The notes under the pieces are model-generated. The model did no database searches, was not told the DNA's origin, and worked only from the letters and a program-made list of their open reading frames with translations. Positions 1 through 59,126 of a DNA stretch of 59,126 nucleotides are shown in pieces; position 1 is the stretch's first letter; each line of letters starts with the position of its first letter. Origin of the DNA: Accumulibacter sp. (lineage in GTDB: Bacteria; Pseudomonadota; Gammaproteobacteria; Burkholderiales; Rhodocyclaceae); NCBI RefSeq assembly GCF_023806565.1, contig NZ_JAMTDV010000138.1, positions 1 through 59,126 of the forward strand, given 5' to 3'. Both the position numbers and the translations under genes were made by a program.

Positions 1-1
1 G

Positions 2-274
2 GAAGCGGCGCGGGCGGCGTATGCCGAGAGTCTGGAGCTCAGCCGGCAACTGCGCGCAGCGCTGGGCGACACGCCGCAGGCGGCGCAGGATCTGGCGGTC
101 AGTTTGACCTTGTACGCGACGGTGCTGGCGAAGCAGGGGGACGCGTCTGCAGCGCGCGAGGCGTTGCGTGCGGCGCGCGCCTTGGCGCAAGACTGGAACG
201 AACGCAGGCCGGCCGCCAGGCAAGCGCAACAGTTGCTGGCGTGGATCGATGCCGCGCTGGCGGCGATAGGGTGA
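2..274 (+). CDS. C-terminal part of a helical-repeat (TPR-like) protein, 5' end outside window
   Basis: The frame starting at base 2 is open to a TGA at 272-274 and encodes about 90 residues. They are very rich in Ala, Leu, Arg and Gln, with the small-residue/large-residue periodicity of TPR-type paired helices. A segment of the form Y-A-x-x-L-A-x-x-G-D-x-x-x-A-R-x-A-L matches the TPR spacing (A8, G15, A20). The start lies upstream of the window. This could be the tail of a larger tetratricopeptide scaffold or of an enzyme fused to TPRs; function cannot be assigned from the tail alone. Confidence 0.55.
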   Translation, partial: EAARAAYAESLELSRQLRAALGDTPQAAQDLAVSLTLYATVLAKQGDASAAREALRAARALAQDWNERRPAARQAQQLLAWIDAALAAIG

Positions 275-415
275 CGATGCACCCGTACGGGAGGAATCGA
301 TTGGGTGCAATTCATCGCCACCGCGCGATCGCGGCGAGTGAACGGCGCTCCAGTCGGGTCACGGCTGGAAGGGCCACGACCGCTGACCCCGAGCACGAAA
401 TCCTGGGTTGTCCGG

Positions 416-733
416 TCAGCAGTCCGGTGCTGCCGAGGCGGGCAGGGTCTGCCTCTGGCCGGGACGTCGCGTTGGCTGCAGCGTGAGGCGGAAACCCGCG
501 GGCGGGTGGATCTGCTCCGCCGTTTCGTCGATGAAGAGGTCGTCGTGCAGCAGTGATCCCAGTTTCGCAAGCAGCAAGGGCGACAGCGCCTCGCTGTTTT
601 CGAGGATCAATTCCTCGCCGATCTTCATCGCCCGCGCCAGCGGGCCATAGCGGAAGAGCAGACATTGCCCCTCCCAGCATTGCTTGCCGATCAGTTCGTC
701 GAGATCGGTCTGATCCGTACAGTCGTGTACCAT
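416..733 (-). CDS. Small conserved-type hypothetical protein (105 aa)
   Basis: I do not recognise this gene. The ATG at 733 follows a GGGGAGAAG ribosome-binding site, so I prefer it to the in-frame ATG at 757. The product has an acidic N-terminus (MVHDCTDQTDLDELIG), then a central helical part with a conserved-looking EELILENSEALSPLLLAKLGSLLHDDLFIDE segment read in pieces, and a basic proline-rich tail. It has no signal peptide or membrane segment, so a soluble cytoplasmic protein is expected. It is divergent from glyA, with about 235 bases between the two starts. The clear Shine-Dalgarno sequence and protein-like composition support it being real. Confidence 0.55.
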   Translation of the reverse strand: MVHDCTDQTDLDELIGKQCWEGQCLLFRYGPLARAMKIGEELILENSEALSPLLLAKLGSLLHDDLFIDETAEQIHPPAGFRLTLQPTRRPGQRQTLPASAAPDC

Positions 734-931
734 GGTCTTCTCCCCGGAGCGAGGCATCTGGATTGGTTAACGGATGTGCGGCGCCAACGGTTGAGTGCCT
801 TGCAGAAAACAGTCGCCGCATTGTATGCGGCAGCGGGGCGTCGCACGTCGCCGTCGGGGCGCCGGCGGGTTCCCGGGTGCGCCTGGTCGCGACCGCCTCG
901 GGGGAAAGGATCGGCGGGATCCGCGGCGTGC

Positions 932-937
932 TACAAT
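932..937 (+). promoter_or_regulatory. Candidate -10 box of the glyA promoter
   Basis: TACAAT lies 31 bases before the glyA ATG at 969, the spacing expected for a short leader. A convincing -35 box is not visible at 16-18 bases upstream, so this rests on the -10 box and position only. Confidence 0.4.
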
Positions 938-968
938 GCGAGCCTTTCCAAGCCTTGTGAGGTGGACG

Positions 969-2228
969 ATGTTTTCCGATAGAGACACCCTGGCGAAAGT
1001 CGATTCCGAGATCTGGCAGGCGATCGAGAACGAGAATCGGCGTCAGGAGGAGCATATCGAACTGATCGCCTCGGAAAACTATGTGAGCCACGCAGTGCTC
1101 GCGGCGCAGGGGTCACAGCTGACCAACAAGTACGCCGAGGGCTATCCCGGCAAGCGCTATTACGGGGGCTGCGAGTACGTCGATGTCGTCGAGCAGTTGG
1201 CGATCGATCGCCTGAAAAAGCTGTTCGGCGCCGCGGCGGCAAACGTCCAGCCAAACTCGGGATCGCAGGCCAATCAGGCCGTGCTGATGGCCTTCGCCAA
1301 GCCGGGCGACACGATCATGGGCATGAGTCTGGCCGAAGGCGGCCACCTGACGCACGGCATGCCGCTCAACATGTCCGGCAAGTGGTTCAACGTGGTCGCC
1401 TACGGGCTCGATCGGCATGAAGCGATCGATTACGCAAAGATGGAGGCTCTGGCGCGTGAGCACCGGCCCCGCATCCTGATTGCCGGCGCTTCGGCGTACT
1501 CGCTGCGCATCGACTTCGAGCGCTTCGCCAACATCGCCAAGGAAATCGGCGCGATATTCATGGTCGATATGGCGCATTATGCCGGCCTGATTGCAGCCGG
1601 CTGTTATCCGAGTCCGGTGCCGTACGCCGATGTCGTGACCTCGACGACGCACAAGACGCTGCGCGGGCCGCGCGGCGGCATCATCCTGATGAAGGCCGAG
1701 CACGAAAAGGCGATCAACTCGGCGATCTTCCCCGGCCTGCAGGGCGGGCCGCTGATGCACGTGATCGCAGCCAAGGCGGTGGCTTTCAAGGAGGCATTGA
1801 CGCCGGCTTTCCGCGATTACCAGGAGCAGGTGGTTGCCAACGCGCGCGTCCTGTCGCGCGTCCTGTCCGCCGAGCGCGGATTGCGCATCGTTTCCGGACG
1901 CACCGAATCGCACGTCTTTCTGGTCGATCTTCGCACCAAGAACATTACCGGCAAGGATGCCGAGGCCGCGCTCGGTGCGGCGCACATCACGGTCAACAAG
2001 AACGCGATCCCGAACGATCCGCAGAAGCCTTTCGTGACTTCCGGCATCCGCATCGGGTCGCCGGCAATGACCACGCGCGGCTTCGCCGAACTCGAGAGCG
2101 AGGAGGTGGCGCATCTGATTGCCGATGTGCTCGACGCTCCGGGCGATGCGGCGGTGCTCAAGCGGGTGCGCGCCGACGTCGCGGCGCTGTGCCACAAGTT
2201 TCCGGTGTACGGTTCGCGGACGAGATGA
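969..2228 (+). CDS. glyA: Serine hydroxymethyltransferase
   Basis: This PLP enzyme interconverts serine plus tetrahydrofolate with glycine plus 5,10-methylene-THF in one-carbon metabolism, in the cytosol. The product has 419 residues, the usual family length. It has the N-terminal HIELIASEN and [15 protein letters not shown] signatures and the PLP lysine at residue 229 in [13 protein letters not shown], the same number as in E. coli. The ATG at 969 has a GAGGTGG site just upstream and gives the standard N-terminus ([12 protein letters not shown]). Longer in-frame starts add unrelated basic sequence. The stop overlaps the nrdR start (ATGA), which indicates translational coupling. Confidence 0.97.
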
Positions 2229-2707
2229 AATGCCCGTTCTGCGGCGCCGACGAAACGTCCGTCGCTGACACCCGCATCAACGACGACGGCGACATCGTCC
2301 GCCGTCGGCGGCGCTGTCTCAAGTGCGACAAGCGGTTCACGACGTACGAGCGGGCGGAACTTCGTCTGCCGCAGGTGATCAAGAAAAACGGCTCGCGCGT
2401 CGACTTCGATCGTGAGAAGCTGGCAGCCAGCTTCTGGCTGGCGCTGCGCAAGCGACCGGTGAGCGTCGAGGCAGTCGAGGCAGCGATCGTCCGCATCGAG
2501 GACAAGTTGCTCGCGCTGGGCGAGCGCGAAGTGGCTTCGGAGAAAGTCGGCGAAATGGTGATGCGCGAGTTGCGCAAACTCGACAAGGTGGCTTACGTCC
2601 GCTTTGCCTCGGTTTATCGGAATTTCGAGGACGTGGACGAATTCTCCAAGGTCATCCGCGAGGTTTCGCGCGAGGCAGGTCGCTCGCCGCATTCTCTCGG
2701 CAGTTGA
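2225..2707 (+). CDS. nrdR: Transcriptional repressor NrdR
   Basis: NrdR is a zinc-finger/ATP-cone repressor of ribonucleotide reductase genes. The 160-residue product has the zinc ribbon with cysteines at 3, 6, 31 and 34, the [18 protein letters not shown] signature, and an ATP-cone domain from about residue 49. The start is the ATG overlapping the glyA stop. The ribD gene begins at its stop codon in a TTGA overlap. The glyA-nrdR-ribD order is a common proteobacterial arrangement. No NrdR box was seen in this window, so its targets lie elsewhere. Confidence 0.96.
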
Positions 2708-3813
2708 CGGTGCCCGCGTTTTCCGCGGCCGATCACGAATTCATGGCGCGTGCTCTGCGGCTTGCCGAGCGCGGCCTCTACTCCACCACTCCGAATCCTC
2801 GCGTCGGCTGCGTCATCGTCAAGAACGGACGGGTCGTCGGTGAAGGTTGGCACGTGCGTGCCGGCGGCCAACATGCCGAAGTCCACGCCTTGCAATCCGC
2901 CGGTGAGCATGCGCCCGGCGCTTGCGCCTACGTCACGCTCGAGCCATGTAGTCACCACGGTCGTACGCCGCCGTGCGCCGAGGCGCTGCTGGCTGCCGGG
3001 GTGATCCGGGTGGTCGCCGCGCTGCAGGATCCGAACCCGCTGGTGGCCGGACAGGGACTGGCCAGGCTGCGCGCTGCCGGGGTGCTTGCCGAATGCGGTT
3101 TGCTGGCTGCCGAAGCGCGGGAACTGAACATCGGCTTCGTTTCCCGCATGACGCGTTCCCGGCCGTGGTTGCGGCTCAAGCTGGCCGCCAGTCTCGACGG
3201 CAAGACGGCGCTGAGCAATGGCGCCAGCCAGTGGCTGACCGGTCCGGCGGCGCGCCAGGACGGTCATCGCTGGCGCGCTCGCGCTTGCGCGATCCTGACC
3301 GGCATCGGCACCGTGCGCGGCGATGATCCACAGCTCACTGTACGGGGCGTCGAGGCACCCGAAAGGGACTTGCGTCAGCCGCTGAAGGTGGTGGTGGATA
3401 GCCACCTCGATCTGTCCCCCGACGCCACGGTTCTGCGTGCTGGCAGAGTCCTGGTTGCTGCCGCGCAGGCGGATGAGGCCAGGATCGACGCCCTGCGCCG
3501 GCGGGGTGCGGAGGTCGTGCTGCTGCCCGCCGCGGATGGCCAGGTCGATCTGCCGGCGCTGTTCGCCGAGCTTGCGCGGCGCGGCATCAACGAAGTGCAT
3601 GGCGAAGCCGGCTGCGGACTCAGTGGCTCGCTGCTGCGCGCCGGCCTGGTGGACGAATTGCTGCTCTACCTGGCGCCCTGCCTGCTCGGCGATACGGCGC
3701 GCGGCATGTTCGCCATGCCGGCGCTCGCATCGCTGGCCGATCGGCGCCGGCTGGTGATCCACGATGTCCGTTCGCTGGGTGCCGACTTGCGCCTGCTTGC
3801 CCGCTTCGAGTGA
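2704..3813 (+). CDS. ribD: Bifunctional riboflavin biosynthesis deaminase/reductase RibD
   Basis: RibD deaminates the GTP-derived pyrimidine and then reduces its ribosyl side chain, two steps of riboflavin synthesis. The N-terminal deaminase half has the zinc-binding HAE motif (QHAEVHAL) and the [11 protein letters not shown] motif. The C-terminal reductase half includes [20 protein letters not shown] and a late [20 protein letters not shown] segment. Length (up to 369 residues) fits the fused enzyme. The start is uncertain: TTG at 2704 overlaps the nrdR stop, GTG at 2710 is two codons on, and ATG at 2743 would cut into the conserved N-terminus. It is the last gene of the overlapping glyA-nrdR-ribD operon. 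Confidence 0.95.
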
Positions 3814-3851
3814 CGGGCAAATCAGCCACAAGGAGTCTGCGGCCTGGTCGA

Positions 3852-5594
3852 TCAGGAGGGCGAACGGGTCTCTTCGATCGTTCCCTCTTCACTGTCCCGT
3901 ACCAGCGCGTAATCGGTAGCGCGTACGCCGCGCAGGAGCAGGTCGGCGTCGTGGGTTGAGGTTCCGAGAGTCTCGAGCGCTTCGCCGGCCAGGCGCAGGC
4001 TGGCCTCGAGCGTTTCCGGAAAGGCCTTGTCGACTCCGGCCTGCAACAGGATGTCGCAACTGGCGAGATCGCGAGCGCGCGAAATGATCGTCACGTGCGG
4101 TGCGTGCGCGCGCACCAGCGTCGCCGCGCGCAGCGCCGCGTGCGGGTCATCGATCGTCAGGATCACCAGGTCTACCGCCTGCAGTGGCGAGGTGGCGAGC
4201 AGTTCGGGGTTGCCGACGTCGCCGTAATACACCGGATGCCCCTCGCCTTGCCACTTGGCGACCAGGAGCGCATCGGTGTCGAAGGCGATGAAGGAAATTC
4301 CCCTGCTCGCCAGGATGGTGCCTACCGTATGGCCGACGCGGCCGTAGCCGGCGACCATCACGCGCGCGCCGGCTTCGGCGTCGGGCGATTCCAGGCGGGA
4401 GCGCTCATCGATGCCTGCCGAGCGGTTTTCGGCGCGCAGCGCCAGTCGGTTCCCGATCCTCACCAGCAGCGGCGTGAGCAACATGCTCACCGAGATCACT
4501 GCCACCGCCATCACGAAGGTCAGATCGTCGATCACCGCCAATGCCTTGGCGGCACCGAAGAGCACGAAGCCGAATTCCCCTCCCTGCGAAAGCAGGAAGG
4601 CGACGCGCAACGCGGTGGCGCGACCAGTGCCGAAACTCAGGCAGAGCACGAACAGCAGCAGCACCTTGATGAGGATGATCGCCAGCACGTGCAGCGCGAA
4701 CTCGAACGGGTGCTGCGCGAGCGCGCCAATATCGACCGACATACCCACAGCGACAAAGAAAAGGCTCATCAGCAGGCCCTTGTGGGGCTCCATGCTGGCT
4801 TCGAGCTGGATGCTGTAGCGCGAGGTCGACAGCATCATGCCCATCAGGAAAGCGCCCAGTGCCATGGACATGCCGGCGTGCTCCATGGCCATGGCGGCGA
4901 CGAACACCGCGGCCATGGCAGCGAGCAGGAAAGCTTCGCGGTTGTGCGTTCGCGCCAGATAATCGAGCACTCGCGGCACCAGGTAGTGACCGCCGCCGAT
5001 CACCAGTGCGACCAGGGCCAGCGCCATTCCGATCTGCTCCCAGAGAGGAATTTCCTTGGGCAGAGGCCCGACGTCGGCGAGGATCGGGACCATCGCCAGC
5101 AGCGGCACCACCGCGAGATCCTGCATCAGCAGGACCGAGAATGCGGTCTGGCCGTGGCGGCTGGCAAGTTCGCCCTGATCCTGGAGCATCTGCACGACGA
5201 AGGCGGTAGACGAAAGTGCGAAGCCGCAGCCGATCAGCAGCGCGGCCGCCCAGTTCGGCTGGAACAGTTTGAAATAGCTGGCGATCGCCAACGCGGACAG
5301 GATGATCTGCAGCGAACCCAGTCCGAACAGCGTGCGCCGCAGCTCCCACAAGCGGCGCGGCTTCATCTCCAGGCCAATCACGAACATCAGCAGCACGACG
5401 CCGATTTCGGTGAAGTGGCGGACGCCTTCCACTTCGGTGGTGACCAGAGGTCCTGGCGTGTATGGCCCGACGATGACGCCGGTGACCAGCAATCCGAGGA
5501 TCGATCCGAGGCCGAAGTGCTGGAAGACGGCGACAGCGATCGACGCAACCACAAGCAGCAGTACGGCGGAGTCGACGAAAGACTTGGGATCCAT
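3852..5594 (-). CDS. CPA2-family cation:proton antiporter with RCK/TrkA-N domain (KefB/KefC-like)
   Basis: This is a predicted inner-membrane K+ or Na+/H+ antiporter of the CPA2 family. About the first 380 of 580 residues form some twelve hydrophobic segments, including the MFVIGLEMKP and FALSSTAFVVQML family signatures. The C-terminal part is a Rossmann-type RCK_N domain with GYGRVG at about residues 416-421, expected to bind NAD(H) or another nucleotide. It is transcribed toward ribD and ends 38 bases from the ribD stop. Glutathione-gated Kef function is possible but no ancillary KefF/KefG gene is adjacent, so the exact substrate is open. Confidence 0.88.
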   Translation of the reverse strand: MDPKSFVDSAVLLLVVASIAVAVFQHFGLGSILGLLVTGVIVGPYTPGPLVTTEVEGVRHFTEIGVVLLMFVIGLEMKPRRLWELRRTLFGLGSLQIILSALAIASYFKLFQPNWAAALLIGCGFALSSTAFVVQMLQDQGELASRHGQTAFSVLLMQDLAVVPLLAMVPILADVGPLPKEIPLWEQIGMALALVALVIGGGHYLVPRVLDYLARTHNREAFLLAAMAAVFVAAMAMEHAGMSMALGAFLMGMMLSTSRYSIQLEASMEPHKGLLMSLFFVAVGMSVDIGALAQHPFEFALHVLAIILIKVLLLFVLCLSFGTGRATALRVAFLLSQGGEFGFVLFGAAKALAVIDDLTFVMAVAVISVSMLLTPLLVRIGNRLALRAENRSAGIDERSRLESPDAEAGARVMVAGYGRVGHTVGTILASRGISFIAFDTDALLVAKWQGEGHPVYYGDVGNPELLATSPLQAVDLVILTIDDPHAALRAATLVRAHAPHVTIISRARDLASCDILLQAGVDKAFPETLEASLRLAGEALETLGTSTHDADLLLRGVRATDYALVRDSEEGTIEETRSPS

Positions 5595-5758
5595 GGCAAA
5601 TCCTCGTTCATTTGGTGGCCGACAGAAGGAATCATAACGTGCTTTCGCTCTCGTGCCTCTGCTCGGAGCAAACGTCCTGCGAGCAGTGCTAAGATCGCAG
5701 GGCCGCAGGGCGCGGGGCTGGCGGCAGTCGCAACCATCGAACGAAGGGGGTGTTCGTC

Positions 5759-6202
5759 ATGCGAAGCACAAGAATCTTGGCCGTCCTGTGGCTGACGATG
5801 CTGTCGCAGCCGCTTCTGGCGCAGTCTCCACTGCAGTTGCCCAGTGCTCCGGACGACTTTCGAGAATTGCTCGACGATCAGCGCAGTGGGCCATGCGGGC
5901 AATGTGGGGTGGTGACCGCGATTCGCACGCAAAGCCGGGAGGGTCAGGCACCGCGCAATCCGGGACCGACGCGGCGTGACACAGGCGGTCTCGGCGGCAA
6001 TCTGACGACGACTCCAATTTTCGGCACCGGCAGCACCGTCCAGGACGCGCGCCAGGCGGGCGCGCCGGTCATCAGCTACGTCATCACCGTTCGCTACGAC
6101 GACGGGACCTTTGCCTTCATCGATCAGGACGACGAGCCGGTGGTGCGCAAGGGTGACCGCGTGCGCGTCGTTGCCGACCGGGTTGAACTGCGCAACGACT
6201 AA
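5759..6202 (+). CDS. Small secreted protein, glycine-zipper-lipoprotein-like tail (147 aa)
   Basis: The ATG at 5759 follows an AAGGGGG site; a GTG nine bases upstream is in frame but less well placed. The N-terminus is a clear Sec signal peptide ending near LLAQS. The mature part has a CGQC pair, a low-complexity linker, and a beta-rich end (SYVITVRYDDGTFAFIDQ, then DEPVVRKGDRVRVV). That end resembles the C-terminal strand pair of SlyB/OmpA-associated glycine-zipper lipoproteins. There is no lipobox, so a soluble periplasmic protein is expected. Function unknown. Confidence 0.65.
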   Translation: MRSTRILAVLWLTMLSQPLLAQSPLQLPSAPDDFRELLDDQRSGPCGQCGVVTAIRTQSREGQAPRNPGPTRRDTGGLGGNLTTTPIFGTGSTVQDARQAGAPVISYVITVRYDDGTFAFIDQDDEPVVRKGDRVRVVADRVELRND

Positions 6203-6211
6203 TTTCGGCGC

Positions 6212-6706
6212 CTAGTCGAAGTAGTTGCGCCCGGTCTCAAAATGTTGCGCGTAATAGCGCGCGTCGAGTTGGTCGATGCGCACGCGGCCGCTGCTCGAAG
6301 GAGCGTGAACGAAGCGATCGTCGCCGATATACACGCCGACGTGCGAGAAAGAGGCGTTGCGGGTGTTGAAGAAGACGAGGTCGCCGGGGCGCAGTCCGGA
6401 TCGATCCACCGGGCGGCCACGGCGCGCAATGTCGGCGGCACTGCCGGTCATCTTGAGCCCTGCGGCACGTCCATAGATGTACGACACCATGCCGCTGCAG
6501 TCGAGGCCGGCCTCGGGGTTCTTGCCGCCGAAGCGGTATCCGGTGTCGATCAGACCGAGCGCAAAAATGACCACATCGTGGCCTTTCGAACTGCTCGTTG
6601 GCCGATCGGGACGCCGCTCCGTCGTCGATTCGGGCGCTGGCGGCTTGCTGGCGCAGGCGGCCAGCAGGAGGGCAGTGCTGCAGACGATGAACAGGCGCAA
6701 TCGCAT
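6212..6706 (-). CDS. NlpC/P60-family lipoprotein, predicted cell-wall endopeptidase
   Basis: This is a predicted outer-membrane-anchored gamma-D-glutamyl-diaminopimelate endopeptidase acting on peptidoglycan. A lipoprotein signal ends at LLAAC (Cys18), followed by a proline/serine-rich linker. The NlpC/P60 fold has the catalytic triad positions Cys70 (GLDCSG), His122 (SHVGVYIG) and a third polar residue near His134 (FVHAPSSSG). The RPGDLVFF strand typical of the family is present. Length 164 is normal for a minimal one-domain NlpC lipoprotein. Its stop is nine bases from the convergent upstream gene. Confidence 0.92.
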   Translation of the reverse strand: MRLRLFIVCSTALLLAACASKPPAPESTTERRPDRPTSSSKGHDVVIFALGLIDTGYRFGGKNPEAGLDCSGMVSYIYGRAAGLKMTGSAADIARRGRPVDRSGLRPGDLVFFNTRNASFSHVGVYIGDDRFVHAPSSSGRVRIDQLDARYYAQHFETGRNYFD

Positions 6707-6845
6707 GGTGCACAGTATAAACGGGAGCCTTGCGGATTTCAGCCGATTGCCCGGAAGTTCGCCGATCGGCCGCGGTGGTCATCGGCGCTGCCCGTGCGCA
6801 TTGCCGGGTGCGAGCGGACCCGATGCCCCTGGAGCTTGGCGAAGT

Positions 6846-7670
6846 TCAGGGCCGCGCCGTGCGCAAGCGTTCGTTGCGGCGACGCATCCATTCGAGGAGG
6901 AGCAACATCAAGGTCGCCGTTGCGATGAGCACGGTGGCCACGGCGGCAATCGTCGGGCTGATGTTGTCACGAATGCCGCTGAACATCTGACGGGGAAGGG
7001 TCGATTGTTCCGGGCTCGCGAGAAAAAGGGTGACCACGACTTCGTCGAACGACGTCGCGAAGGCAAACAATGCACCCGAAATGACTCCCGGTGCGACCAG
7101 CGGCAAGGTTACCTTGAAGAATGCGGTGACCGGATCGGCACCGAGGCTGGCAGCCGCGCGAATCAGGTTGTAGTCGAACCCCTGCAGCGTCGCGGTCACC
7201 GTGATGACGACGAATGGCACGCCGAGCACCGCGTGCGCGAGAATCAGTCCGGTGTAGCTGCCGCTCAGGCCAAGCGGCGAAAACACCAGGTAGACGGCGA
7301 CGCCGACAATCACCACGGGGACGATCATCGGCGAGATCAGGATGCTGGTGAGCAGTGCCTTGCCACGGAAGTTGGCGCGCACGAGGCCGACCGACGCAAG
7401 CGTCCCCAGCGCCACGGCAAGCAGCGTGGCCAGCGGCGAGATGATCATGCTGTTCTTCAGTGCCGTGCGCCAGACTCCGGAGCCGAAGAACTCCTCGTAC
7501 CAGCGCATGGAAAAACCCGACATCGGATACATCAGGAAGGAGTCGGAATTGAAGGACAAGGGCATGATGACGAGAATCGGAACGATCAGAAACAGCAGGA
7601 TCAGGCCGCAGAGTATCCGAAAAACGTAGTACCAGATTCGTTCGAGCGGGGATGCGTAGGATTGCAGCAT
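6846..7670 (-). CDS. Spermidine/putrescine-type ABC transporter permease (PotC/PotI-like)
   Basis: This is the second inner-membrane permease of a type I ABC importer. The 274 residues form about six membrane segments with the cytoplasmic EAA loop (RAAASLGADPVTAFFKVTLPLVAPG) that couples to the ATPase. The N-terminal TM1 and the MSGFSMRWYEEFF segment are typical of PotC/PotI. It follows the other permease by 33 bases and is the last gene of the four-gene minus-strand operon (ATPase, binding protein, permease, permease). Confidence 0.9.
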   Translation of the reverse strand: MLQSYASPLERIWYYVFRILCGLILLFLIVPILVIMPLSFNSDSFLMYPMSGFSMRWYEEFFGSGVWRTALKNSMIISPLATLLAVALGTLASVGLVRANFRGKALLTSILISPMIVPVVIVGVAVYLVFSPLGLSGSYTGLILAHAVLGVPFVVITVTATLQGFDYNLIRAAASLGADPVTAFFKVTLPLVAPGVISGALFAFATSFDEVVVTLFLASPEQSTLPRQMFSGIRDNISPTIAAVATVLIATATLMLLLLEWMRRRNERLRTARP

Positions 7671-7703
7671 GTTGTGGCCTCCCGATGAGCAGCGCGACTG
7701 GTT

Positions 7704-8954
7704 CTAGCGGACTTTCGCCGGGCCGAAATAACGGGCGTAGATGACGTACAGCGCGAGCGTGGCGACCAGCAGGATCGTCGAAAGTGCTGCCGCCATTCCC
7801 CAGTTGATCGTCTCGTTGGTATAAAAGGCAACGAAATAGCTTGCCATCTGCTCTTTCGGGCTGCCGAGCAGCGCCGGCGTAATGTAGTAGCCCATGCTCA
7901 GGATGAAGACCAGCAAGCCGCCGGCGCCGATTCCCGGCAGCGTCTGCGGGAAGTAGACTTTCCAGAAACTCGCGAACGGCGGGCAACCGAGCGAGAGCGC
8001 AGCGCGCATCAAGGTCGGCGAAATTCCCTTCATCACGCTGTAAAGCGGCAGTACCGTGAACGGAAGAAGGATATGCACCATTGCGATGTATACGCCGATC
8101 CAGTTGAAGACGAGTTGTACCGGCGCGTCGATGAGTCCCAGCCTGACCATCGCGGTGTTGAGCGGGCCCTCGTTTTGCAGCAGCACGATCCACGCGGCAA
8201 CGCGCACCAGTACCGAGGTCCAGAACGGGAGCAGGACGAGGATCATCAGCAGATTGGCAACTTTCGGCGGCTGCGTTGCCAGCAGGTAGGCGACCGGAAA
8301 GCCGAGGAGCAGGCACCAGAAGGTCACGATCACGCTCATCCACAGCGTGCGCACTAGAATCGCACGATAGATGGTACGCTCGGCCGGTGCGTTGATGACC
8401 GCGCCAGTGTCGTCGATTGCGAAATCCAGCGCAGTGAGAAGGTAATACGGGGTTACCGACGCGCGGTTACGTGCCAGCACCTGCCAGGTCGCGAGCTCTC
8501 CCCAGCGCTCGTCGAGCTCGATCATCGCGTCCTTGGCCGGCTTGCCGGCTGCCAGCGGCATCTCGCGAGCGGCGCCCAGCAGCAGCGAACGGAAGCCGAT
8601 CAGTTCCATGTTGACCCGCTTGGCGGCTGACGCGAGTTCACTGGTGCCCTTGAGTGCTTCGAGGTCGGCCGCGAGTGCGGCGAAGGCGGGTTCACCCGGA
8701 AGCTCGTGGCCGCTCCATCCGTGCAGAGCGGCGACGGTCCTGGGCAGAGCGGCGCTCACTTCCGGGTTGTCCACGCTGCGCTGCAGCAGCGAAATCAGCG
8801 GCCAGACAAAGATCAGCAGCACGAATATGGCGAGCGGCGCGATCAGCGCAAGGTAACCGAGCGTGCGTGCGCGCTCGGCGCGACGCAGCCTGACCTTCAG
8901 CGGAACTTCTCTTCCGCCGGCGGGCGGCTTCATCGCGTCTTCGACCGTGTTCAT
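7704..8954 (-). CDS. Spermidine/putrescine-type ABC transporter permease (PotB/PotH-like) with long first periplasmic loop
   Basis: This is the first inner-membrane permease of the importer. TM1 (residues about 30-52) is followed by about 160 mostly soluble residues before TM2. The remaining segments form a standard PotB core with the EAA loop (RAALSLGCPPFASFWKVYFPQTLPG). At 416 residues it is over 100 longer than E. coli PotB because of that loop, which should lie on the periplasmic face near the binding protein. The ATG at 8954 is used; the ATG at 8930 (MKPPAGG) is a possible alternative start. Confidence 0.88.
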   Translation of the reverse strand: MNTVEDAMKPPAGGREVPLKVRLRRAERARTLGYLALIAPLAIFVLLIFVWPLISLLQRSVDNPEVSAALPRTVAALHGWSGHELPGEPAFAALAADLEALKGTSELASAAKRVNMELIGFRSLLLGAAREMPLAAGKPAKDAMIELDERWGELATWQVLARNRASVTPYYLLTALDFAIDDTGAVINAPAERTIYRAILVRTLWMSVIVTFWCLLLGFPVAYLLATQPPKVANLLMILVLLPFWTSVLVRVAAWIVLLQNEGPLNTAMVRLGLIDAPVQLVFNWIGVYIAMVHILLPFTVLPLYSVMKGISPTLMRAALSLGCPPFASFWKVYFPQTLPGIGAGGLLVFILSMGYYITPALLGSPKEQMASYFVAFYTNETINWGMAAALSTILLVATLALYVIYARYFGPAKVR

Positions 8955-9060
8955 CTTCGGCTCCCCGCGCGCCTCTGGAACGGGAATGGCCGGTCCGGCG
9001 GCGCGTCGTCCAGGTCAGGGCGACGGGCCGGACGGCGATGTGCCCGCCCGGCCCTGCTCG

Positions 9061-10104
9061 TCACTTGGCTGCCCAAGCGTTGAAGCGTTGTTCCAGATCC
9101 TCGCCGCGCTCGACCCAGAACTTGGTGTTGCAGGCCAGGGCGTTCTTCAGGTTCGCAGGTGAGGTCGGCAGCTCGGGCAGGATCTTGGGGTCGAGCAGCG
9201 GAATCGCTTTGAGGTTCGTCGGACCGTAGGCAATTTCACTCGAGTAGACCTTCTGATTTGCCGCTTCGCTGGCGAACTTGATGAACTTGTAAGCATCCTC
9301 ACGCTTGGGTGTCCCCTTCGGGATCGCCCAGTTGTCCGCGTCATAGATGCCTCCATTCCAGACGATCTTGAGGTTCTTTCCCTCCTTTTGCGCGGTTTCG
9401 ATGCGGCCGTTGTAGGCGGAAGACATGACGAGGTCCCCGGCCGCGAGCAGTTGCGGCGGCTGCGCGCCGGCTTCCCACCACTGGATGTTGGGTTTCAACT
9501 GGTCGAGCTTCTTGAAGGCACGCTCGACGCCTTCCTTGGTCGCCAGCACCTTGTACACGTCGTCCGGCTTGACGCCATCAGCGAGCAGCGCAATTTCCAT
9601 GGTGAACTTGGCACCCTTGCGCATGCCGCGTTTGCCCGGGAACTTTTTGACGTCCCAGAATTCGGCCCAGGAAGCGGGCGGTGTCTTGATCTTGTCCGCG
9701 TTGTAGGCGATCACCGTTGACCAGATGAAGGTTCCGATGCCGCACTCCGTGACCGCGGACGGGATGAAGTCCTTCTTGTCGCCGATTTTCGCGAAATCGA
9801 GTTTCTCGTACAGCCCTTCCTCGCAGCCACGCACCAGTTCGGCGGACTCGACCTCGACCACGTCCCAGGTGACGTTCTTGGTGTCGACCATTGCCTTGAT
9901 CTTAGCCTGTTCCCCGTTGTATTCGCCGGGAATCAGCTTGATTCCGGTCGCCTTGGTGAATGGCTCGTAGTAGGCCTTGACTTGCGCCTTCTGCACGGTG
10001 CCACCGAACGAGATGACCGTGATGTCCGCATGCGCGGTGGCGGCCACCACCATGCCCGCGCCAAGGGCGCCGACGAGGCAAGAGAATCTCGATTTCATTG
10101 TCAT
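9061..10104 (-). CDS. Periplasmic spermidine/putrescine-type substrate-binding protein (PotD/PotF-like)
   Basis: This delivers substrate to the two permeases. The 347-residue product has a Sec signal ending near ATAHA. The mature start ITVISFGGTVQKAQVKAYYEPF and the later AYNADKI and SSAYNGRI segments are characteristic of the polyamine/GABA-type class of solute-binding proteins. The AAGGAG site seven bases before the ATG at 10104 fixes the start. With gabDT and MocR next door the ligand is more likely a polyamine, GABA or a related omega-amino acid than iron or maltose, but the sequence does not decide which. Confidence 0.9.
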   Translation of the reverse strand: MTMKSRFSCLVGALGAGMVVAATAHADITVISFGGTVQKAQVKAYYEPFTKATGIKLIPGEYNGEQAKIKAMVDTKNVTWDVVEVESAELVRGCEEGLYEKLDFAKIGDKKDFIPSAVTECGIGTFIWSTVIAYNADKIKTPPASWAEFWDVKKFPGKRGMRKGAKFTMEIALLADGVKPDDVYKVLATKEGVERAFKKLDQLKPNIQWWEAGAQPPQLLAAGDLVMSSAYNGRIETAQKEGKNLKIVWNGGIYDADNWAIPKGTPKREDAYKFIKFASEAANQKVYSSEIAYGPTNLKAIPLLDPKILPELPTSPANLKNALACNTKFWVERGEDLEQRFNAWAAK

Positions 10105-10206
10105 TGCGATCTCCTTTGTGAATGGTTGCAGCGGGGTCGGCTGTCAGGCCGGATGGGTGCCCGGTTGGCGATGGAAACGTGCAGACTGCCGGGTCGGAAG
10201 GGCGCG

Positions 10207-11307
10207 TCACATCGGTTCGAGTGCGCGCAGGTTGGCGACGGGAAAGCCGACGTCGATCCGGTCTCCGACCTGAAGCCGACTGTCCCAGTGGGCCACGGAG
10301 GTCTTGGCCATCACGTCGGCTGTGCCCGCCACGTCGAGGCGGGCGCGAATCTGGTCGCCGAGATAGATCATCTCCTTCAGCGTCGCACTGAAGCGGTTTT
10401 CACAGGTGCTGGCGTCGGCTCCCAGCAGCACTCGTTCCGGGCGAATCGACAGCACGGTCCTTGTGCCGGTACCGCCAAGGTTGGCAGCACGCGCGGTCAC
10501 CCTTGCGTCCGAATCGAGCCGTACCACACAATGCTCGCCGTTCAACTGTTCGACGGTTCCGGAAAGACTGTTGCTTTCGCCGATGAAACTCGCAACAAAT
10601 GCGTTCGCCGGTTCCTCGTAGAGCGTGATTGCCGGGTCGATCTGCTGAATGATCCCGTGGTTGAAGACTGCAACGCGATCGGACATGGTCAGCGCTTCGC
10701 TCTGGTCGTGGGTGACAAAAACGACGGTGATGCCGAGTGACTCGTGGATGTGTTTGATCTCGATCTGCATGTGTTCGCGCAACTGCTTGTCGAGCGCGCC
10801 GAGCGGCTCGTCCATCAGTACGAGTTTGGGATCGAAGACGAGCGCACGTGCCAATGCGATGCGCTGCTGCTGACCGCCGGAGAGCTGCTGCGGGTAGCGC
10901 CCCCCCAGTTGTTCGAGCTGTACCATTGCCAGCACCCTTGCCACGCGACGGTCGATTTCGTCAGCCGGCATTTTCCGTACGGCCAACGGAAACTTCAGGT
11001 TCTCGCGTACAGTGAGGTGCGGGAAAAGCGCGTAGTTCTGGAAAACCATCCCGATGTTGCGCCGGTGTGGCGGGATGGTGTTGAGCAGCTGCCCGTCCAT
11101 CAGGATTTGTCCGGAGGTGGGCGTTTCGAAGCCGGCGAGCAACATCAGGCAGGTGGTCTTGCCAGATCCGGACGGGCCGAGCAACGTGAGGAATTCGCCG
11201 CGCCGCACATCCAGGTTCAGATCCTTGACGATCAATGTCTCGCCATCGTAGGTCTTCTGGACGTTGCGGAAACTGACCAGTACTTCACCGTCGTTCTTCT
11301 GCATCAT
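10207..11307 (-). CDS. Polyamine-type ABC transporter ATP-binding protein (PotA/PotG-like)
   Basis: This ATPase energises the importer. It has Walker A (GPSGSGKTT), signature LSGGQQQRIALARAL, Walker B (LVLMDEPLGALD) and an H-loop (FVTHDQSEA), followed by a C-terminal TOBE domain from about residue 290. The start is the ATG at 11307 (MMQKNDGE), preceded by GGAGGGG. The longer frame back to 11430 adds an Arg/Ser-rich stretch with no homology character. Length 366 residues is normal. It is the first gene of the operon and lies downstream of a region with a perfect CACCAATTGGTG palindrome. Confidence 0.94.
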   Translation of the reverse strand: MMQKNDGEVLVSFRNVQKTYDGETLIVKDLNLDVRRGEFLTLLGPSGSGKTTCLMLLAGFETPTSGQILMDGQLLNTIPPHRRNIGMVFQNYALFPHLTVRENLKFPLAVRKMPADEIDRRVARVLAMVQLEQLGGRYPQQLSGGQQQRIALARALVFDPKLVLMDEPLGALDKQLREHMQIEIKHIHESLGITVVFVTHDQSEALTMSDRVAVFNHGIIQQIDPAITLYEEPANAFVASFIGESNSLSGTVEQLNGEHCVVRLDSDARVTARAANLGGTGTRTVLSIRPERVLLGADASTCENRFSATLKEMIYLGDQIRARLDVAGTADVMAKTSVAHWDSRLQVGDRIDVGFPVANLRALEPM

Positions 11308-11449
11308 CGCCCCTCCGTACGCTGCCCCAGGCTTGCTCGGCGAGATTTGGCGCCGCAGCCCCCGACCGAGGTTCCTACGGCATGCGGAGCTCGGCAATTC
11401 TGTTGCCTGCCGATATCCGCGTCGTGCCAAGCCCGCCGATTCAAGCTAC

Positions 11450-11461
11450 CACCAATTGGTG
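11450..11461. promoter_or_regulatory. Perfect 12-bp palindrome CACCAATTGGTG, candidate operator for the ABC operon
   Basis: It lies about 142 bases upstream of the importer ATPase start, in an otherwise non-coding 350-base region. The AATTGGT/ACCAATT core recurs three times between the MocR and gabD genes (13142-13212). That suggests one regulator, probably the MocR protein, sees both places. The regulator assignment is inference. Confidence 0.45.
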
Positions 11462-11540
11462 TCATATGCAATACGACATAAAACGACATGAAACGCCAAT
11501 TTTCATGGGTCGGGCCACGTTCGCACGGGTATGGCGGCCT

Positions 11541-11606
11541 CCACTTGCCACTTGCCCGCAGGGAGGCGCCAGGGGGCGCGCGAGCCTGCAGGCAAGGGGA
11601 AAGTGG
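11541..11606. repeat. Large imperfect inverted repeat 3' of the MocR gene
   Basis: CTTGCCCGCAGG (11551-11562) pairs with CCTGCAGGCAAG (11585-11596) with one mismatch, and flanking CCACTT/AAGTGG extends the stem. It begins about 50 bases past the MocR stop and could end that transcript, though no T-run follows on either strand. The rest of 11308-11657 holds no gene that I can support. Confidence 0.4.
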
Positions 11607-11657
11607 GTGTCGGCAATTGGCAGGAGGGGGTGGACTGGCTGCTCCCGGAGCAAGCGG

Positions 11658-13127
11658 TCAGTCGCGCCGCCGTTCGATGGCGACGCACAGTTGCTCCGCA
11701 GCGGACTCGATGGTCCTGGCATCAACCGCAGCGAAGCCGAGAACCATCCCCGATCGACGACGACGGGAATCGGCGTAGTACATCGAGAGGGGACGCAGGA
11801 CGATGCCGGCTTCGAGCATTTCTCGGGAAAGAGCCAGATCGTCGAGAGGCCGGTTGAAAAAGTACGGAAGATGCAGGCCGGCCAGGCCCCCGGTGGTGCT
11901 TACCAGATCCCCAAGTCGGGACTCGATGGCCCGGCGCAGCACGTTGCGGCGCTCCTGATAGACGTTGCGCATCCGTCGCAGATGGGCGCTCAGATGTCCG
12001 TCCTCGATGAATTCGGCGAGCGCTGCCTGTTCGATGAGTCGCCCCTCCCGGTAGAGTTCGGCATTGCCGATGGCGAATGCGTCGGCCAGATCTTCCGGGA
12101 CGACCAGGTAGGCCAGGCGCAAGCCGGGAAACATGGTCTTGCTGAAGGTGCCCAGATAAATGACTCGTTGCGACCGCGCCTGACTGAACAGGGAGCCGAT
12201 CGTGTAGGGGTGATAGCGAATCTCGTTGTCGTAATCGTCTTCTATCACCCAGGATTCCTGCGCTTCAGCGAGTTCCAGCAGCTGGATTCGCCGGCTCAGG
12301 GACATCACCACCCCGGTCGGGTACTGGCTGGACGGAGAGACGAAGATCATCCGCGGTGGTGACTCAGGATCGACCGGGAGAGACATGCCCTGCTCGTCCA
12401 CCGGAATCGCTTCGATGTGCAGGCCGCTGGCGCGCAGCACATTGCTGGCGCCCCAGTAGCCGGGATCTTCCATCCAGACTCGATCCTTTTCGTCACAGAG
12501 CATGCGCGCGCACAGGTCGATGGCCTGATGCGATCCATTGAGGATGACGATCTGCCTTGGCGAACACGACATCATGCGTGATACACGCAGATATTCGGCG
12601 AGCACCGCTTTCAGTGGTCCGTATCCGCCGTGACCGTAGCGAGCGAGTTGGCGGTGCTCCAGGCAGGTGTACTTGGACATCAGGCGACGCCAGGTCGCGA
12701 ACGGAAACAGCTTTACGTCGGGGACGCCGGGAACGAACGCGCCGCTCTGGATTCGACTGCTGCTGGCGTGCTGCGCGATCGCGGTGCCGCGTCGCGACAA
12801 GGGTCTGCCATGCCGCCAAGGACGGCTACGCGGCGCCTGGCTGGGTGCCGCCAGGGACAGCGTTTCCGACACCTGCGTGCCCGAACCGCCACGACTTTGC
12901 AGATAGCCCTCCACCTGGAGCTTCTCGTACGCCCTCACCACGGTGCTTCGGCTGAGTCCGAGCTCGCTCGTCAATACGCGTGTCGGCGGCAGGGGACAGC
13001 CCGGCGGCAATTCACCGTCGAGAATGAGGCGCCGGATCAACAGATAGAGCGTGGTCTGTGACCTGGATTCACCGGCAGTGCTTTCAAAGCGCGACCGGAT
13101 CAATTCTGCGCAGAGTGACTTGTCCAT
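11658..13127 (-). CDS. MocR-family (GntR HTH + aminotransferase-fold) PLP-dependent regulator
   Basis: This is a predicted GabR/PuuR-like sensor of GABA or polyamine metabolites. It has an N-terminal winged-helix GntR domain (about residues 20-90, with LTSELGLSRSTVVRAYEKLQ), a linker, and a fold-type-I aminotransferase domain. The PLP lysine is at about residue 330 (GTFSKTMFPGLRL). Length 489 is usual for MocR. It is divergent from gabD, a classic layout in which MocR regulators activate the adjacent gabD/gabT operon and repress themselves. The ATG at 13127 keeps the intact N-terminus (MDKSLCAELI). Confidence 0.93.
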   Translation of the reverse strand: MDKSLCAELIRSRFESTAGESRSQTTLYLLIRRLILDGELPPGCPLPPTRVLTSELGLSRSTVVRAYEKLQVEGYLQSRGGSGTQVSETLSLAAPSQAPRSRPWRHGRPLSRRGTAIAQHASSSRIQSGAFVPGVPDVKLFPFATWRRLMSKYTCLEHRQLARYGHGGYGPLKAVLAEYLRVSRMMSCSPRQIVILNGSHQAIDLCARMLCDEKDRVWMEDPGYWGASNVLRASGLHIEAIPVDEQGMSLPVDPESPPRMIFVSPSSQYPTGVVMSLSRRIQLLELAEAQESWVIEDDYDNEIRYHPYTIGSLFSQARSQRVIYLGTFSKTMFPGLRLAYLVVPEDLADAFAIGNAELYREGRLIEQAALAEFIEDGHLSAHLRRMRNVYQERRNVLRRAIESRLGDLVSTTGGLAGLHLPYFFNRPLDDLALSREMLEAGIVLRPLSMYYADSRRRRSGMVLGFAAVDARTIESAAEQLCVAIERRRD

Positions 13128-13141
13128 CGGCGGCTTCGTCG

Positions 13142-13212
13142 AATTGGTATCGCGATTGTCGCAACAATTGGTTCTTCCGGGGGCTGGATCGGCGTGTAAA
13201 GTGGCACCAATT
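13142..13212. promoter_or_regulatory. Cluster of AATTGGT/ACCAATT elements between MocR and gabD, candidate MocR operator
   Basis: AATTGGT occurs at 13142-13148 and 13166-13172, and its reverse complement ACCAATT at 13206-13212. The first copy reads AATTGGTAT, containing the complement of the ATACCA box known for Bacillus GabR. All three lie in the 163-base divergent intergenic region. The match to a MocR site is inference from position, repetition and resemblance. Confidence 0.5.
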
Positions 13213-13290
13213 CCCCGTGGGTGGCGCGTGCGTTTGCTTTCGCTCCGGTGGGGAGTCTATCGATTGATCCAACCCAGAGGAGACGAGCCA

Positions 13291-14745
13291 TTGGAACTTG
13301 CTGACAAATCATTGCTGAAGCAACTGTGCTACATCGATGGGGAATGGGTGGGTGCCGATGACGCGCGGACCTTTGTCGTCAGCAACCCGGCCAGCGGAGA
13401 GCAATTGGCGACGGTGCCCGACGCGGGCGCCGCCGAGACCCGTCGCGCCATCGAGGCGGCTCGCCTGGCGCAGCCGGGATGGCGTGCCCGAACTGCCGGC
13501 GAGAGGGCGAAGATTCTGCGTCGCTGGCACGAATTGCTGCTCGCCAACCAGGAGGATCTGGCCCGCCTGATGACCGCGGAACAGGGCAAGCCGCTCGCCG
13601 AGTCACGAGGCGAGATCGCCTACGCGGCGTCGTTCATCGAATGGTTCGCCGAGGAAGGAAAACGAATCTACGGGGACATGATTCCTCCGCATAACGCGGA
13701 CAAGCGTGTGCTGGTGGCGAAGGAGCCGATTGGCGTCTGTGCTGCGATCACTCCCTGGAATTTTCCGGCGGCGATGATCACTCGCAAGGTCGGTCCGGCA
13801 CTGGCCGCCGGCTGCTCGGTGGTGCTCAAGCCGGCGGAGGCAACGCCGCTCTCGGCTCTCGCGCTGGTCGAACTGGCCGAGCGCGCTGGCGTTCCCAAGG
13901 GGGTTTTCAACGTGCTGACCGGAGATCCGATCGCCATCGGCGGCGAACTCTGTGCCAACCCCACGGTGCGCAAGCTGAGCTTTACCGGGTCCACGGAAGT
14001 GGGCCGGATTCTCATGCAGCAGTGCGCGCCGACGATCAAGAAACTGTCGCTCGAATTGGGAGGCAACGCACCGTTCATCGTGTTCGACGACGCCGACCTC
14101 GATGCTGCCGTGCAGGGTGCGATGCTCTCCAAGTATCGCAACACGGGGCAGACCTGCGTGTGCGCGAACCGACTGCTCGTGCAGGAGGGGATTCATGCGT
14201 GTTTCATAGAGAAACTTGCGCTCGCAGTGGCTGCCTTGCGCGTCGGGAATGGGGCCGACGAGGGCGTTACACAGGGGCCACTGATCGACGACGCGGCAGT
14301 TGCCAAGGTGGAAGAGCTGGTGGCCGACGCGCTCGACAAGGGCGCCCGGTTGGTCTCCGGCGGCCGGCGCCACAGTCTTGGCGGCACCTACTACGAGCCG
14401 ACGATACTGGCAGGAGTGACGTCCGCAATGCGCATCGCCAACGAAGAGGTCTTCGGACCGGTGGCGCCGGTCTTCACCTTCAAGACCGAGGCGGAGGCCG
14501 TGGCGATGGCCAATGCCACCGAATACGGTCTCGCCTCCTACTTCTACACCGAAAACCTGGCACGCAGCATGCGCGTCGCCAGCGCGCTGGAATACGGCAT
14601 GGTCGGCATCAACACCGGTCTGATCTCGACCGAGGTGGCGCCGTTCGGCGGCATGAAATCGTCCGGACTGGGGCGCGAGGGGTCCAAGTACGGCATCGAG
14701 GACTATCTGGAAATCAAATACATCTGCATCGGCGGGATCAACTGA
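13291..14745 (+). CDS. gabD: NAD(P)-dependent succinate-semialdehyde dehydrogenase
   Basis: GabD oxidises succinate semialdehyde from GABA breakdown to succinate. The 484-residue product matches E. coli GabD along its length by eye, including ITPWNFPAAMITRKVGPALAAG read in parts, SLELGGNAPFIVFDDADLD, the CVCANR active site and the GREGSKYGIEDYLEIKY end. Catalytic Glu255 and Cys289 are in place. The start is a TTG at 13291 because it follows AGAGGAGACG closely and gives the right N-terminus; the frame upstream to 13051 overlaps the MocR gene. gabT follows after 34 bases. Confidence 0.95.
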   Translation: MELADKSLLKQLCYIDGEWVGADDARTFVVSNPASGEQLATVPDAGAAETRRAIEAARLAQPGWRARTAGERAKILRRWHELLLANQEDLARLMTAEQGKPLAESRGEIAYAASFIEWFAEEGKRIYGDMIPPHNADKRVLVAKEPIGVCAAITPWNFPAAMITRKVGPALAAGCSVVLKPAEATPLSALALVELAERAGVPKGVFNVLTGDPIAIGGELCANPTVRKLSFTGSTEVGRILMQQCAPTIKKLSLELGGNAPFIVFDDADLDAAVQGAMLSKYRNTGQTCVCANRLLVQEGIHACFIEKLALAVAALRVGNGADEGVTQGPLIDDAAVAKVEELVADALDKGARLVSGGRRHSLGGTYYEPTILAGVTSAMRIANEEVFGPVAPVFTFKTEAEAVAMANATEYGLASYFYTENLARSMRVASALEYGMVGINTGLISTEVAPFGGMKSSGLGREGSKYGIEDYLEIKYICIGGIN

Positions 14746-14779
14746 GCCGCTGCACCATTTTCTTGGCAAGGAGACAGCA

Positions 14780-16087
14780 ATGAACGCACCGAAAGAAAGC
14801 CTGACCATGAAGACCAATGTGGAGCTGATGGCCCGACGCACGGCCGCCCTGCCGAGAGGCGTCGGGCAGGGGCATGCCTTGTTCGCGGCCAGGGCAGAGA
14901 ACGCGGAAATCTGGGACGTCGAAGGCCGTCGCTGGATCGACTTCTGCGCAGGCATCGCGGTGGTCAATACCGGTCACTGCCATCCGCGGGTCGTCGATGC
15001 GGCGCGCCAGCAACTGGCAGCCTTCACCCATACCTGCTTCCAGGTGGTCGCTTACGAATCGTATGTCGAGCTGTGCGAACGCCTGAACGCTGCCGCTCCG
15101 GGCAGCACGGCGAAGAAGGCGTTTCTCGTGAACACCGGTGCGGAAGCAGTCGAAAACGCCGTGAAGATTGCCCGCGCGGCGACCGGGCGGTCCGGCCTGA
15201 TCGCTTTCGGTGGTGGCTTTCATGGCCGAACCATGTTCGGCATGGCACTGACCGGCAAGGTGGCTCCCTACAAGATCAAGTTCGGACCATTCCCGGGCGA
15301 GATCTTCCATGTGCCATTTCCGAATGCGCTGCACGGCATCTCGGAAAACGACTCGATCGTGGCGATCGAGCGCCTGTTCGCTTCCAGCATCGAAGCCTCG
15401 CGCGTCGCCGCAATCGTCATCGAACCGGTGCAGGGCGAGGGCGGATACCTGCCGGCGCCGCTCGGATTTCTGCGTCGTCTGCGCGCGCTCTGCGACACGC
15501 ACGGGATCCTGCTGGTGGTCGACGAGGTGCAGACCGGAATCGCGCGCTGCGGAAAGCTCTTTGCCAGCGAACATTATGGCGTCGAGCCGGACATCATTAC
15601 CCTGGCCAAGGGTCTGGGCGGTGGTTTGCCGGTAGCCGCCGTCGTCGGCAAAGCCGAGATCATGGACGCCGCCGATGTCGGCGGTCTCGGTTCCACCTAC
15701 GCCGGCAGTCCGGTGGCGGTTGCCGGCGCCCTCGCGGTGCTCGACGTGGTCGAGGAGCAACAGCTTTGCGCGCGCTCGATGGCGCTCGGCGAACGCATGC
15801 GGACCCGGTTCAGCGCCATGATGGAGCAGTTTTCCAGCATTGCCGAGGTGCGCGGACTTGGTGCAATGACGGCGGTGGAGTTTTGCCGTAATGGCGACCC
15901 GCGGCAGCCGGCGGCGGATATCGCCATGGCAATGAAGAACGAAGCGGCACAGCGTGGTTTGTTGCTGCTGTTGTGTGGCGCGCACGGCAACGTGTTGCGC
16001 GTGATGGTTCCGCTGACCATCTCGGATGCGCTGCTCGACGAGGGACTGGACATCATCGAAGCGTCTTTGCGGGCGATTGGTGCCTGA
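14780..16087 (+). CDS. gabT: 4-aminobutyrate aminotransferase
   Basis: GabT transfers the amino group of GABA to 2-oxoglutarate, giving succinate semialdehyde for GabD. It is a class III PLP aminotransferase of 435 residues. Visible features are the VNTGAEAVENAVKIAR and GGGFHGRT motifs, the VVDEVQTGIARCGKLFA motif, and the PLP lysine at residue 277 (TLAKGLGGGLP). The AAGGAG site before the ATG at 14780 fixes the start. The N-terminus is about ten residues longer than E. coli GabT. 5-Aminovalerate is a possible second substrate, as for other GabT proteins. Confidence 0.94.
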   Translation: MNAPKESLTMKTNVELMARRTAALPRGVGQGHALFAARAENAEIWDVEGRRWIDFCAGIAVVNTGHCHPRVVDAARQQLAAFTHTCFQVVAYESYVELCERLNAAAPGSTAKKAFLVNTGAEAVENAVKIARAATGRSGLIAFGGGFHGRTMFGMALTGKVAPYKIKFGPFPGEIFHVPFPNALHGISENDSIVAIERLFASSIEASRVAAIVIEPVQGEGGYLPAPLGFLRRLRALCDTHGILLVVDEVQTGIARCGKLFASEHYGVEPDIITLAKGLGGGLPVAAVVGKAEIMDAADVGGLGSTYAGSPVAVAGALAVLDVVEEQQLCARSMALGERMRTRFSAMMEQFSSIAEVRGLGAMTAVEFCRNGDPRQPAADIAMAMKNEAAQRGLLLLLCGAHGNVLRVMVPLTISDALLDEGLDIIEASLRAIGA

Positions 16088-16239
16088 CCGACAGCCTGCT
16101 CGGTGCCCTGGCGCGGTGCCGGTCGGCCGCCGTCGGGGTGCCTCGTCCGGGCCAGCACCCACAGCCCGTGTGCTATGATCCGCGGAAGTCCGGGGTGCCG
16201 TGCCTGCCACACGATTCTCGGTACTCGTACAATCCATTG

Positions 16240-16289
16240 AACGGGCATGACGGTTCCAGACAACCCCTATTATGAAAGTCATGCCCGTT
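16240..16289. repeat. 12-bp perfect inverted repeat AACGGGCATGAC / GTCATGCCCGTT
   Basis: The arms at 16240-16251 and 16278-16289 enclose a 26-base spacer between gabT and the amidase gene. It may be an operator for the amidase or part of the composite repeat that follows directly. Confidence 0.5.
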
Positions 16290-16360
16290 TCCCTCACCCC
16301 CGACCCCTCTCCCGCAAGCGGGCGAGGGGAGGTTCGTGAGTCGCTGAGGCGACTTTCACG
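16290..16360. repeat. REP-like intergenic repeat with two further hairpins
   Basis: A CCCTCACCCC-type stretch leads into an imperfect hairpin CCCCTC.CCCGC / GCGGG.GAGGGG (16304-16329). A second stem CGTGAGTCGC / GCGAC..TCACG follows at 16335-16360. CCCTC-rich hairpins of this kind are common multi-copy extragenic repeats in proteobacterial genomes; that it is multi-copy here is inference. Confidence 0.5.
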
Positions 16361-16384
16361 CTAACCAGAAGGAGAATCCAGCCC

Positions 16385-17377
16385 ATGGTGCCTTTTTCAA
16401 TCGCCGGCATCCAGATGAACATTTCAATGGAGCACGCGAACATCGATGCGATGGGCCACAAGCTGGATGTCCTGATGGCGCGCTTTCCGTGGGTGCAGAT
16501 GGTGGTGTTCAGCGAGTTGGCCCCTTTCGGGCCCGCTCCGCGCCATGCGCAAGCCACCGGTGGCCCCGCCGAGCAGATTTTCTGCCAGATGGCCGCCAGG
16601 CACGGGCTGTGGCTGTTGCCGGGCTCGATGTTCGAGCGCATCGGCGATGACATCTACAACACGACGCCGGTGATTTCTCCGACCGGTACCGTGGTCACCC
16701 GCTATCGCAAGATGTTTCCCTTCCTGCCGTATGAACAGGGCATCAAGCCGGGAACCGAGTTCTGCGTCTTCGACGTGCCCGATGTCGGACGATTCGGGGT
16801 TTCCATCTGCTACGACATGTGGTTTCCGGAAACGACACGGACGCTGGTTTCGATGGGTGCCGAATGTATCCTGCACCCGACCATGACCGACACGATCGAC
16901 CGCGACGTCGAGTTGCCGATTGCGCGGGCCAGCGCGACGATCAATCAGTGCTACTTCTTCGACATCAACGGCGTCGGCGATTGTGGCACGGGCCGCTCGA
17001 TCGTCGTCGGCCCCTCCGGTTACGTGATCCACGAGGCGGGCGGCGGCGAAGAGACCATGCCGGTGGAAATTGACTTGTCGCGGGTGCGGCGGGAGCGAGA
17101 GGTCGGAATTCGCGGTCTCGGCCAGACTCTCAAGAGTTTTCGTGACCGACCGATCGAGTTTCCCGTCTACCAGAAACATCTTGGCAAGAAGGACTATCTC
17201 GACAGCCTGGGACCTCTGATCAAGCCAACGCGCGGAACGCGTTCCGATGTCCAGGTGGCGCCCGCGCGCACCGTCGATGCAGCCGGCGCGTTGCCCTACC
17301 CGGTTGCGAGCATGGTGGTCGATGCCGAATCCGTTGCGCCCGTCGACATTGCACCCTTGGGCCACGCCCATCTCTGA
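16385..17377 (+). CDS. Carbon-nitrogen hydrolase (nitrilase superfamily) amidase
   Basis: A nitrilase-superfamily amidase, carbamoylase or nitrilase with the Glu-Lys-Cys triad at Glu44 (FSELAPFG), Lys109 (RYRKMFPF) and Cys142 (SICYDMWFPE). The core ends near residue 250. A roughly 75-residue tail rich in Ala/Pro/Val follows and is not part of the usual fold, making it 330 residues. It comes 300 bases after gabT on the same strand. The context suggests an omega-amide or N-carbamoyl amine from polyamine or GABA metabolism as substrate, but the substrate cannot be read from the sequence. Confidence 0.85.
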   Translation: MVPFSIAGIQMNISMEHANIDAMGHKLDVLMARFPWVQMVVFSELAPFGPAPRHAQATGGPAEQIFCQMAARHGLWLLPGSMFERIGDDIYNTTPVISPTGTVVTRYRKMFPFLPYEQGIKPGTEFCVFDVPDVGRFGVSICYDMWFPETTRTLVSMGAECILHPTMTDTIDRDVELPIARASATINQCYFFDINGVGDCGTGRSIVVGPSGYVIHEAGGGEETMPVEIDLSRVRREREVGIRGLGQTLKSFRDRPIEFPVYQKHLGKKDYLDSLGPLIKPTRGTRSDVQVAPARTVDAAGALPYPVASMVVDAESVAPVDIAPLGHAHL

Positions 17378-17662
17378 GTGCTCTGGCGGGAACCGCACCG
17401 GCCGCCGAGGCAGCGGACGACGTCGGTGGGCGATTGCCAGGCCGGCGGTCGCTGCCGGCGCATGGCGCGAAACGTCGGGACACGACGGCGCCCGGCGGCC
17501 GGGGTGACCGCGAACGGTTTCATCGTCTGACGATCGACGCCGCGCCCGCCGACGGCTCTCTCTGGCGGCCGGCACTCGGTGACCGCGGCGAAGCGAACCG
17601 CCTCGCCGTCGGCATGCCCGGGCGCCCCTGCCCCAGGCCGCCCCGCTGCAGTGCCTCCGTTG

Positions 17663-18568
17663 CTATTCGTAGGCCTTGTCGTTGGGCGCCTTGTACAGCT
17701 TCTTGAGGGCGTACGAAAGGGCGAAGTTGAAATTCAGTCCCTTCGGCGGAATTGGCTGCAGGAACCACTTGGCGTAGAGCTTCTCGGCTTCCCCTGAGGT
17801 CATCACTTTGGCGAGCGCTCCGTCGACGACCTTCTTGAACGCGACGTCATCCTTGCGCAACATGCAGCCATAGGCTTCATAGGATTGTGGCGTGCCGGCG
17901 ACCATCCACTCTCTGGGGTTCCTGGCTTTCGCCATTTCGCCGTAAAGCAAGACCTCGTCCATCACGAAGGCGACTGCGCGGCCGCTTTCCAGCGTCAGGA
18001 ACGCCTCGCCGTGATCTTTCGCGCTGATCACGTTCATCTTCATGTTATTCGCCTCGTTCATCTTGCGCAGCAGACGCTCGGAGGTGGTGCCAGCAGTGGT
18101 CACGACATTCTTGCCGGCCAGATCCGGAAAATCCTTGATTCCGGAATTGTTCCTGGTCATCAGGCGGGTAGCGACGACGAAGATGCTGTCCGAAAAGCTG
18201 ACCTGCTTCTGCCGTTCGGTGGTGTTGGTCGTCGAGCCGCACTCGATGTCCACCGTTCCGTTCTGGACGAGCGTGATGCGATTCTCGGAGGTGACGGGTA
18301 CCAGCTTGATGTCGAGCCTGGCAAGTTTCAATTCGGCCTTGATTGCCTCCACCGCCTTCAGCATCATGTCCTGCGAGTAGCCGACGACCTGCTGCTTGTC
18401 GTCATAATACGAGAACGGGATCGACGACTCGCGATGCCCTAGCGTGATCACGCCGCTTTCCTTGATCTTTTTTAGCGTACCGGTCAACTCCTGCGCCAGT
18501 GCCGGTGCCGACAACAGGGCCGTGGCGAGTGTTGCAGCAATGACCAAGTGCCGTAAGATTGTGCTCAT
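17663..18568 (-). CDS. Glutamate/aspartate-type periplasmic binding protein (GltI-like)
   Basis: A periplasmic solute-binding protein of the amino-acid ABC class. It has a Sec signal ending near PALAQ, then LTGTLKKIKESGVITLGHRESSIPFSY in parts, VDIECGSTTNTTERQKQVSFSDS and a C-terminal KWFLQPIPPKGLN segment, all close to E. coli GltI in type and length (301 residues). The start is the ATG at 18568 with a GGAGAG site; the longer frame to 18646 is unlikely. No gltJKL permease/ATPase genes adjoin it, so it is an orphan here. It may supply glutamate for the amidation genes upstream, which is inference. Confidence 0.9.
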   Translation of the reverse strand: MSTILRHLVIAATLATALLSAPALAQELTGTLKKIKESGVITLGHRESSIPFSYYDDKQQVVGYSQDMMLKAVEAIKAELKLARLDIKLVPVTSENRITLVQNGTVDIECGSTTNTTERQKQVSFSDSIFVVATRLMTRNNSGIKDFPDLAGKNVVTTAGTTSERLLRKMNEANNMKMNVISAKDHGEAFLTLESGRAVAFVMDEVLLYGEMAKARNPREWMVAGTPQSYEAYGCMLRKDDVAFKKVVDGALAKVMTSGEAEKLYAKWFLQPIPPKGLNFNFALSYALKKLYKAPNDKAYE

Positions 18569-18770
18569 CGTTTCGCTCTCCTGTGCAAAGGGAAACCTGG
18601 TCACTGGGCCGAGCAAGGTGGCGCCCGAAGTCATGGCCAGGCACAAATCCGTTCAAGCAGGGTTTTCCAATTCCCGTGCAGTGTGAGGACGGTCCGCGGG
18701 TCCTCTCCTTGCTTCATGCCCTGCCGTAGTTCTCCTGCAAACGTGATTCCAGATCGCATCGGAGCCAGCT

Positions 18771-19787
18771 TCAGTACGGGCCAGGCAGGAAGACGATGTC
18801 ACGTCCACCTGTCAGCGGCGCGAGCAGCGACTGCTGCCAACGTTGGTCCTGCCAGAAGAGTTCCACGCTGCGGTTGCTCGGCTGGTAGATCGCGCTGTAC
18901 AGCGTGCCATATCCGCGGCGGTAACTCGTCTGGAACAGAGGCGGTTGCAGCAAGCAGGCGGCAACTTCCGGCAGCGAATGGGTCTTGTCCACCAGATGTT
19001 CCAGCATGGCGAGGCGCTCCACTGCGGACGTCGCTCTTGCGTGCTCGGGCCAATCCACCTTGTGCTGGAAGTTGGTGATGGCACGACGGCGGGTCACATA
19101 GGTGGCTTCGTTCGGGCCAACGTACACGGTGGCCCAGTGCGCATTCGTGTCCAGCAGGGTGATGCTGTAGAACATGTGCGCGGGCACTCGCTTGAGAACG
19201 GCGCAAGCCTCCTCGACCGTGCCTGACACTTCCAGCAGGTAGCGCATCACCAGCGGGATGCCGAAACCTTCTCCGGCTTCCGTCCTGCCGCCGAAACTCA
19301 GTGACGCAGCCAGGCCGGCTTCGTTCATACCGTCTAGCGCGCCCCAAAGGCAGTCGCCCACGGCGAGTACCCGCTGGCCGCACCAGCGCGTGGCCAGCCA
19401 GTTGCCTTCCAGCAAGTCCGGAGAATAATCATAGTTGCGCAGCAGGGCAGGGCAATAGGCACCGACGGGATCGAACCATACCGCTTGCGAGCATCCGGCA
19501 ATGTATACCGGCGGACACCAGAGCGAAAGAATGCGCGCCTCGATGTCGCCGCCGCCGGCCAGTTCTACCATCCGCTCCCAGGTGGGTACCAATTCGGGCA
19601 TATGCTTGCGCAGGGCACGCCGACAGTCGAGATAGCTGGGCCGCCCGAAGACGCCGTTGCGCAGGTACCAGTCTCGGTAGCCTGGCCAGCAGCGCTCGAA
19701 CAGCGCCTGCCATGCCTCGCCTGGCTTGTCCTCCACCAGCGCCGTGAAGCGCTGATGGATCGGCATTGCGGTATGCAGCAGGTTCAA
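18771..19787 (-). CDS. C45-type Ntn acyltransferase/hydrolase (acyl-CoA:6-APA acyltransferase family)
   Basis: Predicted N-terminal-nucleophile enzyme of the peptidase C45/choloylglycine-hydrolase-like group, which make or break amide bonds. About 98 residues precede a candidate nucleophile Cys99 (IAGCSQAVW), the expected prosegment length for autocleavage before the Cys. The LLRNYDYSP segment (from about residue 115) and later NEAGLAASLSFGGR are typical of the family. There is no signal peptide. Its ATG overlaps the stop of the ATP-grasp gene by four bases, so the two are translationally coupled and probably act on the same amide. The direction of the reaction is unknown. Confidence 0.82.
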   Translation of the reverse strand: MNLLHTAMPIHQRFTALVEDKPGEAWQALFERCWPGYRDWYLRNGVFGRPSYLDCRRALRKHMPELVPTWERMVELAGGGDIEARILSLWCPPVYIAGCSQAVWFDPVGAYCPALLRNYDYSPDLLEGNWLATRWCGQRVLAVGDCLWGALDGMNEAGLAASLSFGGRTEAGEGFGIPLVMRYLLEVSGTVEEACAVLKRVPAHMFYSITLLDTNAHWATVYVGPNEATYVTRRRAITNFQHKVDWPEHARATSAVERLAMLEHLVDKTHSLPEVAACLLQPPLFQTSYRRGYGTLYSAIYQPSNRSVELFWQDQRWQQSLLAPLTGGRDIVFLPGPY

Positions 19788-21241
19788 AGGATCTTGAACG
19801 CACCAGGCTCTGGTGCGGCCTCGTGCTGGGTGGTGAGGATGGGCTTGCCGGCGTAGTACTTCTTGATGCCGCGGATCCAGTCGCGTGCGCGCAGGTTGAG
19901 CTTGAAGTTGTCGTCCATCGCACGGCCGCGGGTGATCAGGATGCCCAGGTCGGCGCCCTCGTAGCGATAGTCCCCTGGCCCGGTGATGCGCAGGAAGAAG
20001 GCCTCGCGCTCGGTATCGATCGCCTTGCGGTTGTAGTCGAAGCGCTGGTAGCTGACACCGCCATCTTCGCCCATATGGTAGATGCCGGTAGCGGGTGCGT
20101 GCGTGACCTGGTCGACGTGTTTCTCGGTGTATTTCATCACGACTTGCGACCAGGAATCGATGAAGTGGGGTTGTGCCCAGCGTTCGTTGATTTCACGCAC
20201 GTTCAGGTCGAACGGCGCGCCCGAGAACTCGAGCAGGTGGAAAAGGAACAGTGGCGCATCGGCGTAGGCATGCGCGGCGTGGTTGGTCATCGGGCTGGCG
20301 CCGCAGACGCGCGGGTTGAGTTCGCCGAGGTAAACTTCGCCGTCGTCCTGGTCGATCAGGAAATCGAGGTCGAAATAACCCCGATAGCCCTCCTCCAGCA
20401 ACTGGTTGCCGAAGCGCTCGGCCATGTCACGGCACTTGGCACGCACATCTTCAGTGAAGGCACCTGGGAAGACCTCGTTGCCACACCAGCCACCCTTGTA
20501 GGGCGTCAGTTCGCGAGCGCCGACCACCTCGGTGAGCAGTGGGCCGACCAGCGTGCCCGACTGCGTGGCGCACGCTTCCAGCGTTGCGCCACGGCAGTTG
20601 ATCCGCTTCATGATCTTGACCTCTGGGTCGTTGATGATTTCGTCCTTGTACTTGTTGAAGTCGTCTTCCGACGCGATGAAGAAGGTCGTGTGGCCGGAGT
20701 CGCCGTAGGCAGACTGGATCACCAGGTCATGACCCAGGCCGTTCCGATCGCAAATCTCCCTGAGGCTGGCGTAGCTGCTGACCTTCTCCAGCGCATTGGG
20801 TACCGACAGGACGCCGACCTTGTTGCCGATGCGCACGGTTTCCATCTTGTTGTCAAGGCGCTGACGCAGCTTGGCCGGCGGGAACCAGACCTCCATGCCG
20901 AGTTCCTTGGCCAGTGATTCGGTCTTCTCGTCGAACATCAGGAAGGTCGCGACCGGATTGCCACCACGGCGCTCGATCAGGTCGACCACGTCCTTGTGCT
21001 GCAGCAGATAGTTGTTGATATCTTCAATCGATTCGAATTCGTCGTGCGGTGACTCTGGCGGAACGAACACATTCGGATGCCGGCCATCGAAACAATCGAT
21101 GTAGCTGATATAGCGAAAACGGTTGACCCAGCGGTCCATTCCCAGCAGGTTGAAGTTGGTGGCACTGATGAAGTAGATCGGTCGTTCATTACGGTGGAAC
21201 ATCAGCAGCAGGTCGGAAATGTTCTTTACGGTGTGAGCCAT
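19784..21241 (-). CDS. ATP-grasp-fold ligase (485 aa)
   Basis: Predicted ATP-dependent carboxylate-amine/thiol ligase; proteins like this are often labelled biotin carboxylase, but no biotin or carboxyltransferase partner is present. The ATP-grasp core lies around residues 120-335, ending with a GYFDLDFLIDQDDGEVYLGELNPR-type strand pair (read in parts) that supplies the metal-binding Glu and Asn. The N-terminus (about residues 15-60) resembles a pre-ATP-grasp domain. It starts 63 bases after the decarboxylase stop and overlaps the C45 gene. The likely role is joining an acid to the amine made upstream; the substrate is unknown. Confidence 0.82.
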   Translation of the reverse strand: MAHTVKNISDLLLMFHRNERPIYFISATNFNLLGMDRWVNRFRYISYIDCFDGRHPNVFVPPESPHDEFESIEDINNYLLQHKDVVDLIERRGGNPVATFLMFDEKTESLAKELGMEVWFPPAKLRQRLDNKMETVRIGNKVGVLSVPNALEKVSSYASLREICDRNGLGHDLVIQSAYGDSGHTTFFIASEDDFNKYKDEIINDPEVKIMKRINCRGATLEACATQSGTLVGPLLTEVVGARELTPYKGGWCGNEVFPGAFTEDVRAKCRDMAERFGNQLLEEGYRGYFDLDFLIDQDDGEVYLGELNPRVCGASPMTNHAAHAYADAPLFLFHLLEFSGAPFDLNVREINERWAQPHFIDSWSQVVMKYTEKHVDQVTHAPATGIYHMGEDGGVSYQRFDYNRKAIDTEREAFFLRITGPGDYRYEGADLGILITRGRAMDDNFKLNLRARDWIRGIKKYYAGKPILTTQHEAAPEPGAFKIL

Positions 21242-21304
21242 TGTCTTCTCCTCGTCGTGATCACTGCCATCGGACTGTTGTTTCGGTGCAGTTGGTCGGC
21301 CAGT

Positions 21305-24097
21305 TCATCCTGGCTCGGTTCGTGAATTGATCTGCGCGGTCCACACAGCGTTCGCCTGTGCCGCACGCTGTAGCGCAGCATCGGTATAGATGCGAAAGCC
21401 CAGTTCAGGCCGAAATCCATGAATCTCGCGCACATCGAGCGCCTGCATGAACTTCAATATCTCGGCGCTGATCACTTGCCCCGGCACCAGGATCGGAAAG
21501 CCCGGCGGGTAAGGGATGACGAACTGGGCTGAAACGCAGTCGCGCCCGCTCTTGATCGCCTGATCCGTCTCGTCCATGCTCAGGTACTCGCAGTTCTGCT
21601 CGTCGTAGCCAAGGAAGAATGCGCTGCGGATATCGCCGTCGCGAGTTTCCGTGCCCCCGTCCACGCTGCGGCCACGGAATGCGGTGTGGAAACACGAAAA
21701 GTTGGGCAGCGGTGGCAAATCCACAGTCAGCGACCGGACCCGCCTTTCGTGAATCCGCCGTTCGAGGGTGCTCATGTCTGCCACTTTCTGGTCTATGTCA
21801 CGGGCGATGTTCACCAGGACTTCGATCAGGTAGGCGATCGTCGAGCGCGTACTGCCGATGTTGGTCATGAACAGCACGGTGTTACGCGAGGTCTTGTTGA
21901 TCTGGATATCGTACTTGTCGGCCAGATATTGATTCTTCATCGTGTCGCCATCCATCCCGGACAGGCCGATGGCCAGTGTGGCACGTGTCGGGTCCAGCGC
22001 GAACTCGTCCGTATGCCAGGCATTGAACAGGTTGACCCAGCCGGTTTCGATGTTGAACAAGGATTCGACATGCGATTCGCGATACTCCTGCGGCACCAGA
22101 TCGACCACGGTCAGGAAGTGGAAGTACCGTTTCAGTAGTGGATGTGATTTCACCTGCTCACGCAGGTTCATCGCCAGTTCGAGCTGGCGCTGAACAAGTT
22201 CGTAGCCTTCGAGTTCCATCTGCCTCCGACCCACGTCGAGGGTGGCGAGAATCTGATAGTTGGGGGAAGTCGAGGTGTGGGTCATGTAGGCCTCATGGAA
22301 GGCCTCCTCGGCCTTGTCCTTGAAGTCGAGATCCCAGACGTGGATCATGGATCCTTGGCGCAGCGCCGTCAGCGTCTTGTGGGTAGACTGGGTGGCATAA
22401 ACGCGTACCCTTGCCTTTGTCGGGTCGGGCAGCAGACAGGTGTTGAGCACGCGCTCGTCGTCTGCCCAGGCAGTTTCGTCGAAGCTGCTGGCAAATTCCC
22501 GGTAACGCGCGGCATAGGCCTCGCTCTGGAACATCTCGGTCAGCTTGGCTGCAGCTGCCATGGCGGTGCGCTGGCGATAAACCGGGTGGAAGCGCGCGAA
22601 GGCGAACCATGCCTCGTCCCAGAGAAATACCAGATCGGGCTTGATCGCCAGGCACTCGAGCATCAGCCGCTCGACGTCATAGACGATGCCATCGAAAGTG
22701 CAGTTGGTCAGCAGCACCATGCGTACGCGGTTCAGGGTGCCGGCACGCCGCAGTTCGAGCAGCGTTTCCTTGATGTGGCGGATCGGGACCGCACCGTACA
22801 TCGAGTACTGGTGCAGGGGATAGGCTTCGAGATAGGTGATCTGTGCGCCGGCCAGCACCATGCCGTAGTGGTGCGACTTGTGGCAGTTGCGGTCCACCAG
22901 GACGATGTCGTCGGGGCGAACCAGCGCCTGGACGACGATCTTGTTGGCGGTTGAAGTGCCATTCGTGGCGAAAAAGGTGCGACGCGCCCCGAAAGCGCGC
23001 GCAGCGTACTCTTGCGCCAGCTTCAGCGAACTCGTCGGTTCGAGCAGGGAGTCGAGTCCGCCGGCAGTCGCCGAGGTCTCCGCCATGAACAGGTTCATGC
23101 CATAGAACTGGCCCAGGTCGCCGATCCAGTTCGAATTCATGATCGACTTGCCGCGTGCAAGCGGCAGCGCGTGGAAGACACCGGTAGGCTGTTTCGCATA
23201 CTTGCGCAGCGCATCGAAGAAGGGCGTGTGATAGCGTTCCGAGACGCCCTTCACGATCGAGAAATAGAGTTCAAGCTGATCTTCCTCACCGAAGAACACG
23301 CGCTGGAAGGTCGCCGCCGCGTTGGCCGCCACGTCTTCCACCTTGGCGTCGGTCACCAGATACAGGTCCAGCTCCGGACGCAACTGCGCAATCTGTCGCC
23401 CCAGCAGCAGGCCGCGCTCGGACTCGGGCAGTTCCTCACCGCTGACGTCCAGGCCTTCAAAGAAGCGACGCGCGACGATTTCGGGGACATACAGCGAGCG
23501 GTAAGGAAAGTCGTAGCCGATCACCACCGCCTGCAGGTTGAAATTCACCATGGCCGCAACCAACGCATCCTCGAAAGTCGGCACGACGACCACGTCGAAG
23601 ATGAAATCGTCGTCGGAGCGGCGTCGACTGCGTACCCGCCGCCGTAGCGACTCCTCTTCTTCGGCCGGCAGGTCGTCGACCACCAGAACCTCGAAGTACG
23701 GGCAGCGCATCTGCGTCTGGAACTCCCTTTCGGTTTCCATTTGCGTAGGCAGCTCGGCATCGCTCGTTGTCCCGGTGTTTCCGTGCCGGTATGTCAGAGA
23801 GGCAAGCATGCGATGGGTGCGGCGCGCGACGATTGCCGCGTGCGCCAGCTCGCCCCGCGTGATGAATCCGCACAGATCGGCAAAGGCACGGCGTCCCGGA
23901 TACGCCCAGCAGGCTTCGATCGGCGTCAGCACTTCGGTAAGTTCGCTCAAGCGCGCCACCTGCGCTTCCCGGACGCCTGGTTCCTTGCCCCGGTTCGCAA
24001 GCTGCGACAAGGTATCGACCAACTCGATCCAGCTTTCCGTGCGAACTTCCCAGACGCTACGATGGCGGCTCATGGGGGCCGCAAAGTTCGTATTCAT
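21305..24097 (-). CDS. Large Orn/Lys/Arg decarboxylase family protein (930 aa)
   Basis: Fold-type-I PLP decarboxylase expected to produce putrescine, cadaverine or agmatine. The PLP lysine is about residue 574 in STHKTLTALRQGSMIH. Other family signatures are FFATNGTSTANKIV, DRNCHKSHHYG, TNCTFDGIVYD and DEAWFAFARFHP. The first roughly 300 residues include a receiver-like wing domain (FEVLVVDDLPAEEEE, VVIGYDFPYRSLYVPEI) plus an N-terminal extension, making it about 200 residues longer than the E. coli enzymes. It leads the decarboxylase/ATP-grasp/C45 run. Substrate preference is not readable by eye. Confidence 0.9.
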   Translation of the reverse strand: MNTNFAAPMSRHRSVWEVRTESWIELVDTLSQLANRGKEPGVREAQVARLSELTEVLTPIEACWAYPGRRAFADLCGFITRGELAHAAIVARRTHRMLASLTYRHGNTGTTSDAELPTQMETEREFQTQMRCPYFEVLVVDDLPAEEEESLRRRVRSRRRSDDDFIFDVVVVPTFEDALVAAMVNFNLQAVVIGYDFPYRSLYVPEIVARRFFEGLDVSGEELPESERGLLLGRQIAQLRPELDLYLVTDAKVEDVAANAAATFQRVFFGEEDQLELYFSIVKGVSERYHTPFFDALRKYAKQPTGVFHALPLARGKSIMNSNWIGDLGQFYGMNLFMAETSATAGGLDSLLEPTSSLKLAQEYAARAFGARRTFFATNGTSTANKIVVQALVRPDDIVLVDRNCHKSHHYGMVLAGAQITYLEAYPLHQYSMYGAVPIRHIKETLLELRRAGTLNRVRMVLLTNCTFDGIVYDVERLMLECLAIKPDLVFLWDEAWFAFARFHPVYRQRTAMAAAAKLTEMFQSEAYAARYREFASSFDETAWADDERVLNTCLLPDPTKARVRVYATQSTHKTLTALRQGSMIHVWDLDFKDKAEEAFHEAYMTHTSTSPNYQILATLDVGRRQMELEGYELVQRQLELAMNLREQVKSHPLLKRYFHFLTVVDLVPQEYRESHVESLFNIETGWVNLFNAWHTDEFALDPTRATLAIGLSGMDGDTMKNQYLADKYDIQINKTSRNTVLFMTNIGSTRSTIAYLIEVLVNIARDIDQKVADMSTLERRIHERRVRSLTVDLPPLPNFSCFHTAFRGRSVDGGTETRDGDIRSAFFLGYDEQNCEYLSMDETDQAIKSGRDCVSAQFVIPYPPGFPILVPGQVISAEILKFMQALDVREIHGFRPELGFRIYTDAALQRAAQANAVWTAQINSRTEPG

Positions 24098-24166
24098 GTT
24101 GTGTCGTCTCCAATAGGCTCCGGCAGTGCGTTGCTGCCAGCTTGTGTGGGATGCTACTGGTCAATC

Positions 24167-24193
24167 GCTTCGCCCGCGCAAAGCGGGCGAAGC
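24167..24193. terminator. Strong hairpin between DASS symporter and decarboxylase genes
   Basis: Perfect 11-bp arms GCTTCGCCCGC and GCGGGCGAAGC flank a 5-base loop, 15 bases past the DASS stop on the minus strand. There is no U-run, so it may be a weak terminator, a processing site or an attenuator that separates symporter expression from the decarboxylase run. Confidence 0.5.
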
Positions 24194-24207
24194 ATTCCCG
24201 GTTCCGA

Positions 24208-25623
24208 CTACCCGGCGACCCAGAGTATCCAAGGGGTACCGACGACCAGGAAGACCACCGTCGCGAAAAACGTCGTCAGCAGTCCCAGACGGTAGAGCTC
24301 ACCCTGCTTCAGATAGCCGCTGGCGACGAAAATGATGTTCTGGCTGCCGCCCTGCGGCGTGATCACCGAGAAGTAACTGCTGGCGAAGAGGAGCGCAAAG
24401 GCCATCAGGTGGGTGGGCACTCCCGACTTCACGCCGACGTCGAGAAACACTCCGAGCAGCGCCAGCACCTGTGCGTTCTGACTGACGAATCCGAAATGGA
24501 GCAGCACATAGATCACCAACAGGGCGACGTAGGCCATTGGCCAGGCGAGTCCTTCGAGTCCGACTGCCAGTCGTTCGCCGACGTAGCCCATGAACCCCAT
24601 TTCGTTGAGCTGTCCGCTCATGCCGAAAAGCACCGCCAGCCAGACGAAAGTGACCAGCGTGCCGCCCTGCTCGTGCATGTCGTGGAGGGTCAGGACACCG
24701 GTGATCATCAAAGTTGCAAGTCCGGCGAGGGCAATCGCCGTCAGGTTGAGCTTGTAGGGGGCAGCCAGCACCCAGCCAGTGATCATGACGATGAAGGTTA
24801 TCGCCGTGATCCACTCGTGACGTGACATCGGCCCCATCGTCCGCAATTCCTGGCGGGCGCGCGCCGGTGCATCCGGAGTGGCGGTGATTCCGGGCGGGAA
24901 AAGACGATAGAGCAGCAGCGGCAGCAGTCCGATCACCAGCAGACAAGGGACGCAGGAGGCGAGCAGCCATGAGCCGAAATCGATCTTGAGCCCTTGTTCG
25001 GCGGCCAGTGACGCGCCTACCGGGTTGCCCGAGGTGGCGGTGAACCACAGGGCCGAGGTGATCGCCAGGCTCGACATGCCGCAGAACATCAGGTAGCCGC
25101 CGAAGCGCCGCTTGTTCTCGTCTTCCGGTGTGGAGCCGCTGTTGTTCGCGAGCGCCAGGATCACGGGGAAAAGCACGCCGCCGCGCGCCGTGTTGCTCGG
25201 GAACCCCGGGGCGATCAGGGTATCGGTGATGAAGATGCTGTACGCCAGGCCAAGTGTCGACTTGCCGAACAGCGAAACCACGTACAGACTGATGCGCTTG
25301 CCGAGTCCGCTCTTGACTACCGACTGCGATACCAGGAAAGCGGTTACGACCAGCAGCACGATGGCGTTGGCAAAGGCGCCGTAGGCTTTGGCCGGTGTCA
25401 GCGTGTTGGTGAGCACCACGATCGCGCACGCCAGCAGCGACGAGGTGAATAACGGAAACACGTTGAGAACCACCGAGACGATCGCCGACGCGAAGACGGC
25501 AAACAGATGCCAGGCCTCAAGCGTCAGCCCCTGCGGAACTGGCGTGAACCAGAGGCCAAAGAACAGGACCAGGAGGCCCACCAACTTCAAGATTCTTCCC
25601 GTTCCAAAAGTGGCTGTGCTCAT
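24208..25623 (-). CDS. DASS/SLC13-type sodium:anion symporter
   Basis: Inner-membrane carrier of the divalent anion:sodium symporter family, which moves di- and tricarboxylates. The 471 residues are hydrophobic throughout, with the paired hairpin/SNT-type motifs: GFPSNTARGGVLFP near residue 140 and ITPQGGSQNIIF near residue 425. The start is the ATG at 25623, which follows GGAGG and overlaps the stop of the upstream lipoprotein gene (ATGA). A longer frame to 25680 is unlikely. Given the downstream ligase, an imported dicarboxylate such as succinate, malate or glutamate is an attractive substrate; this is inference. Confidence 0.88.
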   Translation of the reverse strand: MSTATFGTGRILKLVGLLVLFFGLWFTPVPQGLTLEAWHLFAVFASAIVSVVLNVFPLFTSSLLACAIVVLTNTLTPAKAYGAFANAIVLLVVTAFLVSQSVVKSGLGKRISLYVVSLFGKSTLGLAYSIFITDTLIAPGFPSNTARGGVLFPVILALANNSGSTPEDENKRRFGGYLMFCGMSSLAITSALWFTATSGNPVGASLAAEQGLKIDFGSWLLASCVPCLLVIGLLPLLLYRLFPPGITATPDAPARARQELRTMGPMSRHEWITAITFIVMITGWVLAAPYKLNLTAIALAGLATLMITGVLTLHDMHEQGGTLVTFVWLAVLFGMSGQLNEMGFMGYVGERLAVGLEGLAWPMAYVALLVIYVLLHFGFVSQNAQVLALLGVFLDVGVKSGVPTHLMAFALLFASSYFSVITPQGGSQNIIFVASGYLKQGELYRLGLLTTFFATVVFLVVGTPWILWVAG

Positions 25624-26222
25624 TTCTGGCCTCCTGCATTGGTGGGAGCAACCGTACCGGGCGAGCCGAGGCGCGCCCAACCCTTCAGACCGACCACCCG
25701 ACCGGCCAGGTCTTCGCCCTCAATGGCGCCGAGGCGCTGCCATTTGAAACTGTATTCACCACTGATTCCGGCATAGCGGCCGGTACCGCCGGTGAACTTG
25801 CCTTCGATCAGCTGTCCTGGGCCAATCCCTTCGCCGCTCCATTCGCTGAAGACCTTGTCACCATGCTCGTCGGTCCAGACGCTGTGTGCCTGCATGCCGG
25901 TGGTCGTGTCAGTGAAGCCGATGGCTTGCGATTGGAAACCCGGATTTACTCTTTGTTTGCCGCTCAACAGCATCGATCCCCTGAGCTCAAAGATGCTTGC
26001 CTGGTGGCCCGGTCCGAGATCCATGAACGTGCGGCTGCCGGTCGTGGTCCAGTTGCCGGTAAAGGATCGAATATCGTCTGTCGCCACGCTTGTCGCCGGT
26101 GCTGTCGCCGGGGCCATCGCTGGCGGAGTCTCCGATCGGCCGCAGGCTGTCACCAACAATGCAGCGAGCAGCGCGATGTGGGAGAGGAAATGGCATGTGG
26201 ATGAGTTGCTTGACCAACGCAT
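25620..26222 (-). CDS. Lipoprotein with allene-oxide-cyclase/dirigent-like barrel
   Basis: A 200-residue lipoprotein, with the lipobox LVTAC giving Cys27, a proline/alanine/threonine linker, and a beta-rich domain of about 145 residues. The GKFTGGTGRYAGISGEYSF motif is typical of the allene-oxide-cyclase/dirigent-like barrel. The ATG at 26222 follows GGAGG; the in-frame extension to 26321 is not signal-like. Translation is coupled to the DASS symporter through an ATGA overlap. The role is unknown, but coupling to a transporter suggests a substrate-handling or envelope function. Confidence 0.75.
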   Translation of the reverse strand: MRWSSNSSTCHFLSHIALLAALLVTACGRSETPPAMAPATAPATSVATDDIRSFTGNWTTTGSRTFMDLGPGHQASIFELRGSMLLSGKQRVNPGFQSQAIGFTDTTTGMQAHSVWTDEHGDKVFSEWSGEGIGPGQLIEGKFTGGTGRYAGISGEYSFKWQRLGAIEGEDLAGRVVGLKGWARLGSPGTVAPTNAGGQK

Positions 26223-26874
26223 GGTACTGCCTCCTGTGAGAAGAGAAGCGGCAAACAAACAAGCGTGTGGTTCGACCCTGCCCTCTGAAATCGCTCCCCC
26301 GGGGTCCACGGAAGGCGCCATTTTCGGTCCCAGTCCCCACTGGTTCCGAAATTAGCCTACCATTTTGCCGACTGGAGGGCAAAAAAACTTTTTTCTTCGA
26401 TACACGAGGCTGTCAGTTGCCTTTGTCTTAGGCTCTTTGCATGTACATTGTCATGCCGGGGCCTACGCGCGAGAATTCGGAAAGCTCTCCCAGCTGGCAG
26501 CAGCCGGGTGCATGGTTTGCGGTCGCTGCCGGACCCGATTGCTCGCCTGCCGTGGCACCGAGAAAATCGCGATCCGCTGACCAGGGGTCACGCCTCTTCG
26601 AGTAGCCTTCAGGGCCGAGCGGGATCCGCCGGTCACGCCGGTGTGACAGCGGCGGCGCGAACCGCCATCAGTGGGCGGAAAGCCACGCCGCTATCGTTGC
26701 TGCTCGCCGTGCAGCCAACGGCAATCGCACTGCCGCGAGCCGCTAGGATTGGCACCAGGCGGGTGCGAGGTATTACCGGTCGTGCGGACTCGCGATGCTC
26801 GCAATGGCGCCGGGAGTCCAAGACGGTGGCGCAGCGGCGCCGCCAACGGAGGGAAGTTACGCTGGAACCGTTGC
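26223..26874. other. 652-base gap without a supportable gene
   Basis: The segment next to the lipoprotein gene presumably carries its promoter. An A-run/T-run stretch (26382-26396) could end transcription of the antiporter gene. Around 26730-26830, on the minus strand, is a stretch reading CGCCATTGCGAGCATCGCGAG. It resembles degenerate copies of the dispersed CATTGCGAGC repeats seen in many proteobacterial genomes. Open frames crossing the gap look like antisense shadow translation. Confidence 0.4.
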
Positions 26875-28086
26875 TCAAGACCCGGGCGCGTCTTCCGCTC
26901 CGCCCCTTGACGCCGTCGCAGGGCGAGAACGCGCGATCGTGGCGCCGGTAAGCGTTGGGTAGACGAGAATCGACAGCAAGGCCGCGGCGACCAACGCCTG
27001 CGCGACATCCACATTCATTTTCTGCGTGCTCTTGCCGATCTCGGTGATTACGATGACGAGGCCGACCGATGCGACGGAGGAGGCGAACGCGAACGGCAAG
27101 CGCTCCCGGGGCGGCAGCTCGTTCCGGAACAGCAGGGTCGGCAGACCGCGCACGAGCAGCAGCAGCAAGAGGAACGTGGGCACCAGGACCATCGTGTCGG
27201 TGCTGCGAAGCAGTGCGCCGGCGTCGAAGCGGAGGCCCGTCCCCACGAAGAAGAAAGGCACCAGCCAGCCGAAGACCACCGCCTCCAGCTTCATCCGGAA
27301 AGCTTCGCAATCCTCGCCCCGCGTCGCCACGCCCACAGCCATGCCTGCGGCGAACGCCCCCAGGATCCCTTCGAATCCCCACGTCTCGGAAAGGACGAAG
27401 AACGCCGCCACCAGGAGCAGCGACATCCGAACCGGCGTCTGCGAGCTGGACCTCAGCGTGCGTCCGAGCCATTCCAGCAGCCGTGGCGCGCGTGCCTGCG
27501 CGCCAACGAACGCCACTGCCAGAACCACGGCGAGGAAGGCGAGCAACAGCGTGAATTCCTGCCATGTGCTGTAGGCGGTGGACAGCGCCAGCGAGACGCC
27601 GACGATCGGTGCCAACTCCCCGATGGCCCCCTGGGCAAGGAATATCCGGCCGAAGGCGGACTCGACCACGCCTGCGTCCCGCAGCACCGGGATCATCACC
27701 CCGAGGTTCGTGGTGGTGAGGGCGAGCACCACCATCATCGGGGCATGCACCGACGGCACGGCGTGCAGCACGCCGACCACGACGAAAGCGACCGCTGCCG
27801 AGGCAACCCAGCCCACCAGCGCGAGGGTGAGCGGCCGCCCGGCAATCGTGCGGAAGTCGATCTCGGTGCCCGCCATGAACAGCATCGCCCCCAGTCCGAC
27901 CTTCTGCATCAGATCCAGGAATTCCCCTGTCTGGACCCAGCCCAGCGCATGCGGGCCGACCACCGCGCCCAGCACCACCTCGAGGACGACGACGGGAATG
28001 CGAACACCGACCGGCAGTTCGGCGAGCAGGGGCGCGGTCACGGCGATGGCCATGACCGCGAGGATCGGATGTTGAAGACTCACCAT
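26875..28086 (-). CDS. CPA2-family cation:proton antiporter without RCK domain
   Basis: Predicted inner-membrane Na+ or K+/H+ antiporter of 403 residues with about twelve hydrophobic segments. Family signatures include MLFMAGTEIDFRTI, TTTNLGVMIPVLRDAG and an FFFVGTGLRFD segment. Unlike the antiporter at 3852-5594 it ends soon after the membrane part, with no nucleotide-binding RCK domain, so it should not be nucleotide-gated. It is preceded by the sulfatase gene on the same strand with 235 bases and a strong hairpin between them. Confidence 0.85.
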   Translation of the reverse strand: MVSLQHPILAVMAIAVTAPLLAELPVGVRIPVVVLEVVLGAVVGPHALGWVQTGEFLDLMQKVGLGAMLFMAGTEIDFRTIAGRPLTLALVGWVASAAVAFVVVGVLHAVPSVHAPMMVVLALTTTNLGVMIPVLRDAGVVESAFGRIFLAQGAIGELAPIVGVSLALSTAYSTWQEFTLLLAFLAVVLAVAFVGAQARAPRLLEWLGRTLRSSSQTPVRMSLLLVAAFFVLSETWGFEGILGAFAAGMAVGVATRGEDCEAFRMKLEAVVFGWLVPFFFVGTGLRFDAGALLRSTDTMVLVPTFLLLLLLVRGLPTLLFRNELPPRERLPFAFASSVASVGLVIVITEIGKSTQKMNVDVAQALVAAALLSILVYPTLTGATIARSRPATASRGGAEDAPGS

Positions 28087-28265
28087 GTCGATTCCGTTGT
28101 TGCGGCCATGTACGCCAGGATATCGCCTGTTCCGACGTGGATCATGATTTCACTTCGGCTGCCATTCGGCCCTTGCGGATCGCGGCCATGAAGGAGAGGT
28201 AGTATGAGGACCTGCCGCCAGCGCGCTCCACCCGCTTCGGAAAGTCGCTGCGCGGTCGCCACATC

Positions 28266-28296
28266 CGACGGGGACGCGAAGACCGCGTCCCCGTCG
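28266..28296. terminator. 13-bp perfect hairpin after the sulfatase gene
   Basis: The arms CGACGGGGACGCG and CGCGTCCCCGTCG flank a 5-base loop, 25 bases past the sulfatase stop on the minus strand. It lacks a T-run but is by far the strongest stem in the gap, so termination or 3' protection is likely. The rest of 28087-28321 shows no gene. Confidence 0.6.
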
Positions 28297-28321
28297 ATTC
28301 GCGCGTGCCAGAAACTTGAGA

Positions 28322-30016
28322 TCAGCCGCCGCTCGCCTTGACCTTGACATCTCTGCCGCCCGACATCGCGGGCACCGGATTCTCGGGATTCTTGAGATTC
28401 GGCACGAGGTCGTTCGAGTCGCCGCCGGGGAAGCGCTTGATGTTCGGATACTTGATGATCGACTTGTTGAAGTCGATCATGGCGAGGTACGCCAGCGACA
28501 GGACCCAACCGTTGTCCTCGCCGGACCACTTGCCGGGCGAGTTCGTCGGCATGCGCGTAGCCATGGCGCCATTGAAGAGCATGTCGTACTTCTCGTATGG
28601 ATCCATCGTGAGGTTGTACACCGCCCCCTGCGCGCCGAGATTCTGCTCGGAGCCAAGCCATGTGTCCTTGGCCGTATAGAGATACTTCCAGGCGATCTTG
28701 AGGTCCGGGTTGGCCGGATCGTCGCCCATGTCGACCCGCACGCCCATGAACTGCTCGCCGTCGATGTAAACCCAGGTATTGCGCGCGGAGTGTTGCGCCT
28801 TGCCCAGAATCCACGCGCTGTTGTCGATGCTGTCGAAGTAGATCTGCTTGCCGGCGTTGTCCCTCATCTCACCGGTCGGTGGCGGCGCCTTCAGCCCCGC
28901 CATCGTCGCCAGCGTCGCCCAGCAGTCGATGTGCGACATCATCTCGTTGAGCGCAGCACCCGCCGGGATCTTGCCAGGCCACCACATCACTGCCGGCACG
29001 CGCCAGCCGGCCTCGAACGCCGAGCCCTTGTCGCCGCGGAACGGGGTGGTGCCGGCGTCGGGGTAGGCGTCCTGCCAGGCGCCGTTGTCGGCGGTGAGAA
29101 CGACGATGGTGTTCGGCGCTTCGGCGCGGATCGCGTCCATGATGCGGCCAATGTTGGAATCGAGTTCGAGCATCGCATCCGAGTACCGGCCGAGCTTCGA
29201 CTTGCCGACGAAGGCCTTGGCCGGACTGTTCGGGTTGTGCATCTTCATGAAGTTGATGTCCATGAAGAAGGGCTTGCTATCGTTGGCATGCTTCTTGATG
29301 TACTCGACGGCCGAATCTGCCTGGCGGACGTCGAATTCGGCGAGGTGGTCCCAGCTGAACTCGGCGACCCTCTTGGCTGGCTGGCCGGCTACGCCTTCCC
29401 ACTCATACATGTTGACGGCTTTGAAATATTCCTCGGCGTACTTCTTGTTGTACGAAGGGAACCACGGGTGGAAGGCGTTGCTGGTGTCGCTGTAGGTGTA
29501 GACGCCCGGATAATAGGCGCCGAAGTGCTTCATTTCGTCGAAGCCGTGCTCGGTCGGGTAGAACTGCGGCTGGTCACCCAAATGCCACTTGCCAGAAAAA
29601 TAGGTGCCGTAGCCGTTCTTCTTGAAAAATTCAGCAATGGTCGGTGTCTCTTTGCGCAGACCGTTCTCGTCGCCTGGCACTACCACTACCGACATCGCCG
29701 AGCGGATCGGGATGCGTCCAGTCATCAACGACGCGCGCCCGGCCGTGCAACTCGCCTGCCCATACCAGTTCGTGAAGTAAGTGCCTTCCTTCGCGAGGCG
29801 GTCGATGTTGGGCGTCGGATGGCCCAGCCCGGCACCCCCGCCGCTGATGTATCCTCAATCGGCCCAGCCCGTGTCGTCGGTCATCAGCACGACGATGTTC
29901 GGTTTGTCTGCCGCCTGCGCGGCGCCGATCCCCCCGGTCGCCGCCACCGCCGTGGCCAGAAGCGCGGATCGCGCCATGGCGCCGAATCCGCGCGGACTTT
30001 CTCCAGTATTGCTCAT
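28322..30016 (-). pseudogene. Arylsulfatase with in-frame TGA at codon 54
   Basis: Reads as a 564-codon exported sulfatase starting at the ATG at 30016 (GGGGAGAAG site), with an N-terminal signal ending near AAQAA. The catalytic formylglycine Cys is codon 90 (ASCTAGRAS), and NIVVLMTDDTGW and DAYPDAGTTPFRGDKGSAFEAG are sulfatase signatures. A TGA at 29857-29855 interrupts the frame between GWAD and GYISGGG; the frame is intact on both sides. Re-initiation near codon 97 would miss the catalytic Cys, so the gene is probably inactive unless read through. It ends at 28322 and sits directly before the maturase gene. Confidence 0.85.
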
Positions 30017-30062
30017 GTGCTTCTCCCCTCGCAAATGAGTTGATTCATACTTCCCCTGTCAA

Positions 30063-31400
30063 TCACCGCACGGCGCCGGCCCCGATGGTTGGTTCCGCAG
30101 CCGGCGCCGCCGTGATCTTCGCCGCGAGGGCGTCCGCGCCGCGCCGTGCGTGAGCAAAGAACCGCTTGAATCCCGCGCACAGGTAGTTGAGTCCCGGCTC
30201 CCCATGGGGATCACGCAGCAGGCGGTTCTTCGGGCACTCGCCCCAGCAGTCCTTGAGATACGCGCATTCGCGGCAGTAGCGTGGCAGAGTTTCGGACTTG
30301 GCGTACCCGAACTTCACCTGCTCCGGATCGAATACCATGTCGCCGAGCGACCTTGCATTCACGTTGCCCCGTCGAAACTCGGGATAGACTTAGTGATCGC
30401 AGGCGTAGACGCTGCCGTCGTGCTCGATTGCGACGTTCTTGCCGCAGTTCTCCGCGTGTACGCACACCTGCGAAGGCCGGCCCATGCGCTGCACCACCAG
30501 GGTCTCGCAGAAGGCCACGAGGACCTTGCCGAGATCGCGGCTCAGCCACTCGTCCCAGACCTTGCAGAGAAAATAGCCATATTCCTCCGCGTCAACCGAC
30601 CACGGCGTGACCACCGAGAGCGGATGTCCGGGCTTGCTACGTGGACTCCCGAGCATGGGCATGTCCGCCGGACTCCCGCTTCCGGGCGCGCTGGTCTCGA
30701 AGTTGCGCGGTTCGACGATCGGAATGAACTGCAGGTAGGTTGAACCCACCTCGCGCCGCAAGAACCGGTAGACATCCAGCGGGCGCGAGGCGTTATGGCG
30801 ATGCACGCAGGTCAGGGTGTTGAACGGCACGCCGTGGCGCTTCAGGTGTTCGAGCCCGCGCATCACTTCGTCCCACGAAGGCTGCCCCCGCTTGGTGGGA
30901 CGCATCGCGTCGTGAACGTCCTTTGGGCCGTCGATGGACAGTCCGACGAGGAAGCGGTGCCGCTTCAGGAATTGGGCCCAGTCCTCGTCGAGCAGGGTTC
31001 CATTGGTCTGCAGGTCGTTCTCGATGCGCTGGCCCGGCTTGGCGTAGCGGCGCTGGAGCGCGACCACTCGCTCGAAGAAGCCGAGCCCGAGTAGCGTTGG
31101 TTCCCCGCCCTGCCAGGAGAACACGACCTCGGATCCGGTTACACTGGTGATGTAGTCGCGGACGAAGCGTTCGAGTATCTCGTCACGCATGTGGCCAAGC
31201 CCAAGGCCGCCGTCGAGTCTTTCCTTGCTGAGGTAAAAGCAGTAGCTGCAGTCGAGATTGCAAGCGGAGCCCGCCGGCTTGGCCATGACGTGGAAGCGCC
31301 GAATTGCGCGATCCCCCAGCCTCTGCGGCACGGAATACCTGTCCAGCTCGACGGCTGCGTCGTCCATCGAAATGCCCATTCCTGTTTGATTTTTCTTCAC
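30063..31400 (-). pseudogene. Anaerobic sulfatase-maturing radical SAM enzyme with in-frame TAA at codon 337
   Basis: Maturase that would convert the sulfatase active-site Cys to formylglycine. It has the radical SAM cluster CNLDCSYC, an FSWQGGEPTLLG segment, and C-terminal SPASM cysteines (CVHAENCG and CRECAYLKDCWGECP). A TAA at 30392-30390 stops translation after VYACDH. The same frame continues with VYPEFRRGNV, and family members read CDHYVYPE there, so TAC or TAT to TAA is the simplest change. The truncated protein lacks the last auxiliary-cluster cysteines. The start is uncertain (GTG at 31400 or ATG at 31367). Confidence 0.85.
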
Positions 31401-31463
31401 GTGGCTTTGGAGGGAATTACCCGTTCCCGTATTATTTTCATTTTAACGGTTCGCTCCTATATA

Positions 31464-31486
31464 TGTGCACACGTACGTCACGTACG
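31464..31486. promoter_or_regulatory. Adjacent palindromes TGTGCACA and CGTACGTcACGTACG
   Basis: They lie in the AT-richer divergent region between the maturase and sensor-kinase genes (31401-31529). A paired palindrome in this position is a plausible binding site for the response regulator encoded at 33459-34073; that is inference. Confidence 0.45.
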
Positions 31487-31529
31487 CGGCGGTGTCCGTC
31501 GACCTTGGGGTCCGAACAGGACCATCGTC

Positions 31530-33454
31530 TTGCCGGTGATTCCGCCGATCGTGCGCCGCTACCGTCCTCGCCGTGCCGCCGTCGCAGTCGTCCGGCTGTC
31601 GGAGCTCGCAACTCTGCTCGTGCCGTTGGCCGCCGTGGGAGGTGGCGAGCCGTACCATGTTCTCGTCCTGCATTCGTTCCGGACAGCACTTCCCATGAAC
31701 GCGAACTTCATGGCGGGCATTTCGAAGGGCTTGGCGTCGACCACGTCGGCAGCGGTGGAGATCGACAGCGAGAGCCTCGACCTCTCGCGCTTCGACGACA
31801 AGATCTACGTCGACAAGCTGAAGGAGATCTTCCGGCTCAAGTACCGTTAGCGCCGGCCGGATCTGATCATTCCCACCGATACGCCGGCTCCTCGCTTCCT
31901 CCTCGAGCATGGCAAGGACCTGTTTCCGGGCTTGCCTATCGTCTTCTGCGCGGCGGATACCGAGTACGTCGCAGGTCGCTCATTGCCGTCCAACGTCACC
32001 GGCGTGGACGCGAAGCGGGACTTCGCACGGACATTGGAAGTGATGCAGACGATCGATCCAGACTTGCGGCACGTCACGCTGGTTGTCGGCGCCGGGAGCA
32101 TGGACCGAGCGTGGGAGGCGTACGCGCAGTCCGAGCTGCAGACTCACTCGTCCAAGGTCGAATTCACGTGGCTGCGAGGATTGCCGCTGCCGGAACTTAC
32201 CCGCGCGGTCGGCTCCCTGCCACCTGGATCGGCGGTGTTGTACCTCGTCCAGTTCGCCGACATGTACGGCACGCCTTACGTTCCGCGGGCGGTGGCGGCC
32301 GCCGTTTCGGAAGCGGCTTCAGCTCCGGTCTACGGGACCTGGGACACGCTGATCGGCAGCGGAATCACCGGCGGCTGGCTCGCGACCATGGAGGAGGCCA
32401 GCATCGTGGCCGGATCGATCGCCGCGCGCGTTCTGACGGGGAGCGCGCCCTCGACCATTCGTCCACAGCCTTGGCCAAGCCATCTTCGACGGCAGGCAAC
32501 TCGCGCGGTGGAGGATCTCCGAACGACGGTTGCCCGAAGGCAGCCGCGTTCTCTACTCTGAACATTCGCTGTGGAAGGAGCACCGGGGAGCGATCGTCAT
32601 GATCGTGCTCGTCATCGGCTTGCAGGCGGCGTTGATCATCGCTTTGCTCACCAGTCGGAGGCGGCTGCGCCGTGCGCAGTGTTCATTACAGCAGGAACTC
32701 GAACAGCGCGCCCGTGCCGAGAGCTTGTCCAATGTACTGCGCGCGCCTCGCCAACTTGAGCAAACAAGGTGCCCTCGGCGCGCTCGCTACCGGCATCGCG
32801 CACGAGGTCAACCAGCCACTCGTGGCGATCAAGAATTATGCCCGAGCCGCGAAACGATATGCAGAGGGGGAGAGTCCTGACGGTTCAAAGCTCGTCGAAC
32901 TGATTGCGGAGATGGAGGCGGAAGCGAATCGGGCGGGGGTAATCATTCAGAAGATTCGCGCGCTCCTGCGCACGGGCCAGGTGCACGCCGAGCGTTGTTC
33001 CCTGAGCACGGTCGTGCGCGACGTGCTGCGCGAGTTGACCGCAAAAATGCCGGCCGACCGAACCCGAGTCTCGATGAAGATCGAGGTTGATGTACCGCCG
33101 GTTCTCGCCGACCCCCTTCAGCTGCAACTGGTCGTCGCGAACCTGCTGCGTAACGCTTTGGAGAGCGTCGAGTTCGCTCCGGCCGGAGACGCGAAGAGGG
33201 TTACCATCTCCGCGCGGGCTACCGATGACGGCGAGGTCGAGCTTTCCGTTGCGGACACCGGGGCCGGCGCCCCTGTCGACGCGATCGAGGAGCTTTTCGC
33301 CCCGCTTTTCTCCACCAAGGCGAGTGGCATGGGCATGGGGCTGGCGGTTTCCAGAACTATCGTCGAAGCCCATGGCGGCCGGATCTGGTGTGTGCCGAAT
33401 CCGAGTGGTGGCGCGACCTTTCTCTTCACGCTTCCCGTCGCTGGTGGGGCATGA
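31530..33454 (+). pseudogene. Sensor histidine kinase with periplasmic binding domain, one nonsense codon and two frameshifts
   Basis: Reconstructs as a hybrid of an ABC_sub_bind-like periplasmic domain, one membrane segment (IVMIVLVIGLQAALIIALL) and a PAS-less HisKA-HATPase kinase. The H-box is ATGIAHEVNQPLVAI and the G-box region MGMGLAVSRTIVEAHGG. The frame is broken by TAG at 31848-31850 (about codon 107, after LKYR, followed by RRPDLIIPTD). Another shift lies near 32470 and a third break near 32735-32745, where the frame must advance again to reach RLANLSKQGALGAL. The start is taken as the TTG at 31530 after AGGA. It pairs with the intact response regulator four bases downstream. Confidence 0.8.
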
Positions 33455-33458
33455 CGCC

Positions 33459-34073
33459 ATGTTCGACCCGACCGTCTTCATCATCGATGACGACAGGGGA
33501 GTGCGCAACTCCATCCGCGAGTTGGTCCTGTCGGTGGGGCTCGCAGCCGAGACGTTCGACTCGGCGCAGGCGTATCTCGATGCCTTCGACCCAGCCCGCC
33601 CCGGTTGCCTCGTGCTCGACGTTCGGATGGCCCGCATGAGCGGGCTCGCCCTGCAGGCACGACTCGTCGAGATGCAGGCGCGTATCCCGATCGTGTTCAT
33701 CAGCGGGCACGGCGATATCGGCATGGCCGTCGATGCAATCAAGAGGCGTGCGGTGGACTTCGTGCAGAAGCCCTATCAAGAGCAGAGGCTACTTGATGCA
33801 ATCAACGATGCCCTGGAGAAGGATCGTGCACAACGCGCAGCGCCGGGCTGCGCCAACTTACCCGAGGGGCCCGCGCGCGCGCTGGATGAACTGACGGAGC
33901 GCCAACGCGAGATCCTGGCGCTGGCCATCGAAGGCAGCTCCAGCAAGGTCATCGCCACAAAGCTCGGCATCAGCTATCGGACCGTCGAGCTTCATCGGAG
34001 CCGGCTGATCGAGAAACTTAACGTGCACTCGATTGCCGAGTTCGCTCGCCTCATGCGCACACCGCGCCGCTGA
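33459..34073 (+). CDS. FixJ/TtrR-type response regulator
   Basis: A 204-residue two-component regulator. The receiver domain has acidic residues at 10-12, phospho-acceptor Asp54 (CLVLDVRM) and the Lys in VQKPY. The LuxR-type HTH (about residues 140-200) has LTERQREILALAIEGSSSKVIATKLGISYRTVELHRSRL, read in parts. The ATG at 33459 follows the kinase stop by four bases, so the two were co-translated. The gene is intact although its kinase is not, so either it is on its way to decay or another kinase or phosphodonor now uses it. Confidence 0.92.
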   Translation: MFDPTVFIIDDDRGVRNSIRELVLSVGLAAETFDSAQAYLDAFDPARPGCLVLDVRMARMSGLALQARLVEMQARIPIVFISGHGDIGMAVDAIKRRAVDFVQKPYQEQRLLDAINDALEKDRAQRAAPGCANLPEGPARALDELTERQREILALAIEGSSSKVIATKLGISYRTVELHRSRLIEKLNVHSIAEFARLMRTPRR

Positions 34074-34343
34074 TCACCCACGTAGATGCCGTCCATGGCG
34101 CCGGGCAGGTCCGGCATCCCGGAGTCCTCTTTGCGCAGGCGATGGATGGCGAGGCAAGTGATTAGCTGGCGCAGCTTGACGTCAGGGATCTTGCTCTGAC
34201 CGACCTTGCGGGTGACGTCGAAGCGTTCCAGCCTGTCCCAGGCCACCGCAACGCGCCACCTCCCGGAAGACGATTCCGGCCCTGCGCTGGGAGTCCTGCC
34301 TTTCGCGTTGCGATGTGCGAGCGTGCCGCCTAGACCGTGACGT
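34074..34343. other. Gap with a possible gene fragment on the minus strand
   Basis: On the minus strand 34080-34260 reads as protein-like residues (SKIPDVKLRQLITCLAIHRLRKEDSG, then MPDLPGAMDGIYVGDQ, given in pieces) without a proper start or a continuous gene. It may be a remnant of a decayed gene or mobile element. I cannot name the parent family. Confidence 0.3.
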
Positions 34344-34787
34344 TCAGTGATGGACGAGCACCGGGATCTTCGCGTAGCTGAGCACCTTGTAGGTTTCACT
34401 TCCAAGGAACATGGCGGTGAGACCGTGGCGGCCACGCGATGCCATGAAGATCAGGTCGCAGCCTCCCTTGGTCGCGGTGTCGAGGATCGCCTGGGCGGGG
34501 GATTGCGAGATCGTGGCAATCTTGCTCACCTTGACGCCAGCCTTCTTGCACAGGTCGATGACGAAGCCAAGGCTGCGCTGGGCCTGCTGTTCGGTGAGCT
34601 TGGCAAACTTCTCGGGCTTGATCGCGCCGACTGGTGCGCCGTCATCGTAAAGATTCTCGGGGTACGGCTTCTTGACGAAGATTGTGGTGATACGTGCGCC
34701 AGATTCCTTGGCGAGTGCGACTGCCGCACGGGCGGCTTCCTTGGATAGATCGGAACCATCGGTAGGAACCAGAATGTGTGTATACAC
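34344..34787 (-). CDS. Universal stress protein (UspA family)
   Basis: Single-domain UspA protein of 147 residues. It begins VYTHILVPTDGSDLSKEA and has the ATP-binding G-x2-G-x9-G-[ST] region near the end (MASRGRHGLTAMFLGSETYKVL). The GTG at 34787 is used, after GGGGAAG; the upstream in-frame sequence to 34910 is not Usp-like. It stands alone, with no operon partner. Confidence 0.92.
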   Translation of the reverse strand: MYTHILVPTDGSDLSKEAARAAVALAKESGARITTIFVKKPYPENLYDDGAPVGAIKPEKFAKLTEQQAQRSLGFVIDLCKKAGVKVSKIATISQSPAQAILDTATKGGCDLIFMASRGRHGLTAMFLGSETYKVLSYAKIPVLVHH

Positions 34788-34876
34788 GGCGCTTCCCCCA
34801 TTGTTAGGTCCATCAATGATGCTGGCGCGGCTATGTTGATCCAAATTGGACGTTGGGGCAAGCACCCGGGTGACAG

Positions 34877-34901
34877 CACGCGGGTGGTCGGCACCCGCGT
34901 G
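34877..34901. promoter_or_regulatory. Inverted repeat CACGCGGGTG-GTCGG-CACCCGCGTG
   Basis: Perfect 10-bp arms with a 5-base loop, 90 bases upstream of the stress-protein GTG and 150 bases past the end of the dienelactone hydrolase gene. Without a T-run it could be an operator for the stress gene or the terminator of the upstream gene. Nothing else in 34788-35052 looks coding. Confidence 0.4.
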
Positions 34902-35052
34902 GTCAGACACCAGGAATGGTCGAGCTGTCGTGGACGTAGTTTTTTTCCTCTAGCCCCCTCGCTGGAATCGTGTTCGATTCGTGCAAAACGGCGGTCGCAA
35001 TACCGGGCCGAAGCACACGACCCTCGGTGTCGGACTGTCGTGCCTCGTCGCG

Positions 35053-35934
35053 TTACACGCCGTGCTTCCTGAACCACGCCAGCATCCGCTGCCAGCCATC
35101 TTCGGCGGCGTCTTTGCGATAACTCGGCCGGTAATCGGCATGAAAGGCATGCCCGGCATCGCCATACACCTGGAACTTCGACTCCTTGCTGGCGGGATCG
35201 CCCGAATCGGCGAGCGCCATGCGCATCTGGTCGACGGTTGCGAGCGGAATTGACGCGTCGGTTCCTCCGTAGAGTCCGAGCACCGGTGCGTACAACCTGC
35301 CGGCAAGGTCGATCGGATTCGTCGGGCTGAGCTCGCTGGGCTGGCCGACGAGTCGGCCATACCAGGCGACGCCGGCCTTGACCTGCCGATTGTGTGCCGC
35401 GTACAGCCAGACGATCCGACCTCCCCAGCAGAAACCGGTGATTCCCAAGCGTGCCGTGTCGCCACCGTGCGCCTGCGCCCAGGCGACACACGCGTCGAGG
35501 TCGGCCAGCACCTGCGTGTCCGGAACCTTGCTCACCACCTTGGCGAGCACTTCCTGAATGTCCTTGTATTGCCGTGGATCGCCCTGGCGCGCGTACAACT
35601 CGGGCGCGATCGCCAGGTAACCTTGCTTGGCCAGTCGCCGACAGACATCCTTGATGTAATCGTGGACGCCGAAAATTTCCTGAACGACGAGAACCACCGG
35701 CCAGCGGCGGCCACTGCCGGCGGGCTGCGCACGGTAGGCCGGGACCTCGCCATCGCCGGTAGGAATGCCGACCTCGCCGGCGTCCAGGCCGATGCTGTCG
35801 GTGTGGATGACGGTCTGCGCCGCTACCGGTTGCACGGCCAGCGCGAAACCGGCGCCGAGCGCGCCGACGATGAACCGGCGGCGACTGACCGGGACCGCCG
35901 GTACCAGATCGTCGAAATCGCTCTCGCTGTTCAT
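35053..35934 (-). CDS. Tat-exported dienelactone hydrolase family protein
   Basis: Predicted periplasmic alpha/beta hydrolase. A twin-arginine signal SRRRFI lies at residues 17-22. The hydrolase domain has nucleophile Cys169 (GFCWGG), an acidic residue in LYGGTDASIP, and His in GDAGHAFH. At 293 residues it equals a dienelactone hydrolase plus export signal. Many relatives act on unknown esters rather than dienelactones. It is divergent from the small ORF/AhpD-like pair, with a 70-base shared promoter region. Confidence 0.9.
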   Translation of the reverse strand: MNSESDFDDLVPAVPVSRRRFIVGALGAGFALAVQPVAAQTVIHTDSIGLDAGEVGIPTGDGEVPAYRAQPAGSGRRWPVVLVVQEIFGVHDYIKDVCRRLAKQGYLAIAPELYARQGDPRQYKDIQEVLAKVVSKVPDTQVLADLDACVAWAQAHGGDTARLGITGFCWGGRIVWLYAAHNRQVKAGVAWYGRLVGQPSELSPTNPIDLAGRLYAPVLGLYGGTDASIPLATVDQMRMALADSGDPASKESKFQVYGDAGHAFHADYRPSYRKDAAEDGWQRMLAWFRKHGV

Positions 35935-36004
35935 TGCTCACTCCTTTGACGAATCCCGTTTTGTGTATCATCGCACAATCAACCATCCGATCAGGGAGAA
36001 ACAG

Positions 36005-36121
36005 ATGATTTCACTCGCCAACGGCCACCCCGTTCTTCTGCAACCGGGTACGCGCGTGAATCCCGGAATGAGTGTTACCGGCAGCGCGTTGCCGCCGCTT
36101 GCCACCGTCGGCGAGGGGTGA
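36005..36121 (+). CDS. Small ORF of 38 codons coupled to the AhpD-like gene
   Basis: The ATG at 36005 follows AGGGAGAAACAG at ideal spacing, and the TGA lies three bases before the next gene's ATG. The 38-residue product (MISLANGHPVLLQPGTRV... ending ATVGEG) has no membrane segment. It could be a short functional protein or a leader peptide whose translation opens the next start. Sequence alone does not decide between them. Confidence 0.45.
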   Translation: MISLANGHPVLLQPGTRVNPGMSVTGSALPPLATVGEG

Positions 36122-36124
36122 GCC

Positions 36125-36703
36125 ATGGGCCGTGCGATCAGTCGATTCCCCGTCCCGCCGCTTGATCAACTCCCCGACGACGTTCGTCGCCGCATTCTCG
36201 AAGTGCAGGAGAAGGCCGGTTTTGTTCCCAACGTCTTCCTCACCCTCGCGTATCGCCCCGAAGAGTTCCGTGCCTTCTTTGCTTACCACGACGCGTTGAT
36301 GGAGAAGGAAAGTGGTTTGAGCAAGGCCGAGCGCGAGATGATCGTCGTCGCCACCAGCGGCGCAAATCAATGCCAGTACTGCGTCGTCGCGCATGGTGCA
36401 ATCCTGCGGGTGCGCGCCAGGAATCCGCTGATCGCCGATCAGGTGGCGGTCAACTATCGCAAGGCCGACCTCACGCCTCGCCAGCGCGCAATGCTCGACT
36501 TTGCCCTGAAGACTGCACTTCGTTCGGCGGAGATTGGCGACGCCGACTTCGCCGAACTCCGCCAACACGGCTTTTCGGACGACGACATATGGGACATTGG
36601 CGCGGTTACGGCGTTTTTCGCGATGTCCAACCGGTTGGCGAACCTGACTTCGATGCGACCGAACGACGAATTCTTTCTCCTGGGTCGCTTGCCCAAACCC
36701 TGA
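36125..36703 (+). CDS. AhpD-like peroxidase-related protein (carboxymuconolactone decarboxylase fold)
   Basis: A 192-residue helical protein with the CxxC...H redox motif Cys83-x-x-Cys86 and His90 (ANQCQYCVVAH), plus the uncharacterised peroxidase-related signature VPNVFLTLAYRPEEF. It is predicted to reduce peroxides or act in redox cycling. The GAGGGG site for its ATG lies inside the end of the 38-codon ORF. It probably shares the promoter region of the divergent dienelactone hydrolase gene. Confidence 0.9.
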   Translation: MGRAISRFPVPPLDQLPDDVRRRILEVQEKAGFVPNVFLTLAYRPEEFRAFFAYHDALMEKESGLSKAEREMIVVATSGANQCQYCVVAHGAILRVRARNPLIADQVAVNYRKADLTPRQRAMLDFALKTALRSAEIGDADFAELRQHGFSDDDIWDIGAVTAFFAMSNRLANLTSMRPNDEFFLLGRLPKP

Positions 36704-36905
36704 TCGATTCTCGTGCGCTCGCGCCTGCAGACGCGTTCGCCGGGGCCTGGGCGAGCGTGCCGGCGGTGCAGGTGCCACCCGATCTGCGGTATCCGGTCTG
36801 GCGGCGACGGGTCGCTGGCGGCAGTCTTGGCGGGAACCGGGGCCGCGATCTTGCATATCGTTCGCTTATCTGATTCGCCCGACCCATTCGGCATCTCTAT
36901 GGAAC

Positions 36906-36919
36906 TGCCTGTACAGGCA
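36906..36919. promoter_or_regulatory. 14-bp perfect palindrome TGCCTGTACAGGCA
   Basis: It lies 101 bases upstream of the first cytochrome gene of the run, in a 317-base gap (36704-37020) that otherwise shows no gene. A perfect 14-mer palindrome at promoter distance is a good operator candidate. It is not a LexA box, whose arms are eight bases apart. Confidence 0.45.
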
Positions 36920-37020
36920 CATGTCTGCTTTTCAATCCGCCTGGTAGAGCGATCTGTTGCCGTCGCGCGGGCGAATGGCGACGCCCGTTGTCGGGGATGT
37001 GGTACTTCAGGAGGGAAGAC

Positions 37021-39633
37021 ATGAAACGTGTTCTGCCTGCCGCGGTCGCGGCATTGCTCATTCTCGCGGTCGCCGTTGGTGTGTGGCACGAGCGCGGGGT
37101 AGTCGATGCCCGCGCCGAAAATGCGCCGGCGACAACGGTTGCCGTGCCAGCCAAGCCGTTTCCCGAAGCGTCCAGTGTCGATCAGGATGCTTCGTACTAC
37201 GAGGCCTGCGCGCGCGAGGGTCTAAACGAATCGGAGTGCGTCGGTCGTCTTATCTGGTTCAAGGCCACCGCCGGCAACGCCCGCTTCCATACCTATACCT
37301 TCCAGCAGCGGGTCGGTGTGCTGGTCGACTGGTTCCGGGTTCTGCGCACCGACCAGCGCGACGATCGCTTCTGGGCGTGGGGAATCATCAACGACCCCTC
37401 GTGCTGCAAGCCGGGTTCTCCCGGCTGTCCGGCCAAGTCGGCGGAGGAAACGTACGGTTTTGACTGGTGTCCCGGCGACGACGTCCTGCTCAAGTACGTC
37501 GGCAAACTAGGCTATGTCGACCCCGCCTGTGCGCTAAAGGATGCCGCGCTCGATGGCGACGATCCGCACAGCCAGGGGGGCAAGACCGATCAGCGCCAGT
37601 CGGCCTGTGATCTCCAGTTTGGTACCTCGACCGGTGCGCTCGGCATTCGCAAGTTTCCCAATCCGCGTTTCGACGCCGCCAGGTGGAAACAGCTGAACGG
37701 GGGGCTCGCCGACTGGTCCGGCTATGACCGCAATGTCGCCGATATCACTGGCATCGAGTCGGACCGGCGGGTGAGCAAGCTTGCCGATGCGTCGGTTGAA
37801 CCGCCCTTCCTGATCGGCACCTCCTGCGGCTCCTGCCATATTGCCTTCGATCCGCTCAACCCGCCAGCTGACCCCGCGCATCCGAAATGGGAAAACATCA
37901 AGGGACTGATCGGCAACCAATACACACGGATGTCCGAACTGCTGGGTTCAGGGATGTCGATCAACAGCCTCGAATACCAGATGTTTGCCCACGCCCGGCC
38001 GGGTGTGACCGACACGTCGGCGCTGGCGAACGACCAGGTCAACAATCCCGGAACGATCAACGCCCTGATCAACGTCGCGCAGCGGCCGGTCTTCCAGGGC
38101 GAAAGGGTGACCAAGTGGCGTAAGGTGAATCACTGTGGCGCCGAGAAGGACGAGGACAAGTGCTGGTGCGAACCCGGCCGCAATGGCAAGTGCTGGCAGA
38201 AGAGCACGCGTGAGGACGACACGACGCTGATTCATCTCGATGGCCAGAAGGTGGTGCTGCCTGGCGTGCATCACATTTTGAAAGGGGGCGAGGACTCGAT
38301 CGGTGCCCACGAAGCCATCCAGCGCGTGTACTTCAACATCGGATCGTGTTCCGAACAGTGCTGGGTCAACCATTTCTCCGACATGCGCCAGGTCGATCCG
38401 GAGCAACGCGGCTATGGGCAGACCCCGTTCAACATCGGCCAGTGCCGGCGCGATTGCCCGAACTTCCGGGCGATCGAGGATCGTCTGCAGAACGTGCTCG
38501 ATTTCTTCGCTTCCGCTGAATCGGACCAGACGGATCTGCAGCTTGCCCGTGCCAATGCGCGCAAGGCCGCCAATCCGGCAGCCAGCTATGGCCGCGCCGA
38601 TTTTGTTGCCGATCTGGAGAAGGAGTTCGGCAAGGGAGCGGTCGGCCGCGGCCAGACCGTGTTCGCCGAGAACTGCGCTCGCTGCCATTCCAGCATTCCC
38701 GAAAGTGCCGGCGGTCCGTTCAGGAATCGGGATTTCGCCGCCGCCAACGAGCAGCACCCGCGCAAGGTGCGCGCCGATTTCCTCGGCAACGATCAGGCGA
38801 CGCCGGTGACCGAGGTGGGCACGTTCCGCTGTCGCGCGCTGCACTCCAATCACAAGATCGGCCACATTTACATGGAGTACGCCTCCGACACACTGCACAA
38901 GCGGCCGATCGTAGCCGACATCCCGGAACGCAACGAGTTCAAGGATGGCGGTCGCGGCTATTACCGGAACATCTCTCTGGTCAACGTCTGGGCGACTGCG
39001 CCATTCATGCACAACAACGCCATCGGGCCCGAAATCTGCGGCAAGCCGGCCAATCAGGCGAACGACTTCCATCGCGTCCGTTATGTTGACGCGAATGGCA
39101 GGTTGCTCGCCAAGCAACCGGATTGTCTGCGCTACGACCCGAGCGTCGAGGGTCGCTTCGAACTCTACAAGCGTTCGATGTTCGACCTGCTGCACCCGAC
39201 GGAAAGGGGCATCAAGCGCACCCTGACCAATGCCGACGTACTGATTGACATCGGTGTTCGGCCGCTCGACGGCAAGACCGAGAAGCCGCTGCTCGGTTTC
39301 GGACAGGTGAGGATTCCCGCCGGTGCCAGCGTGGGTTTCCTCGATGGACTGACGCACAAGCAACTGGTCGATGATCTGTTTCTTGCCAAGCGCGACCCGG
39401 CGAAACTCGAAGCGGCCGGCAAGAAGGACCAGATTGCGACATTGCAGGCGATCGCCGACGAGATTCTCAAACAGCCATTGCGCTTCGTCGATGTTCTCAA
39501 CGACAAACGCGACTTCATCGATGCCAATTACCAGACCTGTACGCAGGCGATCGAGAACGAGGGGCATCGATTCGGCGAGGATCTCTCCGAGGCCGACAAG
39601 AAGGCGTTGACCGCCTTCCTCGCCACGCTCTAG
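37021..39633 (+). CDS. Large exported di-heme c-type cytochrome (870 aa), Cys-rich
   Basis: First gene of the cytochrome run. The ATG at 37021 follows AGGAGGG; the frame upstream to 36988 is discarded. A Sec signal or anchor spans residues about 4-24. Heme c motifs are CGSCH at 269-273 and CARCH at 552-556. Between and around them are many further cysteines (PSCCKPGSPGC, CGAEKDEDKCWCEPGRNGKC in parts, GSCSEQCW, QCRRDCPN), suggesting disulfides. A late MHNNAIGPEICG segment suggests an open distal pocket as in di-heme peroxidase-like oxidases. The enzyme's substrate is unknown. It is followed at 20 bases by the lipoprotein gene. Confidence 0.8.
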   Translation: MKRVLPAAVAALLILAVAVGVWHERGVVDARAENAPATTVAVPAKPFPEASSVDQDASYYEACAREGLNESECVGRLIWFKATAGNARFHTYTFQQRVGVLVDWFRVLRTDQRDDRFWAWGIINDPSCCKPGSPGCPAKSAEETYGFDWCPGDDVLLKYVGKLGYVDPACALKDAALDGDDPHSQGGKTDQRQSACDLQFGTSTGALGIRKFPNPRFDAARWKQLNGGLADWSGYDRNVADITGIESDRRVSKLADASVEPPFLIGTSCGSCHIAFDPLNPPADPAHPKWENIKGLIGNQYTRMSELLGSGMSINSLEYQMFAHARPGVTDTSALANDQVNNPGTINALINVAQRPVFQGERVTKWRKVNHCGAEKDEDKCWCEPGRNGKCWQKSTREDDTTLIHLDGQKVVLPGVHHILKGGEDSIGAHEAIQRVYFNIGSCSEQCWVNHFSDMRQVDPEQRGYGQTPFNIGQCRRDCPNFRAIEDRLQNVLDFFASAESDQTDLQLARANARKAANPAASYGRADFVADLEKEFGKGAVGRGQTVFAENCARCHSSIPESAGGPFRNRDFAAANEQHPRKVRADFLGNDQATPVTEVGTFRCRALHSNHKIGHIYMEYASDTLHKRPIVADIPERNEFKDGGRGYYRNISLVNVWATAPFMHNNAIGPEICGKPANQANDFHRVRYVDANGRLLAKQPDCLRYDPSVEGRFELYKRSMFDLLHPTERGIKRTLTNADVLIDIGVRPLDGKTEKPLLGFGQVRIPAGASVGFLDGLTHKQLVDDLFLAKRDPAKLEAAGKKDQIATLQAIADEILKQPLRFVDVLNDKRDFIDANYQTCTQAIENEGHRFGEDLSEADKKALTAFLATL

Positions 39634-39653
39634 GGAAACGGGAGGACTACAAG

Positions 39654-40538
39654 ATGAAACTGCCGCAAGCCTTGACCCTTCGAGCTGGTACGCTTGCTCT
39701 TGCCATCATTGCCCTGGCCTCGTGTAACAAGCAGCAGCCACCAACAATCGGCTTCGCACCGTACGACAAGGGCTATCAGTCCAAAATGGATTTGGCGCAG
39801 GTCGATTACCGGTATCCGATCGCCCCCGCCGAGCTGGCGAAAATTACTCCGGACTATCTGGCGACGCTTGACCAGGAGCAGCTTGATCAGATTTACGCCC
39901 GTCTGCCCGCCGGACCAATCCCCGACGGTGCGTTTGACGGCCGCATCCTGCTGCCGCGAGGCAGCAGCGGTCAGTTCCGCCTATCCGAGATCGTCGGCGG
40001 TTTTGCCGGTACCGCGCTACAGATCAAGGGGCTCGTCGTCGAGGACATCGGCGAAGTGCTCTGGCGTGGCAAGGTCTTCTATCGTGACGAGCGAGTGCTG
40101 CGTAATCGCATCGACGATCTGTCTCTGCTGAAGAAGGTCGGTCTGGTCGAAGGCGAGCCGAAGAAAATGTCTTACGGAGGCAAGGAGACCTGGCTGCTGT
40201 TCCCGGCCAAATTGTATTGTGGTCAGAGTCTGCTTGACGCGCGTCGGGAATCGATCATCATCGATTACCTTTTCACCGACGAAATCGCCGGCTATCAGGA
40301 AAACCCGGATTACCTCGCCGGCCGCCGCGGCCTGCGTGTGCGCGACGAGATTCGCATGATCCGGCCGGGCTTCTACCTTGGCCGCGCCTATCTGGACCGC
40401 GGTTTCGCACTCAATTTCACGCTCTACGACAAGGCTACCGACGAAAAGGCGCGAGAGGATTTCATCAAGACCGGCAAGGTTCAGGAGGAATGTTGGCCGG
40501 GGACGCAGGGGCGGGCGCCGGTCGCCGCCAGTTCCTGA
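39654..40538 (+). CDS. Conserved-type lipoprotein of the cytochrome run (294 aa)
   Basis: I do not recognise the family. A signal peptide with lipobox LASC gives Cys24 as the lipidated residue. The mature protein is mixed alpha/beta, with charged segments (DYLATLDQEQLDQIYARLP, RRGLRVRDEIRMIRPGFYLGRAYLDRGF) and few cysteines, so it is not a cytochrome. It lies between two di-heme cytochromes on the same strand with short spacers, so it probably acts as an outer-membrane partner or scaffold of the redox complex. Confidence 0.7.
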   Translation: MKLPQALTLRAGTLALAIIALASCNKQQPPTIGFAPYDKGYQSKMDLAQVDYRYPIAPAELAKITPDYLATLDQEQLDQIYARLPAGPIPDGAFDGRILLPRGSSGQFRLSEIVGGFAGTALQIKGLVVEDIGEVLWRGKVFYRDERVLRNRIDDLSLLKKVGLVEGEPKKMSYGGKETWLLFPAKLYCGQSLLDARRESIIIDYLFTDEIAGYQENPDYLAGRRGLRVRDEIRMIRPGFYLGRAYLDRGFALNFTLYDKATDEKAREDFIKTGKVQEECWPGTQGRAPVAASS

Positions 40539-40576
40539 CTCCGGCCGGTTGCCGGGCACGAAGATCGTAGAGAGCG

Positions 40577-42742
40577 ATGACTCGGTGCAGAGCGCTGCTG
40601 CTCCTGCTGCTCGGCCTCGCCTGTGGTCCCGGAAGGACTCCGCAGATCGCGGCGGCCGAGGCGCCGGTGCCAATGTGGGTCGTCGCCCCCGCGCTTCCCG
40701 GCGAAAACCTACCGCGCGTGGGGCGATCGCTGTTCGACCAAGTGTTTGCAGTGAAGCATGGCCGGCAGGCAGAAATCGAGTTGCCTTTTCCCTTCGAGGC
40801 ACTGCTCGCCAGGCTTGAAGCGCAATTGCAGCGCGATTTGGGGAGCGCCCTGCCTGCCGTCAAGCGTGTGCTGATTCCGCTCGGCCGCTCGCTGCAACGG
40901 ACGGCCGCGGCCCCCGACTACTTCGCCTATCCGCGCGTGGTCGTTGCCGTCGACGGATCGCCGATCGGCGAAGCCGCGCCACTGCTCAAGGATCGGCTGT
41001 ATATCGGCTACCAGGAGAAGTCGTCGCTGCTCGAGGTGATCAGCTACAACGAAGCGGCAGGTCGCTTCGAGTTCCAGCTGGTCAAGGACTACCGCGCGGG
41101 TGGCCGGCCGCGGGTCGTTTACGCTCCGCGTACCCTGTGCTTTGCCTGCCATCAGAATGGTGCGCCGATCTTCTCCCGGGCCTTGTGGGACGAGACCAAC
41201 GCCAATCCGCAGATTGCCGCCTTGTTGCTGGCCACTGGCCGCCCGTTCTACGGCATTCCCGTCGAACGCGGTGTCGACGTTCCGTACGCCATCGACAATG
41301 CAACCGAACGGGCGAACGGCCTTGCGCTGACGCAACGGCTCTGGCGTGAAGCCTGTGGCGGCGACGACGCCGTGGCGCAGCGATGCCGTGCCGGCCTGTT
41401 CGCCGCAACCTTGCGTCAGGTTCTCGCCGCCGGTCAGAACTGGCCACTTGATGCGGCCTTCGAGCAGACCGTCGCCGCCCCGTTGCGCGCCGAAGCACGT
41501 CGCCTCTGGCCAGGCGGACTTGCCAACGGCAATCCCGACATCCCCAATCGCAACCCCCTGCAAGCCGTGGCCCACTGGCCGGCCGATCGTGCTGCGCGCG
41601 TGGCCGTCTCGAATGTGCCGGCGAACTTTGAACCGTTGCTGCCACGAGCGACGCGCGAGATCTGGCGCGTCGACGCGCCGGATGCGTTCGGCAGGCTGCT
41701 CGCCGGTCTCGGCGAATTCGTCGCGGTGCCGGATCGGCAGCGACTCGACCGCGTGCTGGCAAGAGCGTCTGCGGTCGACACGGTACGCCTTGCCGCACCG
41801 TGTCGCATCGAGGCGGGCGCGCTCGCGTCGCGCGCCGCGCTGCGTTGCCGCGCTGCCAATGGAGTGGAACTCGCGGGCACGGTCGACTGGCAGGGCAGGA
41901 AAGCGCTCGGTGGCCAATTGACGCGACTCGCTCTGCCTGGCGGTACGGCACTGAGCGCGGTCGAACTGCGACCCGTTGGCCGGACGGCCACGGTTGCAAC
42001 AAAGTTCCTCGCGCAGGTCGATGGCCAGCCGGCGCGCACTGCCGACGGCAATGCCATTCGCTCGATCGAGGTTTGGCCCCGTGCCGATGGCGACAGCGGA
42101 GAAGTGCGCATCGAGGTACGGCAGGATTTCGCGCTCGTGCAGCGGGCGATCGAGCGTCTCGCCGAAGGACCGCAGGCGGCGACCCTGTTCGGAGCAACCC
42201 CATTTCCGCGCCAGGAACTGTTCGCCGCGCTGTTCGGCGAACTGGGTGCCGGCAGCAGTGCGCCGTGTTGCCAGGCGGCGCGTGACCTGCCGCCACCGCG
42301 GCTGGAAGTTCCCGCCATCGCTGCCGCGGGGCCGGCAGCTGCCGCCCAGGGGACCACGACCACCGACGACTCGGTGCAGCGCGGCTTCCAGCTCTACTGT
42401 GCCGCCTGCCACCAGACCGCGGAAACCTTTCCGCCAAATTTCCTCCAGGGCAGTCCGGGCGAGGTGATGACCCGGCTTCGACACTGCGCGCCGCGACTCT
42501 ACGTTCGCCTGGCGATGGCCGATGTCGCGCCGGATCAGCGCGCGAAGACACCGATGCCGCCCGAAAGCGTGCTGCCGGCTTTCGGTAGCGACCCACCGGC
42601 ATGGCGTGGCAGTGCCTTGCGGGCGAAATTGCTGGCGCAGGTGGGTGAGTGGTTACGGGCCGAAAACGGTCAGGCGCCGCAAGTTGCCTCGCTGCTGAAT
42701 GCCGGCTACGAAGCCCTGCGGCCCTGCCTGCCGGCGCAGTGA
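40577..42742 (+). CDS. Exported di-heme c-type cytochrome with widely spaced heme motifs (721 aa)
   Basis: A signal peptide (LLLLLLGLACG) is followed by heme motif CFACH at 188-192. Then come about 415 residues of non-heme sequence, a CAACH at 608-612, and a short C-terminal tail. The middle has further Cys residues (CCQAARD near residue 565). The N-terminal half around the first heme differs from the two smaller cytochromes downstream, so it is a separate family. The ATG at 40577 opens the frame 38 bases after the lipoprotein stop. A periplasmic redox enzyme is likely; specificity unknown. Confidence 0.75.
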   Translation: MTRCRALLLLLLGLACGPGRTPQIAAAEAPVPMWVVAPALPGENLPRVGRSLFDQVFAVKHGRQAEIELPFPFEALLARLEAQLQRDLGSALPAVKRVLIPLGRSLQRTAAAPDYFAYPRVVVAVDGSPIGEAAPLLKDRLYIGYQEKSSLLEVISYNEAAGRFEFQLVKDYRAGGRPRVVYAPRTLCFACHQNGAPIFSRALWDETNANPQIAALLLATGRPFYGIPVERGVDVPYAIDNATERANGLALTQRLWREACGGDDAVAQRCRAGLFAATLRQVLAAGQNWPLDAAFEQTVAAPLRAEARRLWPGGLANGNPDIPNRNPLQAVAHWPADRAARVAVSNVPANFEPLLPRATREIWRVDAPDAFGRLLAGLGEFVAVPDRQRLDRVLARASAVDTVRLAAPCRIEAGALASRAALRCRAANGVELAGTVDWQGRKALGGQLTRLALPGGTALSAVELRPVGRTATVATKFLAQVDGQPARTADGNAIRSIEVWPRADGDSGEVRIEVRQDFALVQRAIERLAEGPQAATLFGATPFPRQELFAALFGELGAGSSAPCCQAARDLPPPRLEVPAIAAAGPAAAAQGTTTTDDSVQRGFQLYCAACHQTAETFPPNFLQGSPGEVMTRLRHCAPRLYVRLAMADVAPDQRAKTPMPPESVLPAFGSDPPAWRGSALRAKLLAQVGEWLRAENGQAPQVASLLNAGYEALRPCLPAQ

Positions 42743-42767
42743 AACCATCAACAGGAAGGGTAGCGCC

Positions 42768-44279
42768 ATGAACGAAACACCAACGCAAGACCCCTGGAAG
42801 AAGCGTTTCCTGATCCTGCTGCTGCCGATCGTGGCAATCCCGATCGCAGTGGCGGGATGGCTGGCAATGCGTTTTGGTGGCGACGTGCCGGTCGACTACG
42901 ACAGCCCGAGCGAACACTTCAAGTACGGTTCCACCGGTGGCGAGCACGAAATGGGCTTTCCCTACTGGATCTGGCGGGTGCTGCCCGAGATCTGTGCGCA
43001 GTACCTGCCCGGCAAGGGGTACCAGTCGCTGGGCATGGTCTATGAAAAGAATCCCGACGGCAGCGACCGCGATCTTCCGGTGGGTACGTCGAAACGACGC
43101 TACCAGGGCATCGACCGCGTCTTCGTCAATTGCGCCGTCTGCCACGTCAGCACCGTGCGCGCCGGCGCCGATCGGCCGCCCACGATCGTCCTCGGCATGC
43201 CGGCGGCGACCTTCAACATGAAGGGTTTCGAGGAGTTCTTCTTCCGCTGCGCCGCCGACCCCAAATTTTCCAAGGAATACATCGTGCCCGAAATCGAGCG
43301 CCAGGGGGGGCGACTCGACCTCATCGACCGCTATCTCGTCTACCCGGTGGCCATCGCCATCATGCGTGATCGGGTGCTGGCGCTGGCCGGGCGGTTCGAC
43401 TGGGTGTTCCAGCAGCAGGATTGGGGACCGGGTCGCGTCGATACCTTCAATTCGGCGAAGGTGATCTTCAATTTTCCGATGGCCCACCTCGATCCCAAGG
43501 AATTCGACGCACCTGCCGATTTTCCCTCGATCTGGCGGCAGCGCCAGCGCAAGGAGCCAAGGGAAATGCAGCTCCACTGGGATGGCAACAACGACACCGT
43601 CGAGGAGCGCAACAAGAGCGCCGCTTTTGGCACCGGGACGACACCGCCCACCATCGATCTCGCGCGGATCGCACGCGTCGAGGCGTGGATCATGGACGCG
43701 GCGCCGCCGGCCTTCGGGGACTTCTTCCCGATCGACGAGAAGCTTGCGGCACGTGGTGCGCCAATCTACCAGGCGTACTGTGCTGCCTGCCACGGCGCAT
43801 CGGGCAGCGACTTCAGCGGCGAATACGTTGGCCAGGTGGTGCCTCTGGCCCGCATCGGTACCGATCGCCGGCGGCTGGATTCCTACAGTTACACGCTGGC
43901 GGTCAACCAGGCCACGCTCTATGCCGGTTATCCGTGGCGATTCACTCACTTCCGCAAGACGTACGGCTACGCCAACATGCCTCTCGATGGTCTGTGGCTA
44001 CGTGCCCCCTATCTGCACAACGGTTCGGTGCCCAGCCTGCAGGATCTGCTGGAGCCGGCAGCAAAGCGGCCCAAGGCCTTCTACCGCGGCAACGACGTCT
44101 TCGATCCGATCAAGGTCGGCTTCGTTTCCGATCAGGCGGAGGTCAATGGCCGCAAGCTCTTCCGGCTTGATACGACGCTCCCCGGCAACGGTAATTTCGG
44201 TCACGAGGGCAAGGCCTACGGCACCGAACTCGCCACCGCCGAGAAAAGGGCGCTGGTCGAATTCCTGAAGACCTTCTGA
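42768..44279 (+). CDS. RoxA-like di-heme c-type cytochrome, membrane-anchored (503 aa)
   Basis: The ATG at 42768 follows AGGAAGGG; the extension to 42699 overlaps the previous gene. There is one N-terminal membrane segment at about 16-37. Heme motifs are CAVCH (122-126) and CAACH (338-342). The segments FKYGSTGGEHEMGFPYWIW, DLPVGTSKRRYQGIDRVFVNCAVCH and LWLRAPYLHNGSVPSL resemble the rubber-oxygenase RoxA/di-heme peroxidase-like family. RoxA is a heme dioxygenase that cleaves polyisoprene, but other members have unknown roles. It is a clear tandem paralogue of the next gene. A signal anchor rather than cleavage is likely. Confidence 0.8.
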   Translation: MNETPTQDPWKKRFLILLLPIVAIPIAVAGWLAMRFGGDVPVDYDSPSEHFKYGSTGGEHEMGFPYWIWRVLPEICAQYLPGKGYQSLGMVYEKNPDGSDRDLPVGTSKRRYQGIDRVFVNCAVCHVSTVRAGADRPPTIVLGMPAATFNMKGFEEFFFRCAADPKFSKEYIVPEIERQGGRLDLIDRYLVYPVAIAIMRDRVLALAGRFDWVFQQQDWGPGRVDTFNSAKVIFNFPMAHLDPKEFDAPADFPSIWRQRQRKEPREMQLHWDGNNDTVEERNKSAAFGTGTTPPTIDLARIARVEAWIMDAAPPAFGDFFPIDEKLAARGAPIYQAYCAACHGASGSDFSGEYVGQVVPLARIGTDRRRLDSYSYTLAVNQATLYAGYPWRFTHFRKTYGYANMPLDGLWLRAPYLHNGSVPSLQDLLEPAAKRPKAFYRGNDVFDPIKVGFVSDQAEVNGRKLFRLDTTLPGNGNFGHEGKAYGTELATAEKRALVEFLKTF

Positions 44280-44289
44280 GGATGCCATC

Positions 44290-45768
44290 ATGAGTACCCG
44301 CAATTCCCGCAAGACCTGGTTCACGGTGATCGGCCTGGCCGTGCTGCTGATCGTCGTGATCGGCGCCATCGTCGCCTACGACCGCGGATTTCGTGAGCAC
44401 CCACAGCCGGCGTGGGTCACCGCCACGCCCGAGACACGCTTCAAGTACGGCTCGATCGGTGCCGAGCACGATGCCGGGGTGCCCTACTGGATTTTCTATG
44501 TGCTGCCGCGAATCTTTCCGGAAAAGCTGAGCCAGGACGGCAGGATCGTTCCCGGCGGCTACGCGGCGCTCGGCGTGCCATGGGAAATGGGCCAGGAGCT
44601 CCCCGTCGGCTTTACCAAGAAAACCATCGGCTTTCCACGCGTCGCCAACAACTGTGCCGTCTGTCACACCACCAGCTACCGTGTTTCGCCGGATGCAAAC
44701 CCCGTCTTCGTGATCGGTGGCCCGGCGCACACCACCAACGTCGAAGGCTTCTTCCGCTATCTCATCGACTGCGCCAAGGACCCGCGCTTCAACGCAGACA
44801 TCCTGATGGCCGAGATCAATCGCGTGACCAATCTTGACCCGATCGACAAGCTGCTCTACCGCTTCTTCATCATCCCCATCACCAAACAGCGATTGCTGGA
44901 GCGGGAAGCGCAGTTTGCCTGGATCTATCGCCCGGACTTCCCCGACTGGGGTCGCGGTCGCGACGATGCAATGAATCTCACCAAGTACTTCATGATCCGC
45001 GCCCCGATGGACGACACCTATGGTCCGACCGACATGCCTTCCGTCTGGAACCTGAAGAAATACGTCTGGGAAAAGGGGCACCGCCTGAACTACGCCGGCG
45101 ACAGCCAGGACGCTTACTCGGTGGTGATGGATTCGGCTCTTGGCCTGCTCGGCGCAGCGCCGGCGCACAAGGACGACTTTCTCCAGCAGGTGAAGTGGTT
45201 GCATGCGTATCTGTCGGAGCTTTTGCCGCCCAAATATCCTTTCCCGATCGACGAAAGCAAGGCAGCGGCCGGCAAGGCAGTGTTTGCTGCCGAATGCGCG
45301 CGCTGCCACGCCAGCGAACTTACCGGCCGGCCGCTACCGCTCAACGAAGTCGGGACCGACCGCGGACGCCTCGACTCCTGGAACAAGGGTGCCGCGATCC
45401 GGGCCAATCAGGTCGTCAAGGACATGGGGCTCGATCGCCGCGGCCTCGTCGAGGAAGACCTGCAAGGCTATGTCGTCTCCTTCCTCGACGGGATCTGGCT
45501 AAAAGCTCCCTACCTCCACAATGGCTCCGTGCCGACGTTGCGCGACCTCCTGGAACCGGTCGCGCAGCGCCCGAAAGTGTTCTGGCGGGGTTACGACGTG
45601 TACGACCCGATCAAGGTCGGCTTCGTCACCGACACCCCGGAGGCGCAGCGCGTCGGAACCCGGTTCGATACCCGCAGCCGGGCGGGCGGCAATCAGGGGC
45701 ACGAGTTCGGCAGCCAGCTGTCGGGAACAGACAAGACTGCGCTGCTGGAGTATCTGAAGACACTGTGA
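44290..45768 (+). CDS. RoxA-like di-heme c-type cytochrome, membrane-anchored (492 aa), tandem paralogue
   Basis: It begins 10 bases after its paralogue, with an N-terminal membrane segment at about 11-31. Heme motifs are CAVCH (122-126) and CARCH (336-340), at the same places as in the upstream copy. Shared blocks are FKYGSIGAEHDAGVPYWIFYVLPRIF, LPVGFTKKTIGF, LWLKAPYLHNGSVPTLRDLLEP and YDPIKVGFV, read in parts. The second half differs enough that the pair may form a hetero-oligomer. It is the last gene before a strong terminator. Confidence 0.8.
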   Translation: MSTRNSRKTWFTVIGLAVLLIVVIGAIVAYDRGFREHPQPAWVTATPETRFKYGSIGAEHDAGVPYWIFYVLPRIFPEKLSQDGRIVPGGYAALGVPWEMGQELPVGFTKKTIGFPRVANNCAVCHTTSYRVSPDANPVFVIGGPAHTTNVEGFFRYLIDCAKDPRFNADILMAEINRVTNLDPIDKLLYRFFIIPITKQRLLEREAQFAWIYRPDFPDWGRGRDDAMNLTKYFMIRAPMDDTYGPTDMPSVWNLKKYVWEKGHRLNYAGDSQDAYSVVMDSALGLLGAAPAHKDDFLQQVKWLHAYLSELLPPKYPFPIDESKAAAGKAVFAAECARCHASELTGRPLPLNEVGTDRGRLDSWNKGAAIRANQVVKDMGLDRRGLVEEDLQGYVVSFLDGIWLKAPYLHNGSVPTLRDLLEPVAQRPKVFWRGYDVYDPIKVGFVTDTPEAQRVGTRFDTRSRAGGNQGHEFGSQLSGTDKTALLEYLKTL

Positions 45769-45778
45769 TCGCGTGCTC

Positions 45779-45815
45779 CAGTGGGCGCCCCGACCGAGCG
45801 TCGGAGCGCCCACTG
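45779..45815. terminator. Bidirectional hairpin between the cytochrome run and the transglutaminase
   Basis: Arms CAGTGGGCGC (45779-45788) and GCGCCCACTG (45806-45815), with an inner CCGAC/GTCGG stem, sit directly between the two convergent stops. Only 10 bases separate the 3' arm from the cytochrome stop side, and one base from the transglutaminase stop. No T-run, but the stem is long enough to end both transcripts. Confidence 0.8.
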
Positions 45816-45816
45816 T

Positions 45817-46917
45817 TCAGCCCGCCAACTCGCGAGAGCTGATCCGGTAGCGGAAACCGTCCGGATCTAGACTGTCGAAACGGCCGGCCGCATTCTCTCC
45901 CTGTGGATACATCAGGAAGGCGATCTTCGGACCCGTGGATCCCGGCAAGGCAAGATCGTGCGCGGCGTTGTACGCCAGCCAGTTCATTTCCCAGGCGCCG
46001 AAAAGTTTCTCGCGGGTGGCGATCACCACTTCGTCCTGGAGTGACAGGCCGGGCCTTTCCTCCAGTACCACCTTGCGCACGTCGGCGGGATCGACCGGCA
46101 CCCAGCCGAAGCCCGCCAGCCAGACTTCGGCACGACAATGTTGTGCCTTGGTGATGTCGCCACTCTTGCCGAGACTCTTGTAACCAAAGCGGGAGTCGGC
46201 GACACGAATGCCATAGACGTCGCGCGCCGGCAGGCCGGCAGCGCGCGCGAGACCGACGTAGAGCGCGTTGAGGTCGGCGCACTTACCGGCGAGATTGCCG
46301 GTTTCGAGCATGACGCGGATGTCGCCGACGCCGCAACCGCGAGTTTTCGGATTTCGTGCGGTGTTCTCGACGATCCATTCGTAGATCAGCCGGGCCTTGT
46401 CGACATCGCTGTGGGCACCGCGGGTGATTGTCGCCGATGTCTTCTTCACGATCCCGTCGGTTGGCAGCAGCTCGGTCGATCGCGTGTAGAGGCGGGCCGT
46501 GGCGGCATCGAGCGGCGCCGGCCGGCCCGTCTGGGTGAAGTCGAGCGCTCGGTCGCGGGTGGCAAAGCGGCTGATGACTTCGAGCGATGGTGCCGCTTCG
46601 CCGGGCTCCCAGTTGGCCGCCAGCATCAGCGCGCCGTAGGTCGGATCGCGCTCGATCCGGACGCTCGCCGCATTGCCCTGCCAGAGGTTGCCCATGGTCC
46701 TGATCCAGACCGGTTCATCGACCGATGGCAGCGGCAGCCAGACGCGCGTGGCGCTCTCGGTGGGTGCCAGTTCGACACGCGTGCTGACTTCGAAGACTCG
46801 CCAGCCGTTGGCCGGAGACGGCTGGAAGGTTTGCTCTGCGGCCTGTGCCCGACGCCATCCGGCAAGGCAGCTAGCCGTCAGCAGAATGCCGGCGGTGAGA
46901 AATTGGCGACGGTCCAT
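45817..46917 (-). CDS. Transglutaminase-like protein, exported
   Basis: Predicted Tat- or Sec-exported (MDRRQFLTAG) cysteine-protease/transglutaminase-fold protein of 366 residues. The N-terminal half (residues about 40-130) is a beta-rich domain, and the transglutaminase core has the triad Cys213 (GKCADLN), His260 (QHCRAEVW) and Asp276 (VPVDPADV). Homologues hydrolyse or crosslink peptides, and some remodel secreted proteins. It follows the TlpA-like gene by 15 bases, so the two form an operon, convergent with the cytochrome run. Confidence 0.88.
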   Translation of the reverse strand: MDRRQFLTAGILLTASCLAGWRRAQAAEQTFQPSPANGWRVFEVSTRVELAPTESATRVWLPLPSVDEPVWIRTMGNLWQGNAASVRIERDPTYGALMLAANWEPGEAAPSLEVISRFATRDRALDFTQTGRPAPLDAATARLYTRSTELLPTDGIVKKTSATITRGAHSDVDKARLIYEWIVENTARNPKTRGCGVGDIRVMLETGNLAGKCADLNALYVGLARAAGLPARDVYGIRVADSRFGYKSLGKSGDITKAQHCRAEVWLAGFGWVPVDPADVRKVVLEERPGLSLQDEVVIATREKLFGAWEMNWLAYNAAHDLALPGSTGPKIAFLMYPQGENAAGRFDSLDPDGFRYRISSRELAG

Positions 46918-46932
46918 TGTTGGCTTTCTCCG

Positions 46933-47478
46933 TTATTTCATCAGGGGTTGAAGGGTTTGGTCGATGGCTGGCGAGTCCCAGTCGATCGGGCCTTCGCCGC
47001 GCAAGCGTATGCGGTGGCGACGGTCGAGGACGACGGTAGTCGGCAGCAGGCGGGCGCCCCAGGCGCGGCTGACGATCCGCTCGCGATCGTCGACGACGGC
47101 AAGCTGCAGCTCGTTTTCGGAGAGAAAATCCGCGATCCGTGAGCGTTGGTCGGCGACGGCAACGGTGATCACCGCCAGGCCAAGCGCACGCCAGCGTTCG
47201 GCGAGGCGCTGCAGCGACGGCATTTCCTGGCGGCAGGGTTCACACCACGACGCCCAGAAACTGATGATCACCGGTTGGCCCCGGTACGAAGCAATCAGTG
47301 CGGGCAGCGGGCCATCGGTCGGGCCCGGCAGCGGAGCAGTAGCTACACGGGTCAATCCGGAAGCGTACAGACTCTCCGGGAATAGCCAAGCCAGCCACGC
47401 GAGACATAGCCCGGCGAGCAGACGAGCTGACGGACCGCGGCGACATCTGCGCGGCTGGTGCACATTCGGTTCCAGCAA
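46933..47478 (-). CDS. TlpA/ResA-like membrane-anchored thioredoxin
   Basis: Predicted periplasm-facing thiol oxidoreductase. An N-terminal membrane segment (LLAGLCLAWLAWLF) precedes a thioredoxin fold with the active site CEPC (WASWCEPCRQEMPSLQ) and LPTTVVLDRRHRI. TlpA/ResA proteins reduce apocytochrome c cysteines, so beside four c-type cytochromes it could be a dedicated maturation helper. Its start is unsettled: the TTG at 47478 has GGGAGAAG very close, and a GTG 12 bases in is an alternative. Length 181 is normal. Confidence 0.85.
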   Translation of the reverse strand: MLEPNVHQPRRCRRGPSARLLAGLCLAWLAWLFPESLYASGLTRVATAPLPGPTDGPLPALIASYRGQPVIISFWASWCEPCRQEMPSLQRLAERWRALGLAVITVAVADQRSRIADFLSENELQLAVVDDRERIVSRAWGARLLPTTVVLDRRHRIRLRGEGPIDWDSPAIDQTLQPLMK

Positions 47479-47499
47479 CTTCTCCCGTATTCAGCAGCC

Positions 47500-47524
47500 G
47501 TCGCGAGGCGGAAGCCCTCGCGAC
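47500..47524. promoter_or_regulatory. Perfect 9-bp inverted repeat GTCGCGAGG-7-CCTCGCGAC upstream of tlpA-like gene
   Basis: It lies 22 bases before the thioredoxin start, inside its 5' leader or promoter. A hairpin or operator here could control the thioredoxin-transglutaminase pair. The remaining part of 47479-47931 is non-coding apart from the sigma-54 site. Confidence 0.4.
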
Positions 47525-47864
47525 TTACCTTGCACCGGTCCGCGAACCGGGGCGATCGAATGGCGGTTACGCAGACCGCCGAGTTGCCGATTGTCTCATC
47601 ATTTCGGTTCGAATCATTACTTCGCCGGCCCTTGGCACGCCTGTTCCCCGATCTGCATGCCGTTCGCAGTACCAGCGGCAAATCCAGCGGGTGGAAGTCG
47701 GGTCCGGGCAGTTGGCCAAGCGCCCCGGCCGCATGATTGCGCCACCGACCCCTTTCACCACCTGTTGCAGTCTGCCGGGGAGTTTTACACATCGGCTGTC
47801 GGGCAGCTGCCGGTGGCAGTCCAAGTCATTGATTCTTTTCTTTGGACGCGAGATTCGTGAAATT

Positions 47865-47880
47865 TAGCACGAATATTGCT
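47865..47880 (+). promoter_or_regulatory. Sigma-54-type promoter for the PEP-CTERM gene
   Basis: TAGCACGAATATTGCT matches the RpoN consensus TGGCACG-N4-TTGC[AT] with one mismatch (A for G at the -25 position). The key GC of the -12 element and the -24 G are kept at the correct 5-base spacing. It sits about 52 bases before the ATG. PEP-CTERM genes in Zoogloea-type betaproteobacteria are known to be driven by RpoN with the PrsK/PrsR pair, so the context fits. Confidence 0.75.
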
Positions 47881-47931
47881 TTTTGGCCGACGGGTGCGAT
47901 GTGTACCGATTTCCAGGAATGGAGAAAAAGG

Positions 47932-48525
47932 ATGAAGCGAATTCTGACGACGATTTGCGCGCTGGGCGCCATTGCCGCTGGGCCGGCTCTGGCCGACGCC
48001 GCGGTTTCCGACGTTTTCACCGTATACGATGCGAATCGGACGATTCAGCAACGGTTTGGGGTGTCGGAACAAGGGGTCGTCTTTGGCGGAGCTCTGTGCA
48101 TCCGTGACAATTTCACCGATTGCGGTCCCGGAGAGCAGGACCCGGCGGCGACTCTCGACACGGTCCAGATCTGGTATCTGCCTGTTCCCGGCCTCGCAGA
48201 CTCGGCGCAGTTTGCAAGAATGACGAATCTCCGAGGACCTGATGGGAGCATCAGCGACTACTTCGGCATCAACACCGTCAATCGAGAGTATTTCCTTGCC
48301 TTTGCGTCCGATGGCGATGCTGGCGGACTGCCGGATTTTGGCTTCACCCTCAACCTGCCGGAGACCAATCTCCCGGTGGATGCCACCATGTATCTGTTGC
48401 CGGCTCTGCAGCAGGCCGGCTGGACAGCGACGTTTCAGTCAGACGTGGATTTGCCTGAACCTGCGTCCGTTGCCATCCTCGGTCTCGGTCTTGCCGGCCT
48501 CGGCGTGAGCCGCCGCAAGCGGTAA
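47932..48525 (+). CDS. PEP-CTERM domain secreted protein
   Basis: A 197-residue exported protein. The ATG at 47932 follows GGAGAAAAAGG. A Sec signal (LTTICALGAIAAGPALA) is followed by a beta-rich, acidic, poorly conserved body with two Cys (CIRDNFTDCGPG). The PEP-CTERM sorting tail PEPASVAILGLGLAGLGVSRRKR, read in parts, has the Pro-Glu-Pro, hydrophobic helix and Arg-rich end cleaved by the exosortase (EpsH family). No exosortase gene lies in the window. Such proteins usually end up in exopolysaccharide or biofilm matrix. Confidence 0.93.
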   Translation: MKRILTTICALGAIAAGPALADAAVSDVFTVYDANRTIQQRFGVSEQGVVFGGALCIRDNFTDCGPGEQDPAATLDTVQIWYLPVPGLADSAQFARMTNLRGPDGSISDYFGINTVNREYFLAFASDGDAGGLPDFGFTLNLPETNLPVDATMYLLPALQQAGWTATFQSDVDLPEPASVAILGLGLAGLGVSRRKR

Positions 48526-48558
48526 GCGCTTTTTGTTCCCGGGCGACGATGCCGCTTC

Positions 48559-49506
48559 TCAGAGATGCGACACCGGGAATGCCATCACCTCTCGCAGCGA
48601 ATCGGCACCGACGGCGAGCATGATCAGGCGGTCGAGTCCGAGGGCGACACCGCTGCAGTCCGGTAGGCCATGTGCGAGCGCAGCGTGCAGCCTTTCGTCG
48701 GGGAGAACGGCCGGCAGTCCGAGCAATTCGCGTTCACGCAGGTCGGCAGCAAAACGTGCGCCCTGTTCGTCGGCGTCAAGCAACTCGTGGTAACCGTTGG
48801 CAAGCTCGACGCCGCGATAATACAGCTCGAAACGTGAGGCAACCGCCTGTCCGTCGGCGTCCGCGTGCAGGCGGGCGAGGGCGGCCTGGGACGGCGGATA
48901 GTCGAGCACGAAGCACAGTTCGCCAATGCCGAGCCTGGGTTCGATGACCTGGCTCATCAACAGCTCGAGCCAGGTGTCGCGGTCGGCATCGTCGAATGCA
49001 AGGTCCAGTTGCTGTCTCGCCGCCGAGCGCAGGCTGTCGAGGCTGCAGGACAGCGGGTCGAGACCGAAATGGGTGCGAAACAGATCGCGATAGCTGCGGC
49101 AAACGATGCCGATCTCGCCGAGCGCAATGCGGGCGATCGCGGCGACCTCGTCGATCAGTCGATCCGGCGTGAAGCCGACGCGATACCACTCGAGCATCGT
49201 GAACTCGGGGTTGTGCAGGCGTCCCACTTCGTCGGCGCGGAACACCCGGGCGATCTGGTAGATCGAGCCGCTGCCCGATGCCAGCAGGCGTTTCATCGCG
49301 TATTCGGGCGACGTCTGCAGGTAACCGTAGCCGGGAACGCGAATGCTCTGCAGGTGTGGATCGGTAACCGTGCGCGGACAGAGCTGCGGCGTTTCCACTT
49401 CGAGCACATCGTGTTCGGCGAAGTAGGCACGAATCTCCGCCACGATTCGCGCGCGGCGGCGCAGGTGTGCGAGCGGTGCGCTGGGTCGCCAGTCGATCTT
49501 GGGCAT
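48559..49506 (-). CDS. epmA: Elongation factor P--(R)-beta-lysine ligase
   Basis: Adds beta-lysine to EF-P Lys34, helping ribosomes at polyproline stretches. The 315-residue protein is a truncated class II lysyl-tRNA synthetase without an anticodon-binding domain. Visible signatures are ETPQLCPRTVTDPHLQ, HNPEFTMLEWYR (motif 2), ELYYRGVELANGYHEL and GLDRLIML (motif 3). It lies upstream of efp on the same strand, about 90 bases away, and transcribed in the same direction. The epmB gene is divergent at the far end of efp, so the whole modification set is together. Confidence 0.95.
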   Translation of the reverse strand: MPKIDWRPSAPLAHLRRRARIVAEIRAYFAEHDVLEVETPQLCPRTVTDPHLQSIRVPGYGYLQTSPEYAMKRLLASGSGSIYQIARVFRADEVGRLHNPEFTMLEWYRVGFTPDRLIDEVAAIARIALGEIGIVCRSYRDLFRTHFGLDPLSCSLDSLRSAARQQLDLAFDDADRDTWLELLMSQVIEPRLGIGELCFVLDYPPSQAALARLHADADGQAVASRFELYYRGVELANGYHELLDADEQGARFAADLRERELLGLPAVLPDERLHAALAHGLPDCSGVALGLDRLIMLAVGADSLREVMAFPVSHL

Positions 49507-49598
49507 CGGCGGTGTTGGGATGACCCCGACGCGAAGGCCGCCGGGCCGATTTCCGGCATCGGCATCGGCAGCGGCGAGGGGGTATCAGGCCGGAACGG

Positions 49599-50168
49599 CT
49601 AGGCCTTCACGCGCGAGACGTACTCGCCGGAACGGGTGTCACACTTGACCATCTCCCCCTGATTGACGAACAAGGGAACCTTGACCACGGCGCCGGTCGA
49701 CAGACGGGCGGGCTTGGTACCGCCGGTGGCCGTGTCACCGCGGATTCCCGGCTCGGTGTCGACGATCTCCAGTTCGACGAAATTCGGCGGGCTCACCGCC
49801 AGTGGCGCCCCGTTGTACAGCGTCACCGTGCACACCGCCTGCTCCTTCAGCCATAGCGCGGCATCGCCGACGGTGGCACTGCTCGCCTGGTATTGCTCGA
49901 AGTTCTCCGGCTCCATGAAGTGGAAGAACTCGCCGTCGCTGTAGAGGTACTGCAGCTCGCGGTCGATGACGTCAGCGGCATCGAGCGTGTCGCCCGACTT
50001 GAACGTTTTTTCCCAGACGCGGTTGGTTTTCAGGTTGCGCAGCTTGACGCGATTGAAAGCCTGGCCCTTGCCGGGTTTCACGAACTCGTTTTCGAGGATG
50101 GTGCATGGGTCGCCTTCCAGCATGACTTTCAGGCCGCTCTTGAATTCGTTGGTAGAATAGCTCGCCAT
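49599..50168 (-). CDS. efp: Translation elongation factor P
   Basis: EF-P binds between the P and E sites and rescues polyproline stalling. The 189-residue product starts at the ATG at 50168 ([10 protein letters not shown]). The modified lysine is Lys34 in the KPGKGQAF loop, and the three beta-barrel domains are complete, ending in [15 protein letters not shown]. The long upstream frame to 50336 overlaps epmB and is not coding. Only 25 bases separate its start from the divergent epmB start, so the two promoters must overlap each other's coding sequence. Confidence 0.97.
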
Positions 50169-50193
50169 TGCATTCCTTCGTGAGACGGTAAAA

Positions 50194-51225
50194 ATGAAGG
50201 GCGCCATGATAGCGCGAAGCCCGGCCAAATGGCAGGGCCGGGACGCAGAGCCCTGGCAGTTGGCGCTGCAGACGGTGGTCAGCGAAGGTGGCGAGTTGCT
50301 CGACCTGCTCGACCTCGCGCCGCAGGCACTGCCCATCGACCGCGGTCAGACCTTCTCGCTGCGCGTCCCGCGTGCCTTCGTCGCGCGCATGCAACGCGGC
50401 GCCCCGGATGACCCGCTGCTCACGCAGGTGTTGCCGCTGCTCGTCGAACGCGAGGCGCACGCCGGCTTCAGCCCCGACCCGCTGGCCGAGGTCACGGCCG
50501 TGCCGGGGCTGATCCACAAGTACCGGGGGCGCGTGCTGCTGATCGTCACGGGTCATTGTGCAATTCACTGTCGCTACTGCTTCCGCCGCCACTTTCCTTA
50601 TGCGGCGAGCCAGCCGTCGCGCACCGACTGGTCGCAGGCATTCGATTACATCCGTCGGGACCCGACGCTCGGCGAAGTGATCCTGTCGGGTGGCGATCCG
50701 CTGTCGGCGCCCGATCGTCATCTGCAGTGGCTGATCGACCAGATCGAGACGATCGATCATGTCCGGCGCCTTCGCATTCACAGCCGTTTGCCGGTGGTCA
50801 TTCCGCAGCGCGTCACGCCGGCGCTGATCACCATGCTTTCGCGAACACGCCTGCACACCAGCCTGGTGATCCATGCCAATCATGCGCAGGAACTGGACGA
50901 TTCCGTCGCGGCGGCGCTCGATCCCTTGCGCCGTGCCGGGGTTACGCTGCTCAATCAGTCGGTACTCCTGGCGGGAGTCAATGACGATGCCGACGCATTG
51001 AGCGATCTTTCCGAACGCCTGTTCCAGATCGGCGTGCTGCCGTACTACCTGCATCTGCTCGATCGTGTCGCCGGCGCCGCGCATTTCGCGGTTGACGAAG
51101 CGCGCGTGCGAGCCCTGCACGATGCGCTGCTCGCTCGTCTGCCCGGTTATCTCGTTCCTCGCTTCGTGCGCGAGGTGCCCCATGCGGTTTCGAAGCGGCC
51201 TTTCCTTGCCGCTGCCGAGCGCTGA
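50194..51225 (+). CDS. epmB: EF-P (R)-beta-lysine 2,3-aminomutase (KamA family)
   Basis: Radical SAM/PLP enzyme that makes (R)-beta-lysine for EpmA. The 343 residues carry the radical SAM Cys122-x3-Cys126-x2-Cys129 motif ([10 protein letters not shown]), the VILSGGDPL segment and the [11 protein letters not shown] segment of KamA proteins. The ATG at 50194 or 50206 may be the start. It is divergent from efp with very short spacing. With epmA and efp it completes the modification pathway. Confidence 0.95.
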
Positions 51226-51281
51226 CCGCTTGCCAGGAACGCGCTCCCCTGCGCGAACGACCGGATGGCTTCGGGTAGCCC

Positions 51282-51911
51282 TCAGAGTTTGGCGCTCGGG
51301 CGACTGCGGACGGCGGCGTACCAGCGAAGCGCATGGACGGCCTCCGCCGGCAGGGAGATTTTCAGCCAGCCGGCGAAATCGACGACCACCATGGCCAGGA
51401 TGTCGGCCGCGCTGAAGCGGTCTCCCGCAAGATAGGCGCGATCGGCGAGCAGTTCGTCGAGATGCGAGAGGAAGCGTACGCTTCTCAGCTTGCCGCGTTC
51501 GCCGAGCGCGGGAATCTGCGCGTAGTTCTCGGCGCCGGTCAGCGCCCGGTCCTTCATTCCCGGCGTCGAATTGCGCAGCGCCTCGGTCATCGCCTGCCAG
51601 CCATCGCTCTCGATGCGCCACACCCGATCGGCGATGACCGCCTTCTCGACGGGCGTGCCGCCGAGCAGCGGCGGATCGGGAAAGGTTTCCTCCAGATAGC
51701 GCCAGCAGCCCTGGGTGGAGGTCAAACGTGAGCCATCGTCGAGTTCGAGCACCGGTACCGTGCAGTAGGGATTGATCTTGCGGAATTCGGGCGAAAGGTG
51801 CTCGCCGTGGCGAAGGTCGACCTGGTGGGTCGGGATGTCGATCCCTTTTTCTGCGATGAATACCCGCACCAGTCGAGGGCTGGGCGCGCTGCTGCAATCA
51901 TAGAAGATCAT
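51282..51911 (-). CDS. Glutathione S-transferase family protein
   Basis: Cytosolic GST of 209 residues. The N-terminal thioredoxin-like domain (MIFYDCSSAPSPRLVRVFIAEKG) holds the glutathione site, with the cis-Pro in TVPVLEL and the Glu/Asp-Ser region L-T-S-T-Q-G. The helical C-terminal domain contains DRFSAADILAMVVVDFAGWL. It converges on epmB and stands alone. The substrate is unknown, as for most members. Confidence 0.9.
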   Translation of the reverse strand: MIFYDCSSAPSPRLVRVFIAEKGIDIPTHQVDLRHGEHLSPEFRKINPYCTVPVLELDDGSRLTSTQGCWRYLEETFPDPPLLGGTPVEKAVIADRVWRIESDGWQAMTEALRNSTPGMKDRALTGAENYAQIPALGERGKLRSVRFLSHLDELLADRAYLAGDRFSAADILAMVVVDFAGWLKISLPAEAVHALRWYAAVRSRPSAKL

Positions 51912-52021
51912 CGCTTGCTCCTTTCTTTGCCAACTTTTTTATGGCGATCGTCCAGCAACTGCCGGACTGGTCGGCTGCGCCGGGGCGCGCAGTTGCGTGA
52001 CCCGGCGCAGCCGGCGTCCGG

Positions 52022-52390
52022 CTAGCCGAGGCAGAAAACGTCGAGCTTGTTGCCATCGAGATCGCGGAAGTAGCCGGCATAGAAGCCATCGCCGCGCGGA
52101 CCGGCGGCACCTTCATCCTTGCCCCCCAACTCGAGCGCTTTGGCATGGACGCGATCGACCTCCTCGCGCGAGCCGACCGCCAGGGCCACCATGACGCCAT
52201 TGCCCACGGTCGCGGGATTGCCGTCGAAAGGCTTCATGACGCACAGACTCGGCTTGTCCTGTGCCACTCCCCAGGCGATGCCGCGCGGGAACTCCCATAG
52301 CCGCTTCGCACCGACCTCCTGCAGCAGCGAGTCGTAGAAAGCCGCAGCCTTGGGCAGGTCGTTGGTGCCAAGTGTCACATAGCCGATCAT
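52022..52390 (-). CDS. VOC (glyoxalase/bleomycin-resistance) superfamily protein
   Basis: A small protein of 122 residues with two beta-alpha-beta-beta-beta motifs. Residues about 1-55 (MIGYVTLGTNDLPKAAAFYD) and 70-122 (GSREEVDRVHAKALELGG ending DLDGNKLDVFCLG) form the paired modules. Metal-ligand Glu/His positions are partly present. The relative position suggests an isolated single-gene unit; the substrate is unknown. Confidence 0.9.
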   Translation of the reverse strand: MIGYVTLGTNDLPKAAAFYDSLLQEVGAKRLWEFPRGIAWGVAQDKPSLCVMKPFDGNPATVGNGVMVALAVGSREEVDRVHAKALELGGKDEGAAGPRGDGFYAGYFRDLDGNKLDVFCLG

Positions 52391-52535
52391 TGATTTCTCC
52401 TTACATGTTCAGGGAAGGGTAGTGTAGAGCACTTCCCGGCGGCTGTCGGTCTGCCGTGCGGCGGACAGCGATGCCGGCGAACGGATTCCCGGGATTGGGG
52501 TACGCTACGCGCCGGTTGACAATGAGGTGGGAGCC

Positions 52536-52604
52536 ATGAACACGGCCGAAGCTCAGGCAGTCGCGGTTCGCTTCATCGAATCAGCGCTTCAGCGCGGCAA
52601 GTAG
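52536..52604 (+). CDS. Possible 22-codon ORF, perhaps a truncated gene
   Basis: The ATG at 52536 has AGGTGGGAG upstream and a TTGACA 13 bases before that. The frame reads MNTAEAQAVAVRFIESALQRGK and stops inside the end of the convergent YceI gene. It could be a small protein, the stub of a lost gene, or chance. Weak support. Confidence 0.25.
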   Translation: MNTAEAQAVAVRFIESALQRGK

Positions 52605-53170
52605 AGGCTGAAGCGAATCTGGACCTGATCGGCAAGCGTACCAGGGTCCGCCCACTGTCCCTCACCGACCCGGTAGGTCAGGCGCGAAACGGGAACGCTG
52701 CCGTCGATTCGCAAGCCGCCGCCCTCCGGGCGGACGCTGAAGGGAACGCTGATCGCGGCGCGTCGCCCCTTCAGCGAGAGCTCGCCAAGCGCCTGAAACT
52801 GTCCGGCGCCGGTGGGGGCAATGCTGCGTGAAGTGAATGTCGCCTGCGAAAAATGTGCGGCGTCGAAAAACTCCTTGGCCTTCGGCAGGTCGTCGGCTTC
52901 TGCGCTGCCCGTAGCGACCGACGCGACGGTGATCACCAGATCGACCTTGCCTGTCTCAGGTTTCGCCGGATCGAAGTCCACGTCGGCGGTGAAGCGGGCA
53001 AAGCTGCCGTCGAGCGAAACGTCCATCTGCGTTGCGGTGAAAACGATCCTGCTCCGGCTACCATCCACTGGCGCAGCATGGCATGGTGATCCGAGCACGA
53101 GAGCGACCGAGGCACACACGCTGACCGTCGTCCGCGGCAGCTTCCCGAGAGGCGAGCCAATTCGGCGCAT
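52589..53170 (-). CDS. YceI-family periplasmic protein
   Basis: A 193-residue exported lipocalin-like protein. The signal peptide ends near CHA, followed by the YceI signatures SRIVFTATQM, SFARFTADVDFDPAKPETGKVDL and DLPKAKEFFDAAHFSQATF. YceI members bind isoprenoid-type lipids such as ubiquinone precursors. The start follows the metallophosphoesterase stop by six bases, so the two are co-transcribed. Confidence 0.9.
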   Translation of the reverse strand: MRRIGSPLGKLPRTTVSVCASVALVLGSPCHAAPVDGSRSRIVFTATQMDVSLDGSFARFTADVDFDPAKPETGKVDLVITVASVATGSAEADDLPKAKEFFDAAHFSQATFTSRSIAPTGAGQFQALGELSLKGRRAAISVPFSVRPEGGGLRIDGSVPVSRLTYRVGEGQWADPGTLADQVQIRFSLYLPR

Positions 53171-53176
53171 GATCTC

Positions 53177-54064
53177 TCAGCCCGCCACCACGGGATGTTC
53201 GTGAATCTCGTACGCCGCTCCCTTCGACTCGACCTCGATCTCGCGCCAGCCGAGTCCACGATAGGGCTGCGCCGGGTCCCACGGCATCGGCTTGTGGTCG
53301 GCCGACCCCGGTGCCGGCAGGGGAAAGATCAGTGATCTCGCGGCGTAATGCGGTATGTGGCCGGTGACGTGTCGGTTGTCCTGGTGAATGTGTCCGTAGA
53401 ACACCGTGACCCTGGGGAACGGCAGGAGGAGTTCGACGGCGCGGGCGCCGTCGCCCGTCGCCCAGCCCCATTCCGGCTGCAGGTCGAACAGCGGTCGGTG
53501 GGTGAGGATGACGATCGGCTGCGACTTGTCGAGTTTCGCCAGATCGCCGGCGAACCACGCCAGCTGGGCGTCGCCGATCACGCCTTTGGGGTCCGATACG
53601 TTGTCGAGAACGATGAAATGGATCCCCCGATGGTCGAAACTGTAATGCGTCGGGCCAAAAAACTCCTGAAACGCTTCTCCGCGATCCGCAGACGCGTCGT
53701 GCTCGCCAGGCAGAAAGCGCACGCTGCCGACGTTCAAGCGGTCGACGATTTCGCGGAATTCCGCCATCCGCGCGCGTCGCACCCTGGCGTCGAGCGTCAG
53801 GTGGGTCAGGTCGCCGGTGAAGACCACGAAATCCGGCGGTCGCGACAGCGAATTGACCGCCTTGATCGCCTTGGGCAGCGTGCCGCGCGAATCGGGGTTG
53901 GCTGCTCCGTCGAAACCCCAGTGCGTGTCGGAAAGCTGCACGAAATAGAAATCGTCGGCCGCGCTGGCGGCACCGTAGCCCGCCGCGCGTACGGCGGAGG
54001 CGAAGACGATGCCGCCCAAGCCTGCGAGGCGGATGAATTCGCGCCGATCGATGGCGTTTTTCAT
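53177..54064 (-). CDS. Tat-exported calcineurin-like metallophosphoesterase
   Basis: Predicted periplasmic phosphoesterase of 295 residues with a twin-arginine signal DRREFIRLAG at residues 6-15. Metal-binding motifs are QLSDTHWGF, FTGDLTH, PGEHDAS, ILTHRP and YGHIHQ, covering the D-x-H, G-D, G-x-H-D, H and G-H-x-H pattern. The substrate is unknown. It precedes the YceI gene in a short minus-strand operon. Confidence 0.93.
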   Translation of the reverse strand: MKNAIDRREFIRLAGLGGIVFASAVRAAGYGAASAADDFYFVQLSDTHWGFDGAANPDSRGTLPKAIKAVNSLSRPPDFVVFTGDLTHLTLDARVRRARMAEFREIVDRLNVGSVRFLPGEHDASADRGEAFQEFFGPTHYSFDHRGIHFIVLDNVSDPKGVIGDAQLAWFAGDLAKLDKSQPIVILTHRPLFDLQPEWGWATGDGARAVELLLPFPRVTVFYGHIHQDNRHVTGHIPHYAARSLIFPLPAPGSADHKPMPWDPAQPYRGLGWREIEVESKGAAYEIHEHPVVAG

Positions 54065-54206
54065 GAGTTCTGCTCCTTCGCGTCAACGCGGAATGGATAC
54101 ACCATGCCATACTTCCGCCGCTGCCGATTTATTCCCGCAGGTCGCAAGCGCTCACAAGAGTCGTCGGATATGTCGGCCCCATGCGTACGTCGAATGATCT
54201 GGAGCC

Positions 54207-54584
54207 ATGCACGAAAGAAACGCAGCGCGACAATCCCGTTTCAACCTGATCGGCACGCTGGTGCTCGTCATTGGTCTCGCGGCGTCGGCCTGGATCTTTT
54301 TCACCGCTGGCGAGGATGCCAGCGACGTGATCGGCTACGAGATCGTCGACGGCAGGAGCTATCCGGTCACCACCGGCGACTCCAAGATCTATCGCCACGA
54401 TCTGGAACGCTTCGGCGGTAAGGCTGCAGTTTTCGCCGACGATCTGACGCGCTGGCTGAGCAGTCTCTGGCATGGCCGGCGACTGGCGCTGATCCTGGCC
54501 GTGCTGACGATCGCCGTTTCCTTCGTGTGCTTTCGCACCGCCGAGCGGATTCCTCCGGGAGCGGGTGACGAGAAGGAAAGATGA
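54207..54584 (+). CDS. Small membrane protein, function unknown (125 aa)
   Basis: I do not recognise the family. There are two hydrophobic segments (LIGTLVLVIGLAASAWIFF at about 14-32 and LALILAVLTIAVSFVCF at about 92-108), with a soluble loop of about 55 residues between them (DVIGYEIVDGRSYPVTTGDSKIY in part). That loop should face the periplasm. It is divergent from the metallophosphoesterase and convergent with the HNH-like gene. Confidence 0.65.
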   Translation: MHERNAARQSRFNLIGTLVLVIGLAASAWIFFTAGEDASDVIGYEIVDGRSYPVTTGDSKIYRHDLERFGGKAAVFADDLTRWLSSLWHGRRLALILAVLTIAVSFVCFRTAERIPPGAGDEKER

Positions 54585-54632
54585 GCAAGGCCGTGCACCG
54601 CGGGGCGGCGAGTGCTGCCCGGAGAACGACGC

Positions 54633-55187
54633 TCACGGCTTGCCGTAATATTTCTCGTAGGCCTTTCGCCAGTCGTTGACCAGCATCGCCCGCGCAGCAT
54701 CGAGGGAGATTCTGCCGGCGCACAATTCGATGTGGAGGCGGTTCTCGAGCTTGTCTTTGAGTGCGGCGTTCCATGGGCTGGTGCCATAGGTCTGCGGCCA
54801 GAGGTTTTTCACCTCGTCGGCACCGCCGAGTTCACGGCTGATCAGGTGATCGATCTCACAGCGTCTGCCACGCGCATCGGGCACGCAGCGGGCGTCGTCA
54901 TTGCCGGACAGGCCATACGCTTCAAAAACCTGTTGCTTCATGGCGTCGCTCACATGGCGCTCGTCACGACCCCAGCGGATGCTGCAGATCCTGGCCTTGG
55001 TCAATCCCGGGCGGACCGCTCCCGGTGTCCTGGTCGGATCCGGAATGTCGTCAGCGAAACTCGCTCCGGCAAGCATCGTGCTCAGGGCCAGGGCGGCCAG
55101 CAAGTGGCGCAGGATCGGGCTGCCCGGCGGTCGTCGTTGCCTGGCCGTCCGCGCAAATGCGCCGAGCGGCAGACGGCACGCACTCAT
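54633..55187 (-). CDS. Exported HNH-like protein (184 aa)
   Basis: The ATG at 55187 gives MSACRLPLGA followed by a signal peptide (LLAALALSTMLAGASFA); the longer frame to 55766 overlaps the PAP2 gene. The mature part has an HNH-nuclease-type centre CEIDHLISRELGGADEVKNLWPQ, read in parts, with Cys110 and His113, and three more Cys. The role could be a periplasmic or secreted nuclease, or an HNH-fold protein without nuclease activity. It is not next to a toxin-immunity pair. Confidence 0.7.
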   Translation of the reverse strand: MSACRLPLGAFARTARQRRPPGSPILRHLLAALALSTMLAGASFADDIPDPTRTPGAVRPGLTKARICSIRWGRDERHVSDAMKQQVFEAYGLSGNDDARCVPDARGRRCEIDHLISRELGGADEVKNLWPQTYGTSPWNAALKDKLENRLHIELCAGRISLDAARAMLVNDWRKAYEKYYGKP

Positions 55188-55231
55188 CGTCGACCATCGC
55201 GAACGCCGGCCCGCCGCTTGATCCAGCCGCT

Positions 55232-55900
55232 TCACACAGCACTCGGCGGCAGCGTTGCTCGTTCGCCGTCGGCGGGCGAAGGAGGCGCGACAGGAGACGC
55301 GGCGCGGCGCGGGAGGGAAAAGACGCTGGTCGCGATCCAGCCACAGGTTCCGCCACAGAGGTAGCCGAAGAGAACATCCGCCGGAAAATGTGCGCCGACG
55401 CTGACCCGCGAGACGCCGACCAGCGCAGCAAAAAGCACGAGGACCGCGCGCCAGCCGTACCCCGCCGGCCGCCAGAAGACGGTCAATACCAGCATGGCGA
55501 ATGCCGAGTGCCCGCTGGGGAAGCTGTGTGGCGATTCCGGCTCGACCAGGACGCGCACGCTGCCTGCGGGCAGCACGGCCGACGGGCGAGGCAGGTCGAA
55601 GCCGATCTTCATGAGGCTCACGAGCACGACGGAGAGCCCGCAAGCGAACACGAAAATCACCAGCGTTCGCAAGACGGTTGCCGGCGCCGGCAGCCAGGAA
55701 AGCACCGCCGGCCGCGCTGCGACAGGCGGCACGGCGAGCAGACAGAGCATAGCCGCCATGATCCACGGCGCATTGCCAAATGCTCCCAGCCTGGTTGCGA
55801 GCACCATCAGTGGGTCGAGCAGCGGGCCATGGAAGCCATTCACTGCGGCAAAAATTGCCTGGTTCAAGCCGAACCAGTCATAGCAGACCGTACCGAGCAC
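55232..55900 (-). CDS. PAP2-family membrane phosphatase
   Basis: Predicted lipid or undecaprenyl pyrophosphate phosphatase in the inner membrane. The three PAP2 motifs are KIGFDLPRP, SFPSGHS and SRVSVGAHFPADV. About six membrane segments are present. I take the GTG at 55900 after GGAGAAGGAGAAG as start (222 residues). The frame extends to an ATG at 56008, but those 36 codons are Arg-rich and not membrane-like. Confidence 0.88.
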   Translation of the reverse strand: MLGTVCYDWFGLNQAIFAAVNGFHGPLLDPLMVLATRLGAFGNAPWIMAAMLCLLAVPPVAARPAVLSWLPAPATVLRTLVIFVFACGLSVVLVSLMKIGFDLPRPSAVLPAGSVRVLVEPESPHSFPSGHSAFAMLVLTVFWRPAGYGWRAVLVLFAALVGVSRVSVGAHFPADVLFGYLCGGTCGWIATSVFSLPRRAASPVAPPSPADGERATLPPSAV

Positions 55901-56429
55901 CTCGACTTCTCCTTCTCCACGAAACGCTTCCCGCGAACCACGAACGAATTGCAGGCGGCCAGTCCGTACCCCGGCCAGCCCCGGCGCCAAGCGCACTGCC
56001 AGCGGCAAGACTCGCCTGTGATGCGCTGCACGTTCGACGGCAGCGGCTGGCCCGCGAATCGGCGAACGCGCGAGCCGCGTGGCGTGCTGCGAAGTTCATC
56101 CTGCGAATCCGGAAATCAACGATAAAACAAATCATTATAACCTGGAATTGGCCTCTTGCGGCAGCTGACCGAGCGCGCGCGGAGGGTGAGCGCGATTCAC
56201 GCCATGCGCGATCCTCGTCTCCGTGCACCCGCCGGCGTGACCGGACGCTGGCAGCTTGCCCGGTCGGTCATCGCCAACCGCCGGCGTCAAGGAAGTCGTC
56301 GATGAGCTGAGAGCACATGTCCCGCGGCGATTCTCGCACATCGGACAGGGCTGACGCGGACAACGCAGACGCGCATGATAAGATGAAAGTCGCCAAACGA
56401 CTTCAGCCGTCGGCTATGGCTTAACGGTC
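55901..56429. other. Gap between the PAP2 gene and uvrC with promoter-like segments
   Basis: An AT-rich patch at 56110-56150 is a plausible promoter for the PAP2 gene. Just before uvrC, TGATAAGAT at 56376-56384 is an extended -10 box giving a leader of about 40 bases. I see no gene in the rest. Confidence 0.35.
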
Positions 56430-58256
56430 ATGCCCACCCCTATCGAACCCTTCGACGCGAAATCGCTGCTGGCCAGCGTCACGGAGCTGCCCGGCGTCTA
56501 TCGGATGCTCGATGCTGCCGGGCAGGTGCTCTACGTCGGCAAGGCGAAGAATCTTCGCAAGCGGCTGGCCTCGTACTTCCGGGAAAATCATCCAAGTCCG
56601 CGCATCGCGCTGATGGTGGCGCAGATCGCCCGCGTGGAAACGACCGTCACGCGCTCGGAGGCCGAGGCGCTGCTGCTCGAGAACAATCTGATCAAGAGCC
56701 TTTCTCCCCGCTACAACATCCTGTTTCGTGACGACAAGTCATATCCCTACATCGTTCTGACGCACGACGGCTATCCGCGGTTGGGCTTCTTCCGCGGCGC
56801 CACCGACCGGCGCGCCGACTACTTCGGCCCTTTCCCGTCTTCGACCGCGGTGCGCGAGAGCATCCATCTGCTGCAGCGGATGTTTCGCCTGCGCACCTGC
56901 GAAAATCCCGTGTTCCACAATCGTTCACGGCCGTGTCTGCTCTACCAGATCAGACGTTGCTCGGGCCCCTGCGTGGGGCTGATCGCGCCGGCACGCTATG
57001 CCGAGGACGTGCGCCTGGCCACCCTGTTTCTGCAGGGCCGGCAGCAGGACGTGATCGGCAGTCTCTCGGCGGCCATGGATCAGGCGGCCGCGCGGCTCGC
57101 CTTCGAGCAGGCGGCGGTGTATCGCGACCAGATTCAGTCGCTGCGGCAGGTCCAGGAAAAGCAGTACGTCGAGAGTGGCAGGGATGGCGATGCCGACATC
57201 GTCGCCGCCGTCGAGAATGGCGGCCTGCTCTGCGTCAACCTGGCGATGGTGCGAGGTGGTCGGCACCTCGGCGACCGGCCGCAGTTCCCCGTCCATGCCG
57301 CCGAGTCCACGCCGCGCGAGGCATTGACGGCATTTCTCTACCAGCACTATCTCTCGCATCCGATCCCGCCGCGAATCTTCGTCAATCTGGCATTGGCCGA
57401 CGACGAGGTTGGCGACTGCCTCAAGGAAATGGCCGCACAGCCGACAAGAATCGGGGAGCCCAGATCGACGATGCAGCGGATCTGGGTCGAAATGGCCGAG
57501 CAGAACGCTCAGCTGGCGATCCGTTCGCGCCGCAACCTGCTGGCGCGACAGGGTGCCAGGCTCGACGCCCTCTGTCGTGCGCTCGCTCTCGAACCCGACG
57601 ATGAAGAGGAGGCGCGCATCGAGTGTTTCGACATCAGCCACACGCAGGGAAGCGCGACGGTCGCGGCCTGCGTCGTCTACCAGGGCGGCGGCATGCGCAA
57701 GTCGGACTACCGGCGCTTCAACATCGGCGAAATCGAGCCCGGGGACGACTACGCGGCGATCCGTCAGGCGGTGCACCGGCGCTACGAGCGGCTGTTGACC
57801 GGAGACGGTATGCTGCCTACCCTGATCCTGATCGACGGCGGCAGCGGCCAGGTGAGCGCGGCGGCCGCGGCGCTTGAGGAACTCGGCCTGGGCCAGTTGC
57901 CGCTGCTCGGTGTCGCCAAGGGCGAGGCGCGCAAGCCGGGGCTTGAAACCTTGATATTCGCAGACGGCCGGGAGCCGTTACAATTGCCTCCGGCAGATCC
58001 GGCCCTTCATCTGATTCAGGAAATTCGCGATGAAGCGCATCGCTTTGCCGTTTCCGGTCATCGCGCCCGACGCGGCAGAGCGGTGCAGAGTTCCCGCCTG
58101 GAGGAAATCGGCGGGATCGGACCAAAGCGGCGCAAGGCGCTGATTTCGCGCTTTGGTGGTCTGCAAGGGATTGCGGATGCCGGAGTCGATCAACTGACGG
58201 CGGTTCCCGGAATCAGTCGGGACCTGGCCGAGAAAATTTACGCAGCTTTGCATTGA
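56430..58256 (+). CDS. uvrC: Excinuclease ABC subunit C
   Basis: UvrC makes the dual incision in nucleotide excision repair with UvrA and UvrB. The 608-residue protein has the GIY-YIG domain (GVYRMLDAAGQVLYVGKAKNLRKRL in parts), a four-Cys region (CENPVFHNRSRPCLLYQIRRCSGPC read in parts), the UVR motif, the RNase H-like part (IECFDISHTQG) and a C-terminal helix-hairpin-helix (GIGPKRRKALISRFGG, PGISRDLAEKIY). The ATG at 56430 is correct by family length. Its stop overlaps the pgsA ATG by one base. Confidence 0.97.
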   Translation: MPTPIEPFDAKSLLASVTELPGVYRMLDAAGQVLYVGKAKNLRKRLASYFRENHPSPRIALMVAQIARVETTVTRSEAEALLLENNLIKSLSPRYNILFRDDKSYPYIVLTHDGYPRLGFFRGATDRRADYFGPFPSSTAVRESIHLLQRMFRLRTCENPVFHNRSRPCLLYQIRRCSGPCVGLIAPARYAEDVRLATLFLQGRQQDVIGSLSAAMDQAAARLAFEQAAVYRDQIQSLRQVQEKQYVESGRDGDADIVAAVENGGLLCVNLAMVRGGRHLGDRPQFPVHAAESTPREALTAFLYQHYLSHPIPPRIFVNLALADDEVGDCLKEMAAQPTRIGEPRSTMQRIWVEMAEQNAQLAIRSRRNLLARQGARLDALCRALALEPDDEEEARIECFDISHTQGSATVAACVVYQGGGMRKSDYRRFNIGEIEPGDDYAAIRQAVHRRYERLLTGDGMLPTLILIDGGSGQVSAAAAALEELGLGQLPLLGVAKGEARKPGLETLIFADGREPLQLPPADPALHLIQEIRDEAHRFAVSGHRARRGRAVQSSRLEEIGGIGPKRRKALISRFGGLQGIADAGVDQLTAVPGISRDLAEKIYAALH

Positions 58257-58834
58257 TGCCCCTGAACATTCCCATCCTGCTGACCTGGCTGCGGATCATC
58301 CTGATCCCGCTGCTGATCGCAGCGTATTACGTACCGGAAGCATCCGCTCTGGGCTCCGTCCGTGATCTCGCGGCGACGCTGCTGTTCGTGGTCGCGGCCG
58401 GTACCGACTGGCTCGACGGCTATCTCGCACGGCGCTGGCAGCAGACCTCTGCTTTCGGTGCCTTCCTCGATCCGGTTGCCGACAAGCTGATGGTAGCCGC
58501 GGCGCTGATCATCCTCGTGCAGCTCGGCCGGCTCGACGCCATCCTGGCAATGATCATCATCGGCCGCGAGATCACCATTTCCGCCCTGCGCGAGTGGATG
58601 GCGCAGATTGGCGCGCACAAGAGCGTGGCGGTATCGATGATCGGCAAGATCAAGACGACCGCGCAGATGGTTGCCATTCCGATGCTCCTCTACCACGCGC
58701 CACTTCTGGGGATCGACTTCTTCCAGGTGGGCACATGGCTGATCTACGTTGCCGCCGTGCTCACCCTCTGGTCGATGGGCTATTACATGCGAATGGCCTG
58801 GCCGTATCTGATCGAACAGGATCGCAGACGGTAG
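58256..58834 (+). CDS. pgsA: CDP-diacylglycerol--glycerol-3-phosphate 3-phosphatidyltransferase
   Basis: Makes phosphatidylglycerol phosphate in the inner membrane. The 192 residues contain the CDP-alcohol phosphotransferase signature DG-x2-AR-x8-G-x3-D-x3-D (DGYLARRWQQTSAFGAFLDPVADK in parts) and several membrane segments. The ATG at 58256 shares its A with the uvrC TGA; the TTG one codon earlier is possible but unneeded. uvrC-pgsA coupling is usual in proteobacteria. Confidence 0.96.
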   Translation: MPLNIPILLTWLRIILIPLLIAAYYVPEASALGSVRDLAATLLFVVAAGTDWLDGYLARRWQQTSAFGAFLDPVADKLMVAAALIILVQLGRLDAILAMIIIGREITISALREWMAQIGAHKSVAVSMIGKIKTTAQMVAIPMLLYHAPLLGIDFFQVGTWLIYVAAVLTLWSMGYYMRMAWPYLIEQDRRR

Positions 58835-58863
58835 CCGCCAGCGGGCAAGGACGGGCAAGGGCG

Positions 58864-58891
58864 TTGACAGCGGGGGGCAGCCCTTTATAAT
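58864..58891 (+). promoter_or_regulatory. Consensus sigma-70 promoter for the tRNA genes
   Basis: TTGACA (58864-58869), a 16-base spacer and TATAAT (58886-58891) match both hexamers perfectly. They place the start of transcription about 8 bases before the tRNA-Gly gene. A GC-rich discriminator (GCGC) follows, typical of stringently controlled stable-RNA promoters. Confidence 0.95.
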
Positions 58892-58906
58892 GCGCACTCG
58901 CTGCAC

Positions 58907-58982
58907 GCGGGAGTAGCTCAGTTGGTAGAGCGATACCTTGCCAAGGTATAGGTCGAGAGTTCGAGACTCTTTTCCCGCTCCA
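58907..58982 (+). tRNA. tRNA-Gly (anticodon GCC)
   Basis: The acceptor stem GCGGGAG pairs with TTCCCGC, with an encoded CCA end. The D-loop is AGCTCAGTTGGTAGAGC, the anticodon loop is TTGCCAA giving GCC, and the T-loop is TTCGAGA. It comes directly after pgsA behind the consensus promoter. Confidence 0.96.
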
Positions 58983-59045
58983 GATCTTCCGCACGGCACC
59001 CGGACCACTCCGGCCAGGCCGTGCCGCCAGTCAGCAGACCGGCGC

Positions 59046-59119
59046 GGCGCGATAGCAAAGCGGTTATGCACCGGATTGCAAATCCGTGTAGGTGGGTTCG
59101 ACTCCCGCTCGCGCCTCCA
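59046..59119 (+). tRNA. tRNA-Cys (anticodon GCA)
   Basis: The acceptor stem GGCGCGA pairs with TCGCGCC, with an encoded CCA. The anticodon loop TTGCAAA gives GCA, and the T-loop is TTCGACT. It is probably co-transcribed with tRNA-Gly, 63 bases upstream. Confidence 0.95.
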
Positions 59120-59126
59120 AAAAAGT

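What the first reader, a model, noticed from the sequence alone, without database searches (positions are those of the whole stretch)
18771..24097. Decarboxylase / ATP-grasp / C45 Ntn operon: possible undescribed amine-amide pathway
A 930-residue Orn/Lys/Arg decarboxylase, a stand-alone ATP-grasp ligase and a C45-type Ntn amide enzyme lie in order on one strand. The spacer is 63 bases, then there is a 4-base start/stop overlap. Decarboxylases make diamines, ATP-grasp enzymes form amides, and Ntn enzymes cleave or transfer amides, so the simplest reading is a route making and later remodelling an N-acylated polyamine or a small peptide-like amide. It resembles the logic of the Puu (gamma-glutamyl-putrescine) route but uses unrelated enzyme families.
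Basis: partly seen in the sequence, partly recalled or inferred. Interest (0 to 1): 0.78.

Follow-up and report, generated by a model that had tools for sequence, protein, structure and literature searches.

The report
Conserved four-gene glutamate/GABA amide module
A set of four enzyme genes (a decarboxylase, an amide-forming ligase and two amide-cutting hydrolases) is kept together in many proteobacteria and probably handles glutamate and GABA rather than polyamines; its exact chemistry is still unknown.

Summary
The three genes are real and form part of a conserved module. In an even sample of 398 Pseudomonadota genomes, 11 carry the ATP-grasp gene and all 11 also carry the decarboxylase and the C45 gene, in one locus each. 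The decarboxylase (64 of 75) is the more exchangeable part. The diamine reading is weakened: the decarboxylase keeps its PLP machinery, but two acidic positions (CadA E526, E663) are Asn and Gln in 22 of 22 homologues, which share an Arg that CadA, AdiA and SpeC lack. A sister clade sits beside AspT-family antiporter genes in 10 of 10 loci examined. GabT and SSADH lie near the window copy. Best reading: a glutamate-to-GABA decarboxylase feeding an ATP-dependent amide capping/uncapping cycle. Against it, other versions sit in arginine-type or ectoine clusters, and two unlinked copies have no AspT. I found no demonstrated activity for these proteins; the homologue Rv2531c has a structure but no assigned reaction (PMC12910592, passages).

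The parts
21305..24097 (-). OKR-fold PLP decarboxylase (DC), Rv2531c-like; predicted acidic amino-acid (glutamate) decarboxylase
   Evidence: Pfam 250.9 bits; PDB 9n0o/9n0n E 5e-246; Lys574, His406, Asp494, Trp497, Tyr863 kept, CadA E526->N734 and E663->Q874, Arg738 gained
19784..21241 (-). stand-alone ATP-grasp ligase (GRASP, NF005096/PRK06524 'biotin carboxylase')
   Evidence: 779 bits over cut-off 684; E307, N309, P310, R311 invariant in 30 of 30 aligned rows
18771..19787 (-). C45 Ntn amide hydrolase/acyltransferase; TTG start at 19787 or ATG at 19766
   Evidence: NF040521 159.7 bits; C99, R117, D120, N155, N239, R258 invariant in 32 of 32 rows
16385..17377 (+). carbon-nitrogen hydrolase (CNhyd), fourth core gene, on the opposite strand in the window
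   Evidence: PF00795 103.2 bits; Glu44, Lys109, Cys142 kept in at least 97% of 75 rows, gene in 68 of 75 loci
14780..16087 (+). 4-aminobutyrate transaminase (GabT)
   Evidence: TIGR00700 566.9 bits over cut-off 506.65; below the PRK-type GABA transaminase cut-offs
13051..14745 (+). succinate-semialdehyde dehydrogenase (true start probably about 240 bases downstream)
   Evidence: TIGR01780 723.8 bits over cut-off 646.35, match from residue 110; PRK11241 match from residue 82
11658..13127 (-). MocR-type (GntR plus aminotransferase) regulator
   Evidence: PdxR model 393.8 over 320, MocR 469 below 650, GabR 267 below 600
17663..18646 (-). glutamate/aspartate-type ABC solute-binding protein
   Evidence: NF008063 436.9 over cut-off 375
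24208..25680 (-). DASS-family sodium-coupled anion symporter
   Evidence: TIGR00785 306.1 over cut-off 198.6
21242..21304 (-). 63-base spacer with GAGGAG upstream of the ligase start

Best explanation
A conserved catabolic module for acidic and omega-amino acids. Inferred steps: imported glutamate (or a close acidic analogue) is alpha-decarboxylated by the OKR-fold enzyme to GABA; the ATP-grasp ligase spends ATP to join a carboxylate and an amine into an amide (a capped or conjugated form of GABA or glutamate); C45, after cutting itself to expose Cys99, and the CN-hydrolase cleave the amides at later steps; free GABA leaves through GabT and SSADH to succinate. Shown: the four-gene co-conservation, kept catalytic residues, GabT/SSADH and acidic-substrate-type transporters near the window copy, and the exchangeability of the decarboxylase. 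Inferred: the decarboxylase's acidic substrate (about 0.6), GABA as the shared metabolite (about 0.5), amide capping and uncapping by GRASP and C45 (about 0.45). Unknown: the partner acid or amine, and the CN-hydrolase substrate.
For: Co-occurrence 11 of 11 in 398 genomes and linkage. Of 75 loci with 6 kb on both sides (from 96; chosen as best ligase matches, with near relatives): C45 75, CNhyd 68, DC 64, TAXI-TRAP 29, ALDH/SSADH 19, GabT 18 (29 of 74 by looser ORF clusters), PuuR-like 13, MocR 12, FMN glutamate-synthase-like 10, Glu/Asp-type binding protein 5, SDF 3, DASS 3. A subfamily of DC (46-49% identical) lies beside AspT-family genes in 10 of 10 loci examined: 6 of 6 genomes with DC but no ligase in the sample, and 4 chosen of about 15 plasmid hits of that identity; these form one clade, and only 3 of 10 also show an aspartate 4-decarboxylase. 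AspT of Tetragenococcus exchanges aspartate for alanine (PMC9508256, abstract). Acidic-to-neutral changes and Arg738 in 22 of 22 DCs. In five loci (L057, L058, L083, L084, L096) DC is absent and genes whose annotation suggests an arginine-to-GABA route stand by the ligase; at least two origins on the ligase tree. A C45 enzyme, AzsT, removes an N-succinyl group in vitro (PMC10445470, passages).
Against: No activity was found demonstrated for these proteins. The arginine-type loci share arginine as well as GABA, so the common point could be the substrate. Two unlinked DCs close to the module's own (L145 68-69%, L148 62% identical) have no AspT beside them; L145 lies about 7 kb from arginase and ornithine cyclodeaminase genes. 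The review of Rv2531c calls it distantly similar to arginine decarboxylases (PMC12910592, passage). In L040 and L041 the module sits among ectoine genes, whose end product is aspartate. Aquitalea has the trio with neither DC nor the GABA genes tested beside it. GabT is near only 18 of 75 loci; DASS is seen only in Accumulibacter loci and the FMN enzyme mostly in Sulfitobacter. AspT points to aspartate as much as to glutamate. The residue argument rests on a low-identity alignment, and the role of E526/E663 is recalled.
Confidence: 0.4

Rival explanations
1. Arginine/ornithine catabolism: DC makes agmatine or putrescine and the trio processes it (or guanidinobutyrate) toward GABA.
For: Arginine-type clusters: amino-acid permease, SpeB-like, 5-guanidino-2-oxopentanoate decarboxylase, D-amino acid dehydrogenase, ornithine-racemase/arginase fusion with GRASP and C45; unlinked DC about 7 kb from arginase; CNhyd's best NCBIfam model is N-carbamoylputrescine amidase, though far below cut-off (66.7 of 410).
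Against: Pocket changes; AspT pairing of the sister clade in 10 of 10 loci examined; NCBIfam cut-offs of lysine, arginine and ornithine decarboxylase models missed by far (215.9 of 968 and so on); a second OKR-family gene in 24 of 25 genomes of the genus.
Confidence: 0.25
2. Puu-like route: GRASP gamma-glutamylates a diamine, an oxidising step follows, and C45 hydrolyses gamma-glutamyl-GABA.
For: PuuR-like regulators by 13 of 75 loci; PuuC-like ALDH in L072 (688.6 bits, cut-off 850); GabT; a C45 enzyme known as an amide deprotector (PMC10445470, passages).
Against: No amine oxidase appears among the recurrent neighbour families annotated; DC is dispensable and lacks the acidic positions.
Confidence: 0.12
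3. Biosynthesis of a small glutamate- or GABA-derived amide (osmolyte or signal), with GabT/SSADH only recycling GABA.
For: A ligase plus an acyltransferase-type Ntn enzyme; trio beside kdp genes in Aquitalea; linkage to ectoine genes in two loci; Rhizobium copies near RiPP genes.
Against: Neighbours typical of uptake and catabolism in many loci (TAXI-TRAP, Glu/Asp-type ABC, oligopeptide ABC, Lrp, MocR); no exporter family recurs among those annotated.
Confidence: 0.2

Closest known systems
Rv2531c / PDB 9n0o, 9n0n, 9n0p (probable amino acid decarboxylase)
   Same: Aligned over residues 19-920 at E 5e-246; same PLP core and the N/Q substitutions in the printed alignment
   Different: Ile in place of Arg738 and Ala in place of Lys317; its own gene neighbourhood was not examined; activity unknown (PMC12910592, passages)
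E. coli CadA, AdiA, SpeC (OKR decarboxylases)
   Same: PLP fold and catalytic residues
   Different: About 175-220 residues longer; acidic positions E526/E663 neutral; Arg315 in 22 of 22 and Lys317 in 20 of 22 where the PGH loop lies in the E. coli enzymes
NF005096 / PRK06524 'biotin carboxylase'
   Same: Clear member by score
   Different: The name is only a label: true biotin carboxylases match the family profile weakly (best E 2e-4), and no biotin carrier was named among the neighbours I ran through the family libraries
AzsT/Tri14, C45 enzymes of azaserine and triacsin synthesis
   Same: C45 family; AzsT removes an N-succinyl group (PMC10445470, passages)
   Different: Carrier-bound hydrazinoacetyl substrate; direct sequence comparison not done
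Puu (gamma-glutamyl-putrescine) pathway
   Same: Possible protect/deprotect logic, GabT end, PuuR-like regulators by some loci
   Different: Different enzyme families; substrate probably not a diamine
GadB (TIGR01788) glutamate decarboxylase
   Same: Proposed reaction
   Different: Different family; no match over cut-off in the 17 DC-carrying genomes, but the background is only 12 of 398, so this says little

Membership tests
OKR decarboxylase superfamily (PF01276) | score and PLP-lysine machinery | tested here: met
   250.9 bits over 27; S571, H573, K574, H406, D494, W497 invariant in 25 rows including CadA, AdiA, SpeC
lysine, arginine and ornithine decarboxylase models (LdcC, PRK15029, PRK13578) | NCBIfam cut-offs | tested here: not met
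   215.9/968, 179.7/1167, 172.3/794
lysine, arginine and ornithine decarboxylase models (LdcC, PRK15029, PRK13578) | acidic positions CadA E526 and E663 (role in amine binding recalled) | tested here: not met
   Asn734 and Gln874 in 22 of 22 homologues; AdiA itself has Thr at the first
acidic amino-acid decarboxylase | activity on glutamate or aspartate | not testable with these tools
   only AspT linkage of the sister clade and the residue pattern
NF005096/PRK06524 ATP-grasp | curated cut-off | tested here: met
   779 over 684
biotin carboxylase | R-x-Q-x-E motif after the ATP-grasp Glu (recalled) | tested here: not met
   Sequence reads E307-L-N-P-R311-V-C-G-A
biotin carboxylase | a biotin carrier partner | tested here: inconclusive
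   None named among the neighbours scanned; the genome was not searched
C45 Ntn hydrolases | score and nucleophile Cys | tested here: met
   159.7 over 85; Cys99 invariant in 32 of 32
C45 Ntn hydrolases | autoproteolysis | not testable with these tools
   needs protein
nitrilase superfamily | Glu-Lys-Cys triad (motif recalled) | tested here: met
   E44, K109, C142 in at least 97% of 75 rows
Puu pathway | PuuA, PuuB, PuuC, PuuD genes in the locus | tested here: inconclusive
   None is the top match among the window neighbours scanned; the genome was not searched for Puu genes

The most novel reading that the evidence does not exclude
The OKR-fold enzyme founds an unrecognised family of glutamate (acidic amino-acid) decarboxylases, used with AspT antiporters in one lineage and, in another, with a new ATP-dependent amide-capping cycle (ATP-grasp, C45 and CN-hydrolase) that takes GABA through a conjugated intermediate.
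Probability: 0.33. Interest if true: 0.8.

Novelty: new variant of a known kind. Interest (0 to 1): 0.6.

Why it matters
The decarboxylase family has solved structures (Rv2531c) but no assigned reaction. Its conserved partners give concrete, quickly testable substrates. If right, labels such as 'Orn/Lys/Arg decarboxylase', 'biotin carboxylase' and 'C45 peptidase' mislead in many proteobacterial genomes, and a new way of handling GABA or glutamate through an ATP-built amide exists.

Tried and rejected
Polyamine synthesis as the role of DC: 24 of 25 genomes in the genus have a match to a second OKR-family gene, with or without DC; G017's is in pieces and G011 has none.

Biotin-dependent carboxylation: weak profile similarity only and no Q-x-E after Arg311 (motif recalled).

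Absence of GadB as support for a glutamate reading: 0 of 17 DC-carrying genomes over cut-off, but only 12 of 398 overall, so uninformative.

Minus-strand ORFs at 16424-17575 and 14738-16297, first used as neighbours, proved to be antisense shadows of the plus-strand CN-hydrolase and GabT genes; later counts use the real genes. Two apparent ORFs by L045/L046 gave no Pfam match and may also be shadows.

C45 paralogues without the ligase (G206, G246, G318, second copies in G376 and G110): the neighbours tested are varied and gave no clear substrate, though one lies near a gamma-glutamyltranspeptidase gene.

Paper searches: (listings) showed no description of this gene set in the held library. Most subscription journals are not held, and the cryo-EM paper on Rv2531c was not available.
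Full report
What is there. Three minus-strand genes at 18771-24097 are as reported: a 930-aa OKR-fold PLP decarboxylase (DC), a 485-aa stand-alone ATP-grasp enzyme (GRASP) and a 338-aa C45 Ntn enzyme. The spacer is 63 bases with a GAGGAG site. The overlap depends on a TTG start. The genome belongs with 'Candidatus Accumulibacter' relatives: G024, same genus by the tool's grouping, has a contig of the same length (27285) as that of L062, titled Accumulibacter sp., whose ligase is 97% identical.

The unit is larger than three genes. A fourth gene, a carbon-nitrogen hydrolase, lies at 16385-17377 on the plus strand. Beyond it are GabT and SSADH above the TIGR00700 and TIGR01780 cut-offs, a MocR-type regulator and Pot-type ABC genes. 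A glutamate/aspartate-type binding protein and a DASS symporter flank the three genes.

Conservation. In 398 Pseudomonadota genomes drawn evenly, the ligase (over 500 bits) is in 11, DC (E up to 1e-100) in 17 and C45 (E up to 1e-40) in 14; all 11 ligase genomes have both others, in one locus each. Within the genus DC is patchy: 12 of 25 genomes, in two types (80% or more, and 54-63%, identical to the window's); G014, G018 and G022 hold both types, one of G014's copies in two pieces. These 80, ten loci from sample genomes, five plasmid loci and the window make 96; the set favours close matches, contains near relatives such as many Sulfitobacter, and may hold a genome twice. Of the 75 with 6 kb on each side, C45 is in 75, CN-hydrolase in 68, DC in 64, all four genes in 57. 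The commonest orders are CNhyd-DC-GRASP-C45 (41 of 74 in the ORF-based count), CNhyd-GRASP-C45-DC (8) and DC-GRASP-C45 (8). Loci come from alpha-, beta- and gammaproteobacteria. On the ligase tree, presence or absence of DC needs at least 5 changes (4 forced by well-supported branches), and the arginine-type context at least 2 (quick trees).

DC is exchangeable. Shinella, Labrys, Thiofilum and two plasmid loci lack DC in the cluster and carry instead genes like an amino-acid permease, SpeB, 5-guanidino-2-oxopentanoate decarboxylase, aldehyde dehydrogenase, D-amino acid dehydrogenase and an ornithine-racemase/arginase fusion. Eleven genomes were searched whole, ten without DC in the locus and one (Paracoccus, L097) as control; DC over its length was found in Labrys (elsewhere) and in the control (in its locus, one TAG noted), and not in the other nine, whose completeness is not told. 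Four Aquitalea loci have CNhyd-GRASP-C45 without DC or the GABA genes tested, beside kdp genes.

What DC probably does. It is homologous over its length to Rv2531c, whose structure is solved and whose activity a 2026 review calls unclarified, while noting distant similarity to arginine decarboxylases (PMC12910592, passages). A knockout of that gene was not crucial for growth on arginine (PMC4569260, passage). Against E. coli CadA, AdiA and SpeC, 22 homologues (18 module-linked or module-clade, 4 AspT-linked) keep the PLP residues. CadA E526 (Glu in SpeC, Thr in AdiA) is Asn, and CadA E663 (Glu in all three) is Gln, in all 22; Arg738 is present in all 22 and in none of the three. That these acidic positions bind the substrate amine is recalled; one paper search for it found nothing. 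The six sample genomes with DC but no ligase all have DC beside AspT-family antiporter genes, as do four plasmids that I chose out of about fifteen hits of similar identity (47-49%); three of the ten also show an aspartate 4-decarboxylase. One of these loci also has an HdeA/HdeB-family gene, another SSADH and a GabT-like aminotransferase. These ten DCs form one clade (SH-aLRT 100). A decarboxylase paired with such antiporters suggests an acidic amino acid; SSADH and GabT favour glutamate over aspartate.

What the trio may do. The ligase looks like a carboxylate-amine ligase rather than a biotin carboxylase (inference). C45 and CN-hydrolase keep their catalytic residues. The precedent for C45 as a remover of an N-acyl cap is AzsT (PMC10445470, passages). 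Hence the proposal of an ATP-built amide of GABA or glutamate that is later cleaved. The partner is unknown.

Results against this. Arginine-type loci, and an unlinked module-clade DC about 7 kb from arginase (L145), fit arginine as the shared substrate. That copy and another unlinked one (L148) have neither AspT nor the ligase beside them. Two loci, L040 and L041, sit among ectoine genes, whose product is aspartate (PMC3187862, passages). GabT is near only 18 of 75 loci. Some transporter evidence is narrow: DASS occurs only in Accumulibacter loci, the Glu/Asp-type binding protein in five loci, three of them Accumulibacter, and the FMN enzyme mostly in Sulfitobacter. GadB absence proves nothing. 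AspT itself is an aspartate:alanine exchanger (PMC9508256, abstract).

Verdict. A real, conserved module built of known enzyme superfamilies and not described in the papers I could search.

Noticed in passing
G014, G018, G022; L050, L054: Genomes of the window's genus carrying two diverged copies of the decarboxylase. In G018 both are linked to GRASP and C45, but only the second copy (L054) has the CN-hydrolase beside it.
   Followed up: partly
L061, H67, H70, H71 (Rhizobium/Sinorhizobium plasmids): Several rhizobial plasmid copies of the decarboxylase are in pieces or partial, suggesting decay.
   Followed up: no
L057 versus L058 and L083: The plasmid labelled Roseateles sp. XES5 (UNVERIFIED_ORG) has the same cluster and gene order as Shinella, and its ligase groups with Shinella rows; the label may be wrong.
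   Followed up: no
L084:12660-14600: Protein with an ornithine-racemase-like N-terminal part and an arginase-like C-terminal part.
   Followed up: no
Aquitalea genomes, e.g. G434:C110:24646-26313: An OKR-type decarboxylase gene with a frame of about 660-680 aa, 40% identical to DC over residues about 220-514, besides a 768-aa one.
   Followed up: no
L172:9385-10968: Gamma-glutamyltranspeptidase gene near a ligase-free C45 paralogue.
   Followed up: no
L149, L061 (Rhizobium leguminosarum): Module copies near RiPP maturation genes (radical SAM enzymes, a Nif11-like precursor in L149) and an ABC importer.
   Followed up: no
window 26875-31400: Further minus-strand genes upstream of the module: CPA2 antiporter (26875-28086), sulfatase (28322-29728) and a radical SAM protein (30390-31400).
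   Followed up: no
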